A DNA stretch of 64,000 nt. It comes from Mycolicibacter virginiensis. Its GTDB lineage: Bacteria; Actinomycetota; Actinomycetes; Mycobacteriales; Mycobacteriaceae. The notes beneath the pieces are model-generated. The model did no database searches. It saw nothing but the letters and a program-made list of their open reading frames with translations, and had not been told where the DNA came from. The translations under genes and the position numbers were made by a program. Position 1 is the stretch's first letter, and every line of letters starts with the position of its first letter. Location of the stretch: assembly GCF_022374935.2 (NCBI RefSeq), contig NZ_CP092430.2, positions 2,728,001 to 2,792,000 on the forward strand, read 5' to 3'. This document shows positions 1-64,000 of the stretch, one piece after another.

Positions 1-326
1 GGCGCATTGCGGGCGCCGCCCTCGCTGTCCAGCACTGCCGGATCGACGGGATCGGTCGACATCACCGTCTCCCATTTGGGCCATTCGGTGTTGCCGATCT
101 CGACAGCGATCGGGCCGCCCAGGGTGATCCCGTGCCGCACTCCCGACAGCACGGTGACCGCGTCGGCCTCGAACTTCATCCGGGCCCCGCGGCCATAGCC
201 CAGACGCCGGCGAGCGAGCTGATCGGCGATGTCAGCCGAGGTGACGGCCACTCCGGCGACCATGCCCTCGACCATGGCCACCAACGCGCGACCGTGCGAT
301 TCCCCGGCAGTTATCCAACGCAACAC
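1..326 (-). CDS. aroF: Chorismate synthase, N-terminal part (runs off the left edge)
   Basis: Chorismate synthase makes chorismate from 5-enolpyruvylshikimate 3-phosphate, the last shikimate-pathway step. The reverse strand reads the family N-terminus: [20 protein letters not shown], then the RRRLGYGRG segment and the [13 protein letters not shown] stretch. It is in frame to base 1, so roughly the first quarter of the protein is present. A GTG at 326 gives the start used in M. tuberculosis AroF (Rv2540c); an in-frame ATG at 335 is an alternative. aroE lies 1.1 kb upstream, which fits the shikimate gene block of mycobacteria. Recognition is from the sequence itself; the C-terminus cannot be checked. 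Confidence 0.93.
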
Positions 327-450
327 GTGTCCCATCTTCCCATGCCGGTCAGGCCCGCCGGGGCTTGGAGGAGTTTACGGTTGCACACACCGGCTGCTCA
401 GTGCAGCGACAACCGTGATTCGATCTCGGCTCGAGACCCGTCAGCCGGGT

Positions 451-864
451 TCAGGAACCGTTTTTGAGGATCAGGTAGGTGACGGCGTCGCGGCCGTTGC
501 TCGGCGAGGTCACCGCGTTGAGCTGACTACCGGCATTGCCGACCACCCCGTCAAGGATCTGGTCGAAGTCCTCCGCGGAGGTCTCCGGGTCGATCAGAAC
601 TAACGGCGATTCACCCGGCGGGACAGCCGAACTCGGGTCCAGCAGGTAGCCGCCGAAGGAATCCGCGTTGGCGGCCGAGGTCTGCGCAAACAGGTCCAGC
701 CACTGCACGGTGGCGTCGTTTCCTTCTGCGCTGGACAGCTGAATCGCCGGAACCTGCACGTCAGGCAAGGATGGTGATGCCATGTTGCCGGCAAGGACAA
801 TGCCGCCACCAGCGGCAACCGCAGCAGCTGCCACGCCCCCAACTACAGCTCGCTTCACGGTCAC
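451..864 (-). CDS. Small exported protein of unknown function
   Basis: This is a 137-residue protein I do not recognise. Residues 1-30 form a basic start (MTVKR) followed by an Ala/Gly/Val-rich hydrophobic stretch, which looks like a signal peptide or N-terminal anchor. The remainder is acidic and carries no cysteines or known catalytic motif. It lies between the A24 peptidase gene and aroF on the same strand, but with a 155-bp gap and a plausible promoter of its own, so it is probably transcribed separately. The M. tuberculosis segment between aroF and Rv2551c holds lipoproteins and other genes, so this position is variable between species. Export is inferred from the N-terminus only. Confidence 0.7.
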   Translation of the reverse strand: MTVKRAVVGGVAAAAVAAGGGIVLAGNMASPSLPDVQVPAIQLSSAEGNDATVQWLDLFAQTSAANADSFGGYLLDPSSAVPPGESPLVLIDPETSAEDFDQILDGVVGNAGSQLNAVTSPSNGRDAVTYLILKNGS

Positions 865-907
865 CCCCTCTGGCTACGCACCGGTCAGCAGCAGTTCAAT
901 ACGGTCG

Positions 908-936
908 ATGCTACCTAATAATGGGCTGAGCGGCAA
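908..936 (-). promoter_or_regulatory. Candidate sigma-A-type promoter of the small exported protein gene
   Basis: On the minus strand TTGCCG (931-936) and TAGCAT (908-913) are separated by exactly 17 bp, about 44 bp before the start codon at 864. The match to the -35/-10 consensus is partial and is seen by eye only. Confidence 0.35.
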
Positions 937-1019
937 ACGATTCCTGACAAGGTCACACTCGACGTTAATTTACGTTCCCTGAGCATTACACCGCTGAACG
1001 GCCGCCGGCGCGCACCTGT

Positions 1020-1448
1020 TCACCACGCGCCCAAGCCCGCCGCCAGCGCGCTGGCCAGGCACATCGAGGGTCCGTGCGGCACCGTGCGGCCGCGGCCCGC
1101 CGTCGCCACGAACAACCCCCACAGTCCGGTCAGCAGCGGTGCGGCCAGCGCGGCCAGCAGCCACACGTCGGCGCCGAAAGAGCCGGTCAGCGCCCCGAGC
1201 GCCACGGCCAGCTTGACGTCGCCGGCGCCCAGTCCGGCCGGGGCGATCAGGTGAACGGCCAGATAGACCCCGGTCAAAGCCGCCGCACCGGCCAGCGCCG
1301 CCGGTCCTCGGCCAACGGCGGCAGCCACCGCCGGAACCAGCACCGCCGCGGGCAGCGTCAGCCAGTTCGGCAGTCGGCGCTGCCGGATGTCGTAGCCGCT
1401 CAGCAGCGTCAGCCACGCCAGTACAGAACCAGCCGCCGCCACTTCCAT
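1020..1448 (-). CDS. A24-type prepilin peptidase-like membrane protease
   Basis: A 142-residue, almost entirely hydrophobic protein with the two aspartate motifs of A24 aspartic membrane peptidases. The first is YDIRQRRLPN near residue 20 and the second is GAGDVKL near residue 74. It is the short catalytic-domain-only form, without the N-terminal methylase region of full prepilin peptidases, like M. tuberculosis Rv2551c at the same position beside aroE. Its substrate in mycobacteria is not evident; Flp/Tad-type prepilins are the usual partners and none is in this window. It lies 10 bp after aroE and is probably cotranscribed. Confidence 0.85.
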   Translation of the reverse strand: MEVAAAGSVLAWLTLLSGYDIRQRRLPNWLTLPAAVLVPAVAAAVGRGPAALAGAAALTGVYLAVHLIAPAGLGAGDVKLAVALGALTGSFGADVWLLAALAAPLLTGLWGLFVATAGRGRTVPHGPSMCLASALAAGLGAW

Positions 1449-1458
1449 GGCGTCATGC

Positions 1459-2286
1459 TCAGCCGAGGTCAGCGACCGCGCAAGTCATCTGTGCGCGGGG
1501 CGCGGGCCGACCGGTGAACAGCTCAACCTGGGTGAACGCTTGATGCAGCAGCATCTGCAGGCCGCTGATCACGGTGCCGCCGGCCACGCTCACCGCTGTC
1601 GCCAGTGGAGTGGGCCACGGGTTGTAGATGGCGTCCAGCAGGACGGGCACACCGGACAGGACCGGCGCATACCGGGCGGCGACGTCGGCCGGCAATGTGC
1701 TGACCAGTACCGACGCTTCGGCGGCCGCCGCGGCCAGGTCGGGGTCATCGAGTGCGCAGAAGCGCGCCGGCACACCGACTTCGGTGGCCAACGCCACCAC
1801 CCGCGCGGCGTTGTCGGCGTTGCGTGCGGCCACCGTGATGTGGCTGGCGCCCAGTTCGGTCAGCGCCACAACCGCGGCTGGCGCGGTGCCGCCGGAGCCC
1901 AGCACGATCGCTGACCCCGACACCGAACCGAGCGCCCCGCTCACCCCGTCGACATCGGTGTTGTCGGCCAACCATCCGGTTGCGGTGCGTACCAGCGTGT
2001 TCGCCGAGCCGATGCGTTCGGCGCGCTGGGTGCGTTCGTCGGCGAACGCCAAGGCGGCGAACTTGCCCGGCATGGTGACCGAGACGCCGACCCATTCCGG
2101 TCCGAAACCGGCGACCAGCGCCGGCAACTCTTCGGCGCCGCACTCGATGCGCTCATAGGTCCAGTCCGGCAGACCGAGCGCCCGGTAGGCCGCCAGGTGC
2201 AGTTGCGGTGAGCGTGAGTGGGCGATCGGCGAACCGAGCACCGCGGCCCGGCGCGGTCCGGGGTCAGCGGGAACTGTCGAGGACAC
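1459..2286 (-). CDS. aroE: Shikimate dehydrogenase
   Basis: Reduces 3-dehydroshikimate to shikimate with NADPH, in the cytoplasm. The 275-residue length is normal. The substrate loop GSPIAHSRSPQLH is near residue 19, the catalytic Lys region is in VTMPGKFAA, NTLVRT and ADNTDVDG bind substrate, and the nucleotide-binding turn is GSGGTAPA. The start overlaps the end of mltG by 23 bp, so the two are probably cotranscribed. The order mltG-aroE-A24 peptidase matches Rv2553c-Rv2552c-Rv2551c. Confidence 0.95.
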   Translation of the reverse strand: MSSTVPADPGPRRAAVLGSPIAHSRSPQLHLAAYRALGLPDWTYERIECGAEELPALVAGFGPEWVGVSVTMPGKFAALAFADERTQRAERIGSANTLVRTATGWLADNTDVDGVSGALGSVSGSAIVLGSGGTAPAAVVALTELGASHITVAARNADNAARVVALATEVGVPARFCALDDPDLAAAAAEASVLVSTLPADVAARYAPVLSGVPVLLDAIYNPWPTPLATAVSVAGGTVISGLQMLLHQAFTQVELFTGRPAPRAQMTCAVADLG

Positions 2287-3526
2287 CGTTGTCCAGCGCC
2301 ATCTCGATGTTGTTCAGGTGCTGCTGGTAGTTGTGCGTGAACAGAGTGGTGCCGTCCTTGTCGATCGTCACGAAGTACAGCCAGTCGCCCGGCTCCGGAT
2401 GCTCGGCGGCATGCAGGGCGTCCGTTCCCGGTGAGCAGATCGGGGTGGCCGGCAGACCGTCGGAGGCGTAGGTGTTCCACGGCGTCACCTTGGCCCGGTC
2501 GGCGTCGGTGGTGGCCACCTCCTGGCGGTCCAGCGGATAGTTGACCGTCGAGTCGAACTCCAGCCGCTGCGGCTCCCCCAGCCGATTGTCGATGACCCGG
2601 GCCACCTTGGCGAAGTCGTGCGGCAGCGCTTCGCGTTGCACCAGCGAAGCCACCACCAGCATCTCGTAGGGCGTCATGCCCAGCTGCACGGCGGTGCCGG
2701 GCAGGCCGGACTTGCCCAGTTCCGCGCTGCTCTGGCTGATCAATTTCGACAGCACGGTAGGCGCCGACGCGGTCGGGTCGACGTTCCAGGTGCCCGCCGT
2801 GATCAGCCCTTCGATGCGTCGGTGGTCGCGCCCCAACTTGCTGACCGGCCCCAAGGCCCACTCGGGGACCGACAGTGCCTGCGGCGTCTCGATCTCCGCG
2901 GCGCGACGCAGATCTTGGGCTTTAAGACAGGTGCGGTCACCGTTGAGGTCAAGGCAGCTGGCCTCGGCGATGAGGGTGAACAATCCCGGCGTCACCCGAT
3001 CGGTCTTCATGTCCGTGGTGTCATCGAGTTGACGACCCTCCGGAATCACCAGCTTGCCCACCCGATTCTCCGGGTCGGTGAGCTGCTGCACCGCGGTGGC
3101 CGCCGGGATCTCGGCGCGCAACCGGTAGAAGCCGGGCTGGATCGCCGCGATGGCGGAGTTGCCCTGAGCGGCGTTGAGGAACGTTCCGACGTTGGCGATC
3201 ACCCCCGCCTCCAACATGGTTTCGGCGATCGCGGTGGTGAAGTCACCCTCATGCACCTCGATCAGCACCTGCTGGCCGCCGTCACCGGTGAAGTCGACGA
3301 CGGGACCGCTGGCGTGCCAGTACTTGGAGCCCAGGAAGACCCCGGCGATCGCGACCAGGACGATCAGCGCCACGCCAAGGCCCCGGGCGATCCGGCGGTG
3401 CCGGTTGAGCTGGCGTCGCCGCCGGTTCTCCCGGGCCCGCTGGGTCCGGCTCATCCGGCGCCTCGGCGGGCCTACCGCTTCCGGTTTGGCCTTGCCGTAA
3501 GCCGTCCCACGTTGTTCGTCAGACAT
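2264..3526 (-). CDS. mltG: Endolytic murein transglycosylase (MltG/YceG family)
   Basis: MltG proteins cleave nascent glycan strands at the membrane and so set glycan length. The 420-residue protein has a basic cytoplasmic N-terminus (about residues 20-48), one membrane helix near residues 49-68 ([16 protein letters not shown]), and an extracytoplasmic YceG domain. [10 protein letters not shown] carries the expected catalytic glutamate, and the C-terminal segment ends with [16 protein letters not shown], typical of the family. The start overlaps ruvX by 8 bp and the end overlaps aroE by 23 bp, which points to a compact operon. This is the ortholog of Rv2553c. Confidence 0.92.
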
Positions 3527-4043
3527 CGTTGTCCTCCGTCGGGGCCGGCGCGCTCAGGGCCCGGCGCTGGTCGAGCCAGCTCTGCAGGATCGTCACCGCA
3601 GCGGCCTGGTCGATCACCGAACGCTGACGTTTGGCGCGCATCCCGGCCGCGTGCAGCGTCCGCGCCGCGCTGACGGTGCTCAGGCGCTCGTCGACCAGCC
3701 GCACCGGCGCGAGCCGACGTCGTTGAGACAGCACCCGGGCCAGATCGTCAGCCACTGCGACGGCATCCTCGACGGCTGAGCCGGCCCGGTCGGCCAGGGT
3801 GCGCGGCAATCCCACCACTACTTCGACGACGTCGTATTCGTCGGCAAGATCAGCCAGTCGGCGCAGGTGCGAGCCGGAGGCGTGTCGTCGCACCGTCTCC
3901 ACCGGGGTCGCCAACAGTCCGTCGGGGTCGCTACACGACACCCCGATCCGCACACTGCCCACATCCACCCCGAGCCGTCGTCCGCGGCCGGGATCGTCCG
4001 GCCCGCCGGGCCGGTCCGGGGTGCGATGGTGGGGTGAGGTCAC
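3519..4043 (-). CDS. ruvX: YqgF/RuvX-type RNase H-fold nuclease
   Basis: A 174-residue protein of the YqgF family, which is implicated in Holliday-junction-like resolution or pre-16S rRNA processing. It shows the family's [12 protein letters not shown] strand near residue 25 with the first acidic residue, VVVGLPRTL near 77, and [10 protein letters not shown] near 116. The first 24 residues are a Pro/Arg-rich extension, so translation could begin a little further in. It overlaps alaS by 4 bp (ATGA) and mltG by 8 bp. The alaS-ruvX-mltG order is the usual one in mycobacteria (Rv2555c-Rv2554c-Rv2553c). Confidence 0.92.
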
Positions 4044-6742
4044 GCCGGCGCGCTCCGGGCGACCGCCGCGCGGACCGCCGCGAGCGCGGCCTCGATCCCG
4101 GCGGAGTCCTTACCGGAGCCCTGCGCCAGATCGGCCTTGCCACCGCCGCGGCCGGACACCGCCGCCGCCAGGTCCTTGACCAGATCATCGGCGCGCAACC
4201 CGAGCTCTTGCGCGGCGGCATTGGCAGCCACCACATAAGGCACGCTGCCTTGCGAATCCGAGCCATCGGCGATCAGCGCCACCACCGCGGGCGCCTCGCC
4301 CAGCTTGCCGCGGATGTCGCCGACCAGCGAACGCAGGTCGCCGCCGCCGATACCGCCCGACATCCGCTGCGCCACCAGGCGCACGTTACCGATCTGTTCG
4401 GCGCCGGCGGCGGCATTCGCAGCAGCCGCCCGGGCACCGGCCAGCCGGGCGCGGTCCAACTCCTTCTCGGCGGCCTTGAGGCGCTCGACCAGGTTGGCCA
4501 CCCGAGCCGGCACTTCCTCCGAGGGCACCTTCAGCGACGAGGCCAGCCCGGCCATCAACGCGCGCTCCTTGGCCAGGTGCCGGAACGAGTCCAACCCGAC
4601 GTAGGCCTCGACGCGCCGCACCCCCGAGCCGACCGACGACTCGCCCAGGATGGTGACCGGACCGATCTGCGCCGAGTTGTGCACGTGGGTGCCGCCGCAC
4701 AGTTCCAGTGAGAACGGCCCGCCGATCTCGACGACGCGCACCTTCTCGGGGTACTTCTCGCCGAACATCGCCATGGCGCCCATGGCCTTGGCCTTCTCGA
4801 GTTCTTCGGTGAAGGTGTGCACCTCGAAGTCGGCCTGGACCGCCTCGTTGGTGACCTCCTCCACCTGGCGGCGTTGCTCATCGCTGAGCGCGCCCTGCCA
4901 GTTGAAGTCGAACCGTAGATACCCGGGCCGGTTCAGCGAGCCGGCCTGAACCGCGTTGGGCCCCAGCACCTGCCGCAGCGCGGCGTGCACCATATGGGTG
5001 CCCGAGTGGCCCTGGGTAGCGCCCTTGCGCCAGCCCTGGTCCACCGCTGCGGTAACGGTGTCGCCCTCGACGAATTCGCCGGACTCGACATTGACCCGGT
5101 GCACGAACAGCGTCTGAGCGATCTTCTGCACGTCGGTGACCGTGGCTTGGGCGGTGCCGGCACTGATGGTGCCGACGTCGGCGATCTGTCCACCGGCCTC
5201 GGCATACAACGGGGTGCGGTCCAACACCAGCTCGACGCGATCCGCGACCACGCCCTTCTGGTCCTCGTGCGACACCACCGGCACCCGCTTGCCGTCGACG
5301 AAGATGCCCAGGATGCGGCCCTCGGTGGTGAGCTCGTTGAATCCGGTGAACTCGGTGGGTCCGGCGTCGATCAGCTCCCGGTAGGCGCTCAGGTCGGCGT
5401 GGGCGTGCTTGCGCGCGGCGGCGTCGGCCTTGGCGCGCTGTCGCTGCTCGGCCATCAGCGTGCGGAACCCGGCCTCGTCGACCTGCAGGCCGGCCTCCGA
5501 GGCCATCTCCAGGGTGAGCTCGATCGGGAAACCGTAGGTGTCGTGCAGGGCGAAGGCGTCGCTGCCGGAGAGCACGGTGGCCCCGGCGGACCGGGTGGCT
5601 GCCGCCGCGTCCTCGAACAGCTTCGAGCCCGAGGTCAGGGTCCGGTTGAACGCGGTCTCCTCGGCGACCGCGATCCGGTTGATCCGGTCGAAGTCGGTGA
5701 CCAGTTCTGGGTACGACGGGCCCATCGCATCGCGCACGGTTGCCATCAGCTCGCCGACGATCGGGCCCTCGATGCCCAGCAGCTTGGCCGAGCGGATCAC
5801 CCGGCGCAGCAGCCGGCGCAGCACGTAGCCGCGGCCGTCGTTGCCGGGACTCACGCCATCACCGATCAGGATGGCCGCGGTGCGGGAGTGGTCGGCGATG
5901 ATCCGGTAGCGCACGTCGTCGGCGTCATTGCCGGTGTTGTAGCCCCGCGGCGCGCGGGTGGCGACCAGGTCGATGACCGGGCGAACCAGGTCGGTCTCGT
6001 AGACGTTGTGCACGCCCTGAAGCAGGAAGGCGACCCGCTCGATGCCCATGCCGGTGTCGATGTTCTGGCGCGGCAGCGGCCCGAGGATCTCGAAGTCCTC
6101 CTTGGAGGTGCCCTCGCCGCGCTCGTTCTGCATGAAAACGAGGTTCCAGATCTCGATGTAGCGGTCCTCGTTGGCGATCGGGCCGCCATCGACACCGAAC
6201 TCCGGGCCGCGGTCGTAGTAGATCTCCGACGACGGGCCGCAGGGTCCCGGGATGCCCATCGACCAGTAGTTGTCGGCCATGCCGCGGCGCTGGATCCGCT
6301 CGAGCGGCAATCCCGCGATCTCCTGCCACAACGCGATGGCCTCGTCGTCGTCGAGATAGACGGTGGCCCACAGCCGTTCGGGGTCCAGTCCGTAACCGCC
6401 GTCGGCGACGCTGCCCGTCAGCAGCGTCCAGGCCAGTTCGATCGCCCCGCGCTTGAAGTAGTCGCCGAACGAGAAGTTGCCGGCCATCTGGAAGAAGGTG
6501 TTGTGCCGGGTGGTGATGCCCACCTCGTCGATATCCGGGGTACGGATGCACTTCTGGATGCTGGTGGCGGTGGCGTACGGCGGGGTGCGCTGGCCCAGGA
6601 AGAACGGCACGAACTGCACCATCCCGGCGTTGATGAACAACAGGTTGGGGTCATCCAGGATCACCGAAGCGCTGGGCACCTCGGTGTGGCCCGCTTTCAC
6701 GAAGTGATCGAGGAAGCGTTTCCTGATCTCGTGTGTCTGCAC
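4040..6742 (-). CDS. alaS: Alanyl-tRNA synthetase
   Basis: Charges tRNA-Ala. The 900-residue length is normal for bacterial AlaRS. The order is a class II catalytic core (starting [20 protein letters not shown]), a tRNA-recognition domain, an editing domain with the zinc motif HSGTHMVH (around residue 580) paired with CGGTHVHN (around residue 683), and a C-terminal coiled-coil/DHHA1-type region. The ATG at 6742 gives the standard N-terminus [10 protein letters not shown]. It is the first gene of the run alaS-ruvX-mltG-aroE. Confidence 0.97.
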
Positions 6743-6826
6743 TATCTATCGCTTCCCGCCGTCTCGTCCATTTAGACGGCACTACAGTACCGGGCTGCCG
6801 ATCGCATTCTCAGCAGGCAAGGATCC

Positions 6827-7237
6827 TCAGGTGGTGGCGGCGACGACAAAACTCAATCGCACACTTCGACGAGGGTTGTCGCGGTTCAGGTCGACCAGGA
6901 CGACGGACTGCCAGATTCCCAGCAGCGGCTCACCGCCGACCACCGGAACGGTGATCGACGGCGCGACGATCGCCGGCAGCACATGATCGGCCCCGTGCCC
7001 CGGCGACCCATGCGCGTGCCGGTAGCGGTCGTCACGCGGCAAGAGCCGCTCCAGCGCGTCGACCAGGTCGGAATCGGACCCGGCACCGGTCTCGATGATC
7101 GCCACCCCGGCCGTCGCGTGCGGTACGAAGACATTGCACAGCCCGTCACCGTGACCCGCGCAGAACGACCGCACCTGATCGGTGAGGTCGACGGTGCGAC
7201 GCCGGGAGGTGTCGACGCCGAGCACTTCGGTCTTCAT
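6827..7237 (-). CDS. YjbQ/UPF0047 family protein
   Basis: A 136-residue protein of the YjbQ family (secondary thiamine-phosphate-synthase-like fold). It has the conserved [13 protein letters not shown] strand and the histidine-rich [10 protein letters not shown] loop, both thought to form an anion or metal site. The ATG at 7237 ([10 protein letters not shown]) is chosen because it matches the family start; the frame is open upstream but the extra residues look non-family. It is the ortholog of Rv2556c. It is divergent from the following plus-strand gene. Confidence 0.88.
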
Positions 7238-7442
7238 ATCTGCAAGCCTACGGACGTTCCGGCGGGCTCGGTCTGTGGGCGCAGCCTCACTGTTTTGGGC
7301 CCAGCGGTGTGGGTTTGCCACTGGTCGGCGCGCATCGCGAGGCAGGCCGAATTTCCTATTGTCACAACCCGTTCAGCGGAGGAGGGTGGTACGTGGGCCG
7401 GTGGCGCCACCGGGGCGCTGCCCCGTTACAAAGGAGCCAATC

Positions 7443-8063
7443 GTGTACGCACGCTCCACCACTGTGATCGCGCAATCCTCACCGCTTGACGACGGAATTG
7501 CGCATATTCGGGACGAGACCATGCCAGCACTCCAGCAGATCGATGGGTGTGTGGGTGTGTCGCTGTTGGTCGACCGACAGACTGGCCGCTGCATCGCTAC
7601 CAGTTCATGGGAGACCGAGGAGGCGATGCACGCCAGCGCAGAGCATGTCCGGCCGATTCGGGACCGGGCGGCGATGACATTCGGCGGATCGCCCACCATC
7701 GAAGAATGGGACATCGCGGTGCTGCACCGCGACCACCACACCCACGCCGGGTCGTGCGTACGGGCCACCTGGGTCAAGGTGCCACCGGAGCGGATGGACG
7801 AAGGCATCGAGTACTACAAGTCATCGGTGCTACCGCAGATCGAGGGCCTCGACGGGTTCAGCAGCGCGAGCCTGATGGTGGACCGTGCATCGGGCCGCGC
7901 TGTCTCGTGTGCCACGTTCGACAGCCGGGAGGCCATGGAGCGAAACCGCGACCAGGCGACCGAGCTCAAGACCCAATCGATGCGGGAAGCCGGCGCTGAG
8001 GAACTCGACGAGTGCGAGTTCGAGCTGGCGGTGGCTCATCTGCGAGTGCCCGAACTGGTGTAG
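7443..8063 (+). CDS. Rv2557/Rv2558-like protein with two antibiotic-monooxygenase-type (ABM) repeats
   Basis: A 206-residue protein like M. tuberculosis Rv2557 and Rv2558, whose products are reported as starvation-induced. The GTG at 7443 is preceded by a good ribosome-binding site (AAAGGAG at about 7428-7434) and gives [10 protein letters not shown]. Two similar halves can be seen: residues about 4-95, and about 100-200, each with a DGIxxxRDxxxPxLxxxxG-type pattern and a terminal aspartate/histidine-containing strand. The fold is probably a dimeric alpha-beta barrel. No catalytic residues can be assigned. M. tuberculosis has two adjacent paralogs; only one copy is present here. Confidence 0.8.
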
Positions 8064-8122
8064 CGGGCTGACCCCGTTACCTTCACACCGAGGCCGGCGT
8101 TGCACCTTGAGTTCGCGGCGGA

Positions 8123-8257
8123 TTACCCCTCGTCGATCAGTGCCACCCGCGCCAGGGTGTTCCGCGCCACCTTGACGTGCGCGGCGTCAACCAGCACGCC
8201 GTCGACCCCGACCGCGCCCAGCCCCTTCGCCTCACCCTCGCGGTAGGCGAGCAACAT
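8123..8257 (-). pseudogene. C-terminal remnant of an HpcH/HpaI-type (CoA ester lyase) aldolase
   Basis: Between the Rv2557-like gene and rarA the minus strand reads a 44-residue segment ending in TAA at 8123: MLLAYREGEAKGLGAVGVDG followed by VLVDAAHVKVARNTLAR. This matches the closing segment of CitE/HpcH-family CoA-ester lyases (consensus GxGAVxVDGxxVDxxxxxxAxxxLA). No upstream catalytic domain exists: the frame reaches the rarA stop at 8338 within about 80 bp. It is therefore interpreted as the tail of a deleted gene. Family assignment is by eye. Confidence 0.5.
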
Positions 8258-8337
8258 GCCCCTCGACGCCGGGCGCTCGCTGGCCGATTGGCTGGGCCAG
8301 ACCGGCTCGGCCGGCTGACGAAAACACGCCTGGTGCG

Positions 8338-9696
8338 CTAGCGGCGCCGGATGATGGCCCTGAGTCGCGCCAGTCGCCCGCCGATCTCGCGTTCCGCTCC
8401 CCGACCGGTGGGCTGATAGTAGTCCACACCGACCAGATCATCGGGTGGATATTGTTGCGGCACAACGCCGTCGGGATGATCGTGGGCGTACCGGTAACCG
8501 ACCGCATTGCCCAGGGACTGCGCCCCCGCATAGTGCCCGTCGCGCAGGTGCGCCGGAACCGCCCCGGCCTTGCCGGCCCGGATGTCAGCCATGGCGGCGC
8601 CCAGCGCGGTGGTCACAGCGTTGGACTTCGGCGCTGTTGCCAGGTGCACGGTGGCGTGCGCCAGGGTCAGTTGCGCCTCGGGCATACCGATCAGCGCGAC
8701 CGTCTGCGCCGCGGCCACCGCGGTTTGCAGCGCGGTCGGATCGCCCATCCCGATGTCTTCGCTGGCCAGAATCATCAGCCGACGGGCGATGAACCGCGGG
8801 TCCTCCCCCGCGACCAGCATCCGGGCCAGGTAGTGCAGCGCGGCGTCGACGTCGGAGCCGCGCACCGACTTGATGAACGCACTGATCACGTCGTAGTGCT
8901 GGTCGCCGTCGCGGTCGTAGCGCACCGCGGCCTGATCCAGGGATCCCTCGACGATCTCCACGGTGATCTGTTCGCCCGCCGCCACCCCTTCCGACGCTAC
9001 TTCCAGTGCGGTCAAAGCCCGGCGGGCATCGCCGGCGGCCAGCCGAACCAGCAGGTCGACGGCGTCGGGCGCCACCTCGATGCGTCCGCCCAGGCCGCGC
9101 TCGTCGTCGATAGCGCGCCGCACCACCGTGGCGATGTCCTCGGGCCCCAGCGGCCGCAGCTGCAGGATCAGCGACCGGCTCAGCAGCGGGGCGACCACCG
9201 AGAACGACGGGTTCTCCGTGGTGGCGGCCACCAGCAGCACCACGCGGTTCTCCACCGCGGCCAGCAACGCGTCCTGCTGGGTTTTGGAGAAGCGGTGTAC
9301 CTCATCGATGAACAGCACGGTCTGTTCGCCGTATGCGGCCGCGCGTCGCGCGGTGTCGATCACGGCGCGCACTTCTTTGACCCCGGCACTCAGGGCTGAC
9401 AGCGCCTCGAATCGTCGTCCGGTGGCACCGGAGATCAGCGAGGCCAGCGTGGTCTTTCCGGTACCGGGCGGACCGTAGAGGATGACCGAGGCCGCTCCGG
9501 AGCCGTCGACCAGCCGACGCAGCGGGGAGCCCTGGCCCAGCAGGTGATCCTGGCCGACCACCTCGTCGAGGGACGCCGGACGCATCCGCACCGCCAACGG
9601 CGTGGAGGTGCCGGCGCCCGCCCCATGCGGCTCGGGCGCCGGGGCGCCGGTGAGGTCGAACAGTCCGTCGGACACGCCTTCAGGCATACCACGCAC
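8338..9696 (-). CDS. rarA: Replication-associated recombination protein A (AAA+ ATPase)
   Basis: A RarA/MgsA/WRNIP-type clamp-loader-like ATPase that acts at stalled replication forks. In the 452-residue protein Walker A is [11 protein letters not shown] (about residue 76) and Walker B is [15 protein letters not shown] (about 130). The sensor-1 region AATTENPSF and the C-terminal MgsA tetramerisation domain with [16 protein letters not shown] follow. In-frame starts downstream of 9696 (ATG at 9687, GTG at 9675) are also possible. It is the ortholog of Rv2559c. Confidence 0.94.
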
Positions 9697-9728
9697 GCCC
9701 GCTGATCGCTGTCAGCCGCCCCGCCGGT

Positions 9729-10847
9729 TCAGCGGTGCATGATCACCCCGCGGATGTTCTTGCCGTCACGCAGATCCTGGTAGCCCTCGTTGACCTGCTC
9801 CAGGGTGTAGCGGCGGGTCACCAGCTCATCGAGCTTGAGCTGGCCGGCATCGTAGAGGCGCAGCAGTCGCACGATGTCGTACTGCGGGTTGGCGCCCCCG
9901 AAGAGCGTGCCTTTGATCGTCTTTCCGAACAGTGCCAGCATGGTGCCCGACACCTGCACATCGAGGTCCTCCAAGCGTGCCATCGCCGCGATGACGACGG
10001 TGCCGCCCTTGCCGACGGTGTTGATCGCGGCGGTCGTGACGGCCTCACCGAGATCGCCGACGGTGATCAACGCCTGGTCGGCCATCTGCCCCCAGGTCAG
10101 CTCGGCGACCTTCTCCATCGCCTCCTCGGCGGTGGCGAACGCATGCGTGGCACCCAGCTTCAAGGCAGTCTCGCGTTTGAACTCCACCGGGTCGACCGCC
10201 ACCACGTACTTGGCGCCCGCGTGCGCGGCGCCCTGCACCGCGTTGATGCCGACCCCGCCGATGCCGTAGACCACCACGGTGTCCCCGGCGCGCACCCCAC
10301 CGTCGTAGTTGGCCGTCGCCCAGCCCGTGGGCACGCCGCAGCCGGCCAGCACCGCGGTCTCCAGCGGCAGCCAATCGTCGACCTTGACCACCGAGTGCTG
10401 CGAGACCGTCGCCCGCTCCGCGAAGGTGCCGAGCATGCAGAACCCGCCGTAATCGGTTCCACCCGAGTGGAATCGGAAGGTGCCGTCGGGCATACAGCCC
10501 TCCAGGATGGTGGCGCCCATGTCGCACAGGTTCTGCCGTCCGGTCGAGCAGTACCGGCAGGCCCCGCAACTGGGGATGAAACAGCACACCACGTGATCGC
10601 CGGGCTTGACCTTGGTGACCCCAGGTCCGACGTCCTCGATGATCCCGGAGCCCTCGTGCCCGCCGACGATCGGGAACCGGTTCGGCCAGTCACCGTCGGC
10701 AACATGCAGGTCCGAGTGACACAGCCCAGCCGCGGTGAACTTGATCAGCACCTCGCCCGGGCCGGGCCCGTCGAGGTCCAACTCCATGATCTCGAAGGGC
10801 TGGTTGGGCGCATGCGCCACGGCGGCAATTGTTTTCATGCCTGCCAT
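9729..10847 (-). CDS. Zinc-dependent alcohol dehydrogenase, NDMA-dependent type
   Basis: A 372-residue medium-chain dehydrogenase. The catalytic zinc ligands are in GLCHSDLH and GGHEGSG, the structural zinc lobe is [15 protein letters not shown] (four cysteines), and the Rossmann glycine motif is [14 protein letters not shown]. The overall sequence resembles the actinobacterial N,N-dimethyl-4-nitrosoaniline-dependent alcohol dehydrogenases (AdhB/AdhD types of mycobacteria), which carry tightly bound NAD and may use a mycofactocin-type electron carrier. Cofactor dependence is inferred from family resemblance. A second in-frame ATG at 10838 ([11 protein letters not shown]) is the more usual start. 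The upstream region contains the 55-bp minisatellite. Confidence 0.9.
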
Positions 10848-10900
10848 CCAACCGGCTCAGGCGACCGCGGTGGCCCGATTCAGCCGGATTGCCGGTCCAG

Positions 10901-11145
10901 GCTCGCTAACCGCCGGATGGTTGCGCCGGTCCAGCTTCGCCTCTCCTACGTCGAGGCTCGCTAACCGCCGGATGGTTGCGCCGGTCCAGCTTCGCCTCTC
11001 CTACGTCGAGGCTCGCTAACCGCCGGATGGTTGCGCCGGTCCAGCTTCGCCTCTCCTACGTCGAGGCTCGCTAACCGCCGGATGGTTGCGCCGGTCCAGC
11101 TTCGCCTCTCCTACGTCGAGGCTCGCTAACCGCCGGATGGTTGCG
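10901..11145. repeat. 55-bp minisatellite: four perfect copies plus a 25-bp partial copy
   Basis: Units begin at 10901, 10956, 11011, 11066 and 11121. The first four are 55 bp and read identically; the fifth stops after 25 bp. Each unit starts GCTCGCTAACCGCCGGATGG. The terminal partial copy is the 3' end of the DUF3097 gene, so each unit contains a reverse-strand copy of its last codons (QPSGG) and stop. A degenerate piece (GCCGGTCCAG at 10891) precedes the array. There are no spacers, so it is not a CRISPR. Its position, in the intergenic space between two same-strand genes, resembles mycobacterial MIRU/VNTR loci. Confidence 0.95.
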
Positions 11146-11971
11146 TCACGAAGTCGATCAACTCCTCAACCCGGCCGATCAACTCCGGCTCCAGGTCGGT
11201 CCAGTCCCGCACCCGGCCCCGGATGCGCTGCCAAGCCGCGGCGATATCGGCCTGATCGGCGTGCGGCCAGCCCAGCGCGGCGCAGATCCCGTGCTTCCAC
11301 TCAACGTTGCGTGGAATCTTGGGCCACGCCCGCATTCCGAGCCGCCCCGGCTTCACCGCCTGCCAGATGTCGACGTAGGGGTGCCCGACGATCAGGGTGT
11401 GTGCACCGCCCGGTCCACGGCGCACCGCCTCGGCGATGCGGGTCTCCTTGGAACCGTCCACCAGGTGGTCGACCAGGACCCCGAGCCGTCGGCCGGGCCC
11501 GGGCTGGAATTCGGCGACGATGCCGGCCAGGTCGTCGATGCCGCCCAGGTACTCGACCACCACACCTTCGATGCGCAGGTCTTCGCCCCAGACCTGCTCG
11601 ACGAGTTCGGCGTCGTGGCGGCCCTCCACGTAGATGCGGCTGGCCAGCGCGACCTTGGCGCGCGCGCCGCGTACCGCCACCGAGCCCGACGCCGTCCGGG
11701 CCGGCGCCGCGGGTGCCGTCGGGCGGGGCTCGGTCAAGATCACCGGCTTGCCATCGATCAGGTAGCCGGGGCCGACGGGGAATCCGCGGGTGCGGCCGTG
11801 CCGGTCCTCCAGATCCATCCGACCGTAGGCGATCCGCACGACGGCCCCGACGTAGCCGCTTTCGGCGTCTTCGACCACCATGCCGCGTTCCACCGGCACC
11901 TCTACCGAGCGGACCCTGCGGGCGGCGTGCGGGTTGGCGGCGAGGATGTCGGTTCCATAGCGATCGGCCAC
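11126..11971 (-). CDS. DUF3097 family protein
   Basis: A conserved actinobacterial protein of unknown function, about 281 residues from the GTG at 11971 (MADRYGTDILAANPHAARRV). The frame is open upstream to 12052, but those residues are Arg/Pro-rich and not family-like. The central part contains IYVEGRHDAELVEQVWG and VLVDHLVDGSKE, which recall Toprim-like nucleic-acid enzymes (Glu followed by Asp-x-Asp-like spacing). That resemblance is only suggestive. The stop codon lies inside the last partial unit of the 55-bp tandem array, so array expansion started from this gene's 3' end. Confidence 0.8.
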   Translation of the reverse strand: MADRYGTDILAANPHAARRVRSVEVPVERGMVVEDAESGYVGAVVRIAYGRMDLEDRHGRTRGFPVGPGYLIDGKPVILTEPRPTAPAAPARTASGSVAVRGARAKVALASRIYVEGRHDAELVEQVWGEDLRIEGVVVEYLGGIDDLAGIVAEFQPGPGRRLGVLVDHLVDGSKETRIAEAVRRGPGGAHTLIVGHPYVDIWQAVKPGRLGMRAWPKIPRNVEWKHGICAALGWPHADQADIAAAWQRIRGRVRDWTDLEPELIGRVEELIDFVTQPSGG

Positions 11972-12112
11972 CCGAGGCAGCCTAGGGGCGTCCGGACGCG
12001 CCGCCGGGGAACCGGGTGCGCGATTCCGACGATTTTTTCTCGACCGATCCATGCCGGTGGGCCCTTTGCTTCGCGACCAACACGCACCACTTTGGCCCCA
12101 ATAGCCACTCCA

Positions 12113-12333
12113 GCAACATTAGTAACTCAAAATTCTCTTAATTTCTAAGAGATCTCTCGCAACATACGTAACAATAACAACTTCGTTAACTCAAACAACT
12201 GTTGTTTACTTTTGCCTCAATTTATAACAACAAACTCATTCGCATCTTTAGGTGACCAAAATGTGCAATTTCATCATTTATCGCGTTATGCTCGGAAACC
12301 TCATTGATAGACACCTATCACGGAGGTTGTGAT
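12113..12333 (+). promoter_or_regulatory. AT-rich leader with three inverted repeats upstream of the rpf gene
   Basis: The 220 bp before the rpf start are conspicuously AT-rich against a GC-rich background. Three perfect inverted repeats are visible: TCTCTTA/TAAGAGA with a 5-nt loop (12134-12152), AAACAAC/GTTGTTT around one T (12193-12207), and TGATAG/CTATCA with a 4-nt loop (12305-12320), just before the ribosome-binding site GGAGG (12322-12326). A possible -10 element TATGCT lies at 12287-12292. These could be operators or leader-RNA hairpins. I do not see the conserved core of the ydaO/c-di-AMP riboswitch known upstream of rpfA. Confidence 0.55.
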
Positions 12334-12762
12334 ATGTACCGGAACACGGCACGGCGTGTCGTGCAGTTTGGACGGCGGCAGCTCACTTGGGCCACGTCCG
12401 GGCTGATCACCGGGGGGATCGTGGGCACGCTGCTGTCTTCAGCAGGGGTCGCTCATGCCGACAACATGGCAATGGGTTGGGATGCGGTCGCCCAATGCGA
12501 ATCGGGCGGCAACTGGGCCGCCGATACCGGTAATGGTTTCTACGGCGGTCTGCAGTTCAAGCCATCGACGTGGCGCGCATTCGGTGGTGTGGGATCTCCG
12601 GCGAAAGCGTCGCGCGAGGAACAGATCGCGGTCGCCAATCGGGTTCTCGATGAGCAGGGTCCGTATGCTTGGCCGAAATGCGGGCCGGGACGCGTATTCC
12701 CGTCGTCGGTGAAGGGCTGGGTGCCGCCGGCGATGCGCCAGCTGCTCAAACCGTTCTGGTGA
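12334..12762 (+). CDS. Resuscitation-promoting factor (secreted transglycosylase)
   Basis: Rpf proteins are secreted peptidoglycan-cleaving enzymes that wake dormant mycobacteria. The 142-residue protein has a signal peptide (residues 1 to about 42, ending SAGVAHA) and one Rpf domain. The domain reads [13 protein letters not shown] with the catalytic Glu, [10 protein letters not shown], and [21 protein letters not shown] short basic tail follows the domain. The ATG at 12334 has GGAGG 8 bp upstream; an upstream ATG at 12304 lacks one. It has no LysM, G5 or long Pro-rich region, so it is of the short RpfC/D/E type rather than RpfA or RpfB. Which paralog it is cannot be settled here. Confidence 0.93.
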
Positions 12763-12768
12763 GCCCGG

Positions 12769-13182
12769 TTACTGCGGCTTCGGCGACAGCACCGCCTGGG
12801 TCTGGGTGACCCGGGCGACCAGCTTGCCGTTGTCGTCGGTCAGGTCGGTCTGCACGACGATCGTCGTGCGGCCGACGTGCAGCGGAATGCTGGCAGCCGT
12901 CACCACGCCGTCACGCACCGCGCGGAAGAAGTTGGTCTTCGACTCGATCGTCGAGGTGCTCGCGCCCTGCGGCAGGTTGACCACCGCGCACACCGCGCCC
13001 GCGGTGTCGGCGAACGCCATCAGCGCTCCCCCGTGCAACATGCCACCGGTGGTGCAGCGCTCCGGAGCCCACGGCATGGTTGCGCGCACCTCTTGGGGCG
13101 ACAGTTCAGCGATCTCGATCTGCAACGCCGCTGCGAACGGCATGTTGGCGACGACCAATCGGGCGAACTCAGCCGAATCCAT
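12769..13182 (-). CDS. PaaI-type hotdog thioesterase
   Basis: A 137-residue single hotdog domain. It shows the PaaI-family motif GGMLHGGALMAFADTAGA (about residues 46-63), whose HGG loop and downstream Asp form the acyl-CoA thioesterase site. The C-terminal strand VARVTQTQAVLSP closes the domain. The substrate is unknown; phenylacetyl-CoA or similar aryl-CoA are typical for the family. It is convergent with rpf (6 bp between stops) and lies upstream of aspS on the same strand, with a gap of 48 bp. Confidence 0.86.
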   Translation of the reverse strand: MDSAEFARLVVANMPFAAALQIEIAELSPQEVRATMPWAPERCTTGGMLHGGALMAFADTAGAVCAVVNLPQGASTSTIESKTNFFRAVRDGVVTAASIPLHVGRTTIVVQTDLTDDNGKLVARVTQTQAVLSPKPQ

Positions 13183-13230
13183 GCTCGCCAGCCTTGCCGA
13201 CCGCCGCGCCGCTGTCTAGCGCCCCGCGCC

Positions 13231-15000
13231 TCAGCGCTGTTGGGGCACCGCGTCGATACCGGCTTCTTTGCGCTGTGCCGCGGTGATCGGCGCCGGAGCG
13301 TCGGTCAGCGGATCGATGCCGCCGCCGGACTTCGGGAACGCGATGACCTCGCGGATCGAGTCGACACCGGCCAGCAACGCCACCACCCGGTCCCAGCCGA
13401 ACGCCAGACCGCCGTGCGGCGGTGCACCGAAACTGAATGCGTCCAACAGGAATCCGAACTTCTCGTTCGCCGACGCCTCGTCGATCCCCATGACCTTGAA
13501 GACCTGCTGCTGAATGTCGCGACGGTGAATACGGATCGAGCCGCCGCCGATCTCGTTGCCATTGCACACCACGTCATAGGCGTCCGCGAGCACCGAGCCG
13601 GGGTCGGTCTCCACGCTGCCGGCGTGCTCCGGCTTGGGCGAGGTGAAGGCGTGGTGCACCGCGGTCCAGGCCCCGGAGCCGACGGCCACGTCACCGGCGG
13701 CAGTGGCGTCGTCGGCGGGCTCGAACAGCGGCGGGTCGACCACCCAGGTGAACGCCCAGGCGTCCGGGTCGATCAGGTCCAAGCGCCGGGCGATCTCACC
13801 ACGAGCCGCCCCCAACAGGGCGCGAGACTGCTTGGCCGGTCCCGCCGCGAAGAAGATGCAGTCCCCCGGCGCGGCACCCACGTGCCCGGCCAGCCCGGAA
13901 CGCTCAGCGTCGGTCAAGTTCTTGGCCACCGGTCCGGACAGCTCTCCGTCCTCACCCACCAGCACGTACGCCAGGCCCTTGGCTCCGCGCTGCTTGGCCC
14001 ATTCCTGCCAGCCGTCCAATGTCCGGCGCGCCTGCGACGCCCCGCCGGGCATAACGACCGCACCCACGTAGGGAGCTTGGAAGACCCGGAAGGTGGTGTC
14101 GGAGAAGAACTCTGTGCACTCCACCAGTTCCAGGCCGAAACGCAGGTCGGGCTTGTCCGAACCGAACCGGCGCATGGCGTCGGCGTATGTCATCCGGGGC
14201 AGCGGCAACGGCAGGTCGTAGCCGATCAGCGCCCACAGCGCCTTGAGCACCTGTTCGGCGATGCCGATCACGTCCTCGGAGTCGACGAAGCTCATCTCCA
14301 GGTCCAGCTGGGTGAACTCCGGCTGGCGGTCGGCACGGAAGTCCTCGTCGCGATAGCAACGAGCGATCTGGTAGTAGCGCTCCATGCCGGCCACCATCAG
14401 CAGCTGTTTGAACAGCTGCGGACTCTGCGGCAGCGCGTAGAACGAACCGGGCTGCAACCGCGCCGGAACCAGGAAGTCGCGGGCGCCCTCCGGGGTGGAG
14501 CGGGTCAGCGTAGGCGTTTCGATCTCGACGAATTTGTGCTCAGCCAGCACCGAGCGGGCGGCCGCGTTGGCCTGCGAACGAAGTCGCAGTGCGGCGCCGG
14601 GCCCGTCTTCGCGACGCAAATCCAGGTAGCGGTGCTTGAGCCGGGCTTCCTCCCCGGCGGACTCGTCGAGCTGAAACGGCAGGGCCGCAGATTCGTTGAG
14701 TACCGTCAGCTCCGTCGCGTTGATCTCGATGGCGCCGGTGGGCAGATCGGGATTCTCATTGCCCTCGGGGCGAACCTCGACGAGACCGGTGACCGCCACA
14801 CAGAACTCGGCGCGCAAACGGTGCGCCTGCTCCAGGACAGCGGCGTCACGGAACACCACCTGCGCCACCCCGGAAGCGTCGCGCAGGTCGATGAAGATGA
14901 CACCGCCGTGGTCCCGTCGGCGCGCCACCCAACCGGCAAGCGTGACGCTGAGCCCGGCGTCGGTAGCCCGCAGTGAGCCGGCGTCGTGGCTGCGCAGCAC
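13231..15000 (-). CDS. aspS: Aspartyl-tRNA synthetase
   Basis: Class II synthetase charging tRNA-Asp. The N-terminal OB domain ([19 protein letters not shown]) is followed by the catalytic core with RYLDLRRE, motif 2 [18 protein letters not shown] and motif 3 [15 protein letters not shown], plus the bacterial insertion domain. The GTG at 15000 ([10 protein letters not shown]) is chosen because AGGGGG stands 5 nt upstream and it yields 589 residues, near the 596 of M. tuberculosis AspS. The frame remains open to 15072. Mycobacterial AspRS is commonly non-discriminating (serving tRNA-Asn too), which is family knowledge and not shown here. It is divergent from the membrane-protein gene at 15109. 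Confidence 0.96.
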
Positions 15001-15108
15001 GAATACCCCCTTGGTGACGGTTAGTTCGGTAACGGTTTGACGGTCGCCAAGTCTAGAGCCCTCTCGTGACACTGCCCCGCGCCGGTCGGTGCTTTAAGCT
15101 GGCTCACT

Positions 15109-16206
15109 GTGACTAACGGCACCGATGACCTCGACTTTGACTATGACGACGAGGACGAAGACGAGGACTACGACGACGCCGCTGCCCCTAAACAGAACAA
15201 GAGCCTCAAATGGGGGTTGGCCGCAGTAGTCGTGCTGGCCGTGGTGGCACTGGTGTTGGTCGCGGTGGTGTTGCTGGGCGGCGACCCCGGCAAGAGTTCG
15301 CTGGACGGCTCGGCCTCCAGCCGCAGCTCGGCGGCGTCGGGTATCGCCAGCGCGGACGACACCGCTCCGGTCTCGATCATCATCAATGACCCCAGCTGCA
15401 CCGCGTGGATATCGATCAGCAGCAACCTGTCGAGCACCCTGTCGATGCTGGGACAGGGCAAGTGGAATGAGCGCGACCAGTCGATTCCGGCGTCGGCGTG
15501 GAATGACGAGCAGAAGAAGCAGTATCTGGCCGCCGGCCAGGTGGTGCGCAACGCCGCCGCCCAGACCGTCGGGCTGGTGAAGCTGACCCCGCACCGGGTG
15601 ATGCGCGAACTCTACGAGCAGTTCATCGCTTACGCCCGGACCTTCGTCGAGCACATTCCCACCTACACCGAGCGGGACGCTCCGTTGGCCGGCACCGCGC
15701 ACAGCGCAGCCTCGGCGCTGGCCGCGATCTGCGCAGCCGCCAACAATGGCTCAGCGGCCGCGCGCGGCCCGCTGGTCGAGTCGCAGTCCGCCCCCACCAA
15801 GACGGCCTCGCCGGGCAACCCGGCCAACCCGCAGCGTTATCTGACCGGGTCCAATCCGGTGTGCGCGGACTGGAAGGCCACGCTGGACAAGTTCGGTGTC
15901 GACGCCGCCGAATGGCACGGCATCGACCCCAGCATCCCGGGGACGTATTGGAACCCGCAGCAGAAGGCGGTCAACCTGGCGGTGGGTCCCATCATGATCA
16001 GCCTGGCCAACAAGATGCAGCAGCTGGGCCGCCGCAGCAACAACCCCACCCTGCAGGACTTCGCGGAACTGTCCGCCCAGTACCGGCGGGCGTTCGTGTT
16101 GGCGCTGCCGACCTACGACCCGACCGACAACTACCTGGCCAATGCCGCGACGTTCCTGTCCACCACGGTGCTGGGTGCATGCTCGTCGGCAGCGATCACG
16201 GGCTGA
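15109..16206 (+). CDS. Single-pass membrane protein with acidic N-terminus and duplicated extracytoplasmic domain
   Basis: 365 residues from a GTG start. Residues about 6-24 are nearly all Asp/Glu/Tyr (DDLDFDYDDEDEDEDYDD), followed by a basic stretch and one membrane helix (about 37-59), then a Ser/Ala-rich linker. Two similar extracytoplasmic halves follow: about 88-205 (starting NDPSCTAWISIS) and about 245-362 (starting SNPVCADWKATL). They share a CxxW start, a central Trp, a YxRAF/YARTF helix, a PTYxxxD motif and a final Cys, so one disulfide per half is likely. I do not recognise the family. It is followed by a strong terminator. Confidence 0.8.
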   Translation: MTNGTDDLDFDYDDEDEDEDYDDAAAPKQNKSLKWGLAAVVVLAVVALVLVAVVLLGGDPGKSSLDGSASSRSSAASGIASADDTAPVSIIINDPSCTAWISISSNLSSTLSMLGQGKWNERDQSIPASAWNDEQKKQYLAAGQVVRNAAAQTVGLVKLTPHRVMRELYEQFIAYARTFVEHIPTYTERDAPLAGTAHSAASALAAICAAANNGSAAARGPLVESQSAPTKTASPGNPANPQRYLTGSNPVCADWKATLDKFGVDAAEWHGIDPSIPGTYWNPQQKAVNLAVGPIMISLANKMQQLGRRSNNPTLQDFAELSAQYRRAFVLALPTYDPTDNYLANAATFLSTTVLGACSSAAITG

Positions 16207-16227
16207 CCACAGCACGCTAGACACGCT

Positions 16228-16263
16228 GACAGCGGCCGGGGTTGATTAGCCCCGGCCGCTGTC
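16228..16263. terminator. Strong intrinsic-type hairpin after the membrane-protein gene
   Basis: A 14-bp perfect stem (16228-16241 with 16250-16263) closes an 8-nt loop (TTGATTAG). It begins 22 bp after the stop of the plus-strand gene. No long T-run follows, as is common in mycobacteria. Confidence 0.8.
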
Positions 16264-16300
16264 GGCTTTGCCCAGGCCGTGCATCTCTCCACAGAATGCG

Positions 16301-16335
16301 AGAAACCGGCGCAGCCCAGGGCTGCGCCGGTTTCT
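16301..16335. terminator. Strong hairpin downstream of the esx genes
   Basis: A 15-bp perfect stem (16301-16315 with 16321-16335) closes a 5-nt loop. On the minus strand it starts 20 bp after the stop of the EsxN-like gene and its outer arm ends in TTTCT/AGAAA, so it can act in either direction. With the hairpin at 16228 it isolates the convergent units. Confidence 0.8.
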
Positions 16336-16354
16336 TGATCGCGATTGGCTTGGG

Positions 16355-16639
16355 TCAGGCCCAGCTGGAGCCGACCGAGGCGTCGGTGTTGGCCATGTTG
16401 TTACCGGCCGACTGCACCTTCTGACCGTGGCTGTTGGCCTGCTCGTAGATCACCGCGAAGTTGCGACCCAACTGCGCCACAAACTCCTGGCACGCCACCG
16501 AACCCGCACCACCCCAGAAATCACCGGCAGCCAGCACATCGTGCACGATCGCCTGGTGCTCAGCCTCCAACGACGCAGCCTGAGCACGAATCAACGCACC
16601 GTGCGCATCCACATCACCGAACTGGTAGTTAATCGACAT
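16355..16639 (-). CDS. WXG100 protein of the EsxN/EsxL family (ESX-5 type)
   Basis: A 94-residue secreted WXG100 protein nearly identical to the M. tuberculosis EsxN/I/L/O/V group. It begins MSINYQFGDVDAHGALIRAQ and carries the turn motif FWGG near residue 42 and ends NTDASVGSSWA. It would form a helical-hairpin heterodimer with the EsxM-like protein encoded 16 bp upstream and be exported by ESX-5. Codon choice is G/T-rich at third positions, unlike most neighbours, as is common for conserved esx genes. It is the last gene of a PE-PPE-esx-esx cassette equivalent to Rv1195-Rv1198. Confidence 0.94.
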   Translation of the reverse strand: MSINYQFGDVDAHGALIRAQAASLEAEHQAIVHDVLAAGDFWGGAGSVACQEFVAQLGRNFAVIYEQANSHGQKVQSAGNNMANTDASVGSSWA

Positions 16640-16655
16640 GGTCGTGGTACTCCTT

Positions 16656-16952
16656 CTAGCTCGACAGGATCTGCTGAGAAGCAGCTTCCTGCTGCTCGTA
16701 GTGGTTAGCGTCGCGAATCAGACCATCACGCACACCGTGCAGCATGTTCACGATGTTGCGAAACGCCGTCTGCATCTGACCCATGGTGTCCATCGAAGTC
16801 CGCTCCGCCAGACCACCCCAACCAGCACCAGAGATGTTGGTCGACGACGCCCACATCCGACGAGCCTCGTCCTCCACCGTCTGCGCGTGCACATCAAAAC
16901 GGCCCGCCATCGAACGCATCGCGTCCGGATCAGTCATAAAACGTGTTGCCAT
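16656..16952 (-). CDS. WXG100 protein of the EsxM/EsxK family (ESX-5 type)
   Basis: A 98-residue WXG100 protein like M. tuberculosis EsxM/J/K/P/W. It begins [20 protein letters not shown], has GWGG at about residue 44 for the hairpin turn, and ends with a helix carrying [12 protein letters not shown], near the YxxxD/E-type secretion region. It is the predicted partner of the EsxN-like protein. It lies 83 bp after the PPE gene in the same direction. Confidence 0.94.
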
Positions 16953-17035
16953 GGTTCTCTCCCTCTTGCTTCGTCAATTCGTTGTGGTAGCCGGGCGCCG
17001 ACCCGGCAGACACGTGTGTGTTCAGGCCCCTTCCG

Positions 17036-18226
17036 CTACCCGCCAGCCGGCGAACGGGGCATAACCTTGGGGGCCTTGGCGGCCATCGCGCCCATTCCGC
17101 GTCCGGCCATCGCGCCCATCATGGCGTGGCCGAACGGGCCGCCCGGCAGTCCTCCCGACATGGTCTGGACCGGGGCGCTGACCGTGGTGGCGGGAAGTAC
17201 CGGAGCGGCGCGGACCATACCGTCGGCGGCCATCGACCAGGCCTGCGGAACCTTCAGCGCGCCCATCGAGGCGGCTTGACCGAGCTTGGCGGAGATGGCG
17301 TTAGTGGCCGAGCTGAAGTGGCCGGCCAGCACGCCGACCGCGCCTTGCAGCTTGTCGTTGACGAAGTCGCCGATCTGGGTCATCAGGGTGCCGGCGCCCC
17401 CGGCGGCCGACTGTCCGGCCAACGCACCTGTCGCTCCGGCCGCTCCGCCCATTCGGGCGAACTGCATCAGCATCGGTAGCAGCCTCACCAACATCATCGC
17501 GGGCATGCTCGCCGAACTGATTGGCGACAGCGCCGAGCTGATGGTGGTGGCTGCCGCCTTCTCGCCGAGCATCGTCGACGGAAGGCCAACCGCGTCGAGC
17601 AATCCGCCGATGGTGGCGAAGTCATAACCTGACGGCCCGTTGCCAGGCGGGGTGATGACCGGACCGCCATCGGCCGATCCCGGCGTCCCCTGCGCCGTCG
17701 CCTGAGCAGACTGCGGCGGTGTCGACACCTGCTGCAGCGCGTTGTTGTTAGCCTCCGCAGACCCGCTGTAGGTGTCCATCGCGGCGCCGTCGGTCGCCCA
17801 CATCACTTCGTACTGGTGCTCAGTCGCCTGGATCAGGGGGGTGTTCTGGCCAAAGAAGTTGGTGGAGATCAGCGCCAGCAGCATCGCGCGGTTCGCCGCG
17901 ATCACCGCGGGCGGCACCGACGCGGCCCGCGCCGCCTCGAACAGCGCGGCCGCCTGGGTGGCCAGCGCAGCGTTGTTGGCGGCGGTCGCCGAAGCCTGCT
18001 CCAGCCAAGCCACATACGGCGCGGTCGAGGCGGTCGCCGCTGCCGAGCCGGCCCCAGTCCAGGTCGAGTCCAGATTGGCAATCACCGAATGCGTCGCTGT
18101 CGCCGATGTCATCAACTCGCTCGACAGCTGAGCCCACGCCGCCGCGGCTTCCAGCAGGGGGCTCGAACCGGGCCCGGTATATATAAGCCCAGAGTTGATC
18201 TCGGGCGGAAAGATACTGAAACTCAT
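17036..18226 (-). CDS. PPE protein, SVP subfamily
   Basis: A 396-residue PPE protein. The N-terminal PPE domain (about 1-180) starts MSFSIFPPEINSGLIYTGPG and contains the LISTNFFGQNTPLI helix. The C-terminal part has GALKVPQAW, the PPE-SVP signature with Ser replaced by Lys, and ends with MPRSPAGG, as in PPE18-type proteins. PPE proteins pair with a PE protein, are chaperoned by EspG and are exported by ESX systems; the SVP group is linked to ESX-5. The PE partner gene lies 14 bp upstream. The C-terminal third is rich in Gly/Met/Ala. Confidence 0.93.
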   Translation of the reverse strand: MSFSIFPPEINSGLIYTGPGSSPLLEAAAAWAQLSSELMTSATATHSVIANLDSTWTGAGSAAATASTAPYVAWLEQASATAANNAALATQAAALFEAARAASVPPAVIAANRAMLLALISTNFFGQNTPLIQATEHQYEVMWATDGAAMDTYSGSAEANNNALQQVSTPPQSAQATAQGTPGSADGGPVITPPGNGPSGYDFATIGGLLDAVGLPSTMLGEKAAATTISSALSPISSASMPAMMLVRLLPMLMQFARMGGAAGATGALAGQSAAGGAGTLMTQIGDFVNDKLQGAVGVLAGHFSSATNAISAKLGQAASMGALKVPQAWSMAADGMVRAAPVLPATTVSAPVQTMSGGLPGGPFGHAMMGAMAGRGMGAMAAKAPKVMPRSPAGG

Positions 18227-18240
18227 TGAGGCGCCCCGCT

Positions 18241-18540
18241 TCAGCCAGCAGCCGCGGCGTTGACAGCCTCGGTGAGGGCGTAAGCGTTCGCGTTGCTACC
18301 CAAAGTGGCCACGATCTGCTGGTGCACCGCCGCCGCCTGGGCACTGACCTCCTGGAACAGGGATCCATGGACCGAGAACTGGGCAGCGGTCATCGCCGAC
18401 ACCAAGTCCGCGGCAGGCGCGGTCACACCAGTGGTAGGAGCAGCAGCGGCGGTGACCCCCGCGGTCATCGAGTCGCCGATTCCGGAAAGGCTTCCGGCGG
18501 CCGCCGTCAGAATCTCTGGCTGAGCGGTTACGAACGACAT
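18241..18540 (-). CDS. PE protein (PE domain only)
   Basis: A 99-residue protein consisting solely of the PE domain: MSFVTAQPEILTAAAGSLSG at the start, two helices, and a C-terminal NAYALTEAVNAAAAG. The ATG at 18540 is chosen because AGGAGGA lies 4 bp upstream; an earlier in-frame ATG at 18564 has no such site. It is the first gene of the PE-PPE-EsxM-EsxN cassette and the expected partner of the PPE encoded next. Confidence 0.92.
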   Translation of the reverse strand: MSFVTAQPEILTAAAGSLSGIGDSMTAGVTAAAAPTTGVTAPAADLVSAMTAAQFSVHGSLFQEVSAQAAAVHQQIVATLGSNANAYALTEAVNAAAAG

Positions 18541-19036
18541 TGTTCCTCCTGGGGGGTCGTGCAAGCGTCTCGGGGAAGTGTTGGGTACGCGAAGTCTGCG
18601 TCAATACTTGACGTAGGTCACTCTAGCGGACAGTTGTAATAACGGTCTGATAAAGCTGGGGCGCCCGAGACGAACGACAACTCGCGGCCCGAGCACCACG
18701 GAACCCTGGAAGCACGAGTTGAAACGTTCACCGAGCAGACGACCTCTCTTGACTCTGGGGCAGGTAGCTGCGGCGGCCGTAGCAGGAAACATCCCACTGC
18801 GGCCGGATGCAGAACGTAACACCGGCGCGACCTCGGGGCACAGCAGCGCGACAAACATTCAGTAAAGGTTTGGGATCTGGTCAGACAACGCTGAATTCAC
18901 TTAGCCAAGGCGCGGGATTCGACGCGTTCTACCGCACTAAACCGGGCCTGGAGGCGGGTGCCGGTATGCGAAGCTAAGGTGCCCCGATCGGTCGGCGGGC
19001 CACCATCAAACTACGGACAACTCCACGGAGCGTGCG
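18541..19036. promoter_or_regulatory. Divergent intergenic region between the PE cassette and ypfJ
   Basis: This 496-bp stretch carries no gene I can support. The clearest element is a perfect inverted repeat CGTCAA-TAC-TTGACG at 18599-18613, about 60 bp before the PE start. Its minus-strand TTGACG half could also serve as a -35 element. Short open frames here have no family features. Confidence 0.4.
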
Positions 19037-19912
19037 ATGACCTTCAACGAGGGTATGCAGATCGATACCAGCACCACCTCCTCGGGCGGCGGTGGCCGTG
19101 GGATTGCGATCGGCGGCGGGGTTGCCGGGTTGGTGATCCTGGTGGTGGCGCTGCTCTTGGGGGCCGATCCCGGCGAGGTGCTCAGCCAGCAGCCCGTGGA
19201 CCAGGGCCAGTACACGGCGCCGGGCTTCGACCTCGCCAAGTGCCGCACCGGCCAGGACGCCAATAAGTATGTGCAGTGCCGGGTGGTCGCCACGGCCAAC
19301 TCGGTGGACGCGGTGTGGTCGGACCTGCTGCGGGGCTACACGCGTCCGCGCGTGCAGCTGTTCAGCGGACAGACGTCCACCGCTTGTGGGGCGGCCACCA
19401 GCGCGGTCGGACCGTTTTACTGCCCCGCGGACCAGACCGCCTACTTCGATACCGACTTCTTCAAGGTGCTCGTCGACCGGTTCGGCTCGAGCAGCGGGCC
19501 GCTGGCACAGGAGTATGTGGTCGCCCACGAGTTCGGCCACCACGTGCAGAATCTGCTCGGCGTGCTGGGCCGAGCCCAAACCGGTGCGCAGGGCGCGACC
19601 GGCGCCGGGGTTCGCACCGAGTTGCAGGCCGACTGCTACGCCGGGGTGTGGGCGCATTACGCATCGGTGACCAAGCAGGAGGGCACCGGGGTGCCGTTCC
19701 TGCAGCCGCTGACCGACCAAGACATCAGCGATGCGTTGTCCGCGGCGTCGTCGGTGGGTGACGACCGCATTCAGCAGGCCGCCACCGGCCGGGTCAATCC
19801 GGAGTCGTGGACCCACGGCGCGTCGGCCCAGCGCCAGCACTGGTTCACCGTCGGCTATCAGAGCGGCGACCCCAACCAGTGCGACACCTTCGCCGCCAGC
19901 AACTTGGGCTAG
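19037..19912 (+). CDS. ypfJ: YpfJ-family neutral zinc metallopeptidase, membrane-anchored
   Basis: A 291-residue protein. A short cytoplasmic start containing a Ser/Gly stretch is followed by one membrane helix (about residues 31-49). The peptidase domain shows YVVAHEFGHHVQNL, the HExxH-like zinc site with its catalytic Glu, and a third ligand region in RTELQADCYAGVWAHYA. Four cysteines probably form disulfides outside the membrane. It is the ortholog of Rv2575. Substrates are not known. It is convergent with the DapA-family gene (7 bp between stops). Confidence 0.92.
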   Translation: MTFNEGMQIDTSTTSSGGGGRGIAIGGGVAGLVILVVALLLGADPGEVLSQQPVDQGQYTAPGFDLAKCRTGQDANKYVQCRVVATANSVDAVWSDLLRGYTRPRVQLFSGQTSTACGAATSAVGPFYCPADQTAYFDTDFFKVLVDRFGSSSGPLAQEYVVAHEFGHHVQNLLGVLGRAQTGAQGATGAGVRTELQADCYAGVWAHYASVTKQEGTGVPFLQPLTDQDISDALSAASSVGDDRIQQAATGRVNPESWTHGASAQRQHWFTVGYQSGDPNQCDTFAASNLG

Positions 19913-19919
19913 CCCGGGG

Positions 19920-20792
19920 TCAAAGCGAGAGGAGCCCGCGCAGCTCGGCCCGGTCCGCCTCGTCGAGCGGCAGCAGCGGGCGACGCGGTTCCCCGGCCGG
20001 CACCCCGAGCATCTCTAGGCCGGCTTTGACGGTGGTGGGCAGCCCGCCGGCCACGATGAACTCCAGCAGCGGCTTGAGGTCCTCGTAGCACGCCTGGGCC
20101 TTGTCCAATTCCCCGGCGGTGACCGCGGTGTAGAGGTCCAGGCAAGGCTGCGGACGCAGGTTGGGCGCCGCGGTGCACCAGCCGGCCGCCCCGGCACGCA
20201 GCGCGTCGAGCACCAGCGGATTGCTGCCGTTGAAGAACGGCAGGCGCCCATCGGACAGCGTGGCGATCCGCAGCATCCGGCTCAGATCGCCGGTGGACTC
20301 CTTGACCATGGTCACGTGCTCGATGCCCTCGAACATGGCCACCAGCAGCTCTGGACTCATGTCGATCCCGGAGGTCGCCGGATTGTTGTAGGCCACGATG
20401 TCGATGTCGATGGCATCGGAGACGGCCCGGTAGTGCGCGGCGATCTCGCGTTCAGACAGTTTCCAGTACGACACCGGGGAGACCATCACCGCGTCGGCGC
20501 CGGCCTGCGCGGCATAGCGAGCGCGGCGCACGGTACGCGCGGTGGTCAGATCCGAGACCCCGACCAGCACCGGCACGCGTCCGGCGACCGCGGCGATCGA
20601 GGCGTCGACGCAGGTGTCGAATTCGTCTTCGTCGAGGTAGGCGAGTTCACCGGTGCTGCCCAGCGGGGCGATGGCGTGCACCCCGGCCTCGATGAGCCGG
20701 TTGATGACGGTAGTCAGGACCGCGGTGTCGATTCCGCCGTCGCGGAACGGGGTCACCGGGTAGCCGATGACGCCATATAACTGTGTTGCCAC
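19920..20792 (-). CDS. DapA/N-acetylneuraminate-lyase family protein
   Basis: A 290-residue Schiff-base aldolase-type TIM barrel. It shows APLGSTGELAYLDEDE (substrate-loop GSTGE), YNNPATSGID, and MVKESTGDLSRM with the catalytic Lys in the VKES motif. The GTG at 20792 (MATQLYGVIGYPVTPF) gives the family start, with GGAG nearby. The housekeeping dapA of mycobacteria lies elsewhere, so this is more likely a catabolic lyase acting on a 2-keto acid. It follows the class II aldolase gene on the same strand with a gap of about 35 bp, so the two likely act in one pathway, probably under the divergent XRE-cupin regulator. The exact substrate is unknown. Confidence 0.85.
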   Translation of the reverse strand: MATQLYGVIGYPVTPFRDGGIDTAVLTTVINRLIEAGVHAIAPLGSTGELAYLDEDEFDTCVDASIAAVAGRVPVLVGVSDLTTARTVRRARYAAQAGADAVMVSPVSYWKLSEREIAAHYRAVSDAIDIDIVAYNNPATSGIDMSPELLVAMFEGIEHVTMVKESTGDLSRMLRIATLSDGRLPFFNGSNPLVLDALRAGAAGWCTAAPNLRPQPCLDLYTAVTAGELDKAQACYEDLKPLLEFIVAGGLPTTVKAGLEMLGVPAGEPRRPLLPLDEADRAELRGLLSL

Positions 20793-20804
20793 GAGGGACT
20801 CCTT

Positions 20805-20844
20805 GCTTATCGGGTGATCGCGTCGCTTATCGGGTGATCGCGTC
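20805..20844. repeat. Perfect 20-bp tandem duplication at the end of the aldolase gene
   Basis: The 20-mer GCTTATCGGGTGATCGCGTC occurs at 20805-20824 and again at 20825-20844. The second copy includes the last codons (DAITR) and stop of the class II aldolase gene; the first is a non-coding copy placed between it and the DapA-family gene. Confidence 0.93.
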
Positions 20845-21612
20845 GGGGTGACCGGCGAGGGCGCGGCGGGCGTAGTAGGCGAAGTTCGCCTGGCTGCGAT
20901 TGGGCAGCAAGGTCCAGTCGTGGGCCTCTCGGGCCAGCTTCTCCGGGAGTTCTTTGATAGTCCCGGCGGCCATGGCGGCCAGCTGCAACGCGGCGGCACG
21001 CTCGATCAGCACCGCCAGCGAGCACGCCTCCTCCACACTGGCGCCGGCCACGATCTGACCGTGGTGCGCCAGCAGGATCGCCTTCTTGTCGCCAATGGCC
21101 TCAGAAATGATCTCGCCCTCCTCGTTTCCGACCGGGACCCCCGGCCACAGCGGCAGGAAGGCACAGTCGCCATAGAGCGGTGTGGTGTCCATGTGCGAAA
21201 CGATCAACGGGGTCTCCAGCATGGACAGCGCGGCAACATGAAAAGGGTGGGTGTGCACTATGCACTGGACATCGGGGCGGGCCCGGTAGATCCAGCTGTG
21301 GAATCGGTTGGCGGGGTTGGCCATCCCCTCCCCCTCGATGACGTTGAGGTCTTCGTCGACGAGCAGGAGATTGGTGTCGGTGATCTCGTCGAAACCGAGG
21401 CCGAGCCGTTGGGTGTAGTAGGTCCCAGGCGCCTCAGCACGGGCGGTGATCTGTCCGGCCAGGCCGGAGTCATGACCACGGTCGGACAACGCCCGGCAAG
21501 TCAGCGCCAATTTCTGGCGAGTAGACCACTGAGTTCCGGTGAAGTTCTCCGCGAAGCGGTGCTCCGCGCGTTGCATCAGGTCGGATTTGGAATCGTCGAA
21601 CGTGGTGCCCAT
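20827..21612 (-). CDS. Class II aldolase/adducin family protein
   Basis: A 261-residue metal-dependent aldolase-like protein. HTHPFH (about residue 121) and LLAHHGQIVAG (about residue 185) supply the zinc-binding histidines. The N-terminal GHDSGLAGQITAR is the phosphate or substrate loop seen in this family, normally GNxS. Possible activities include aldolase, decarboxylase or dehydratase on sugar acids. The neighbouring DapA-family lyase and divergent XRE-cupin regulator suggest a small catabolic unit. The 3' end has been duplicated in tandem. Confidence 0.85.
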   Translation of the reverse strand: MGTTFDDSKSDLMQRAEHRFAENFTGTQWSTRQKLALTCRALSDRGHDSGLAGQITARAEAPGTYYTQRLGLGFDEITDTNLLLVDEDLNVIEGEGMANPANRFHSWIYRARPDVQCIVHTHPFHVAALSMLETPLIVSHMDTTPLYGDCAFLPLWPGVPVGNEEGEIISEAIGDKKAILLAHHGQIVAGASVEEACSLAVLIERAAALQLAAMAAGTIKELPEKLAREAHDWTLLPNRSQANFAYYARRALAGHPDAITR

Positions 21613-21636
21613 GGCAGCTCCTCGGTGACGGCGGTA

Positions 21637-21687
21637 GATGACACGACCCTAACCGATAGGACACCTTGTGTCATCTCCTGTGTCATC
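21637..21687. promoter_or_regulatory. Candidate operator between the aldolase and XRE-cupin genes
   Basis: The 83-bp divergent gap holds repeated copies of TGTCATC: one inverted (GATGACAC, 21637-21644) and two direct (about 21669-21675 and 21681-21687). It also contains a perfect inverted repeat GACAC-CTT-GTGTC (21660-21672). This is the expected place for the XRE-cupin protein to bind and control itself and the aldolase genes. Binding is inferred. Confidence 0.5.
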
Positions 21688-21695
21688 ATGGACGC

Positions 21696-22259
21696 ATGAC
21701 AGAACTGCTGCGCGCCGTCCGCAAGCAGCGCGGCCTCACCCTCGAAGGCCTCGCCGAGCGGACCGGGCTGACCAAGAGCTACCTGTCCAAAATCGAACGC
21801 AGTCGCAGCACGCCGTCCATCGCGGTGGCCATCAAGGTGGCGCAGGCCCTCGATGTCGACGTGGCCCAACTGTTCTCCGAGCGGGGCGACGAGGACAAGA
21901 TCGCCGTGGACCGCGCTGCGGACCGCAACGCGGATCGACAGCGCTACCGGGCCATGGCCGCGGGCATGCTGGGAAAGACGATGTCCCCGTTCGTGGTTCG
22001 TCCCACCGGGCATGCCGGCCGCCGCGAGAATGGTGAAGATGGTGAAGCCCACCCGCTGCACCCGGCTCATGAAGGCCAGGAGTTCGTGTTCGTGCACGCC
22101 GGGACCGTCGAATTGGAGTACGGCGATGCCGCGTTGACGCTGAACGCAGGTGACAGCGCCTACTTCGACGCCTCGATCAGCCACCGCCTCCGCTCGGTGG
22201 GCTCGGGGCCCGCCGAAGTCGTCGTTGTCGCCGCCGACGTCGCCGGCGGTGCGCAGTGA
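21696..22259 (+). CDS. XRE-family regulator with C-terminal cupin domain
   Basis: A 187-residue transcription factor. The N-terminal helix-turn-helix (about residues 5-60) contains GLTLEGLAERTGLTKSYLSK. The C-terminal cupin (about 115-185) contains HEGQEFVFVHAGTVELEYGD and the GDSAYFDASISHRL motif that binds a small ligand. Such proteins usually repress or activate adjacent metabolic genes in response to a metabolite. The divergent class II aldolase/DapA-family pair is the likely target. The ATG at 21696 matches the family start (MTELLRAVRKQRGLT). Confidence 0.9.
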   Translation: MTELLRAVRKQRGLTLEGLAERTGLTKSYLSKIERSRSTPSIAVAIKVAQALDVDVAQLFSERGDEDKIAVDRAADRNADRQRYRAMAAGMLGKTMSPFVVRPTGHAGRRENGEDGEAHPLHPAHEGQEFVFVHAGTVELEYGDAALTLNAGDSAYFDASISHRLRSVGSGPAEVVVVAADVAGGAQ

Positions 22260-22597
22260 ACACCGAGCTGCTGTTCTCCTACGGCACCCTGCAGCTACCA
22301 GAAGTGCAACGCAGCACGTTCGGGCGCGAACCCGATGGCCGGCCCGACGCGATCATCGGCTACGACCTGGACTACGTGACGATCACCGATCCCCACGTGG
22401 TGGCAGTCAGCGGCGCCGACCGTCATCCGATCCTGCGCCCGTCGGACACACCTGACGCCGCTGTCCCCGGCACGGTGTTCGCGATCAGCACCGCCGAACT
22501 GGCGGCCGCTGACGAGTACGAGGTCGACGCCTACCGGCGGATCTCGGTGCCACTGCGCTCAGGTGCGCAAGCCTGGGTGTACGTGTTCGCCGGCTGA
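22256..22597 (+). CDS. AIG2-like gamma-glutamylcyclotransferase-fold protein
   Basis: A 113-residue protein of the GGCT/AIG2 fold. It has the defining FSYGTLQ turn near residue 7 and the acidic pair in AADEYEVDAYRR near residue 84, where the family's catalytic Glu sits. The GTG start at 22256 overlaps the regulator's stop (GTGA), so translation is probably coupled. It may act on a gamma-glutamyl or similar compound of the same pathway. Substrate unknown. Confidence 0.85.
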   Translation: MNTELLFSYGTLQLPEVQRSTFGREPDGRPDAIIGYDLDYVTITDPHVVAVSGADRHPILRPSDTPDAAVPGTVFAISTAELAAADEYEVDAYRRISVPLRSGAQAWVYVFAG

Positions 22598-22607
22598 GCC
22601 GGGCCCG

Positions 22608-23162
22608 TCACCAGGGCCGGGTAGCGCAGGACACCCCACTGCCGCCCTGCTGCGTCACCACCACTTCGCCGTCGACGGCGATCTCGCAGTGGAACTCCGG
22701 GTTGATTCGCAAGCCACCGCTCGCGGTGACCAACGCCCACTGACTGGGATCGGCCAGCGTGGTGGTGTAGACCACCGGCTGTCCCCCGCCGATCGGCACC
22801 CGAACCGTCTCGAGGTACTCCGAGGAGTTTGCGTTGTAGGCGGCCATGCTGGGCGGGTCGGTCTTGATGTAGGAGATGTTGCCGGTCAGGTCACTGGTGG
22901 CGGTGATCGTGTAGGTGACCTCGTGGCCACCGGTTGTGCTCTTCTTCGGGGCGTCGGCCGACGGTTCGGTCGCGTTCTCGGTCGGAGTGGGCGTCGGCGA
23001 CGGCGCTGCATTCTCGGTGGGCGATGCCGCCGGGTTCTCAGTCGGCGAGGCTGGGCTGTTCTCGGGGTCCGCAAGTGACGTCGCATGGCTGGCTGCCATT
23101 CCGGCGGCTGCCATCAGCACCACCGTCCCGAACTTGACTGTCACATTCCGCATGATCGTCAT
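22608..23162 (-). CDS. Secreted protein with MmpS-like C-terminal domain
   Basis: About 184 residues. A signal peptide (ending about HATSLA) is followed by a low-complexity linker built from repeated SPTENPA/SPTENAA units, then a C-terminal beta-rich domain starting at EVTYTITATSDLTGN. That domain has two cysteines (FHCEIAV and SGVSCATR) and resembles the extracytoplasmic part of MmpS lipid-transport accessory proteins. No mmpL partner is adjacent, so it may function alone. The start could be the ATG at 23162 or 23153. The MmpS link is by eye. Confidence 0.68.
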   Translation of the reverse strand: MTIMRNVTVKFGTVVLMAAAGMAASHATSLADPENSPASPTENPAASPTENAAPSPTPTPTENATEPSADAPKKSTTGGHEVTYTITATSDLTGNISYIKTDPPSMAAYNANSSEYLETVRVPIGGGQPVVYTTTLADPSQWALVTASGGLRINPEFHCEIAVDGEVVVTQQGGSGVSCATRPW

Positions 23163-23203
23163 ACCGCGCCACGCTACCGTGTGTTGCCGACTGTCGGGTT
23201 CCG

Positions 23204-24157
23204 TCACGCCCCGAGGCGCTGCGCTTGCATTAAGTCGACATTCGCCTCAGTCCAGGTACAACCAGCGACCTGTAGCGCTGCCCGGACCCGCATGAGAACC
23301 ACGTTCGGCCGATACCGAAGCAGGTCACTACTAACCCGGACAATCACCCAGCCGCGCGCGGCCAACTCGGCATAGCGGTCGATGTCAGCGGTACGCTGCC
23401 GCGGATCGGTCCAGTGCTGCGCACCGTCGAACTCCACGCCCACCCGGTATTCGGGCCAGCCCATGTCAATGCGGGCAAACGGACGCCCGAAGCCATCTCG
23501 CACAACGATCTGGGTCACCGGACACGGCAGTCCGCCGCGAATCAGCAACAGCCGTGTCTTGGTTTCCTGCGGGGATTCTGCGCCGCCGTCCATCAACCTG
23601 ATCGCACGCCGTAGCTGTACCAGACCGCGAACACCCCGATGGCGTTCGGCCACCTCAGATACGTCGTCCGCGACAAGCCCTGTGGCATGCGCCAGGGAAT
23701 CGAGTCGGATTATGGCACCGGTCAGGCCTCCCCTGCGCCCAAGATCGAAGGCAGTCCGGGCGGCCGTGGTGGTCGGTATCCCTCGGATGAGGCATGTTTC
23801 GTCCGCTTCCAGCCGCTCGCGATAGATCGCAATCCCATCGGCGTCGCCAGCAGCCTTGCGGTTCAGCTCGGCCGGCGACCGCGCATCAATCCATCGTGAT
23901 CCGTGCAGCGCCGCTGCGGACAACCCGGCCACTGTCGCGGTCCTGCCCGACCACAGCCAACCGGCCACTGCACGGGTGACGGGGGTGAGTTCTACGCCGT
24001 TGGGCAGATAGACGTTGCGGTAGATCTGCCGATGCCGACTGCGTAACGTCCGCCTGCTCACGCTGCCCGCTGCCAACGCCTCAGACCCGAGGAAGGGCCA
24101 CGTCGAATCGGGGGTGGGCGTCGGCATGAAAATCACACTGCCGTCCCAAGCCGTCAC
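23204..24157 (-). CDS. DUF559-type protein with AbiEi-like N-terminal region
   Basis: A 317-residue protein. The N-terminal part (TLRSRHRQIYRNVYLPNGVE and following winged-helix-like segment) resembles the type IV antitoxin AbiEi family. The C-terminal part (about 200-300) is a DUF559/Vsr-like nuclease fold with IDMGWPEYRVGVEFDG, an acidic-residue pattern shared with PD-(D/E)xK-like enzymes, and a QHWTDPRQRTADIDR segment. Mycobacteria carry many such stand-alone genes. No toxin gene is beside it. A start at 24127 (MPTPTPDSTW) is also possible. Function unknown. Confidence 0.72.
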   Translation of the reverse strand: MTAWDGSVIFMPTPTPDSTWPFLGSEALAAGSVSRRTLRSRHRQIYRNVYLPNGVELTPVTRAVAGWLWSGRTATVAGLSAAALHGSRWIDARSPAELNRKAAGDADGIAIYRERLEADETCLIRGIPTTTAARTAFDLGRRGGLTGAIIRLDSLAHATGLVADDVSEVAERHRGVRGLVQLRRAIRLMDGGAESPQETKTRLLLIRGGLPCPVTQIVVRDGFGRPFARIDMGWPEYRVGVEFDGAQHWTDPRQRTADIDRYAELAARGWVIVRVSSDLLRYRPNVVLMRVRAALQVAGCTWTEANVDLMQAQRLGA

Positions 24158-24207
24158 CCGAGTGCCGAGCGTCGGCTTTTGTCACGCGTTCTGTGGATAA
24201 CCGCGCA

Positions 24208-25482
24208 CTAAGGCGACATTCGCCGCAGTACCTCGGCCACCACGTCGTCAATCGGCACGTCGACCTGTTCGCCGGTGCCCAGGTTCTTGACGCCGACAGT
24301 GCCGGCCTCCAAGTCGCGGTCGCCCGCGACCAGGGCGATGACGGCTCCGGAACGGTCGGCGGCGCGCATCGCGCCCTTGAGCCCGCGGTCCCCGTAAGCC
24401 AGGTCCACGCGCACGCCGGCCGCCCGCAACTGCGCGGCGATAACGGCCAGCCGCAGCTTGGCCGCCTCGGAAAGGCCCACCCCGAACACGTCGCATCGGC
24501 TGGTCTGGCCCACGGTCTTGCCCTCGGCGGCCAGCGCGAGCAGGGTACGGTCCACGCCGAGACCGAAGCCGATCCCGGACAGGTCCTGACCACCGAGCTG
24601 ACGCATGAGCCCGTCGTACCGGCCTCCGCCACCGATCCCGGACTGCGCACCCAACCCGTCGTGCACGAATTCGAAGGTGGTCTTGGTGTAGTAGTCCAGG
24701 CCGCGCACCATGCGCGGGTTGACCACGTACGGCACCCCGAGTGCATCCAGGTGTGCCAGCACGGTGTCGAAGTGCGTCCGGGCGGCTTCGGAGAGATGAT
24801 CGAGCATGACCGGGGCATCAGCGGTCATCTCACGCACGTGCGGACGCTTATCGTCGAGCACCCGCAGCGGATTGAGCTGCGCGCGCTGGCGGGTCTCCTC
24901 GTCAAGGTCGAGCCCGAACAGGAACTGCTGCAGCAACTCTCGATAGGCGGGGCGGCAGGTGTCGTCGCCCAACGAGGTGATCTCCAGCCGGAAACCCTCC
25001 AGCCCCACGGAGCGAAAGCCCGCATCGGCGACCGCGATCACCTCGGCGTCCAGCGCGGGATCGTCCACCCCGATCGCCTCGACCCCAACCTGCTGCAGCT
25101 GCCGGTAACGGCCGGCCTGCGGGCGCTCGTAACGGAAGAACGGCCCCGAATAGCAGAGCTTGGCCGGCAGCTGACCGCGGTCCAGGCCGTGTTCGATCAC
25201 CGCGCGCATCACGCCTGCGGTGCCCTCGGGCCGCAGGGTGACCGAACGGTCGCCGCGGTCGGCAAACGTGTACATCTCCTTGGAGACCACGTCGGTGGAC
25301 TCCCCCACCCCGCGTGCGAACAGTGCGGTGTCCTCGAAGATCGGCAGCTCGATGTCGCCGTACCCGGCGCGGCGAGCGACCGCCAGCAGTCCGTCGCGGA
25401 CGGCGACGAAGCCGGCCGAAGAGACTGGCGGTACGCCAGGAATGTAGTCGGGCACCCCTTTGGGTGCGGTAAACGTGCTCAC
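24208..25482 (-). CDS. hisS: Histidyl-tRNA synthetase
   Basis: Class II synthetase charging tRNA-His, 424 residues (normal). Motif 2 region is [16 protein letters not shown] with [16 protein letters not shown], the histidine-specific motif is [13 protein letters not shown], and the C-terminal anticodon-binding domain follows from about residue 325. It overlaps the upstream metallo-beta-lactamase-fold gene by 4 bp. It is the ortholog of Rv2580c. Confidence 0.96.
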
Positions 25483-26156
25483 GCACTGAGCCCTTCTAGG
25501 AACGGGTTGTAACGGCGCTCGGCGCCGATGGTGGTCTTAGGGCCGTGGCCGGGTAGCACCACGGTCGCGTCGTCAAGGCAGAGCAGTTTGTCGACGATCG
25601 AGGTCAACAGGTCCCGGCCGCTGCCCCCGGGCAGGTCGGTGCGGCCGACCGAGTTCTGAAACAAGGTGTCCCCGCTGAACACCACCTCGGCAGCGTCACC
25701 TTCGACCCGGAACACCACCGAACCGCGGGTGTGGCCGGGGGTGTGGTCGACGGTGACCGTGGTGTCGCCCAAGCCGATCTTGTCGCCGTCGCGGTCCAGT
25801 TCGATCAGCTGCTTGGGCTCGGAGAACATCGCCTTGCTCAACACCCCGAACAACGCCTGCCCCGGGACGGTGCCCAGTGAGCGCAGCGGGTCGGTAAGCA
25901 TGAATCGGTCCTCGGGGTGAATGTAGGTGGGACAGCCGTAGGTGTCGGAGACCTTCTGCGCCGACCAGATGTGGTCGATGTGGCCGTGCGTGAGCAGCAC
26001 CGCCGACGGCGTCAGCCGATTCTCGTCGAGCACACGCCGCAGCCGGGCCATCGCGCGCTGGCCGGGATCGACGACGATCGCGTCCGAGCCCTGCCGTTGC
26101 GCCAACACGTAACAGTTGCACGCCAGCATTCCAGCGGGGAATCCGGTGACCAACAC
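25479..26156 (-). CDS. Metallo-beta-lactamase-fold hydrolase (glyoxalase II-like)
   Basis: A 225-residue hydrolase of the glyoxalase II/YcbL type. The zinc site motif is [12 protein letters not shown] (HxHxDH) near residue 56, with further ligands in [18 protein letters not shown] and LPGHGPKTT. It is expected to hydrolyse a thioester; mycobacteria use mycothiol, so the true substrate is uncertain. Its end overlaps hisS by 4 bp (ATGA). It is the ortholog of Rv2581c and divergent from ppiB. Confidence 0.9.
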
Positions 26157-26265
26157 GCCGACCAGTTTCCCATTGCACGCCGGGTCGGCGGTGACGCGGG
26201 CGGTGCAGGCCCGCTCTGGCAGACTTGAGGGCCGACTCAGTCAGCGAGCCAGGAGGTTACCCCCG

Positions 26266-27162
26266 GTGCCCACGAACTCAGAGCGGCGTGCCGCCGCCAA
26301 GCGCAATCTGGACCGACAGGTGCAGCAGCGTGCCGAGGCAGCCCGCAAGCAGCGCCGGTCACTGATGATCGTCGGCGCCGTGGCGGCGGTGTTGCTGATC
26401 GCCGGGGTGGTGTTCGTGGTGCTGCGCGACAACGATCCGGGCAATGTCAACGCGAGTGGTTCGTCGGGTTCGAACACATCGGAGTCCGCGGACTCCGCTG
26501 ACGCTTCCGGGGCGCCCGCCGCCAGCGCCGGGCAGCTACCGAAGTTCACCGCATCGCCTCAGCTGGGCGCCGACTGCCAGTACCCGAAGGCGCGTCCGGC
26601 CACCAAGGCCGTCGAGCCGCCGCGGTCCGGCAAGGTCCCGACCGACCCGGCCGAGGTCAGCGTGTCGATGATGACCGACCAGGGCCCCATCGGTTTGATG
26701 CTCAACAACGGCCAATCCCCTTGCACCGTCAACAGCTTCATCAGCCTGGCGGCCAAGGACTTCTTCTCCGGTACCCAGTGCCACCGGCTGACCACATCGC
26801 CGATGCTCAGCGTGCTGCAATGCGGCGACCCCGCCGGCGACGGCACCGGCGGCCCGGGCTATGAGTTCGACAACGAGTACCCCACCGACCAGTACTCCTT
26901 GGGTGACCCCGCGGCCCAGCAGCCGGTCACCTACCCGCGCGGCACCGTGGCGATGGCCAACGCCGGGCCCGGGACCAACGGCAGCCAGTTCTTCCTGGTC
27001 TACAAGGATTCGATGCTGCCGCCGCAGTACACGGTGTTCGGCAAGATTCAGGACGACGGCCTGGCCACCCTGGACAAGATCGCCGCGGCGGGTGTGCAGG
27101 GCGGCGGCGACGACGGTTCGCCGGTCACCAAGGTGACCGTCAAGTCGGTGCGCGCCGACTAG
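26266..27162 (+). CDS. ppiB: Membrane-anchored cyclophilin-type peptidyl-prolyl isomerase
   Basis: 298 residues from the GTG at 26266, chosen because AGGAGG lies 9 bp upstream and MPTNSERRAAAKRNL matches M. tuberculosis PpiB (Rv2582). A basic cytoplasmic segment is followed by a membrane helix (about 36-56), a Ser/Asp/Ala linker, and the cyclophilin domain from about residue 130. The domain contains CHRLTTSPMLSVLQCGDP and MANAGPGTNGSQFFLVY. It acts outside the membrane on protein folding. It is convergent with relA (9 bp between stops). Confidence 0.93.
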   Translation: MPTNSERRAAAKRNLDRQVQQRAEAARKQRRSLMIVGAVAAVLLIAGVVFVVLRDNDPGNVNASGSSGSNTSESADSADASGAPAASAGQLPKFTASPQLGADCQYPKARPATKAVEPPRSGKVPTDPAEVSVSMMTDQGPIGLMLNNGQSPCTVNSFISLAAKDFFSGTQCHRLTTSPMLSVLQCGDPAGDGTGGPGYEFDNEYPTDQYSLGDPAAQQPVTYPRGTVAMANAGPGTNGSQFFLVYKDSMLPPQYTVFGKIQDDGLATLDKIAAAGVQGGGDDGSPVTKVTVKSVRAD

Positions 27163-27171
27163 CGGGAGCCG

Positions 27172-29574
27172 TCAGGCCGCCGACGTCACCCGGTAGACGT
27201 CGTAGACGCCCTCGACGTTGCGGACCACGTTGAGCAGGTGGCCAAGATGCTTCGGGTCGCCCATCTCGAAGGTGAACCGGCTGATCGCCACCCGGTCTCG
27301 TGAGGTCGTGACCGAGGCCGACAAGATGTTGACCTTCTCGTCGGCGAGCACCTTGGTGATGTCCGACAGCAGCCGGTGCCGATCCAGCGCCTCGACCTGA
27401 ATGGCGACCAGGAACACCGATGACGGCGACGGCGCCCACTTGACCTCGATGATCCGCTCGTCCTGCTGGCGCAGCGCGTCGGCATTGGTGCAGTCGGTGC
27501 GGTGTACCGACACCCCGCCGCCACGGGTGACGAAACCCATGATCTCGTCGCCGGGCACCGGGGTGCAGCACTTGGCCAGTTTCGTCAACACCCCGGTGGC
27601 GCCGGGAACCGCGACGCCGACGTCGTCGGTGTGGCGTTCGCGACGCGGGATGGTCAGCGGCGTGGAGCGCTCGGCCAGGTCGTCCTCGGCCTGGTCCACC
27701 CCGCCGAGCTGGGCCACCAGCCGTTGCACGACGTGATGCGCCGAGATGTGGTTCTCGCCGACGGCGGTGTAGAGCGCGGAAACATCGGTGTAGTGCAGTT
27801 CGCGGGCCACCGCCGCCATCGACTCGCCGTTGACCAGTCGTTGCAGCGGCAATCCCGCCCGACGCACCTCGCGGGCCATCGCGTCCTTGCCGGACTCCAG
27901 GGCCTCCTCGCGGCGCTCCTTGGCGAACCACTGCCGGATCTTGGCCTTGGCTCGCGGCGACACCACGAACTGTTGCCAGTCCCGCGACGGCCCGGCGTTC
28001 TGCGCTTTCGAGGTGAAAACCTCGACCACTTCGCCGTTTTCGAGCTTGCGCTCCAGCGCCACCAGCCGGCCGTTGACCCGGGCGCCGATACATCGGTGTC
28101 CGACTTCGGTGTGCACGGCGTAGGCGAAGTCCACGGGTGTGGAACCGGTGGGCAGTGTGATCACGTCGCCCTTGGGCGTGAACACGAAGATCTCTTTGAC
28201 GGCCAGGTCGTAGCGCAGCGACTCGAGGAATTCTCCCGGATCGGCGGCCTCCCGCTGCCAGTCCAACAGCTGGCGCATCCAGGCCATGTCGTCGATCTCG
28301 GCGGCGGTGTTGAGGTGCGGAACACCGTTGCGGCCCTTGGCTTCCTTGTAGCGCCAGTGCGCGGCGATGCCGTACTCCGCGGTGCGGTGCATCTCCCGGG
28401 TGCGAATCTGGATCTCCAGAGGTTTGCCCTCTGGGCCGATCACGGTGGTGTGCAGCGATTGGTAGACCCCGTAGCGGGGCTGAGCGATGTAGTCCTTGAA
28501 CCTGCCGGCCATCGGCTGCCACAGCGAGTGCACGACACCGACCGCCGCGTAGCAGTCCCGGATCTCGTCGCAGAGGATCCGCAGTCCCACCAGGTCGTAG
28601 ATATCGTCGAAGTCGCGACCACGCACGATCATCTTCTGATAGATCGACCAGTAGTGCTTGGGTCGGCCTTCGACGGTGGCGGTGATCTTCGACTTCGCGA
28701 GGGTGTTGACGATCTCGGCGCGCACCTTGGCCAGGTAGGTATCGCGGGACGGGGCGCGGTCGGCCACCAGCCGCACGATCTCCTCGTAGCGTTTGGGGTG
28801 CAGGATCGCGAACGACAGATCCTCAAGCTCCCACTTCACGGTGGCCATACCCAGCCGATGCGCCAGTGGCGCAATCACTTCCAGCGTCTCGCGTGCTTTG
28901 CGGGCTTGCTTTTCGGGCGCCAGGAAGCGGATGGTGCGCATGTTGTGCAACCGGTCGGCGACCTTGATCACCAGCACCCGGGGGTCGCGCGCCATCGCGA
29001 TGACCATCTTGCGGATGGTCTCGGCCTCGGCCGCGGTGCCCAATACCACTTTGTCCAGCTTGGTCACCCCGTCGACCAGGTGGGCGACCTCGTCACCGAA
29101 TTCGGCGGCCAGCGCGGTCAGGGTGTACCCGGTGTCCTCGACGGTGTCGTGCAACAGTGCGGCCACCAACGTGATGGTGTCCATGCCCAACTCGGCCAGG
29201 ATGGTGGCAACAGCCACGGGGTGGGTGATGTAGGGATCCCCCGAATGGCGCAGCTGGGTGGCGTGGCGCTGCTCGGCTACCTCATAGGCGCGTTGCAGCA
29301 GCGCCAGATTGGCCTTCGGGTAGTACTGCCGGTGCACCGCCACCAGCGGCTCCAGCACCGGGCTCAATGCACCACGTTGGGCGGTGATGCGCCGGGCAAT
29401 CCGGGCCCGGACCCGCCGCGACGCACTGGTCGGGACCTTCAGCAGATCGGTGCGCTCGGACGGCGAGTCCTGGGCGACCGCCTCCGACACCGCCACCGGC
29501 TGGCCGGCGTCAGTGCTGAACCGCTCGGGGCCTGAGCCCTGCTCTAAGCCTTGTTCAGGGCCCACTGTGCTCAC
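27172..29574 (-). CDS. relA: Bifunctional (p)ppGpp synthetase/hydrolase
   Basis: Makes and degrades the stringent-response alarmone. At 800 residues it is close to M. tuberculosis Rel (790). The HD hydrolase domain has [11 protein letters not shown] near residue 140, the synthetase domain contains [16 protein letters not shown], the TGS domain contains [15 protein letters not shown], and an ACT domain ends the protein. The first about 45 residues are a variable acidic tail. apt lies 21 bp upstream in the same direction, as in M. tuberculosis Rv2584c-Rv2583c. Confidence 0.96.
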
Positions 29575-29595
29575 CTCCGACCACGAGAATATCGA

Positions 29596-30138
29596 CTAAA
29601 TCAGGTGCAGGCTGTGCAGCTGCAACGGTGCCACGGCGGCACGTCCGCCCAGCCCCGCCAGCTCCAGCACCACCGCAGCCGCAACCACCTCGGCCCCTGC
29701 ACCATCCAACAATCGCCGCGTTGCGGCCAGGGTACCGCCGGTGGCCAGCACGTCGTCGAGGATTACCACCCGGCGCCCGGCCAACTCGACTCCGTCGGCC
29801 GGAATCTCCAGCACCGCAGTTCCGTACTCGAGCTGATAGCGCTCCGAGAGCACCGGCGGCGGCAGCTTGCCGCCCTTGCGGACTGCCAGCGCGCCCACCC
29901 CGAGCCGGTCGGCGACCGCCCCGGCCAGCAGAAACCCACGTGCGTCGATGCCGGCCACCAGATCAGCACCAGCGGCGACGCGCGCTAGCGCCTCGGTGAC
30001 CGCGGCCAGTCCGGCAGCATCGGCGAAGACCGGGGTCAGGTCTTTGAACGCGATTCCCGGGGTGGGAAAGTCCGCTACCTCGCGGGTCAGCGACGCGATG
30101 ATCTCACCGGCGCCTGCCGCAGGCCCGGCTTGGTTCAC
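29596..30138 (-). CDS. apt: Adenine phosphoribosyltransferase
   Basis: Salvages adenine to AMP using PRPP. It is 180 residues from the GTG at 30138, which overlaps the stop of the upstream lipoprotein gene (GTGA). The family motifs are [28 protein letters not shown], and the PRPP loop [16 protein letters not shown]. The frame is open further upstream but those residues lie inside the lipoprotein gene. It is cotranscribed with relA and the secDF genes. Confidence 0.93.
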
Positions 30139-31793
30139 TGTTGCAGCTCCCAGCGGTCCATGTTCCAGCCCGCGCCCCACCGGGTGGGGTTGGCAGCGAC
30201 GCCGTATGTCTTCTTCGACGACAGCAGGGTGCGCTGCTGTCGGTACAGCGGCAGCGTCGGCATGTCGGCCCACAGCACCGGAGCGCTCTCGGCGAGCAAC
30301 CGGACCATCTCCGCGGGGTCGGCGGTGACCGCCAGCGCGGACACCACGCCGTCGATCTGATCGTTGTGGTAGCCGGACAGGTTGTTTCCGTTACCGCTGA
30401 ACAACTCGTAGGCGTCCACTACCGACGATCCGCTCGAGCCGCTGCCGGTGGATCCCCCGGTACTGGCGAGCAACACATCGATCTGCCCCTCCCGCAGTGC
30501 CAGGGGGCCGATGGCGTCGGTGGCCACCTCGGTGACAGTGATGCCGGCGGGCGCACACGAGCTGGTGATCGCCCCGATGACCGCGGCCAGCCGGGTGTTG
30601 GGGCCGCGGTAGCCGATGCGCACGGTCAGCGGCTTGCCGCCCAGCGCGTCGCGAGCCGCGTCGGGGTTCGCCCGGGCGAACGGTTCGGCTTCGGGCACAT
30701 TCTCGGCCTGGTCGAACGCGTCGTCCATTGCGGTGTTGAGCCGGGAGTTGACCACCGGCACACCCGCGTCGCGGGCGATGACGTCACGCGGAGTGCATAA
30801 GGCCACCGCCCGCCGTGCCGGAGTCTCCGACAGCGGGCCGGTCGGCGCGAAGATCAGCTGCTCGATGCCGCCCGAGGGACTGTCGCTGCTCTGGTAGTCA
30901 TCGGGGGTGATCAGTGACCCGGCGGATCCGGTCGCCACGTCGACGACTTCGATAACGCGTTTGTTGACCCGGTCGGCGATGTCGGCGGTCTGCGGCCACA
31001 CCGTGATCCGCTTGGTGACCGGCTTGGCACCCCACCACAGGTCGTTGGCCACCAACACGACGGCGCCGCCTTCGAGCACCGAGTCGATCTTGTAGGGCCC
31101 GGACGACGGAAAATACCGCAGGTCAGCGCCGCGGTCGAGCTGCCAGGTGGTGTTCCAGGCCTGCGCGACCTTGCCGATCACCTCGTCGGCGGGCCCGAGT
31201 CTGCCCAGCACGGCGTCGGTGATGTTCACACCGAGCTTCTCGCTGATGACATGCGACGGCATCATCGAAGTCGCGGTGAACAATTCCTCGTAGTCGACGA
31301 TGTTGCGGTCGCCGAAGAACGACACCCGGGCCTTCTTGGCGCCGGACTGGCACTCGATGTTCTCGATGTCGAGATAGCCGGCTCGGCTTGCGGCGTCGAA
31401 GCCGGGGAAGCGGCCGGACTGGGCCGCCCACGCCAGCACCAGGTCGTCACAGGTAATGGGCTTGCCGTCGGAGTACACCGCGGCGTCGGCGATCTGATAG
31501 TCCAGCACCAGCGGGGCGCGGCCCACCACCGAGATGCTGCCGAAGTCGTGATCGGTGACGATCTGGCCGTCCGGCCCGTGGTAGCCGAAGCCGATCAGGG
31601 TCCGCGAGAACGCCTGGGGTCCGGCCGACGCCGCACCGGCCACGGTGGTGCTGTTGTAGGTGATCAGACCGCCGTCGACGGCGTAGTCGATCTGATCGAC
31701 GGTGGCACTGGTGCACGCCGGCACCGACCAGACGCCGAGGCTGGTGGCGATCGCCACCAGCCACGTCGCAGCGTGCCGCCAGCGGGCCGCCAT
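30135..31793 (-). CDS. Lipoprotein, family 5 ABC-transporter solute-binding type
   Basis: 552 residues with a signal peptide and lipobox around SVPAC (Cys near residue 27). The body matches the extracellular solute-binding family 5 (peptide/oligopeptide binders), including [20 protein letters not shown] and a ligand-clamp C-terminal lobe. No permease genes are adjacent; the same isolated position between apt and secF is seen for M. tuberculosis Rv2585c. It lies 6 bp from secF, so a role at the translocon or simple cotranscription are both possible. Confidence 0.9.
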
Positions 31794-31799
31794 CGTCGG

Positions 31800-33113
31800 T
31801 TACCGACCAGTGCCCGGCTTGCCGGTCGGACCCTGGCTGCGCCGGCTGGTGGGGCGGACCGGCTTTGCGCCGGGCGTCGGAGTGCCCGGCGCCGTGGCCA
31901 CCGTGGCCTCGTCTGCGTCGGCAACGGTGTCGTCGGCGTCACCCGAGTCCTCGGTACCGGCCGCTGCCGGCTTGGAACCGGTCGTGGCGTTGCGCCGCCG
32001 CATCACCCGGCGGGTGTGGTTCTGCACCAGTTGGGTGCGTTCCCGCAGCGTGACCAGCAGCGGTGTGGCCAGGTAGATCGACGAATAGGTGCCGACGACA
32101 ACACCGACCAACTGCACCAGCGCAAGGTCCTGCAGCGTTCCCACACCCAGCAGCCACACCGCGACCACCATCAGCGAGATGATCGGCAATGCCGAGATCA
32201 GGCTGGTGTTGATCGATCGCATGAAGGTCTGGTTGATGGCCAGGTTGGCCTGCTCGGCGTAGGTGTAGCGGGTTTTGTGTTCGAAGCCGCTGGTGTTCTC
32301 CTCGACCTTGTCGAACACGATGACCGTGTCGTAGATGGAGAACCCGAGAATGGTCAACAGGCCGATGACAGTGGCCGGTGTGACCTCGAATCCGACCAGC
32401 GAATACACCCCGGCTGTCACGAGGATGTCGAAGACCATCGAGATCATCGCCGAGATGGTCATGAACCACTCGTAGCGCACCGTGATGTACAGCGACGCCA
32501 ACAGCAGGAACACCACTAGGGCGATGACGGCCTTTTTGGTGATCTGCCCGCCCCAGGTCTCCGACACCGCGGAGTCACTGATCGCCTGCTTGCTCGCCTC
32601 ACCGTTGGGCCCGACCGGCTGGAAGGCGTCGAACAGGTCGTCGCGCAGCTTCTCGGTCTGCTCGTTGGTGAGCGTCTCGGCGCGAATCTGCACCGTCGCC
32701 GAGTTGCCGTTGCCGACCACGACCACCGATTCCGGACTACTGCCGACGCTCTTGCGGAACACCTCTTCGACCTGCGTGACGCTGGTGTCGCCGCGCGGAA
32801 ACGACACCTTCGTGCCGCCGGCAAAGTCGATACCGAAGGTGAAGCCTCGAACCAGGATGCTGACGATCGCGATCGCGACCATGGCGCCGCTGATCGCGTA
32901 CCACATCCGCCGCTTACCAATGACCTCAAACGCGCCGGTACCGGTGTAGAGCCGCGACAGGAAACCGTGCTTCGGCGCCTTGGTGGTTCCAGCGGTCTTG
33001 CGAGGCTTCGCCTGCGCGGCAGCCCGGCTCTTGGTGCCCTCGACGGCTGCCGTGTCGTTCTTCGCGGACTTCGTCGCGCGCTTCGTGCCGCTACTGGTGC
33101 TCGGTTTGGCCAT
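31800..33113 (-). CDS. secF: Protein translocase subunit SecF
   Basis: 437 residues. A Lys/Ala/Thr-rich cytoplasmic N-terminal extension (about 1-60) is followed by six predicted membrane helices with one large extracytoplasmic loop. It shows the family segments FGIDFAGGTKVSF and LLTILGFSIYDTVIVFDK, and has a long charged C-terminal tail. SecF pairs with SecD to pull exported proteins across the membrane using the proton gradient. It follows secD by 4 bp. Confidence 0.95.
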   Translation of the reverse strand: MAKPSTSSGTKRATKSAKNDTAAVEGTKSRAAAQAKPRKTAGTTKAPKHGFLSRLYTGTGAFEVIGKRRMWYAISGAMVAIAIVSILVRGFTFGIDFAGGTKVSFPRGDTSVTQVEEVFRKSVGSSPESVVVVGNGNSATVQIRAETLTNEQTEKLRDDLFDAFQPVGPNGEASKQAISDSAVSETWGGQITKKAVIALVVFLLLASLYITVRYEWFMTISAMISMVFDILVTAGVYSLVGFEVTPATVIGLLTILGFSIYDTVIVFDKVEENTSGFEHKTRYTYAEQANLAINQTFMRSINTSLISALPIISLMVVAVWLLGVGTLQDLALVQLVGVVVGTYSSIYLATPLLVTLRERTQLVQNHTRRVMRRRNATTGSKPAAAGTEDSGDADDTVADADEATVATAPGTPTPGAKPVRPTSRRSQGPTGKPGTGR

Positions 33114-33117
33114 CTGG

Positions 33118-35205
33118 CTATCCCTGTTCCGTCGACTGGGCGGTTACCCGCGTGCGCGCTTTGGCTCCGGACTTGCCGCCGGTCGCGCCTCCTGATTTGG
33201 CGACCGCCCGCCGCTCCCGTGCGACCTGCTGAACCGCGCCGAGGCCGTTGTAGGACGGCTTGGCCAGCGTCGGCGACTTGGATGCCAGGTAGACCAGTGG
33301 CCAGGTCACCAGGAACACCACCACCAGGTCGAGGATCGTGGTCAGCCCCAGGGTGAACGCGAAGCCCTTCACCTGGCCGACCGCCAGGAAGTAGAGCACC
33401 GCCGCGGCAAGGAAGGTGACCGCGTTGCCGGACACGATCGTCTTGCGTGCGCGTGTCCAACCGCGTGGCACCGCCGAGCGGAACGATCGGCCCTCGCGGA
33501 TCTCGTCCTTGATGCGTTCGAAGAACACCACGAAAGAGTCTGCGGTGGTGCCGATACCGATGATCAGACCGGCGATACCGGCTAGGTCGAGCGTGTAGTT
33601 GATGTAGCGGCCCAGCAATATCAGGATCGCGTACACCATGGCTCCGGCCACCACCAGCGACAGCGCGGTCAGCACGCCGAGTACGCGGTAGTAGAGCAGC
33701 GAGTAGATCAGCACCAGGGCCAGACCGATCGCACCGGCGATCAGGCCCGCCTTCAGCGAGGTCATTCCCAGTGTGGCCGAGACGGTTTCGGCTTCCGAGG
33801 CCTCAAACGACAGCGGCAGCGACCCGTACTTCAAGACGTTGGCCAGCTGACGGGCGCCGTCCTGGGTGAAACCCGGTGAGCCGCCCGTGATCTGGGTGCG
33901 GCCACCCGGGATGGCCTCTTGGATCTGCGGCGCGCTGACCACCTGCGAGTCCAGTGTGAATGCCGTCTGGGTGCCGATGTGGGCCGCGGTGAAGTCGGCC
34001 CAGGTGTCGGCCGCGGCACTCTTGAACTGCACCTGGACGATGTTCGCGCCGCTGCGCTGATCCATGCCGGAGCTGGCGTCGGCGATCTGGTCGCCGCTGA
34101 TGATCGACGGCGCCAGCAGGTATGCGGTCTGGTGGTCCTGCGAACAGGTCACCAACGGCAAGTCCGGGTCGTCGTTGCCGGCCAGGATGTCTTCCTTGTC
34201 GCACCGGCCGGCCTGGATCTGCAGGGCCAAGGCCTGCACGACCTTGTTGTCGCTCTGCCGTAACCGCTTCTCGGCGGCGATACGGGCCGCCAGTCCCTGG
34301 GCCTGATCACCCTGACCGGGCAGACCCGGCATACCGGGCAGCCCGGGAAGCCCCGGCAAGGCGGGCATTTGCGCACCGGGGACCGCCGGCGCCTCAGCCG
34401 GCGAACCCGGTACCGTGGGCGCCGGAACGGCAGAGGTGCTGGGAATGGCTGTCTCGCTGGTGTTTTCGGAGCCGGGGCTCGAAGACGTGGTCCCCGGTGT
34501 CGGGGTCGGCTCCTGCGGGAAAGGACGCGGCTGGGCCGGCGGCGTCAGCGGCTGCTGCGGAAGCGACGCACCGTTCCCGCCGAACGAGCCTTGCCCGCCC
34601 GCGCCGAAGCCCGGAGGCAGACCGGGAGCACCACCACCGGCGCCCGGAGGCAGACCGGGAACGCCACCGCCGCCGAGACCCGGAGGCAGACCGGGAACAC
34701 CGCCGCCACCGAGACCCGGAGGCAGACCGGGAGCGCCACCACCGGCGCCGGGAGGCAAGCCGGGGACGCCGGGCATGCCGCCACCGCCGAGGCCGGGCAT
34801 CCGGCCGGCTGCCTGAGCTTCCTGCACCGAAACACCGTTGATCACCGGCCGGATGTAGAGCCGGGCCGTCTGGCCGAGGGTGCGGGCCTCGTTGCCGTCG
34901 CTGCCCGGCACCGTGATGACCAGGTTGTTGCCGTCGATGATGACCTCAGAGCCCGACACACCGAGTCCGTTGACCCGGGCACTGATGATCTGTTGCGCCT
35001 GGTTGAGCGCGTCACGGGTCGGCGTGGAGCCGTCCGGGGTGCGCGCGGTGAGCGTCACGCGAGTGCCGCCCTGCAGGTCGATACCGAGTTTGGGTTCGGC
35101 GAGCTTGTTTCCTGTCAGGAATACCAGCAGGTAGACACCGATGAGCAATGCCAGGAACACCGCCAGGTTGCGGGCAGGGTGCACCGGCGCCGAAGGCGAT
35201 GCCAC
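33118..35205 (-). CDS. secD: Protein translocase subunit SecD with an expanded Gly/Pro-rich insert
   Basis: 695 residues from the GTG at 35205 ([16 protein letters not shown]), which matches the M. tuberculosis SecD start and has GGAG upstream. It has six membrane helices, [17 protein letters not shown] in the P1 head, [20 protein letters not shown] in the periplasmic base, and the D5 motif [20 protein letters not shown]. Between about residues 138 and 290 is a Pro/Gly-rich insert (units of the type [12 protein letters not shown], then Pro/Ser/Thr-rich). M. tuberculosis SecD has a shorter Pro-rich insert at the same place. yajC lies upstream in the same direction. Confidence 0.95.
34609..34770. 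repeat. 33/36-bp tandem repeats coding for the SecD insert
   Basis: About five units start at 34609, 34642, 34678, 34714 and 34747, each opening with a CCCGGAGGCAGACCGGGA-type core (or a close variant). Units alternate between 33 and 36 bp, so the frame is kept. On the reverse strand they encode repeating VPGLPPG and GLGGGG/GAGGGA blocks. Confidence 0.88.
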
Positions 35206-35422
35206 GTTGTTGAGTCTCCTTCGCTCATTGCGCAATGCGCTCTCGTGATCGTCGGGGCCGGCCCATGCTCGGGCCGCCCGCAGCGATCAGTACCACTGCA
35301 CCCGCAAAAGGGTACGTGCCCGGCTGGCCGCGATGATCGTTGGGCGGACGTTCCGCGCGTCGGGCGTGTCAGCCGGCCAGCCCGATGGCGGCGACCTGCC
35401 ACACCCGAGCGGCGGCGAGCTG

Positions 35423-35731
35423 TTAGGCGCCCTCGACGGCCTCTTCGACTGCGGCCTCGGCCGTCAACTCCTCCGGCTCGATCTTGTCGCGCACGGCCAG
35501 CTTCATCCAGGTGGTCACCACACCCGGTGCGATCTCCAGGTCGACGTCGTCGTCGGTGATGCGGGTGATGGTGCCCTGCAGTCCCGACGTCGTGTGCACC
35601 CGGTCGCCCACCTGCAGCGATTCGTGCAGGTCGATGGTGGCCTGCATCGCGCGCTTCTGCCGCCGCGAGGCGAAGAACATGAAGGCGCCCATGACGAGGA
35701 GCAGCGGCAGGAAGGCAACCATGTTTTCCAT
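35423..35731 (-). CDS. yajC: Preprotein translocase accessory subunit YajC
   Basis: 102 residues. A single N-terminal membrane helix (MENMVAFLPLLLVMGAFMFF) is followed by a basic anchor SRRQKRAMQ and the cytoplasmic domain with LQVGDRVHTTSGLQGTIT. The C-terminus is acidic. YajC associates with SecDF. The ATG at 35731 is the family start. A 217-bp gap separates it from secD, longer than other gaps in this run. Confidence 0.92.
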   Translation of the reverse strand: MENMVAFLPLLLVMGAFMFFASRRQKRAMQATIDLHESLQVGDRVHTTSGLQGTITRITDDDVDLEIAPGVVTTWMKLAVRDKIEPEELTAEAAVEEAVEGA

Positions 35732-35913
35732 GACGACAACCGATCTTTCGACTTGTTCGAATGATTCTTTGGCACCGGACCACCTGAGGCGTGGCGGGCC
35801 ACTGTGATGACAACAGTGTGCCACTGTGTCCGGCGACTGCGCGTCGGTACCGCCGTCCACCCCCTAGGCTGTCGGTGACAGGGGGGTCAGGATTCTTGAC
35901 GGAAGGTTGGCCG

Positions 35914-36234
35914 ATGAAGAACTTTGCGTGTGGTCTGGCGACCGCAGTTGCCCTGGCAGCGGCTCCCCTGGCGCTGGCAGCGATCGCCATGCCCGCCATC
36001 GGATCGGCAGAGCCGCTGGCCTGCCCGGGCGGTCAGTACTGGGAGCCCAGCACCAACACCTGCATGCCGCTCGGACAGGGACCGACCCCGCTGGCCTGTC
36101 CGGGCGGTCAGTACTGGGAGCCCAGCACCAACACCTGCATGCCGCTCGGACAGGGACCGACCCCGCTGGACTGCCCGCCCGGCGAATATTGGCAGCCCTT
36201 CGGCAACGCCTGCCGGCCACTCGGCCAGATCTGA
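35914..36234 (+). CDS. Small secreted Cys-rich repeat protein
   Basis: 106 residues. A signal peptide (to about residue 32, ending IGSAEP) is followed by two 25-residue repeats and a partial third. The two full copies are identical in protein and differ by one base in 75 bp. Each unit starts CPGGQYWEPSTNTCMPL and contains two Cys and one Trp; the third reads CPPGEYWQPFGNACRPL. The CPxGxYW...C pattern is reminiscent of chitin-binding or other small disulfide-linked carbohydrate modules, but I cannot assign a family. It lies 33 bp before gabT on the same strand. Confidence 0.75.
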   Translation: MKNFACGLATAVALAAAPLALAAIAMPAIGSAEPLACPGGQYWEPSTNTCMPLGQGPTPLACPGGQYWEPSTNTCMPLGQGPTPLDCPPGEYWQPFGNACRPLGQI

Positions 36235-36267
36235 GCCGCCGAAAGCACCGCTAAGGAGACCCGCCCC

Positions 36268-37623
36268 ATGTCAGTGCCGCCACTGCTGCAGAGCCGTCAC
36301 CTGGCCACCGAGATCCCCGGGCCCGGCTCGACGCAGCTGGCGCGCCGCCGAGCGATGGCCGTGCCACGCGGGGTGGGCAGCACGCTGCCGGTGTACGCGC
36401 TGCGGGCCGGCGGCGGCATCGTGGAGGACGTCGACGGCAACCGGCTGATCGACCTGGGCTCGGGGATCGCGGTGACCACGGTGGGCAACGCCGCGCCCCG
36501 CGTGGTGGAAGCGGTGCAGCAGCAGGTCGCCGAGTTCACCCACACCTGTTTCATGGTGACGCCCTACGAGGGATATGTGGCCGTCGCCGAAGCCCTGAAC
36601 CGGATCACTCCGGGCGAGTTCGAGAAGCGTTCCGTACTGCTCAACTCCGGCGCCGAAGCGTTGGAGAACGCCGTCAAGATCGCCCGGTCCTACACCGGCA
36701 AGACCGCGGTGGCGGCGTTCGACCACGGCTACCACGGCCGCACCAACCTCACGATGGCGCTCACCGCCAAGTCGATGCCCTACAAGAGCGGATTCGGTCC
36801 GTTCGCACCCGACATCTACCGCGCGCCGGCGTCCTATCCCTACCGTGACGGGCTGATCGACAAAGAGCTGGGCAGCGACGGGGAACGGGCCGCCGAGCGG
36901 GCCATCGGCGTCCTGGAGAACCAGATCGGCGCCCACAATCTGGCTGCGCTGGTCATCGAACCGATCCAAGGCGAGGGCGGCTTCATCGTCCCGGCGCCGG
37001 GTTTCCTGCCGGCGCTGCTGGCCTGGTGCCGCGACAACGACGTGGTGTTCATCGCCGACGAGGTGCAGACGGGGTTCGCCCGCACCGGGGCGATGTTCGC
37101 CTGTGATCGTGAAGGCCCGACAGGGCTGGCGCCGGATCTGATCTGTACCGCCAAAGGAATCGGCGGGGGCCTGCCGTTGGCGGCCGTCAGCGGGCGTGCC
37201 GACATCATGGACGCCCCGCACGTGAGCGGGCTGGGCGGCACCTTCGGCGGCAACCCGGTGGCCTGTGCGGCAGCGCTGGGAGCGTTGGCCGCTGTCGAGG
37301 CGGACGACCTGGTGGGCCGGGCAAGGCAGATGGAGCGGCTGATCTTTGAACGGCTGGGCCGCTTGCAGGCCGACGACGACCGGATCGGCGATGTCCGCGG
37401 CCGCGGCGCCATGATCGCCGTCGAGTTGGTGCAGCCGGACACAAACGCACCGGACCCGGCGCTGACCGCCGCCCTGGCGGCGGCGTGTCATCGGGCGGGC
37501 GTGATCGTGTTGACCTGTGGAACCTTCGGCAATGTGGTGCGACTGTTGCCACCGTTGACCATCAGCGACGCATTGTTGTCGGAGGGTTTGGACGTGCTGG
37601 CCGGCGAGCTGGCCAAGCTCTAG
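36268..37623 (+). CDS. gabT: 4-aminobutyrate aminotransferase
   Basis: A 451-residue class III PLP-dependent aminotransferase that converts GABA and 2-oxoglutarate to succinate semialdehyde and glutamate. LNSGAEALENAVKIARSYTG binds the cofactor phosphate, IADEVQTGFARTG holds the PLP-ring Asp, and ICTAKGIGGGLPLAAV holds the Schiff-base Lys. AAGG-type ribosome-binding site (AAGGAG) lies upstream. It is the ortholog of Rv2589. The fadD9 and PE_PGRS genes that follow it in M. tuberculosis are absent; ruvB follows after 6 bp, convergent. Confidence 0.94.
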   Translation: MSVPPLLQSRHLATEIPGPGSTQLARRRAMAVPRGVGSTLPVYALRAGGGIVEDVDGNRLIDLGSGIAVTTVGNAAPRVVEAVQQQVAEFTHTCFMVTPYEGYVAVAEALNRITPGEFEKRSVLLNSGAEALENAVKIARSYTGKTAVAAFDHGYHGRTNLTMALTAKSMPYKSGFGPFAPDIYRAPASYPYRDGLIDKELGSDGERAAERAIGVLENQIGAHNLAALVIEPIQGEGGFIVPAPGFLPALLAWCRDNDVVFIADEVQTGFARTGAMFACDREGPTGLAPDLICTAKGIGGGLPLAAVSGRADIMDAPHVSGLGGTFGGNPVACAAALGALAAVEADDLVGRARQMERLIFERLGRLQADDDRIGDVRGRGAMIAVELVQPDTNAPDPALTAALAAACHRAGVIVLTCGTFGNVVRLLPPLTISDALLSEGLDVLAGELAKL

Positions 37624-37629
37624 CCCGAC

Positions 37630-38691
37630 CTACTCGAACAACCCCTGTTGCCCGAGTCCCCCCGCGCCTGCCGGGGGCACCATGCCCAGGTGCGTCCACG
37701 CTGCGGGAGTCGCGACGCGGCCCCGCGGGGTGCGCGCGACCATCCCGGCGCGTACCAGGAACGGCTCGCAGACCTCTTCGACGGTGGTAGCTTCCTCCCC
37801 CACCGCAACGGCCAGGGTGGAGACCCCGACCGGCCCGCCGCCGAAGCTTCGGGTCAACGCCGTGAGCACTGCGCGGTCCAGCCGGTCCAGACCCAGCTCG
37901 TCGACGTCGTAGACCGCCAGCGCGGCTTTGGCGACGTCGCGGGTGATCACCCCGTCGGCACGCACTTCGGCGTAGTCCCGCACCCGGCGCAACAGCCGGT
38001 TGGCGATCCGCGGCGTGCCGCGGGAGCGCCGCGCGACCTCTGCCGCCGCTTCGGCGCCCAGTTCGATCCCGAGGATCTTCGCTGAGCGCGCCAACACCCG
38101 CTGCAGTTCGGCCGGTTCGTAGAAATCCATGTGGGCGGTGAACCCGAACCGGTCCCGCAGCGGCCCGGTCAGCGCACCTGATCGAGTCGTCGCCCCGACC
38201 AGAGTGAAGGGGGCCACCTCCAGGGGAATCGAGGTGGCCCCGGGGCCCTTTCCGACGACGACGTCAACGCGGAAGTCCTCCATCGCCAGGTAGAGCATTT
38301 CCTCGGCGGGCCGGGCGATGCGGTGGATCTCATCGATGAACAGCACGTCATGCTCGACCAGATTCGACAGCATCGCGGCCAGATCACCGGCGCGTTCCAG
38401 CGCCGGCCCGGAGGTCAACCGCAGCGAGCTGCCCAATTCGCTGGCGATGATCATCGCCAGCGATGTCTTGCCGAGCCCCGGCGGGCCGGACAGCAGGATG
38501 TGATCGGGGGTGCCGCCGCGGTTTTTGGCGCCCTCGAGCACCAGTTGCAGTTGCTCGCGTACCCGGGGTTGGCCGATGAACTCGGCCAGGCTGCGCGGAC
38601 GCAGTCCGGCGTCGATGTCGCCCTCACCGACGGTCAGTGCCGGAGACACCTCACGGGCTTCGGGATCGGCGGGCTCACCGGATTGGCTCAC
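37630..38691 (-). CDS. ruvB: Holliday junction branch-migration ATPase RuvB
   Basis: 353 residues. AAA+ core with Walker [15 protein letters not shown] (about residue 67), Walker [15 protein letters not shown] (about 117), arginine-finger region [19 protein letters not shown], and a C-terminal winged helix. It drives branch migration with RuvA. It overlaps ruvA by 4 bp (ATGA) in the order ruvC-ruvA-ruvB. Confidence 0.97.
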
Positions 38692-39278
38692 TTGGTCTTC
38701 CCCAGCCGGCTCAGCGCGGTGCGCAGCACCTCGGAAGTGGTTGCGTCGGGAGCATCGGCCAGTACCTTATCGGTGGTCTCTTCGGCCTGCTTGGCGGCGA
38801 AGCCGAGCCCGATCAGGGCTTCGATCACCGGAGCACGCACCGCATGACCGCTGAACGGCGCGCCGTCGGACGCGGCCACCGCACCCATCTTGTCGCGCAG
38901 CTCCAGCACCAACCGCTCGGCACCGCGCTTGCCGATTCCGGGCACCCGGGTCAATGCGGTGACGTCGGAGTCGGCGAGCGCCCGACGCAAGGTGGTCGCG
39001 TCATAGACGGCCAGGGTGGCCAGGGCGATCTTGGGTCCGATACCCGAGACCCCGATCAGTGTGAGGAACAGGTCGCGTGCCTCGCTGTCCGGGAATCCGT
39101 AGAGCGTCATCGAGTCTTCGCGCACGATCATCGCGGTGATCAGCCGGGATTCGCTACCGCGGCGCAGCGTCGACAAGGTCGCCGGCGTGGCCATCAGCTT
39201 GTAGCCGACGCCGGCCGCCTCGACCACGGCATGGTCCAGCGCGATGTCGATGACTTCGCCACGTACCGACGCGATCAT
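38688..39278 (-). CDS. ruvA: Holliday junction DNA-binding subunit RuvA
   Basis: 196 residues. The N-terminal OB domain starts [20 protein letters not shown]. Two helix-hairpin-helix motifs follow, [16 protein letters not shown] and [19 protein letters not shown]. The C-terminal RuvB-binding helix bundle starts near residue 145 ([16 protein letters not shown]). It overlaps ruvC and ruvB by 4 bp each. Confidence 0.96.
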
Positions 39279-39832
39279 GCCCGGGCCGCCTTGAGCTTGG
39301 CGGTGTACTTACGCCGCTGCTCGGCGGCCAGTGCCTCGGCGGCAGCCATCCGGGCGATCATCGGGGCCCGCCAGCAATGACAGATCGCCAGCGCCAGCGC
39401 ATCGGCGGCGTCCGCGGGTGTCGGCTTTTGCTGCAGCCCGAGGATTCGGGTGATCATCGTCGTCACCTGCGCCTTGTCGGCCGAACCATTGCCGGTCACC
39501 GCGGCTTTGACCTCGCTGGGGGTGTGGAAGTGCACGGCGATGCCGCGCCGGGCAGCCTGCAGCGCGATCACTCCGCCGGCCTGCGCGGTGCCCATCACGG
39601 TGGAGACGTTCTGCTGGGAGAACACCCGCTCGATCGCGATGACGTCGGGACGATGGGTGTCGAGCCAGTGCTCGGCGGTGTTACTGATGGTCAGCAGCCG
39701 CTCCGGCAGCGGCTGATCGGCCGGGGTGCGCACCACGTCGACATCCAAAGCGGTGACCTGACGCCCCTGCCCGCTTTCGACCACTGACAGCCCACACCGC
39801 GTCAGCCCAGGGTCGACGCCCATCACCCGCAT
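39275..39832 (-). CDS. ruvC: Holliday junction resolvase RuvC
   Basis: 185 residues from the ATG at 39832 ([14 protein letters not shown]). The acidic catalytic residues are visible in [17 protein letters not shown] and [13 protein letters not shown]. It cuts four-way junctions presented by RuvAB. The frame is open upstream to 39916 but only the chosen start matches the family. Confidence 0.95.
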
Positions 39833-39937
39833 CGGATTCCTCTCCAGTACCGAACAACTGTTCGACAGTCTAGTGGGGTCCGACGACACCACTGGGGCGC
39901 GACACGCGGCGTCCACACGCTCTCCCCGGCCCGGTCA

Positions 39938-41302
39938 TCAGGCGGTGGCGATACGGCCACTGCGCGCCGCAGCCCGCAGCGCCTCGTAGTCGCGGTCGTT
40001 CTGTTCGGCATACGCCATGGCGAACCGGGTCAGCGCGCGGTCGGCGTTATCCCCCTTGCCGAGATAAGCCGCGATCGCGACCCGGTCGCCGGAGCGGCTG
40101 TGCGCCCGGGCAAGTGCGTGCCCGCATGCCTGTACGTAGGCGGAAAGCACCTTCGGCCGCATCGTCTCGACGTCGGCGGATCCCTTCATGTCCCACAGCT
40201 GGCGTACGTAGTAGTCGCCATGGTGGCCGTCGGGGCCGATGGCGTGCAGCCAGCCCAGCAGGACGTCGCTGGTGGCCTGCATCAGCCGCTGCCCCGCGAC
40301 GACCCGCTCCCCAGCGTTGGCGTATCGGCTGCGCTTGAGGTGGGGTTCCAACACCGAGGGGCGAGCCTCCTTGACCTGCATGAGCAACGGGTCTCCGCTG
40401 CCGACACCCTCAAACAGCACGATCCAGGTTCGGGTTCCGACGCTGCCGACACCGACCACCTTGCGGGCCACTTCCACGTAGCGGTAGCGCCGTGCGAGCA
40501 CCCTCCGGTCGTCGGGAAGGCTGGAAACGTAGTCCTTGATCAGCTTCCGCATGTACTTGTTGTAGAGCTGTGCCACAACGTCGCTGACCAAGTCACCGGC
40601 CGGCACGATCAGGGGCGGATCGCTGATCAGTCGCAGGCGCCCGTCTTGCGACCGGGTGAGTTTGTCGACGGCCTGCTGCCGGCCGCGGGACAGCGCACCG
40701 ACCGCGGTACGCCGGATGGCCTTGGCGTAGACCGGTTCTACGGCGGCCAGTAGGTCGGAATCGATGACCGACTGCGCGTACCACACGTCGAGCTCGCCGA
40801 GGCCGGCCAGTTCACGCATCTGATTGCGGTAAGCCTCGGCGCAGGCCGATACCACCGATTCCTGCTGGGCGGGGCTGAATCCCCTGCTGCGGCAGAGGAC
40901 TGCGGCACTGGCCACCAACCGTTTGACGTCCCACTCCCACGGTCCGGGCAGCGTCTCGTCGAAATCATTGAGGTCGAACATCAGCTGCCGCTCCGGGGAG
41001 GCGAACATCCCGAAGTTCGACAGGTGCGCGTCCCCGCACAGCTGTGCCGGTAGTCCGGTGTGCGGGCCGGCGGCGAGATCGGAGGCCATGATCACCGCCG
41101 AGCCCCTGAAAAACGCATACGGCGACGCCAACATGCGGGCGTAGCGGATCGGTACCAGCTCCAGAACCCGGGACTTGGATTGAGATTCCAGCAGTGCTAC
41201 CGGGTCCGCGCGTCTCGACGACGGTTCGTAGTCCCCGAGCGCGGATCGCGGAAGCACCTTCCGCTGGGACCTGCCGTACTCCTGGCGTTCCCTCCCCGAC
41301 AC
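39938..41302 (-). CDS. DUF2252 family protein
   Basis: 454 residues of the DUF2252 family, proteins with a distant protein-kinase-like/aminoglycoside-phosphotransferase-type fold. Family segments are YAFFRGSAVIMASDL, AQLCGDAHLSNFGMFASPE and MFDLNDFDETLPGPWEWD, where the H/N/D and DFDE residues resemble a phosphotransferase active site. The substrate is unknown. It has a GTG start. In M. tuberculosis the ruvC-yebC interval carries other genes (Rv2595-Rv2602), so this and the next gene are accessory here. Confidence 0.88.
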   Translation of the reverse strand: MSGRERQEYGRSQRKVLPRSALGDYEPSSRRADPVALLESQSKSRVLELVPIRYARMLASPYAFFRGSAVIMASDLAAGPHTGLPAQLCGDAHLSNFGMFASPERQLMFDLNDFDETLPGPWEWDVKRLVASAAVLCRSRGFSPAQQESVVSACAEAYRNQMRELAGLGELDVWYAQSVIDSDLLAAVEPVYAKAIRRTAVGALSRGRQQAVDKLTRSQDGRLRLISDPPLIVPAGDLVSDVVAQLYNKYMRKLIKDYVSSLPDDRRVLARRYRYVEVARKVVGVGSVGTRTWIVLFEGVGSGDPLLMQVKEARPSVLEPHLKRSRYANAGERVVAGQRLMQATSDVLLGWLHAIGPDGHHGDYYVRQLWDMKGSADVETMRPKVLSAYVQACGHALARAHSRSGDRVAIAAYLGKGDNADRALTRFAMAYAEQNDRDYEALRAAARSGRIATA

Positions 41303-41328
41303 GGCGTCAGTCTAGAACCGTTGTTCGG

Positions 41329-42138
41329 CTAAACGACCCGCAAACCAGCGGGCACGGCGCCTGGGTCACGCCAGAACGCGTCGTTGACGAACCGGTTGAA
41401 CAAGTCCGGCGGCAGTATCGACTCCCGCGGCTTGGCCCGGACCTCGCCGTGGACCGTGTGCAGGCCCGGTGTACCGGCCCGTTCGTCGAAATCTGTGACG
41501 TCGTAGTCGACATGAGCGAAGTCGTGGGTGAACATCGGCTCGCCGATGAAGTCGTAGATGGCACGCATGGTGGACGCCGGGTCGGTGGTCAGCGTCTCAT
41601 ATTGCACCAGCAGCAGTCGGTCGCGCTCGGCGCCGAAACAGGCCTGTTTGAGCATGTCGTATGGGGCCCCGATCATCCCGTCCTGCGCCACAATCGCGTT
41701 GGCGCGGGTGTAGACCGTGCCGCCGGGGTTGAAGCCGAAGATGGACGAGGGGGTGAACACGTTGCGCTGGACTAACCGTTCGATGCTGTCGACCACCCAC
41801 GGCACCTCGCGCACGCACGCGATGACCTTGGCGCTCGGGAACAACCGGGAAACCGCGGGCATCCAGCCGCACCACCCTCGGTTGGTATCGAAGACCACCT
41901 CAGCGTCGCAATCGGCATAGAAGCTGTCGAACAGGCCGTGCAAAATCCGTTCCCGCTTCGCGTCGTCGATGAACACCGAATACTCGTTGCGGGCGCTCAT
42001 CTCACCGAGCAGGGCACCGAACAACCCCGCCAGCGGGCCCGACATCCCGGCCTCGAAGCGCGGGTTCTGCCGCAGTAACGCGGCCAGCAGTGTCGAACCT
42101 GAGCGCGGCAGACCGGAGATGAAATGAATCGTCGACAA
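41329..42138 (-). CDS. Sulfotransferase family protein
   Basis: About 269 residues with the PAPS-binding loop ISGLPRSGSTLLAALL at the N-terminus and a second 3'-phosphate-binding region around VIACVREVPWVVDSIERLVQ. Members transfer sulfate from PAPS to carbohydrates, lipids or proteins. The best start is the TTG at 42138, with GGAG 9 bp upstream, because the loop must begin within about 10 residues; an ATG further out (42204) lies inside yebC. The acceptor is unknown. It starts 11 bp after the yebC stop and is probably cotranscribed with it. Confidence 0.82.
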   Translation of the reverse strand: MSTIHFISGLPRSGSTLLAALLRQNPRFEAGMSGPLAGLFGALLGEMSARNEYSVFIDDAKRERILHGLFDSFYADCDAEVVFDTNRGWCGWMPAVSRLFPSAKVIACVREVPWVVDSIERLVQRNVFTPSSIFGFNPGGTVYTRANAIVAQDGMIGAPYDMLKQACFGAERDRLLLVQYETLTTDPASTMRAIYDFIGEPMFTHDFAHVDYDVTDFDERAGTPGLHTVHGEVRAKPRESILPPDLFNRFVNDAFWRDPGAVPAGLRVV

Positions 42139-42149
42139 CGACGTGGCTC

Positions 42150-42905
42150 CTATTCGTCTTCGAGGGCTGCCAGGACTTCGTCGGACAGATCGACGTTGGT
42201 CCACACGTTCTGCACGTCGTCGTTGTCCTCAAGGGCGTCAACCAACTTCAACACCTTGCGGGCACCCTCGACATCGACCGGAACACTCACCGACGCCTGA
42301 AAACTGGCCTCCGCGGAGTCATAATCGATCCCAGCCTCCACCAGCGCACTGCGCACCGCCACCAGATCCCCCGGCTCCGAGATCACCTCGAAGCTCTCCC
42401 CCAAATCATTGACATCCTCAGCACCGGCATCCAACACCGCCGCCAACACGTCATCCTCGGTCAACCCATTCTTGTCCAAGGTGACCGTGCCCTTGCGACT
42501 GAACAGATACGCCACCGAACCCGGATCAGCCATCTGACCACCGTTACGCGTCATCGCCACCCGCACCTCACTGGCCGCACGATTGCGATTGTCGGTCAAA
42601 CACTCGATCAACACCGCCACCCCATTGGGCCCATAACCCTCATAGGTGATCGTCTGGTAATCCGCCCCACCAGCTTCCTCACCAGCACCACGCTTACGCG
42701 CCCGCTCAATATTGTCGTTGGGCACCGAGTTCTTCTTCGCCTTCTGAATGGCGTCATACAACGTCGGATTACCCGACGGATCCCCACCACCAACCCGCGC
42801 CGCAACCTCAATATTCTTGATCAACCGCGCAAAATTCTTGCCACGACGAGCGTCAATGACAGCCTTCTTGTGCTTCGTGGTAGCCCACTTGGAATGGCCG
42901 CTCAT
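42150..42905 (-). CDS. yebC: YebC/PmpR-family transcription/translation factor
   Basis: 251 residues, the same length as M. tuberculosis Rv2603c. It begins [20 protein letters not shown] and continues with the [20 protein letters not shown] and [13 protein letters not shown] segments typical of TACO1/YebC proteins. Recent work on the family links it to relief of ribosome stalling, earlier work to transcription regulation. The first two-thirds of the gene uses many G- and T-ending codons, in contrast to neighbours. Confidence 0.95.
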
Positions 42906-43625
42906 AACCCGCCCCACCTCACTGTTTCTGATGAAAAGTTCGCCCGGTGAGTCTACGCGGACGCTGCGGAATTACCTGCACACAACGTGGCAAAACAACC
43001 GCTCATCCGAGCTTGCCCGGCACGGGCCTCCGCTGAGTGCGTCACCGCTATTGATTCCGCTCAAAAGGATTCCAGCCTGTTCCCGACGCCGGACCGATGT
43101 AGCCAGCAATTAGCCCGCCTCGTCGGGATGCGAGCGTCAGCCGGCCATTGCCGTCGTCATGTTGGAACCGCCGCCATGGGCCGGCGCAAGGATGCCGCGC
43201 GGACACGACGGCACATCCGTGCGGGACTGCGATGTAGGCGGACTTCACCGCCGTATCGCTGTTTCTCAGGTTATTGCGTTGGCGCACTGGCAATTACACC
43301 TGCTATCGAATATCGCATCTCCGCATGATCCACCGTCTCAACGGCAAGGATCTGCCATGGTGTGCGGCCACGCACAAGGCGGTCGGCATGGCGGACGTCC
43401 GGAGCGGATCGCGGTGACTCGTGTCGTCATCGAAGTTCGAGGTTCAGCGTCGAATCCGTTTGCTCAGCACGTCGCCGGGGAGCCCCACCCGGCCTTGCGA
43501 GAACCCGGATCTTCGAGCCGGATTTCGACCGGCTGCGGCAAGCTGAGCAATCACTGCATCATCGCGCCGAGGCCCGCGGCCGCCCAACCGTTATGGCATC
43601 GGCGCACGAACATCGCGGAGCATTC
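42906..43625. other. 720-bp intergenic region
   Basis: This stretch separates yebC (minus) from the BASS transporter (plus), so it must hold both promoters. I see no tRNA, no insertion-sequence ends and no open frame with family features. Some open frames cover it but their composition is unlike real genes. It sits exactly where conserved gene order ends and the sulfatase/ESX segment begins. Confidence 0.4.
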
Positions 43626-44543
43626 ATGGATAACCGGTTCTTCCCATTGGTCGTCGTGACGGCCATGCTCGCGCTGGGAATGACCCTCACCGTCGCCGAC
43701 TTCCGGCGAGCCGCCGCCCTGAAGCGCCCACTGGCGGTCGCCCTGGTCTGCCAGGCGGTAGCCCTGCCGGCCCTCTGCCTGCTCATCGCCGAAGCGTTCA
43801 ACCTCCCGCCGAAGCTCGCGGTGGGACTCATGTTGATATCCGCCGTCCCAGGCGGCCTGTTGGCCAATGTGTTCAGCCACTTGGTCAATGGCGACCTGGC
43901 ACTCAATCTCACCCTAACCGCGATCAACGCCGTGATCTCGATCGCTTCCCTACCAGCGATCCTGGCATTCTCAATCAACTGGTTCACCGGCGAGGGCAGG
44001 ACGATTCCGCTGCAGCTGGACAAGTTCGTCGCAGTGGTCGGCCTGGTCCTCATTCCCACGGCTATTGGGGTCGCCATTCGCGAACGCTTCCCCGAGCTGG
44101 CCCGCCGCTTGAAGCGGCCAGTCCGAGTCGCCGCGGCCACGCTGCTGGTCGCGATCTCCATTGCCGCAATCGTCGGGGGGCAAACGACACTGCTCAACAA
44201 CCTCGGCGCACTCAGTGGCGCCGTCGTGTCCTTCGCCACCGTGAGCTTGACCGTCGGCTATCTGGTGCCTCGATGGATGAAACTCGCTCCGCGGCAGGCG
44301 ATTGCCATCAGCCTCGAGATCGGGATGCACAACGCAATGGTGGCCACCGCGATAGCCCTGAGTCCGCAGCTCCTCGACAGCGCCGAAATCGGGACCGTGC
44401 CGGCACTGTACGGCGTCATCGCGCCCATCATCGCCCTGCTGCTTGTCGTTACGGTTCGCCGCTTCGATCCCGCGTACCGCCCGGAACGCCCGGAACGGCG
44501 CCGCTTCCGCAGCCGACCAAGCGCTGTCATCCAAGCCCGATGA
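43626..44543 (+). CDS. BASS-family (bile acid:sodium symporter-like) transporter
   Basis: 305 residues, about nine to ten hydrophobic helices. The ATG at 43626 gives MDNRFFPLVVVTAMLALGMT, a typical family start. The conserved core segments LMLISAVPGGLLANVFSHLV and ISLEIGMHNAMVATAIAL form the crossover region that binds sodium and substrate. Substrates of the family include bile acids, steroid sulfates and other organic anions. It is followed 145 bp downstream by a sulfatase gene in the same direction, so uptake of a sulfated organic anion is a reasonable guess. Confidence 0.85.
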   Translation: MDNRFFPLVVVTAMLALGMTLTVADFRRAAALKRPLAVALVCQAVALPALCLLIAEAFNLPPKLAVGLMLISAVPGGLLANVFSHLVNGDLALNLTLTAINAVISIASLPAILAFSINWFTGEGRTIPLQLDKFVAVVGLVLIPTAIGVAIRERFPELARRLKRPVRVAAATLLVAISIAAIVGGQTTLLNNLGALSGAVVSFATVSLTVGYLVPRWMKLAPRQAIAISLEIGMHNAMVATAIALSPQLLDSAEIGTVPALYGVIAPIIALLLVVTVRRFDPAYRPERPERRRFRSRPSAVIQAR

Positions 44544-44688
44544 CGGTGCCCGGCCGGCATGCAGAAGCGGTGGCCGGCTAGGCCGCTCCAGTCAGGATCG
44601 ATTACAGCTTCAGTCAGTCGAATTACCCACCGCCCGTGCGATTCGCAATATCGAGTACACGCAGGTCATAGCGAAAGGCGACATCGAG

Positions 44689-46917
44689 ATGAGCCAGCCC
44701 CAGCGCCCCCCACAGGATGCGCCCAATGTCGTGGTGATCCTGCTCGATGACCTCGGCTTCGCCCAGTTCGGCTGCTACGGCTCAGACATCTCGACTCCGA
44801 CCGTCGACCGCCTGGCCGCAGGAGGCCTGCGCTACAACCGGTTTCACGTGACGGCCCTGTGCTCCCCGACCCGGGCCGCGCTGCTGACCGGCCGCAACCA
44901 CCACGCAGTGGGAATGGGCTTCCTTGCAGATCTGCCAACCACGCATCCCGGGTACACCGCACACATTCCCCGCTCGGCGGCGACGCTCCCACGAATCCTG
45001 CGAGACGCGGGTTGGAGCACATTGGCAACCGGCAAATGGCATTTGGTACCGCGAGGTGAGCGTGGCGGAGCTGGACCCTACGACCAATGGCCGCTGGGTT
45101 TGGGGTTCGAACGCTACTACGGATTTCTCCGGGGCGACGCCAATCAATGGGCGCCGGAACTGGTTCGCGACAATTCGTTCGTCGAAGCACCTGCCCGGCC
45201 CGATGAGGGCTACCACCTGACCGAAGATCTCGCCGACGAAGCGATCCGGATGGTGCTAAGCCAACAGGCCAGCGCCCCTGGCAAACCTTTCTTCCTCTAT
45301 TTCACGCCGGGAGCGATGCACTCGCCGCACCACGTGGAGCGCTCATGGGCTGATGCCTACGCCGGCAAGTTCGACGTCGGCTGGGATCGCTGGCGTGACG
45401 AGCTGTTCGCTCGTCAAGTGCAGTCCGGAGTAGTCCCGGCCACCACCTCCTTGACCCCACGGCCGCCCTGGGTTCCGGCCTGGGACGATCTCAGCGCGGA
45501 CGAGCGCCTCCTGTACGCCCGCATGCATGAGGTTTACGCCGGGTTCCTCAGCCACACCGATGCGCAGATCGGCCGGCTGGTCGACACCCTTGAGCGCATC
45601 GGGGTGCTCGACAACACGTTGATCCTGCTGATGTCTGACAACGGCGCCAGCGCCGAGGGCGGGGTTTCCGGGACCGTCAATGAGCATCGGTTCACCCATC
45701 GGGTACGCGATGACCTCGCCGAGAACCTCGCGCAGCTCGACGAGTGGGGCGGACCACGCACCTATCCGCACTACGCGTGGGGCTGGGCGTGGGCCGGCAA
45801 TACGCCATTTCGGTTGTGGAAGCGCTACACCTGGCTCGGCGGCACCCGGGTCCCGTTCATCGCGCACTGGCCCAAGAAGATTCGTGAGGGCGGCGAGATC
45901 CGTGGACAGTTCGCCCATGCGATCGACGTCCTGCCGACCGTGCTCGATGCGTGCGGCGTGGCCGTCCCGGACTCCGTCGACGGTATTGCACAACAGCCCG
46001 TTCAGGGGGCCAGCCTGTTGCCCTCGTTCACCGATCCTGCGGCACCCAACCCGCGTTCGCTGCAGTACTTCGAGATGATGGGCTCGCGGGCGATCTTCGC
46101 CGACGGCTGGAAGGCGACCACCGATCACGTTCCGGTCGGTGTGATGGACGAGGACTCACTGCTGACCGGAAGCCGCGACTTTGAGACCGATCGCTGGTCG
46201 CTGTTCCGCCTCGACGAGGACTTCTCGGAGTCTGACGATCTCGCAGACCAACATCCCGACATAGTCGAGCAGCTACCGGAGCAGTGGTCGCAGGAAGCTG
46301 CCGCCAACAATGTTCTGCCGCTGCTTGACTCGCTGATCGGGCGATTGACTGCCGTAGCGCAGCCGCAGTACCCGGTTGGCCTGAAGGTCACGCTCTATCC
46401 GCAGGCCGGTCCGGTGCTCGATGAGGCGCTGCCGATGCTGGCCGGCGGTGGTCACATCCTCGCCGATGTGGATGTGCCGCAGCAGGATGCGGCCAGCGGA
46501 GTGTTGTTTGCCATCGGTGACCGCAACGGCGGCTTGGCCGCCTACGTCATTGATGGCAGGTTGCATGTTGCCGTCGCGCTGCCCAGTGGCACCCTGCAGC
46601 TTCGGTCCGAGCAGCACGTGCCGCCCGGGCGTCACCTCATCGGCTGCGTGCTGCGCCTGGTGTCCGGGGGCGTCGCCGTCGACGCCGTCGTCGACGACAC
46701 CGTTGTCGCGAGCACGACGACCGAACACGCGCTTCCGTTCATCTGGCAGCACGGTGGCACCCACCTCACCCTCGGCTACGACCGCGGCCTGCCGGTCGCC
46801 GATGACTACCAGCCACCCTTTGCCTGGAATGGCTCTTTGCATGCCGTCCACGTGCAGGCCGGGCAAGCCGAACTCGACCAGATCGACGCGCTGCGCATCG
46901 CCCTGCAATCCGACTAG
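44689..46917 (+). CDS. Sulfatase (arylsulfatase type)
   Basis: 742 residues. The formylglycine motif ALCSPTRAALLTGR has Cys at residue 58, to be oxidised by a formylglycine-generating enzyme. Metal and active-site residues are in VVILLDDLGFAQFGCYG, LATGKWHL and LMSDNGASAEGG. The length and the additional C-terminal beta-rich domain (from about residue 590) resemble the long mycobacterial sulfatases of the AtsD type. There is no signal peptide, so it is cytosolic. The start at 44689 (MSQPQRPPQDAPNVV) has no strong Shine-Dalgarno. Its stop overlaps the stop of the facing gene. Confidence 0.93.
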   Translation: MSQPQRPPQDAPNVVVILLDDLGFAQFGCYGSDISTPTVDRLAAGGLRYNRFHVTALCSPTRAALLTGRNHHAVGMGFLADLPTTHPGYTAHIPRSAATLPRILRDAGWSTLATGKWHLVPRGERGGAGPYDQWPLGLGFERYYGFLRGDANQWAPELVRDNSFVEAPARPDEGYHLTEDLADEAIRMVLSQQASAPGKPFFLYFTPGAMHSPHHVERSWADAYAGKFDVGWDRWRDELFARQVQSGVVPATTSLTPRPPWVPAWDDLSADERLLYARMHEVYAGFLSHTDAQIGRLVDTLERIGVLDNTLILLMSDNGASAEGGVSGTVNEHRFTHRVRDDLAENLAQLDEWGGPRTYPHYAWGWAWAGNTPFRLWKRYTWLGGTRVPFIAHWPKKIREGGEIRGQFAHAIDVLPTVLDACGVAVPDSVDGIAQQPVQGASLLPSFTDPAAPNPRSLQYFEMMGSRAIFADGWKATTDHVPVGVMDEDSLLTGSRDFETDRWSLFRLDEDFSESDDLADQHPDIVEQLPEQWSQEAAANNVLPLLDSLIGRLTAVAQPQYPVGLKVTLYPQAGPVLDEALPMLAGGGHILADVDVPQQDAASGVLFAIGDRNGGLAAYVIDGRLHVAVALPSGTLQLRSEQHVPPGRHLIGCVLRLVSGGVAVDAVVDDTVVASTTTEHALPFIWQHGGTHLTLGYDRGLPVADDYQPPFAWNGSLHAVHVQAGQAELDQIDALRIALQSD

Positions 46918-47684
46918 TCGCCGGCGAAGGCGAACTGGAAGCCAGTGAGTATTGCGTGTTTTGCGGTCACGTAGGCCGGGTTACTGGGATCCCTGCTCTG
47001 AATAGTGACCGTGGCGGCCCACAGCCTGTTTCCACTGTCCTGACCCGCAACTATCAGGCAGGTAACCTCACGACTGCGAAGGGCCATGCCGCCGGGGCCT
47101 TCGTCGGCGGCGTTGTAGGCAATGATAACGGCGGGATAGCCGCAAATAACGCCGCGACTCTGGTCAACAATGTCGGTTATGCCGGCGCTTTCCCACTCGA
47201 GTGCGTCTTGGGGAGTTCTGAGTCCGACCTTATCGGTGAGGTTTTCAAGAGTCACAACGGTGTTCGGCATGAAACCGTAGGCACCCAATTCTCGGCCAGC
47301 CATCACCGCGCGAACTATTGGCGGCCTCGGCTGGCCCACGGCGTCAAAGACCCAGCCGTAGGGTTGGGGCAACGCCAGCCTGGGCTCGTCGGCGGCGCGG
47401 TGGTCCAGGTTGGCGAGCGGCACGGTGCTAGGCGTGCATCTGCTCGACAACGGGCTGTCAGATGCTTCGCCAGCTGGCTCATCATGGCCGCTGCGCCTCG
47501 CAATCAGCGCAGCGGCGACCAGCACAGCGGCGGTCAGCGCAATGGCCATCACGATCGCGGCGGCAGCAATGGCCACGGGAAGCCGAGGGCGTGCCGGCTG
47601 GGTGGCAGCGTCACTTCGCGGCTGCTCTGGCAGTTCCTCAGAGGATGGCCCTTGGCTACCGGATGCTTGGCTTTCCATCGGCAA
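46914..47684 (-). CDS. Single-pass membrane protein of unknown function
   Basis: 256 residues. A Ser/Pro/Gln-rich cytoplasmic part (about 1-34), one membrane helix (about 36-62) and an extracytoplasmic domain with three Cys, including SSRCTPSTVPLANL and GVICGYPAVIIAYNA. The domain resembles LpqN/LpqT-type mycobacterial envelope proteins in overall pattern, but I cannot confirm this. It is convergent with the sulfatase, the two TAG stops overlapping on CTAG, and lies upstream of nothing on its strand; the eccE gene is 139 bp upstream in the same direction. Confidence 0.75.
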   Translation of the reverse strand: MPMESQASGSQGPSSEELPEQPRSDAATQPARPRLPVAIAAAAIVMAIALTAAVLVAAALIARRSGHDEPAGEASDSPLSSRCTPSTVPLANLDHRAADEPRLALPQPYGWVFDAVGQPRPPIVRAVMAGRELGAYGFMPNTVVTLENLTDKVGLRTPQDALEWESAGITDIVDQSRGVICGYPAVIIAYNAADEGPGGMALRSREVTCLIVAGQDSGNRLWAATVTIQSRDPSNPAYVTAKHAILTGFQFAFAGD

Positions 47685-47823
47685 AGAATAGCCACCCCGT
47701 TTGTCTCCAAGGCCAGTGCCGACTGACTCGGTGGCGGGTAGTCGGTATCGCTCGAGGGTCCGATTACGTGGGGATCAACCGCAATGCATTCAGCGGCCCG
47801 CCGCGGTCAAGGTCAACTGCTGT

Positions 47824-48822
47824 TCAGCCCACGATGGCGTCGGCCGGCGAACGTCGGGCGGTGCTGCTGGGCCACCGGAGCCGTGTCAGCCAGTCGCGGG
47901 CCACGACGGCATGGCCGTCCAAGCGCTGCACCGACGACGGGTGCAAGGCCGCCAGCGACGAGCGTTGGACTCCTGGTTGCGGACTCAGTCCGGGCAGCGG
48001 TCCACCGGCGCCGGCTTGGGCTCCGGTGCGGAATGCGGCCGCGAACGCCAGCGTCTGGTCGTCGCCGGCGCCGGCAAGCTCCAGCGCTGTCCAGGTTTCA
48101 GGCGCCGGGTAGGCCCAGACCTTCGCGAGCAGGTCCGGCAGGTCGTGCCCGGGGGTAAGCCGGTATGCGGCAAGGTGATCGCCACTTTCCTGCACAATCC
48201 CGTGCCAGGTCTCGCGGGAGCCTGCGGAGTCCAGACGCGGGACATCGTCGGGCTCGACGGCGCTGGCCGCCCAACCGGATTCCCGGAGGTGATCGGCGAG
48301 TCGACGTGCCACGACCGCAGCGGTCTTGTCCAAGGGGATCTCTGCGGAACGTGCTTGCAGCGCAGCGAGATTGTCGACGGCGGAGAAGGTCAGCCCGATC
48401 CACGTGGTCCGCTCCCGTGCGCCGGCCTGGTCTCCGAAGTCGCGGCTGGTGACCCGGATCGTGTCGGCCCGCAGGCCGTAACGGTCCAGGTAGCGGACGA
48501 TCAGCGGCAGCGGAAGCGCATCGGTGTCTTCCTGCGGCGCCGCGACGTTCAGCAGCGCAGTGACCCGCGGGTCGGTGACCGTCCTGCGGGATCGGCGTTC
48601 CCCGTGCTTGCCGCGGTTGAGCGCGACTCGGCGCCGCAGCAGCGTCGTCACGGGTAACCCACGCCATCGCGTCAATAAGACCGCTACGACGGGGATGCCG
48701 ACGCCCAGCACCCAACGCTCGCGTGCCGCGTGCCAGGGGTAGGCGGCAGCCAGGGCCACCGCAGCGAAAAGCACCACGGCGATTCGGCCGGTACCGGGCC
48801 AGGGTGATCGGTGGGTACTCAC
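47824..48822 (-). CDS. eccE3: ESX-3-type secretion component EccE
   Basis: 332 residues. Two N-terminal membrane helices (about 12-28 and 38-52, RIAVVLFAAVALAAAYPW and VLGVGIPVVAVLL) are followed by a cytoplasmic domain. EccE stabilises the periphery of the type VII membrane complex with EccBCD and MycP. Identity rests on this architecture and on being the last gene after mycP, as in Rv0292. The ATG overlaps the mycP stop by 4 bp. Confidence 0.9.
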   Translation of the reverse strand: MSTHRSPWPGTGRIAVVLFAAVALAAAYPWHAARERWVLGVGIPVVAVLLTRWRGLPVTTLLRRRVALNRGKHGERRSRRTVTDPRVTALLNVAAPQEDTDALPLPLIVRYLDRYGLRADTIRVTSRDFGDQAGARERTTWIGLTFSAVDNLAALQARSAEIPLDKTAAVVARRLADHLRESGWAASAVEPDDVPRLDSAGSRETWHGIVQESGDHLAAYRLTPGHDLPDLLAKVWAYPAPETWTALELAGAGDDQTLAFAAAFRTGAQAGAGGPLPGLSPQPGVQRSSLAALHPSSVQRLDGHAVVARDWLTRLRWPSSTARRSPADAIVG

Positions 48823-50237
48823 AGGGCGGTCTCCTTTCTCCGGCGTGCCGCGATTGCGGCGGCGCCGACGGCCAATCCCAGTGCCGCTGCGCCGCCCAAT
48901 GCGACGAGCTGCGGCGTGTAGTTCTTCGGTTCCGGTTGCGGAGGCGGGGCCACCCGTTTCACCGGCTCCGCGTCCGGGACGGAACCGGCCGGCAGCTGCC
49001 AGGTCAGCGCCGCCACCGGATCGACAGATCCGGCGCCAAGGATGTTGGACGGCGCGCGGGCCGTGTTGTGCGCGGTGGCGCTGAGCCGGTGGATCACCTG
49101 CGCCGCGCTCAGTTCCGGATACCGGCTCCGAACCAGCGCCGCGACGCCGGCCACGTAGCCCGATGCGTAACCGGTACCGCTGAGCGGCACCAGTTTCTGC
49201 CTAGCACCGGGCAGCGCGTTGGCGAGGCCGCCGTCATCGCGGTTGCTCACCGACACGATGTTCTCGCCAGGTGCGGCGAGACCGACCCACGGCCCGGCCG
49301 TGGTGAACTTGGAGGGCTGGCCGTCGGGTGCCAGCGATGCCACCGACAGCACATAAGGCTGCCAGGACGACGGGATCGACACCGATGCGACGGTCCCCCA
49401 ACTGCGCGGGTCGTCCGGTCGGCTCAGGTCGGTCAGCGGGTTGGACTGGCAACCGGTTCCACCGCCAGCCGACCCGGTGGCACCGCTGTCGCCGGCCGCG
49501 GCGATCACCACGGCGTCCTTGTCGACCGCCGCATAGCGAATGGCCGCGCCGAGTTCGGACTGGTCGACGTTGCGGTCGGCGGGCACGCAATGCACGGCAG
49601 AGACTGCTATCACCCGTGCGCCGAGATCCGCGGCGTGCACGATCGCCCGACTCAGGGCCGTCACAGTGAAGGCCGCCTGCGCCAACTCCGGATCACCGTT
49701 GAAGGCTGCCGGTGTGATCTTTGCGGACGTGGCGCGCAGCGACAGCAGCCGGGCCGCCGGCGCGACGCCGCTGAAACCGTCGTCGCCGGGCTGGCCGGCG
49801 ATGAGCCCGGCGATCAGTGTTCCGTGCCCGTCGCAGTCGGTAAGGCCGTCGGTGGTGCCGATGTAGTCGCCACCGGCCTCAACGGCAGGAAGGCGCGGGC
49901 CGGGCCGCACCCCGGTGTCGATGACGGCCACGGTTTGGGCGTCGCCGCGAGCGAACTGCCACGCAGCGGCTAGATCGATTTGACGTTGCGCGGCATCCGG
50001 TTCCTTGAGATCGGTGCCGGCGATGATCTCGGTGGTGCCGCACTCGCTGTTCTGCCGTGTGGCTTGCACCGGCCCCGGAGTGCCGCTGGGCCTTACGACG
50101 CCCAGGTCTACGGTCGGCGGGGTGATCGCCAAGACCGGCGGGGATGTCCACAGGGCCGCGACCAGGACCCCGGCGGCGCCGCCGAGCCGGATCGCCCGGG
50201 AGTACCCGGGCGCCGGGCCGATTCGGGAACGGCTCAT
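48819..50237 (-). CDS. mycP3: Mycosin MycP of ESX-3 type, apparently without catalytic serine
   Basis: 472 residues: signal peptide, subtilisin-like domain, Pro-rich linker (APPPQPEPKN) and C-terminal membrane helix with RRRKETAL tail. It closely follows M. tuberculosis MycP3 (Rv0291). The catalytic Asp (AVIDTGV, codon 49917-49919) and His (DCDGHGTL, codon 49824-49826) are present. The nucleophile motif reads SGTGYASGYVAGVAAL where MycP3 has SGTSYAAG, so Ser is Gly (codon GGT, 49170-49172). The oxyanion-hole Asn is Asp (AAAGDSG, codon 49488-49490). The reading frame is otherwise intact, so it is likely a structural pseudoprotease; mycosins are known to be needed for complex stability apart from proteolysis. 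Confidence 0.93.
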   Translation of the reverse strand: MSRSRIGPAPGYSRAIRLGGAAGVLVAALWTSPPVLAITPPTVDLGVVRPSGTPGPVQATRQNSECGTTEIIAGTDLKEPDAAQRQIDLAAAWQFARGDAQTVAVIDTGVRPGPRLPAVEAGGDYIGTTDGLTDCDGHGTLIAGLIAGQPGDDGFSGVAPAARLLSLRATSAKITPAAFNGDPELAQAAFTVTALSRAIVHAADLGARVIAVSAVHCVPADRNVDQSELGAAIRYAAVDKDAVVIAAAGDSGATGSAGGGTGCQSNPLTDLSRPDDPRSWGTVASVSIPSSWQPYVLSVASLAPDGQPSKFTTAGPWVGLAAPGENIVSVSNRDDGGLANALPGARQKLVPLSGTGYASGYVAGVAALVRSRYPELSAAQVIHRLSATAHNTARAPSNILGAGSVDPVAALTWQLPAGSVPDAEPVKRVAPPPQPEPKNYTPQLVALGGAAALGLAVGAAAIAARRRKETAL

Positions 50238-51625
50238 CGATCGAGGACCCAGGCGAAAATGCCGACCAGGTAGGCGATTACCGGTATCAGCGATGCGTCC
50301 AGACCGGAGGCAACGAAACCGACCAGCCGGCGCACCGGCAACGAATAGCTGTGCGGATCGGCGATGGCCGGAATCACGGAGGCCAGCACCCATACCGACA
50401 CCAAGCTGGCCAGGACCCCCACCGCGATCAACACAGCAAGGTAGCGGCCCGTTGCACCGTAGAGCACCAGCAGCGCGACCGTCAGCAGGTACGGCTGGGC
50501 CAGCAGCCAGGCTTTGCTGGCGGCGGAATCCCACACGCGTGCGCGCAGTGCGGCCGCGACCGCATTGGCCACCACCACGTACCACCCCCACGCCGGAACC
50601 GTTTCGGGTTGCGCGGCAATGGCAAACGAGCCAAGAGCGCCGATCAGCACGCCACCGGCGATGAATCCGGTTTGGTACTTCTCGCTGGCTTGTACGCGAC
50701 GGGGCAGGTCCTCCAACACCCGTAGTGACGGAGCTGCCGGAGTCGGGTCTCCGGGCGCGGGGATGACCGGCAGCGGCAGCCGTGCCCACAGCGCAGACAG
50801 TTGCGGTGCCGAGACAGTGAGCAACAGGGCCAGCACCACCAGGCCACCGCCGATGCTACGCAGCGGCAGCGGCCACAGTGCCTCGACCGCCGCCGCCAGC
50901 GCAACGCCGCCACCGACCACGGTTGTTGCCGTGAAGAATCCGAGGTCGCGGCGCGAGCCGATAACGCGAATCAACGACCACGCAGTAATGCCGGCGGCTC
51001 CCAGGGTCAGCTGTGCCGGACCGAACTGCCCCGGTACCGCCAAGGCCAGTGCGGAGGCGATCGGCGCCAGCGCGGCGATGGACAACGCTCCGTCATACGG
51101 TCGGCGTGCGAAGAGCGCGGCGAGTACGGCAAGTACGGCGATGGTGCCGGCCGCCAACAGCCCTGCCGGCGCGCCGGTGACCACCCGATAGGTGACGGCT
51201 AAACCCGTTGCCGTCAAGATCAATCCGACAGCGGCCGCGAGCGCTCCGGTCCCGATGTGCCGCGGGCCCCAAGGCTTGCGCCGGGAGGCCGAGAAGATCA
51301 CCGCGGCATCCGCGATGTCTTCGACGATGCCGGGCGCCGAGGGACCGGCAGGCACCGGCTGCAGGGCCAGCAGGTCCCCGTCGACCACGCCGACGGTGTC
51401 CAGGCTGGCATCCAGGCTGAACGGTGCGCCGCCGATCGGCGCAAGGCTGAGCCGGTCGGTGTTGCCGGCACCATCGTTAGCCTCATCGGGAGCGGTCGGC
51501 ACGACCAAGCGCTGGACGGTGGGCAGGATTTCGCGTAGCGGTAGGTCCGCGGGCAGAGCAATCTCCGTCAGCCGACTCTCGGCCAGGACAGCTATCCGCA
51601 CGATCGGTATCACAGCGTTGGCCAT
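50234..51625 (-). CDS. eccD3: ESX-3-type secretion component EccD
   Basis: About 463 residues. A cytoplasmic ubiquitin-like N-terminal domain (about 1-95, starting MANAVIPIVRIAVLAESRLT) is followed by eleven hydrophobic helices with almost no loops. EccD forms the dimeric membrane barrel of the type VII core. The ATG at 51625 is preferred over the TTG just before it. It overlaps mycP by 4 bp. In M. tuberculosis, PE5-PPE4-esxG-esxH-espG3 lies between eccC3 and eccD3; here only 40 bp separate them. Confidence 0.94.
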   Translation of the reverse strand: MANAVIPIVRIAVLAESRLTEIALPADLPLREILPTVQRLVVPTAPDEANDGAGNTDRLSLAPIGGAPFSLDASLDTVGVVDGDLLALQPVPAGPSAPGIVEDIADAAVIFSASRRKPWGPRHIGTGALAAAVGLILTATGLAVTYRVVTGAPAGLLAAGTIAVLAVLAALFARRPYDGALSIAALAPIASALALAVPGQFGPAQLTLGAAGITAWSLIRVIGSRRDLGFFTATTVVGGGVALAAAVEALWPLPLRSIGGGLVVLALLLTVSAPQLSALWARLPLPVIPAPGDPTPAAPSLRVLEDLPRRVQASEKYQTGFIAGGVLIGALGSFAIAAQPETVPAWGWYVVVANAVAAALRARVWDSAASKAWLLAQPYLLTVALLVLYGATGRYLAVLIAVGVLASLVSVWVLASVIPAIADPHSYSLPVRRLVGFVASGLDASLIPVIAYLVGIFAWVLDR

Positions 51626-51665
51626 CAAGGGGTCCTCAGCTTCAGAAGGGACATGGGTTCTTCTC

Positions 51666-54600
51666 CTAGCGCGTCAAGGTTTGGCTGAATTGCGGGTTGA
51701 CTAGTTGTAGGTAGGTGGGTTCGTCGTTGTCGGCCAGTAGGATTGCGCGTCCTGCGGGTAGGCGTGCGAAGCGTTGGCCGCGGATTTTGCCGCTGTCGGC
51801 GGGGTTGCCGGAGAGCATGAGGGTGGTGGCTTGCAGGTCGTTGAGGCGCCGCAGTAGCGGGTTGGTCATCAACGCGTGTGCCGAGCCGGTAGCGCGTGCG
51901 GTGACGATGACCCGCAACCCCAGATCGCCTGCTTGTGAGAGCAATTCGATGAGGGTGGTCCACGGCCGTTGCCCGGCATAGGGGCCGGTCAGGGCTGGGG
52001 TGTCGGGGATGGCATCGACATCGTCGATGATCAGGTAGTGGGTGTGGCCTTCGTAGCTCCAGGCGGCCAGGTCCGCCGCCGACAATCCTGCGGGGGGCCG
52101 CCGGGATCCGATCAACGCTGATAGGCCGAGCATGGCTGGGATGACCCGATCCACGTTCGCGGTGTACTCATTGTCGGCGAACAAGGGTTCATCCACGAGG
52201 TGCAGGCGCCGATCCAGCACGGTGAATGCCACCTGATCGGCGGTGGAGTGCTCCCGCACGGTGCGGATGATGTGGCGCAGCAAGGTCGTTTTACCGGACT
52301 TGGCGTCGCCGAGTACCAGCAGCAGTGGGTTGGTGGTGAAGTCCACTGGCACTGGTGCCAGGTCTTCTTCGCGCACCCCGACCACGACATGATCGACCGC
52401 GGGATAGAGCACCCCGACTTCTTCGGGTGCCAGGTTGGTCGGCAACAACCGCACCGGGGGTGCGGCCAATCCGGGATGGCGGGCGTTGATCGCCTCGATC
52501 TGCCCCAAATCGGGTGCGGCGATCAGGAAGTGCTCGGCGGCCATCGTCAGACCACGACCGGGCTGATTGGCCGGCACCGCTTCGGCCGGACGGGTCAACG
52601 CCCCAGCCACCCGGACGTTGCTGTCGCGGGCATCATGCAGCTTGAGCTCCAGGCGCAAACCGAGGCCATCGCGCATGGCCAACGGCACTTCCAGCCAGCT
52701 CGGCGTCGTCACGACCACATGGATGCCGTAGGCCAGGCCGACGTTGACCAGTTCGGTGACCTTGGCCAACAGCGGATTGCGGGTGTTGAACGCATCGGTG
52801 TTGTCGCGGCTGAAGGCATACAGGTTGTCGATGACCAAAAACACTTCACCGTAGCCGTCGTTGAGCGAGCCGATGCTGCCATCACGGAACGCTTCGCGCT
52901 GCTGCCGTGCCGTCAACAACTGCTCGAGTTCGCCGAAGGTGCGGCGGATCTTCTCGGGCTCCAGGCCGGAGGCGACACTGCCCACATGGGCCAGACCGTC
53001 GAGGGCCCGCAACTGCCCGCCGCCGTAATCGAGGCAGTAGAACGTGACCTCCCGCGGCGAATGCAGACTCGCCGCCGACAGAATGAACGTCTGCAATGCG
53101 GTGGTTTTACCGGACTTGGGGCCACCGTGGATGAGCAGGTTCCCCGACGCGGAGCGGGCATCGAAGACCAGCGGATCCCGGCGCATCTCAAAGGGTTTGT
53201 CGATCTGCCCCAGCGGCCACCGCAACGCCCGCTCGGCGATCCCCGCGGAAGCCAATGTCGCCGCCAGCGGGATCGGCTCATCCAGGGGCGGCAACCACAA
53301 TGCGGGGGCTTGCGGGCCGTAGTTGGCCAACTGATCGCCGATGGTGGCGATCAGCTTGCGCGGTGGACCCACCACCTCCTCATCGATCTCACCCACGAGG
53401 GTGGTTTCGTGCCCGGCGTCGACCGCGCCGGCGGTGAACAGTTTCGGTTCGGGCAGTGCATGCATCACCACCGCCCGCGATTGCCGTGGCGGGTCATAAA
53501 TCCCATCGACATAGGTGGAGCGGAATTTGATCGGTGCCGCCCCCGGGGCGGGCACCAAAAAGCCCTCACCTTTGTGTTCTTTGCCCGCCTCGATGTGATA
53601 GGCGTCCTCGACCCCGATGATCTGGCGAGACACACTCGGCGAAGCGACTTTCAGCCCGATCCGATACGAGGTGTTCTTGTCGATGTCTTTGATCTTGCCG
53701 ACATCCAACGTCTGCGAGGCAAACAAGATATGGATACGAAACGAGCGGCCCTTGCGCGCCACATAATCAAACAATTCGGCGTACTCGGGGTGATCGGCCA
53801 ACATCAACGTGAACTCGTCAGCGACGATGAACAACGTCGGGATCGGCGCCAAATCATGGCCGGCAGCGATCGCGGCCTCATACTCGGTCACCGAGTTAAA
53901 GGCACTGCCCTGAACCCGGCGGCCCGCCTCCCGCAGCAACAACTCCCGCCGCGCCACCTCACCACGCAACGTGTCGGCGAACCGATCCGCCAAGGATTTC
54001 TTCTCGGCCATGTTCGAGATCACCGCAACGACCTGCGGGAAATGCCGGAAAATGTCCGCGCCGGCCTCGCCCTTGAAGTCGGCGTAGATCACGATCAACC
54101 GATCCGCCGAATGCGTGGTCAACAACGACAACAAAATCGCCATCAACGTCTGCGATTTGCCCGAGCCGGTCATCCCGATCATCAACCCGTGCGGACCCAT
54201 CCCGCCCTCGGCCTCATCCTTGAGATCGAACAACAACGGCTCCCCGGTCGCGGTCACCCCAATGGGCACGCGTAGTTCTTCCTCGCGGGTGCGCGGTGCC
54301 CACAATGCCGGCACATCCAGGCGTGAGGCATCCGCAATACCCAACAACGTGGTGAAGGTGGCACCCCGGGTGCCCGCCGACCGCAACCCGGCATGCGTCG
54401 GATTGGAATCCCACCGCGACAACCGCCGCGCCACATGCGCCGCCTCCGGGGCCCCCAACGCATCCGCGGCATCGACATAACGCGCCCAGCCGCCCGACTG
54501 CCACCGATCAATCGCCGCCCCACCGGCAGTGATCCGCAAAATCGGGCGCTCCGGATCGCCATACTGCTCCCGGTTCGGCGCCGCCGTCGACCGCACGATG

Positions 54601-55628
54601 ACCGTCACCCCGGCACGCGCAGCCCCCAACACCGAGGCCGCCACATCAAACTCAGGGTCATCAATGATCACCAACACATGCCGACCCGACTCACCGGTCT
54701 CACCGGTAAACGGCGGGCGGCCCGCGAGCACCGGGGCCAACAAGCCCGCCAGTTCCTCACCACTGGCCGCCAAATAGCGGGCCGGGCCCACCCCATCAAC
54801 AGCGCCGGCGATATCGGTGTGCGGCAACCACTTCAACCACGACCACGCCGGCGTCTCCAGCTCCGGCGACGCCAACGCCACCCCCAACACCGTCGGGTCA
54901 TGCCACGTCACCGCTTGGGCCACCCACGCCCGCACCGCCGCCCGCACCTCATCAGCGGCGTGCTCGCCCTCACCGAGCACCGTGACCCTTGACAGCTTCG
55001 TCACATCCATACCCACCGGCACATCACGCACCGTGCGCTGGGTATCCAACAAACTCCGCAACGCCGAATGCGAGACCGGCTCCAAATCAATCTCATCAGC
55101 GGTATCGGTGACCCGCACCGCACTAGCCAACCCCACCGCATGCCGGCCCGTGCGTACCACCAAGAAATCCTCATCATGCGGATCGCGTTCCCACTGCCGC
55201 CGCGAACCCGGCACCGCCACCAAATCCACCGGATCCGGATGCGACCACTGCGCGGCCGCCCGCTGCTTAGCCGCCAAGCCGCGAATATTGTCGCGAACCA
55301 CCGACAAATACCGCAGATAATCCGCCCGCTCGGCATCCACCTCAACCGTGCGGGCCTTCTTATCCCCACCCCGATAAATACCGGCCGCAGCCACCAACAA
55401 CGCAAACGGGAAGAACAACATCACCGGAGACACCAACCGCATCCCCGTCGCGACCATGGCAATCACCATGCCCACAATCAAAATCACAATCACCACCGGC
55501 AACGCCCGCTGCAAAAACGACGCCGGAACCAACCGCGGCAACTCCGGCGGCGGCTCAATCGTGATCGTGCCCCGATCAACAGGCGGCACCGGAAGCCGAC
55601 GACGGGCCTCAAAAATCAAACGACTCAT
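51666..55628 (-). CDS. eccC3: ESX-3-type FtsK/SpoIIIE motor ATPase EccC
   Basis: 1320 residues, unsplit, as in EccC3 (Rv0284) and unlike split EccC of ESX-1. Two membrane helices lie near residues 37-80. Three P-loop ATPase domains follow, with Walker A motifs [18 protein letters not shown] and GDAKSGKTT and partner acidic strands [19 protein letters not shown] and YLIIDDVDA. It recruits Esx/PE/PPE substrates and powers export. The start [16 protein letters not shown] and much of the body are close to Rv0284. Synonymous codon choice changes along the gene (see findings). ATGA overlap with eccB. Confidence 0.96.
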
Positions 55629-57229
55629 CGCGACTCTCCAACACTAGAAACGCCACCCAACTCACCAGCAACACGACGCCCCGGACGCGAATCCGGCGCC
55701 AACCCGTCATGCGCCAACAACGCATCCGCCCGCGACAACACAGGACCAACAGCAAACTGCGACAACACCGACCACGGAATCGGCACAGCCGGCTCACTCA
55801 AACCCAAAGCAGAAATCGTGTCCGCATCGCTCTCGCTACTGATTCCGTAGCGCACACCGGTGTCCGAGATCCAAAACAACGATCCAGCCGGCGACGATGC
55901 TGGGCTTTGCCCCACGCTTTGTGCGACATAGCCACTGCCCGGCGCCAGCGCGACACGTGCCGCGGTGCCACCCACTCCCGCGCCCACCAAATCCAAAGTG
56001 CGCACACCCTCACGCAACGGCAACGTCGAACCCGACAACAACGTCAACGAACTCGTCGACGCACCAACAGGCTTACTCCAATGCGCACACGTCACCGGCG
56101 CCGACACCGCATCAACCACCTTCACCGGCTGCTCCGGAAAACGCGACACATCCAACTGCCGCGAAACCGGCAACCGCGCAACATCATCAGCACCCAACAC
56201 CGGCGGCCGATCCAAACCCTGCGAATCACTGTTACGCAACACCGCCGCCAACACCCCAGAAATCGGCTGCAACCCATCGGATAACACCGCGTAATAGCGC
56301 AAGGCGGTGTCGGAACTGTCGTCGATCTCATGCGCCACGACCACCGAGCCGATGGAAACCGGCACCGGCAACGCGAACGGCAGCGGGCTGCCGGCATCGG
56401 GGATCACCGGCGCCACCAGTGCCGGCGCCTCCGGAATCACATTGAACAGTCCAGGAGCGATCGGCCGAGGCTTGGATGCACCGGCATCCAAGCCCAGCGC
56501 GGCGGTGACGGCCCGATCGTCGAGGTCGATCCGGCTGCGCTTGCCGTTCCACAACAGCCAAGCACCGGCACCGTTGTCGACCAGCACCGCCTGCTGCGTT
56601 CCCAAGGCGTCAGCGCGACTGCCGTCGGTGTCCAGCCGCCCCGCGATGACCGTCACGCCCGTGGCGCTGCCGGACACCGCGTCGCACACCGTCCAGTTCG
56701 CATCGGCGTCTGCGCTTTGCACCAACCGCTCCGGCGCTCCCGGAATACCCAGCAGGTTGCCACGCGGGAAGTTGTCCAACACGGCAGCTCTCACTGCCGT
56801 GGGGTTCACCGGACGACCAGCGACCAGCCGCGCAGAGGTCAGGTTCAGCACGGGGTGCAGCTCATCTCCGACCCGCACATACAGTGCCGACGTGGACCGG
56901 TCCGCCAACACGGGATCGTTGCCGGCGGATCCACCCGGTCGGATCAAAGACAGCGCAAAGCTTCCGACCACTCCGGTGGCCAACAGGACCACCCCCATCA
57001 ACACCGAACGGGACTGGGTGCGCAGCGGCTCCACGAGCATCCGCGTGTCGTGCAGGGCCAGAGCCGAGGCAATCCGCCGCACCAGGAATCGCCAACCACT
57101 GACCTGATGCTTGGTGATAAAACCGCGCCGGTACTCGACCCGGTCGGGATTTTCGTTGACCGGGGTTCGCGACGCGAACGAGCGCCGCCCGTCTTCCGCC
57201 AGATCGGACCGGTCCGCATGTGCGCTCAT
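55625..57229 (-). CDS. eccB3: ESX-3-type secretion component EccB
   Basis: 534 residues. Cytoplasmic N-terminus, one membrane helix (about 75-95), and a large extracytoplasmic domain with repeated beta segments and two cysteines ([12 protein letters not shown] and APVTCAHWS). This is the EccB layout of an elongated domain with R1-R4 repeats. It starts within the ATGA overlap with eccA and ends in an ATGA overlap with eccC, so the three are translationally coupled. The length is near the 538 of Rv0283. Confidence 0.94.
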
Positions 57230-59085
57230 ACCTTGGCCTCCAAGCCCAGGCCACGCAGCAACGGCGCCACCGAGTTACGAACATCTTCGGCAGTAATGGT
57301 CATGAGCTCCTCATCAGTGAATGCCTCGGTGCCGGCCTGTTCGGAATGATCGAGCCGGAATTCGCGCTCCTCCTCGGAGCGTTCGACGAGGTTTCGCACG
57401 AACCGGCCGTTGCCGGCGATGTCCAGGCTGCGCCGTTCGACACCATTGGCATCGGGGTGCGACGCCGCGGCCAGCTGACCGAACAGCGACTGCAGGTCTT
57501 CTTGCGCACTCGGTTCAAAGACGCTATCCCGGTGCTCGGCCATCACAGTGGCGATCTCGACCAACTCGCCCGCCGTGTAGGACGGGAAGTCGATGCTGCG
57601 GGAAAAGCGTGACCGCAGACCCTCGTTGGTATCCAGGAACCGGTCCAGGTCGGCCCGGTAACCCGCGATGATCACCACCAGCCGGTCGCGGTCGTTCTCC
57701 ATCCTCGCCAGCAGGGTGTCGATGGCGATCAGACCGAAGTCGTTCTTGGCGCCGGTAGCCACCAGGGCGTAGGCCTCATCGAGAAACAGCACACCGTCGA
57801 GGGCACTGTCGATCACCGCATTGGTCTTGGCCTCGGTCTCACCGATGTGCTGACCGATCAGGTCGGCACGGTGCACCTCACGCACATTCTCCTTCTTCAA
57901 CAATCCCAGGCCGCAGTAGATCTTGGCCACCACACGGGCGATGGTGGTCTTACCCGTCCCGGGCGGCCCGGCGAAGACCAAGTGATGGGCGCGCTGTGCC
58001 ACGGCCAGACCGTGCTGCTCGCGCCGGATGGCCATAGCGACCGAACTTTTCAGCCGCTGCACCTGATCCTTGACCTCGTCAAGCCCGATGAACTCGCCGA
58101 GTTCACGCTCCGCCTCGGCCAGCAACTCCGCCTTGCGCTCATGCGCGCCAGGATCGATGAAGTCGGATTCGTTTGGTTCGGTGCCGGGGTCCCACGGGTC
58201 GGTCCGGGCCGCGATCCGGTCCGCGGTGGTCGTGATGATCCCGAAGCTGTTGTCCAGCAAGGCCTGCTGAATCTGCTCGTTCTCCGGGTTGGCGGCGTAG
58301 AGGTCTTGCAAAACCTCAGCCGCGGTCTCCTCATCATCCTGCGCACGAAGAACCAATCCCTTGGCCAAGGCCCCGTCGGTGGCCGCGGCCGCGATCGGCC
58401 CGTCCGGCTCCTCCAGGTACGACAACGCCGGGGCATACATACCCAGCCTCGCAAGCGCACTGCCCAGGGCGATCTTGGCGGCGTGGGCGAATAAGTCGTC
58501 CAACTCCGGGTCGTTGACGATCGGAGTCAACAGCTTCACCACATCCGACCAGCGCTCGGCGCGATAGTGGATCACCGTGGCGACCCAGCGGGCATCACGG
58601 AAACCCGGTCGGCGCTCCGCGATCTCGGTGACAAGTCGGTACGCCTCGCCATAGCGGCCGGCCGCGGTCAGCGCGCTGGCATAGGCCAGCTGGAAATCGT
58701 CGGCATCGGTGGCGCGAAACTGCAGGTACAGGCCAGAGTCGTAGTGGAAGCCCAGCGCACCGTGCTGCAGGTCGAGTTGCCGCTGCAGAGCACCCAGCGT
58801 CAGCTCGGAGCGCCAGACCGCCTCCAATACCCGTGCCGAGGTATCGCCGGCCGCGGCCAGTCCCAGCCACGCATCGCATTGATCGTGGGCGACACGGGTC
58901 AGCGCGGCGAAGCCGGCGCGGGCCGCGGCCAGGTCGGCGGGCCGTTTCCGACCGTGGACCGCGATACCCAGCGCTCGACTGCAGGTGGCGAACCGGCTGA
59001 CGATGTCGGCATCCACCTTGGTTGTGCGAGTACGCGCCTCCAGCACGCCCACGTCACGGTTATTCATCCTCGAATCACTTCCCAC
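57226..59085 (-). CDS. eccA3: ESX-3-type AAA+ ATPase EccA
   Basis: 619 residues (Rv0282: 631). The N-terminal half (to about 300) is a TPR-like domain. The C-terminal CbxX/CfqX-type AAA+ domain has Walker [16 protein letters not shown] and Walker B VLFLDEAYALVATG, and the arginine-rich RFVRNLVERSEEEREFR. EccA acts in the cytosol on PPE/EspG/Esx substrates. The start may be the GTG at 59085 or the ATG at 59067. It follows the dioxygenase gene after 32 bp. Confidence 0.95.
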   Translation of the reverse strand: MGSDSRMNNRDVGVLEARTRTTKVDADIVSRFATCSRALGIAVHGRKRPADLAAARAGFAALTRVAHDQCDAWLGLAAAGDTSARVLEAVWRSELTLGALQRQLDLQHGALGFHYDSGLYLQFRATDADDFQLAYASALTAAGRYGEAYRLVTEIAERRPGFRDARWVATVIHYRAERWSDVVKLLTPIVNDPELDDLFAHAAKIALGSALARLGMYAPALSYLEEPDGPIAAAATDGALAKGLVLRAQDDEETAAEVLQDLYAANPENEQIQQALLDNSFGIITTTADRIAARTDPWDPGTEPNESDFIDPGAHERKAELLAEAERELGEFIGLDEVKDQVQRLKSSVAMAIRREQHGLAVAQRAHHLVFAGPPGTGKTTIARVVAKIYCGLGLLKKENVREVHRADLIGQHIGETEAKTNAVIDSALDGVLFLDEAYALVATGAKNDFGLIAIDTLLARMENDRDRLVVIIAGYRADLDRFLDTNEGLRSRFSRSIDFPSYTAGELVEIATVMAEHRDSVFEPSAQEDLQSLFGQLAAASHPDANGVERRSLDIAGNGRFVRNLVERSEEEREFRLDHSEQAGTEAFTDEELMTITAEDVRNSVAPLLRGLGLEAKV

Positions 59086-59117
59086 TCAAAGCTGTACGGC
59101 CCGAAACGATTGGTGGC

Positions 59118-60083
59118 TTACGCCACCGCTCGAGGCTCTCCGATGACGGAGTACGCCGAAGCGTCGCCCTGGAGGACGCGACTGCGCTCACCGTGAACGC
59201 TGACCGGAATGTCGCCGGCAAGGGTGATCCGGTGCAACCGCCGGTGCGCCTGACCGAAATCGGAGACTCCGTAGTGCTGGGTGGACCGGTTGTCCCAGAT
59301 CGCCAGGTCACCCAGCTGCCAGTTCCACCGGATGGTGTTCTCCGGTCGAGTGATCCGCTCCTGGAAGAGCTGGAACAGCACACGCGACTCGGAGTGCTTG
59401 ACATCCGCGATTCGTTGCACGAAGTTGCCCAACAGCAGAGAGCGTTCTCCGCTCTCGGGGTGCACCCGCACCACAGGGTGCTGCGTCTCGTACGTGGTGG
59501 AGTTGAACGTCTGGATGTACTGCTGAAACTCCTCGGATTGCAGAAGGTCTGCGTACTTCTCAAGCTGCTTGGAGTCCGTCAGGTCGAGCTGCGTGTAATC
59601 GAAGGCGTTGCTGTGCACCGCCCAGAGCTCGTCCGCCAACCGGGCCAGCGGATTGGGCAGCTGCTCGTAGGCGGTAACCGTGTTGGCCCACAGCGTGGTT
59701 CCACCGTAGGGCGGCAGCTCTACGGCCCGAAGCAGTGACGCCTTGGGTGCCCGATCCACGAACGTGACGTCGGTGTGCCAGCTGTTCGCGGCGGTGCCGC
59801 CAAAGGAGTCGATCGGAAGAATGGCGCCCTCGCCCGGCAACAGCGGGTGGGGTGCCGTCGGCGTCCCCAGCAGTTGAGCGAACTCGAACTGGCTGACATC
59901 GTCCAAATGGTGCTGCCCACGGAAGAAGATGACCTTATGCGCGACCAAAGCGTCGTTGATCGCGGTGACGGTCTCGTTGTCCAAGTCACCGCCCAACTGG
60001 ACTCCGTCGATCCGGGCGCCGATGTATTCGCCGAGCTTCACCACATCCAAGTCGGAACGGGTGGACAACGATTGGCTGGACAT
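59118..60083 (-). CDS. TauD-family Fe(II)/2-oxoglutarate dioxygenase
   Basis: 321 residues of the TauD/TfdA family. The iron ligands are the HxD of [10 protein letters not shown] and the distal His of [11 protein letters not shown]; the following Arg binds 2-oxoglutarate. Relatives include taurine dioxygenase and the M. tuberculosis alkylsulfatase Rv3406, which release sulfite or sulfate, but other substrates are known. AAGGAGAAA precedes the ATG at 60083. It is on the ESX strand, between esxH and eccA3, with 141 bp before and 32 bp after, and is not part of any ESX-3 locus I know. Confidence 0.92.
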
Positions 60084-60224
60084 GAGATTTTCTCCTTTGT
60101 TGATCTAGCTAGTTATTGAGCGGTCCAAGCCGGCGTGCGGATGGGGAAATCCAACACGCCAAGCTGTGAATTTGTTTTCGGCAGAGTTCTTTTCGGTTGA
60201 CGGGATCTTCGGACGGGCACTACG

Positions 60225-60512
60225 TCAGCCCCAGCGGGCGGCCTCCGCCGTGTCGCGGGCGAGCATCCCCAAGGTGTTGGACTCATGCGTGGTGGCCATC
60301 GCGTGGTAGGCCCGCACCAACTCCTCCATCGCCTGATTCCACTGCGCCTGCCACGCCTGATAGGTCAGTCCGGTGTCGCCCTGCCACGCCGCGTGCAACG
60401 CCGCCTGCTCACTGGCGATATCGGCACCCACGGCCTGCAATGTGGCTGCATGCCCATTCATCTCCGCGGCATGGGCCAGCATCGCCGGGTAGTTGTACAG
60501 AATCTGTGACAT
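60225..60512 (-). CDS. esxH: ESX-3 WXG100 substrate EsxH (TB10.4-like)
   Basis: 95 residues from the ATG at 60512: [20 protein letters not shown], then SAWQGD-type turn ([20 protein letters not shown]) with the WxG, ending [12 protein letters not shown]. It is plainly orthologous to M. tuberculosis EsxH (Rv0288). It forms a heterodimer with EsxG that is exported by ESX-3 and is needed for siderophore-based iron and for zinc homeostasis. A GTG one codon earlier could also start. It follows esxG after 17 bp. Confidence 0.96.
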
Positions 60513-60529
60513 CACAAAATCCTTTCTCG

Positions 60530-60823
60530 TCAGAATCCGGTGTAGGTGCTCGCCGCGGCGGCGTCGGCCGCCACATAGGTGCTGCCCGCATCCGCCAAAT
60601 TGACCTGCGCCATATCCAGCAACGCGTTCACCCGCGCCGCCAACGCGACAAACCGGGCGTGTGACCCCTGAAAGGCCACGGCTGACTCACCCACGTGAAA
60701 CGCCTGCGCCGACAACGCCGTCTGCTCCGCCTGCGCCATCGTCGACCGCATCAAGGCCGCCTTGGCGCCAAACGCCGACTCTGAGGCCACCAACTGCGGA
60801 ATGTGTGCATCCAACAAACTCAT
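60530..60823 (-). CDS. esxG: ESX-3 WXG100 substrate EsxG
   Basis: 97 residues starting [20 protein letters not shown] and ending [14 protein letters not shown], matching M. tuberculosis EsxG (Rv0287) throughout. It has FQG in place of the WxG turn, similar to FQA in Rv0287. GGGAG precedes the ATG. It starts 45 bp after the stop of the PPE gene. The first codons and this upstream gap are duplicated at 62.5 kb. Confidence 0.96.
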
Positions 60824-60868
60824 CGCTTATCTCCCTTTCCACATCGCTTGCTTTGTGTTCACCGTCGA

Positions 60869-62467
60869 TCAGCTTTCTGCGTTGCGATCCATTCCTTCGG
60901 TCGACTGACCGGTCCAGCTGGCCGGCAGCAGCGGCTCGCTGGGAACGCCGTTGAACGAGTCGCCGGCCAAGGTGGCCAATCCGGCTTCCCGCAGACCGTC
61001 TTTGACGACGTTTCCGCCGAACCCGAGCCCACCGGCGCTCCCCTGCGAAGCGATTGGGCCACCACCCAGTTCGGGGCCCAACTCGGGATCCATTTCGATG
61101 TTCATATCGGCGTATTGCTCGCCGCGCTCGCGAATCTGCGTCCGCCGGCGGCGCCGTGACCGCGACGCACGTCGCGCGGCCGACTCCTGGGCCGCGGAGT
61201 CCGATGCCGGGCTCTTCGCCTGTGAGCCGGTGCCGCTTCCGGTCCTGTTGTTCGAGTTGAATCCGGATCCAGGACCGCCGCCGAATCCGATCATGTATGG
61301 AAAGGCGACTGCCGGCGCGGCAGCGGGCGCAGGCGGTGCCGGCGGTGACGCACCGCCGGGGACGCTGGCAGGCGGGGCGGCCGCGGGGGATCCGGTGGCC
61401 GGCACCGACCCGGCCACGCTCACCACGTGCACGTTCGACCCGGTCCCTGCCGACGCGGCGGGCGCCGCGACGACGTCAGGAACCGCGTCGAGAACAAGAG
61501 GCAGCTCGAACGGCTTCGGCAGGGCTGCCAGGGCCGCAAGCGCGCTCATGCTGGCAAAGGGCGCGGCAAGACTGGAGGAGATCGCGGCGCCCAGTTCGAT
61601 GGCGGTCAGCGGGTGCGCAAGCAACCACGGTGCGAGAGTCACCGGGTTGAGAAGCAGCAGGCCCACTTCCGGGTTCGTCGAGAGATTGGCGACGATGTAG
61701 TCGATCTCCTGGATCTGAGTCAACGTGTTCTTGAGCCAGTACGCCACCGTCAACGGGTTGGTGTAGGAGCTATAGGGCAGTCCGTCGATGGTGCCGGTCA
61801 CCGGGTCCCAGCGCAGGCCCAAGGACGAATCGATGAAGTCCGCGATGCCTTCGAGGAATGGGTCGGTCCAGGTGTGGGCGGGACCCCACGGGTCGTCCGA
61901 GGTGTCCGTGGGCGCCGCCAGCGCCTCTGACTTAAGGATCGCCGGTGCCACGGCGGTCGGCGGGATTGAGGCGACAGCCAAGCTCGCGACCGCCTGGTAG
62001 GTGCTCATGGTGGTAGCGGCCTGGACCCACATCCGCGCGTAGTCGGCCTCATTGATCGCAATCGGAACGGTGTTGACCCCGAAGAAGTTCGTCGCCAGCA
62101 GTATCCCGTGAACGGCGTGATTGGCAGCCAGTTCCGCCATCGTCGGCATCGCTGCCAACGCGGTGATGTAGGCACCCGCCACGGCCTCATGCTGGGCGGC
62201 CGCTGCGGCACTGTCGGCGCTCGCCTGCGTCAGCCACGCCAGGTAGGGCGCGTTGGCGGCAACATAGGTTTCAGCGCTCGGTCCTTGCCATGCCCCGGCC
62301 TGCACCGCTGCCAGCACCTCACTGAGTTCCACCGCCGCCGAGGAGTACTCGGCGCTCAGCGTTTTCCATGTCCCGGCCGCAGCCAATACCGAGCCCGAGC
62401 CCGGCCCGCTGGTCAACATTGTTGAATGGACCTCGGGCGACAACGCCATCCATGCCGGCGCGGTCAC
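60869..62467 (-). CDS. PPE4-like PPE protein, PPW subfamily (downstream copy)
   Basis: About 532 residues from the GTG at 62467 (MTAPAWMALSPEVHS); a GTG at 62476 would add three residues. The start at 62467 matches PPE4 of M. tuberculosis and overlaps the stop of the esxG remnant (GTGA). The PPE motif itself reads SPE. The domain contains LLATNFFGVNTVPIAINEAD. The C-terminal part has IGFGGGPGSGFN and EPLLPASWTG, the PPW-subfamily signatures. It is expected to pair with a PE protein and EspG3, neither of which is in view. Confidence 0.93.
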   Translation of the reverse strand: MTAPAWMALSPEVHSTMLTSGPGSGSVLAAAGTWKTLSAEYSSAAVELSEVLAAVQAGAWQGPSAETYVAANAPYLAWLTQASADSAAAAAQHEAVAGAYITALAAMPTMAELAANHAVHGILLATNFFGVNTVPIAINEADYARMWVQAATTMSTYQAVASLAVASIPPTAVAPAILKSEALAAPTDTSDDPWGPAHTWTDPFLEGIADFIDSSLGLRWDPVTGTIDGLPYSSYTNPLTVAYWLKNTLTQIQEIDYIVANLSTNPEVGLLLLNPVTLAPWLLAHPLTAIELGAAISSSLAAPFASMSALAALAALPKPFELPLVLDAVPDVVAAPAASAGTGSNVHVVSVAGSVPATGSPAAAPPASVPGGASPPAPPAPAAAPAVAFPYMIGFGGGPGSGFNSNNRTGSGTGSQAKSPASDSAAQESAARRASRSRRRRRTQIRERGEQYADMNIEMDPELGPELGGGPIASQGSAGGLGFGGNVVKDGLREAGLATLAGDSFNGVPSEPLLPASWTGQSTEGMDRNAES

Positions 62468-62505
62468 GCCAGCCACCCCGGTTCAGGTGCATCCAACAAA
62501 CTCAC
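62464..62505 (-). pseudogene. Remnant of the 5' end of esxG at a tandem-duplication junction
   Basis: A 13-codon open frame from the GTG at 62505 to the TGA at 62464 begins MSLLDA, identical to the start of EsxG, with the same GGGAG ribosome-binding site upstream. The 45-bp stretch between it and the upstream PPE stop aligns without gaps to the 45-bp gap before esxG (34 of 45 bases identical by eye). It ends at the start codon of the next PPE gene, so it may now work as a leader that couples translation. Confidence 0.8.
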
Positions 62506-62550
62506 GGTCTATCTCCCTATCGACATCGATTGCCTTGCGTTGAGCGACGA

Positions 62551-64000
62551 TCACTGATCCCGGTGGTGATCCGCCCCATCGCTCGACTGCCCGGTCCAGG
62601 TGCTCGGCATCAACGGTTCAATCGGGAGACCACTGAACGAATCACCGGTTAGAGTGGTCAAACCCGCTTCTTGCACAGCGTGTTTGACAGCGCCGCCTCC
62701 GAACCCGAGCTGTCCCGCGCTGCCCTGGGAGGCAGTCGGGCTGTCGTCCGGCGATGCCCATTCGGGATCGACATTCATGTCGGCGAACTGGTCGCCGTGA
62801 TCGTGCAACTGCGTCCGCCGGCGCCGGCGCTTCCGGGCTTGCCGGCGCGCCGCGGATTCTTCTGCCGCCGAATCCGATGCCGGGCTCTTCGCGCGTGCGC
62901 CGGTGCCGGTGCCGGTCCGGTTGGTCGAATCGAAGCCGATCCCAGGACCGCCACCGAATCCGATCATGTAGGGGAATGCGATTCCCGCTCCCGCGACTGC
63001 CGCCGGCGCCGGCGCTGGGGCCCCTGCACCGGCCGAAGCGCTCGCCGGCACCCCGGCCCCAGGGGGTCCTGCGGCGGGCACCGACCCGGCAACGCTCACC
63101 AGATGCGGGTTGGAGACCGTTGCGACCGAGTCAGGAGCCGAAGCGACGTCGGGAACCGAGTCGACCAGGATGGGTGCGCCGGACGGCCACGGCAGGGCTG
63201 CCAGTGCCGCGAAAGCGCTCAGACTCGCCAAGGGCGCGGTCAGGGTGGAGGCTATCGCGGCACCCAGCTCGATGGCGACCAGTGGATGCGCGATCAAGAA
63301 CGTCGAGAGAGTGGCCGGGTTGAGAAGCAGCAGAGCGACTTCCGGGTGAGCGCCCACGTTCGCGATGACGTAGTCGACCTCTTGGATGAGGGTCACGGTG
63401 TTCTTGACCCAATACAGCACAGTCAGTGGGCTGGTGTACGCCGAGTAGGGCAGCCCGTCGATGGTGCCGGCGCCGGGTTCCCAGTTGATCCCCACGGATC
63501 GCAGCACCTGCGCGATGCCTTCCAACAAGGGGTCGGTCCAGGTGTGCGCAGGCCCCCACGGGTCCGCCGGATCCGACGTCTCCGCCGGCGCCGCCGACTT
63601 GAGGATCGTCGGCGCCACGGGGGTCTCCGGGGTTGACGCCGCGGCCGAGCCCGCGACCGCCTCGTAGGTGCTCATCGTGGTGGCGGCCTGGACCCACATC
63701 CGCGCGTAGTCGGCCTCGTTGATCGCAATGGGGACGGTGTTGATTCCGAAGAAGTTCGTCGCCAGCAATACCCCGTGAACCGTGTGATTTGTGGTCAGTT
63801 CAGCCAGTGTGGGCATCGCCGCCAACGCGGCGGTGTAGGCGGTAGCCACGGCCTGATGCTGGGCCGCCACCACGGCACTGTTGGCGCTGGCCTGCGTCAG
63901 CCATGCCAGGTAGGGCGTATTGGCCGCCGCGTACGACTCGGCGCTCGGTCCTTGCCAGGCTCCGGCCGCTACCGCCCCCAGCACCTCGCTGAGTTCCTCG
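62551..64000 (-). CDS. PPE4-like PPE protein, PPW subfamily (upstream copy, runs off the right edge)
   Basis: At least 483 residues, in frame to base 64000; the N-terminal start is outside. It aligns over its length with the downstream PPE: QGPSAESYAAANTPYLAWLT, LLATNFFGINTVPIAINEAD, then IGFGGGPGIGFD and EPLMPSTWTGQS at the end. The variable part lies after the PPE domain, in Ala/Pro-rich stretches. It is the older or newer partner of a tandem PPE duplication. A PE gene would be expected just beyond the window. Confidence 0.92.
   Translation of the reverse strand, partial: EELSEVLGAVAAGAWQGPSAESYAAANTPYLAWLTQASANSAVVAAQHQAVATAYTAALAAMPTLAELTTNHTVHGVLLATNFFGINTVPIAINEADYARMWVQAATTMSTYEAVAGSAAASTPETPVAPTILKSAAPAETSDPADPWGPAHTWTDPLLEGIAQVLRSVGINWEPGAGTIDGLPYSAYTSPLTVLYWVKNTVTLIQEVDYVIANVGAHPEVALLLLNPATLSTFLIAHPLVAIELGAAIASTLTAPLASLSAFAALAALPWPSGAPILVDSVPDVASAPDSVATVSNPHLVSVAGSVPAAGPPGAGVPASASAGAGAPAPAPAAVAGAGIAFPYMIGFGGGPGIGFDSTNRTGTGTGARAKSPASDSAAEESAARRQARKRRRRRTQLHDHGDQFADMNVDPEWASPDDSPTASQGSAGQLGFGGGAVKHAVQEAGLTTLTGDSFSGLPIEPLMPSTWTGQSSDGADHHRDQ

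What the first reader, a model, noticed from the sequence alone, without database searches (positions are those of the whole stretch)
48819..50237. Mycosin with Ser-to-Gly at the nucleophile and Asn-to-Asp at the oxyanion hole
The motif expected as GTS reads GTG (codon GGT at 49170-49172) and the oxyanion GN reads GD (codon 49488-49490), while Asp (49917-49919) and His (49824-49826) of the triad remain and the frame is intact. A subtilase lacking its serine should not cleave peptides. Mycosins have a structural role separable from proteolysis, so this could be a naturally evolved scaffold-only MycP or an early sign of decay of the locus.
Basis: partly seen in the sequence, partly recalled or inferred. 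Interest (0 to 1): 0.8.

Follow-up and report, generated by a model that had tools for sequence, protein, structure and literature searches.

The report
Serine-less ESX-3 mycosin, recurrent pseudoprotease
A secretion-system protein that looks like a protein-cutting enzyme has lost the residue that does the cutting, and the same loss has happened again and again in related mycobacteria while the rest of the protein stayed intact, which suggests that here it serves as a structural part and not as a cutter.

Summary
The mycosin at 48819-50237 (-) is an intact 472-aa frame with Gly for the nucleophile Ser and Asp for the oxyanion Asn; the triad Asp and His remain. It belongs to a second ESX-3-type locus in a Mycolicibacter-type genome. 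It is no isolated case: the mycosin of the genome's canonical ESX-3 locus carries the same two changes, and 61 of 211 distinct MycP3-type sequences lack the serine. Parsimony needs 18 changes. Of 124 non-MycP3 mycosins read in 60 genomes, 123 keep Ser; the exception is MycP5-like. Serine-less clades have median dN/dS 0.10-0.26, within the range of intact ones. At 140 positions conserved in intact MycP3, serine-less proteins keep 96% on average; only the Ser and Asn positions fall below 77%. So this is not decay. Best reading: MycP3 repeatedly becomes a pseudoprotease kept for building the ESX-3 membrane complex, as shown by others for MycP1 and MycP5. In the window's clade the Asp probably came before the loss of Ser. 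Inactivity and the scaffold role here are inferred, not measured.

The parts
48819..50237 (-). mycP of the second ESX-3-type locus, 472 aa, serine-less
   Evidence: NCBIfam TIGR03921 T7SS_mycosin 367.5 bits against cut-off 278.75
49170..49172 (-). codon GGT = Gly at the nucleophile position (residue 356)
   Evidence: alignments
49488..49490 (-). codon GAC = Asp at the oxyanion-hole position (residue 250)
   Evidence: alignments
49824..49826 (-). codon CAC = triad His138, retained
49917..49919 (-). codon GAC = triad Asp107, retained
47824..48822 (-). eccE
   Evidence: TIGR03923 203.9 bits, cut-off 108
50234..51628 (-). eccD
   Evidence: TIGR03920 353.7 bits, cut-off 94.95
51666..55628 (-). eccC, 99.2% identical in protein to eccC of the genome's canonical ESX-3 locus
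   Evidence: TIGR03924 and TIGR03925 above cut-off; dS 0.042 to the paralogue
55625..57229 (-). eccB
   Evidence: TIGR03919 540.2 bits, cut-off 154
57226..59085 (-). eccA
   Evidence: TIGR03922 830.6 bits, cut-off 466.65
59118..60083 (-). TauD-type dioxygenase between the esx pair and eccA
   Evidence: NF007104 222.4 bits, below its cut-off of 313: family level only
60225..60515 (-). EsxH-like WXG100 protein (87% to EsxH of the canonical locus)
   Evidence: TIGR03930 55.8 bits, cut-off 44.85
60530..60823 (-). EsxG-like protein (93% to EsxG of the canonical locus)
   Evidence: no NCBIfam match
60869..62476 (-). PPE-type protein
   Evidence: 54% to the PPE of the canonical locus over residues 2-247; no NCBIfam match
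62551..64000 (-). second PPE-type protein, runs out of the window; a PE-like match follows just outside (window-equivalent 64152-64442)

Best explanation
It is the mycosin (MycP) of a second ESX-3-type secretion locus. By descent it is a MycP3, but very probably no longer a serine protease. Shown: the nucleophile is Gly and the oxyanion residue is Asp; the protein is otherwise conserved and under purifying selection; the serine has been lost many times in MycP3 and rarely (1 of 124 read) in other mycosins. Inferred: it is exported, anchored by its C-terminal helix, and serves as the periplasmic cap that holds the EccB ring and the ESX-3 membrane complex together, with no cutting. Also inferred: the Asp at 250 sits opposite His138 and may take up the contact that Ser356 left. 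In this clade the Asp came first and the Ser was lost afterwards, unless Gly reverted to Ser.
For: Lesions. The own canonical MycP3 has the same two changes; the genome's MycP1/MycP5-like and MycP4-like mycosins keep Ser. Of 211 distinct MycP3-type sequences 61 lack Ser (57 Gly, 2 Ala, 2 Asp); 150 have it, of which 5 have lost His; 145 triads are intact. Fitch 18 changes, 20 maximal serine-less clades; 15 independent contrasts on starred branches of a FastTree tree. Control: 111 of 119 pattern matches in 60 genomes encode Ser; all 111 lie inside TIGR03921 mycosin matches, one of them a MycP3; the other 8 are not mycosins. Of 70 mycosin matches that the pattern missed and that had not been read, 20 were read: 6 MycP3-type (over 50% identity), all with Ser, and 14 others, 13 with Ser. 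So Ser is kept in 123 of 124 non-MycP3 against 41 of 48 MycP3 in the same 60 genomes. Selection: mycP dN/dS 0.225, 0.155, 0.161, 0.212 to four serine-less orthologues, 0.164 to the serine-bearing M. arupense copy; serine-less clade medians 0.10-0.26, intact 0.065-0.29. Conservation at 140 positions: mean 0.965; lowest Ser356 0.0 and Asn250 0.21, next 0.77. Context: 16 of 16 serine-less loci examined (15 distinct contigs) have eccD3 and eccE3 on either side, 13 espG3, 11 esxG/esxH. Tree: all 19 rows of this mycosin's clade have Asp250, 3 of them Ser356. Experiments on relatives: active-site mutants of MycP1 and MycP5 still support secretion (PMC5082899, passages); MycP5 caps and stabilises the ESX-5 complex (PMC8131196, passages).
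Against: No activity or secretion was measured, and the scaffold role is shown for MycP1 and MycP5, not MycP3. An M. smegmatis mycP3 deletion had no major growth defect in low iron (PMC6389172, passages), so in some species the whole protein may matter little, although the constraint seen here speaks against that. Serine loss is not exclusive to MycP3: one MycP5-like mycosin (L328, genome G043) has Gly and Asp at the same two places, and 50 non-pattern mycosin matches in the 60 genomes stayed unread. The Ser-Asn association weakens when relatedness is removed: over 15 independent pairs it goes the same way in 6.6, the other way in 0.4 and does not differ in 8.0; median p 0.031, range 0.016-0.289; 13 serine-less sequences keep Asn. 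The structure prediction failed (mean pLDDT 45.9), so geometry is untested.
Confidence: 0.83

Rival explanations
1. The loss is adaptive, not only tolerated: mycosin proteolysis restrains secretion, so protease-off alleles are favoured in ESX-3, for example under iron limitation.
For: A serine-dead MycP1 raises ESX-1 secretion (PMC5082899, passages). The same pair of changes recurs: of 52 non-Asn sequences at residue 250, 50 have Asp, 1 Glu, 1 Thr.
Against: The serine-dead MycP5 did not raise secretion (same paper). The common changes (Ser AGY to Gly GGY, Asn AAY to Asp GAY, Asp GAC to Gly GGC, His CAY to Arg CGY; codons) are single A to G steps, so mutation supply alone favours them. No positive selection was shown: dN/dS is low throughout.
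Confidence: 0.3
2. The locus or gene is decaying.
For: Loss of catalytic residues can be an early step of decay; the locus has no espG of its own within reach of the search.
Against: Intact frames of the ecc genes, dN/dS 0.155-0.225, the same state in a 15-row clade, and gene conversion that keeps eccC alike in both loci.
Confidence: 0.04
3. The protein is still a hydrolase: another residue replaces Ser, or the Asp250-His138 pair does new chemistry.
For: Asp107 and His138 are both kept in 51 of 61 serine-less sequences; Asp250 is acquired with unusual preference.
Against: No column gains Ser, Thr or Cys in most serine-less proteins beyond intact ones; 10 of 61 have lost Asp107 or His138 too; substitutions at the nucleophile vary (Gly, Asp, Ala).
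Confidence: 0.06
4. A dead site kept as a binding groove: the protein still binds the former substrate and acts as a sensor or gate.
For: Positions conserved in intact MycP3 remain conserved outside Ser356 and Asn250.
Against: Bulky groove mutants of MycP1 and MycP5 still secrete (PMC5082899, passages; PMC5156307, part 1 of 2 read). No MycP3 substrate is known to me.
Confidence: 0.15

Closest known systems
MycP3 of M. smegmatis ESX-3 (PDB 4kg7; species recalled, the listing does not give it)
   Same: Best solved-structure match by sequence (E 1.3e-144, residues 38-415).
   Different: 4kg7 has GTS and GN; the window's protein has GTG and GD.
Serine-dead laboratory mutants MycP1 S354A and MycP5 S461A of M. 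marinum (PMC5082899, passages; PMC5156307, part 1 of 2)
   Same: Mycosin without its nucleophile that still supports secretion.
   Different: Those are engineered and belong to ESX-1 and ESX-5; here the change is natural, in ESX-3, and recurrent.
MycP5 of ESX-5 (PDB 7np7; PMC8131196, passages)
   Same: Asp at the oxyanion position (alignment; D362 of M. marinum MycP5 named in PMC5156307); cap and stabiliser of the complex.
   Different: MycP5 keeps Ser, with one serine-less MycP5-like exception seen here (L328).
Proprotein convertase PC2 (recalled, from no call)
   Same: A natural oxyanion Asp in a subtilase.
   Different: PC2 keeps its Ser and is active.

Membership tests
Mycosin (T7SS-associated subtilase, NCBIfam TIGR03921) | match above the curated cut-off | tested here: met
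   367.5 bits against 278.75
Mycosin (T7SS-associated subtilase, NCBIfam TIGR03921) | encoded beside eccD and eccE in an ESX locus | tested here: met
Mycosin (T7SS-associated subtilase, NCBIfam TIGR03921) | complete Asp-His-Ser triad (active serine protease) | tested here: not met
   Ser356 is Gly; so it is filed as a non-peptidase homologue of mycosin
Mycosin (T7SS-associated subtilase, NCBIfam TIGR03921) | signal peptide and C-terminal membrane helix | tested here: inconclusive
   hydrophobic stretches at both ends by eye; helices 13-30 and 441-471 in a low-confidence model; no dedicated predictor run
MycP3 (mycosin of ESX-3) | falls in the MycP3 clade | tested here: met
   nested among MycP3 sequences; its own clade of 19 rows stands on a 100/100 branch
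ESX-3 locus | eccA to eccE, mycP, esxG/esxH, PE/PPE | tested here: met
ESX-3 locus | its own espG3 | tested here: not met
   no espG3 hit at E 1e-4 in the window or in L286, which reaches about 17 kb beyond it
Peptidase family S8 with activity | measured proteolysis | not testable with these tools
   needs protein
Scaffold function in the ESX membrane complex | complex unstable without it | not testable with these tools
   shown for MycP1 and MycP5 only (PMC5082899, PMC8131196, passages)

The most novel reading that the evidence does not exclude
The mycosin of ESX-3 (a system reported essential in M. tuberculosis but not in M. smegmatis) is being turned into a pseudoprotease over and over, about 18 times among the sequences read, by a preferred path that pairs or precedes Ser loss with Asn-to-Asp in the oxyanion hole, because switching the protease off is favourable for ESX-3 secretion or because ESX-3 has no mycosin substrate worth cutting. 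Mycosin would then be primarily a structural cap, with proteolysis a dispensable, system-specific extra.
Probability: 0.4. Interest if true: 0.82.

Novelty: new variant of a known kind. Interest (0 to 1): 0.72.

Why it matters
Whether mycosins need their protease activity has rested, in the papers I saw, on engineered mutants of ESX-1 and ESX-5. Nature has run the experiment repeatedly in ESX-3: this genome has two MycP3-type mycosins, both without the serine, among six S8-family genes in all, and the gene stays under strong constraint. That separates scaffold from protease function genetically, gives natural serine-less and serine-bearing pairs for structural work, and bears on mycosin active sites as inhibitor targets.

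Tried and rejected
Sequencing error: rejected (independent assemblies and the paralogue agree). Decay: rejected. Replacement nucleophile: no column qualifies. Apparent non-Ser sites among the 119 pattern matches: 8, all fetched and read as other proteins or frames. A claim of complete conservation in other mycosins did not survive a wider check: reading 20 of 70 missed mycosin matches turned up one serine-less MycP5-like protein; a second pattern added little. AlphaFold model from 55 close relatives: mean pLDDT 45.9, unusable, so no fold search was made. IQ-TREE on all 214 rows timed out; FastTree and a careful tree of 56 rows were used. Loss of His or Asp together with loss of Ser: no association over independent pairs. 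The simple 2x2 tests (7 of 48 against 1 of 124, p 0.0006; those used the older control) ignore relatedness. Literature: searches in open-licence PMC papers listed nothing that announces a serine-less MycP3; apart from the papers cited with passages I saw listings only, and Wagner 2013 and Solomonson 2013 are not held. PMC4791881 and PMC6986878 were seen in passages.

Full report
What is there. The minus strand from 50237 to 48819 encodes a 472-residue mycosin without internal stops. The triad Asp107 and His138 are present; residue 250, the oxyanion Asn of mycosins, is Asp (GAC, 49490-49488); residue 356, the nucleophile, is Gly (GGT, 49172-49170). The closest solved structure by sequence, 4kg7, has Asn and Ser at these positions.

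Where it lies. NCBIfam names EccA, EccB, EccC (two domains), EccD, mycosin and EccE in one minus-strand run, all above the curated cut-offs, preceded by an EsxG/EsxH-like pair, a TauD-type dioxygenase, two PPE genes and, just outside the window, a PE-like match. The genome (one 4.98-Mb contig) also holds a canonical ESX-3 locus at 303-323 kb with PE, PPE, esxG, esxH, espG3, eccD3, mycP3 and eccE3. The window's locus is a second ESX-3-type locus, with no espG hit in the window or about 17 kb beyond. The named nearest relatives are Mycolicibacter records; the species of the window itself was not determined.

Not alone. The genome's canonical MycP3 has the same two changes, while its MycP1/MycP5-like and MycP4-like mycosins keep Ser (these labels rest on motif and identity). 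I collected mycosin sequences from 277 loci: 7 own-genome stretches, the 30 best loci of a search of 297 genomes of the genus, 80 named loci, 157 further stretches chosen from the lists, and three 20-kb neighbourhoods. Both lists were cut by the tools, so by my count 181 of the 297 genomes are represented; the query was itself serine-less. The 276 sequences gave 223 distinct ones, 214 on the columns used, 211 without the three outgroup mycosins. Of these 211, 61 lack Ser (57 Gly, 2 Ala, 2 Asp) and 150 have it; 145 have an intact triad, and 5 have Ser but have lost His. By codon, His is lost in 12 and Asp107 in 4 of 211. Sixteen serine-less loci were checked for context (15 distinct contigs, since L017 and L042 are the same): all 16 have eccD3 and eccE3 on either side, 13 also espG3, 11 also esxG and esxH (in the others the locus ends first). 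Named examples among them are M. lepraemurium, three M. colombiense strains, M. helveticum, M. kyorinense E861, M. pinniadriaticum and a record titled Mycolicibacterium vulneris.

How many times. On a FastTree tree built without the four catalytic columns, Fitch parsimony needs 18 Ser/non-Ser changes, and serine-less rows form 20 maximal clades; 15 independent contrasting pairs rest on starred branches of such a tree (the tool warns that stars of this method deserve less trust). Parsimony cannot exclude reversals, since Gly GGY and Ser AGY are one step apart. A careful tree of 56 rows shows this mycosin's clade (19 rows) with Asp250 in all and Ser356 in three, two of which are nearly identical. 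So the Asp came first and Ser was lost later, at least twice unless it reverted. The clade of canonical Mycolicibacter MycP3 (11 of 11 rows with Asp250 and Gly356) is separate; it is drawn as sister of the window's clade on a weak fork (88/49), so an Asp in their common ancestor is possible.

Control. A DNA pattern for the nucleophile region of other mycosins (Phe after the nucleophile, any codon at it) gave 119 matches in 60 genomes; 111 encode Ser (65 of them AGY, the codon type of Ser in MycP3), and the other 8 are not mycosins. All 111 lie inside matches to the mycosin model TIGR03921; one is a MycP3. Of the 222 mycosin matches entered were neither in the pattern nor already read; I read 20 of these: 6 are MycP3-type by identity over 50%, all with Ser, and of 14 others 13 have Ser. 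The one without, L328 of genome G043, is MycP5-like and has Gly and Asp at the same two places. In total 123 of 124 non-MycP3 mycosins read keep Ser, against 41 of 48 MycP3-type in the same 60 genomes (7 of 42 without; plus the 6). The other 50 matches were not read. The same mutational step is thus open to both groups but is fixed far more often in MycP3.

Selection. Pairwise dN/dS of mycP against four serine-less orthologues is 0.155-0.225 and 0.164 against the serine-bearing M. arupense copy; eccD gives 0.170-0.238, eccE 0.211-0.251, eccC and eccA less. Over clades of three or more, serine-less medians are 0.10, 0.14, 0.17, 0.17, 0.21 and 0.26; the 15 intact medians range from 0.065 to 0.29. 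At 140 positions at least 97% conserved among intact MycP3, serine-less sequences keep the same residue in 96.5% on average; the exceptions are Ser356 (0%) and Asn250 (21%), then 77% and above, with His138 at 88.5% and Asp107 at 93.4%. The protein is held in shape while its catalytic centre is released.

The Asp. At residue 250, 48 of 61 serine-less sequences differ from Asn (47 Asp, 1 Glu) against 4 of 150 with Ser. With relatedness removed the association is modest (median p 0.031, range 0.016-0.289). MycP5 carries Asp there naturally together with Ser (D362 in PMC5156307, part 1 of 2), and its authors left open whether MycP5 is proteolytically active (PMC5082899, passages). My inference is that Asp at this place makes a poor oxyanion hole and can pair with His138 once Ser is gone; a usable structure was not obtained.

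Mechanism. For MycP1 and MycP5 the protein is needed for secretion and complex stability while serine-dead versions still secrete (PMC5082899, passages); MycP5 caps the EccB5 chamber (PMC8131196, passages). The window's protein fits a natural version of that separation. Shown here: lesions, recurrence, constraint, locus. Inferred: inactivity, capping role, His138-Asp250 contact. Against it stands that an M. smegmatis mycP3 deletion showed no major growth defect in low iron (PMC6389172, passages), so the need for MycP3 differs among species.

Concerted evolution of eccC. The two eccC genes of this genome differ by dS 0.042, although their neighbours differ by 0.54 (eccB) and 1.0 (eccD). In two other genomes with two full-length copies these differ by 0.062 and 0.020, while copies of different genomes among these three differ by 0.42-0.49. 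Of the six genomes searched the other three had only one full-length or split copies and could not be tested. So eccC is homogenised between the two loci in three lineages, while mycP is not (dS 0.82-1.24 between the two copies in five genomes). Both loci are therefore probably in use.

Wider set. Among P0001 and the 120 listed proteins of the first homologue search, 47 of 121 have the intact D-H-N-S set; others include 21 with His to Arg and 17 with Ser to Asp. In the 115 new proteins of the second list 96 are intact. These are the best hits to serine-less queries and no fair sample of frequency.

Verdict. A confirmed observation that opens on something larger: the ESX-3 mycosin is a recurrently evolving pseudoprotease. 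No report of it turned up in the searches, which cover open-licence PMC papers only and were mostly seen as listings.

Noticed in passing
51666-55628 (and L287/L293, L288/L294, L289/L295): eccC is homogenised between the two ESX-3 loci in three genomes (dS 0.02-0.06 within a genome, 0.42-0.49 between genomes), while mycP copies differ by dS 0.8-1.2.
   Followed up: partly
47824-64000: The second ESX-3-type locus has an extra TauD-type dioxygenase and two PPE genes but no espG hit; its PPE proteins may depend on EspG3 of the other locus.
   Followed up: partly
L328 (genome G043, contig 167): A MycP5-like mycosin without the catalytic Ser (Gly) and with Asp at the oxyanion position, in a genome with twelve mycosin-model matches.
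   Followed up: partly
L006 (own MycP5-like mycosin) and PDB 7np7: Asp at the oxyanion position together with an intact Ser; whether MycP5 is an efficient protease is open.
   Followed up: no
P0030-P0121 (homologue list): 17 of 121 listed MycP3-type proteins have Ser to Asp with Asp250, and 21 have His to Arg with Ser kept.
   Followed up: no
L039 (M. icosiumassiliensis), 3600-7200: tblastn matches to eccB and eccC are split with overlaps, which suggests frame breaks or assembly errors there.
   Followed up: no
17714-18519: A PE-like and a PPE-like match elsewhere in the window (39-43% identity).
   Followed up: no
35791-36234: Small open frame with tandem copies of a motif like CPGGQYWEPSTNTCMPLGQGPTPL.
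   Followed up: no
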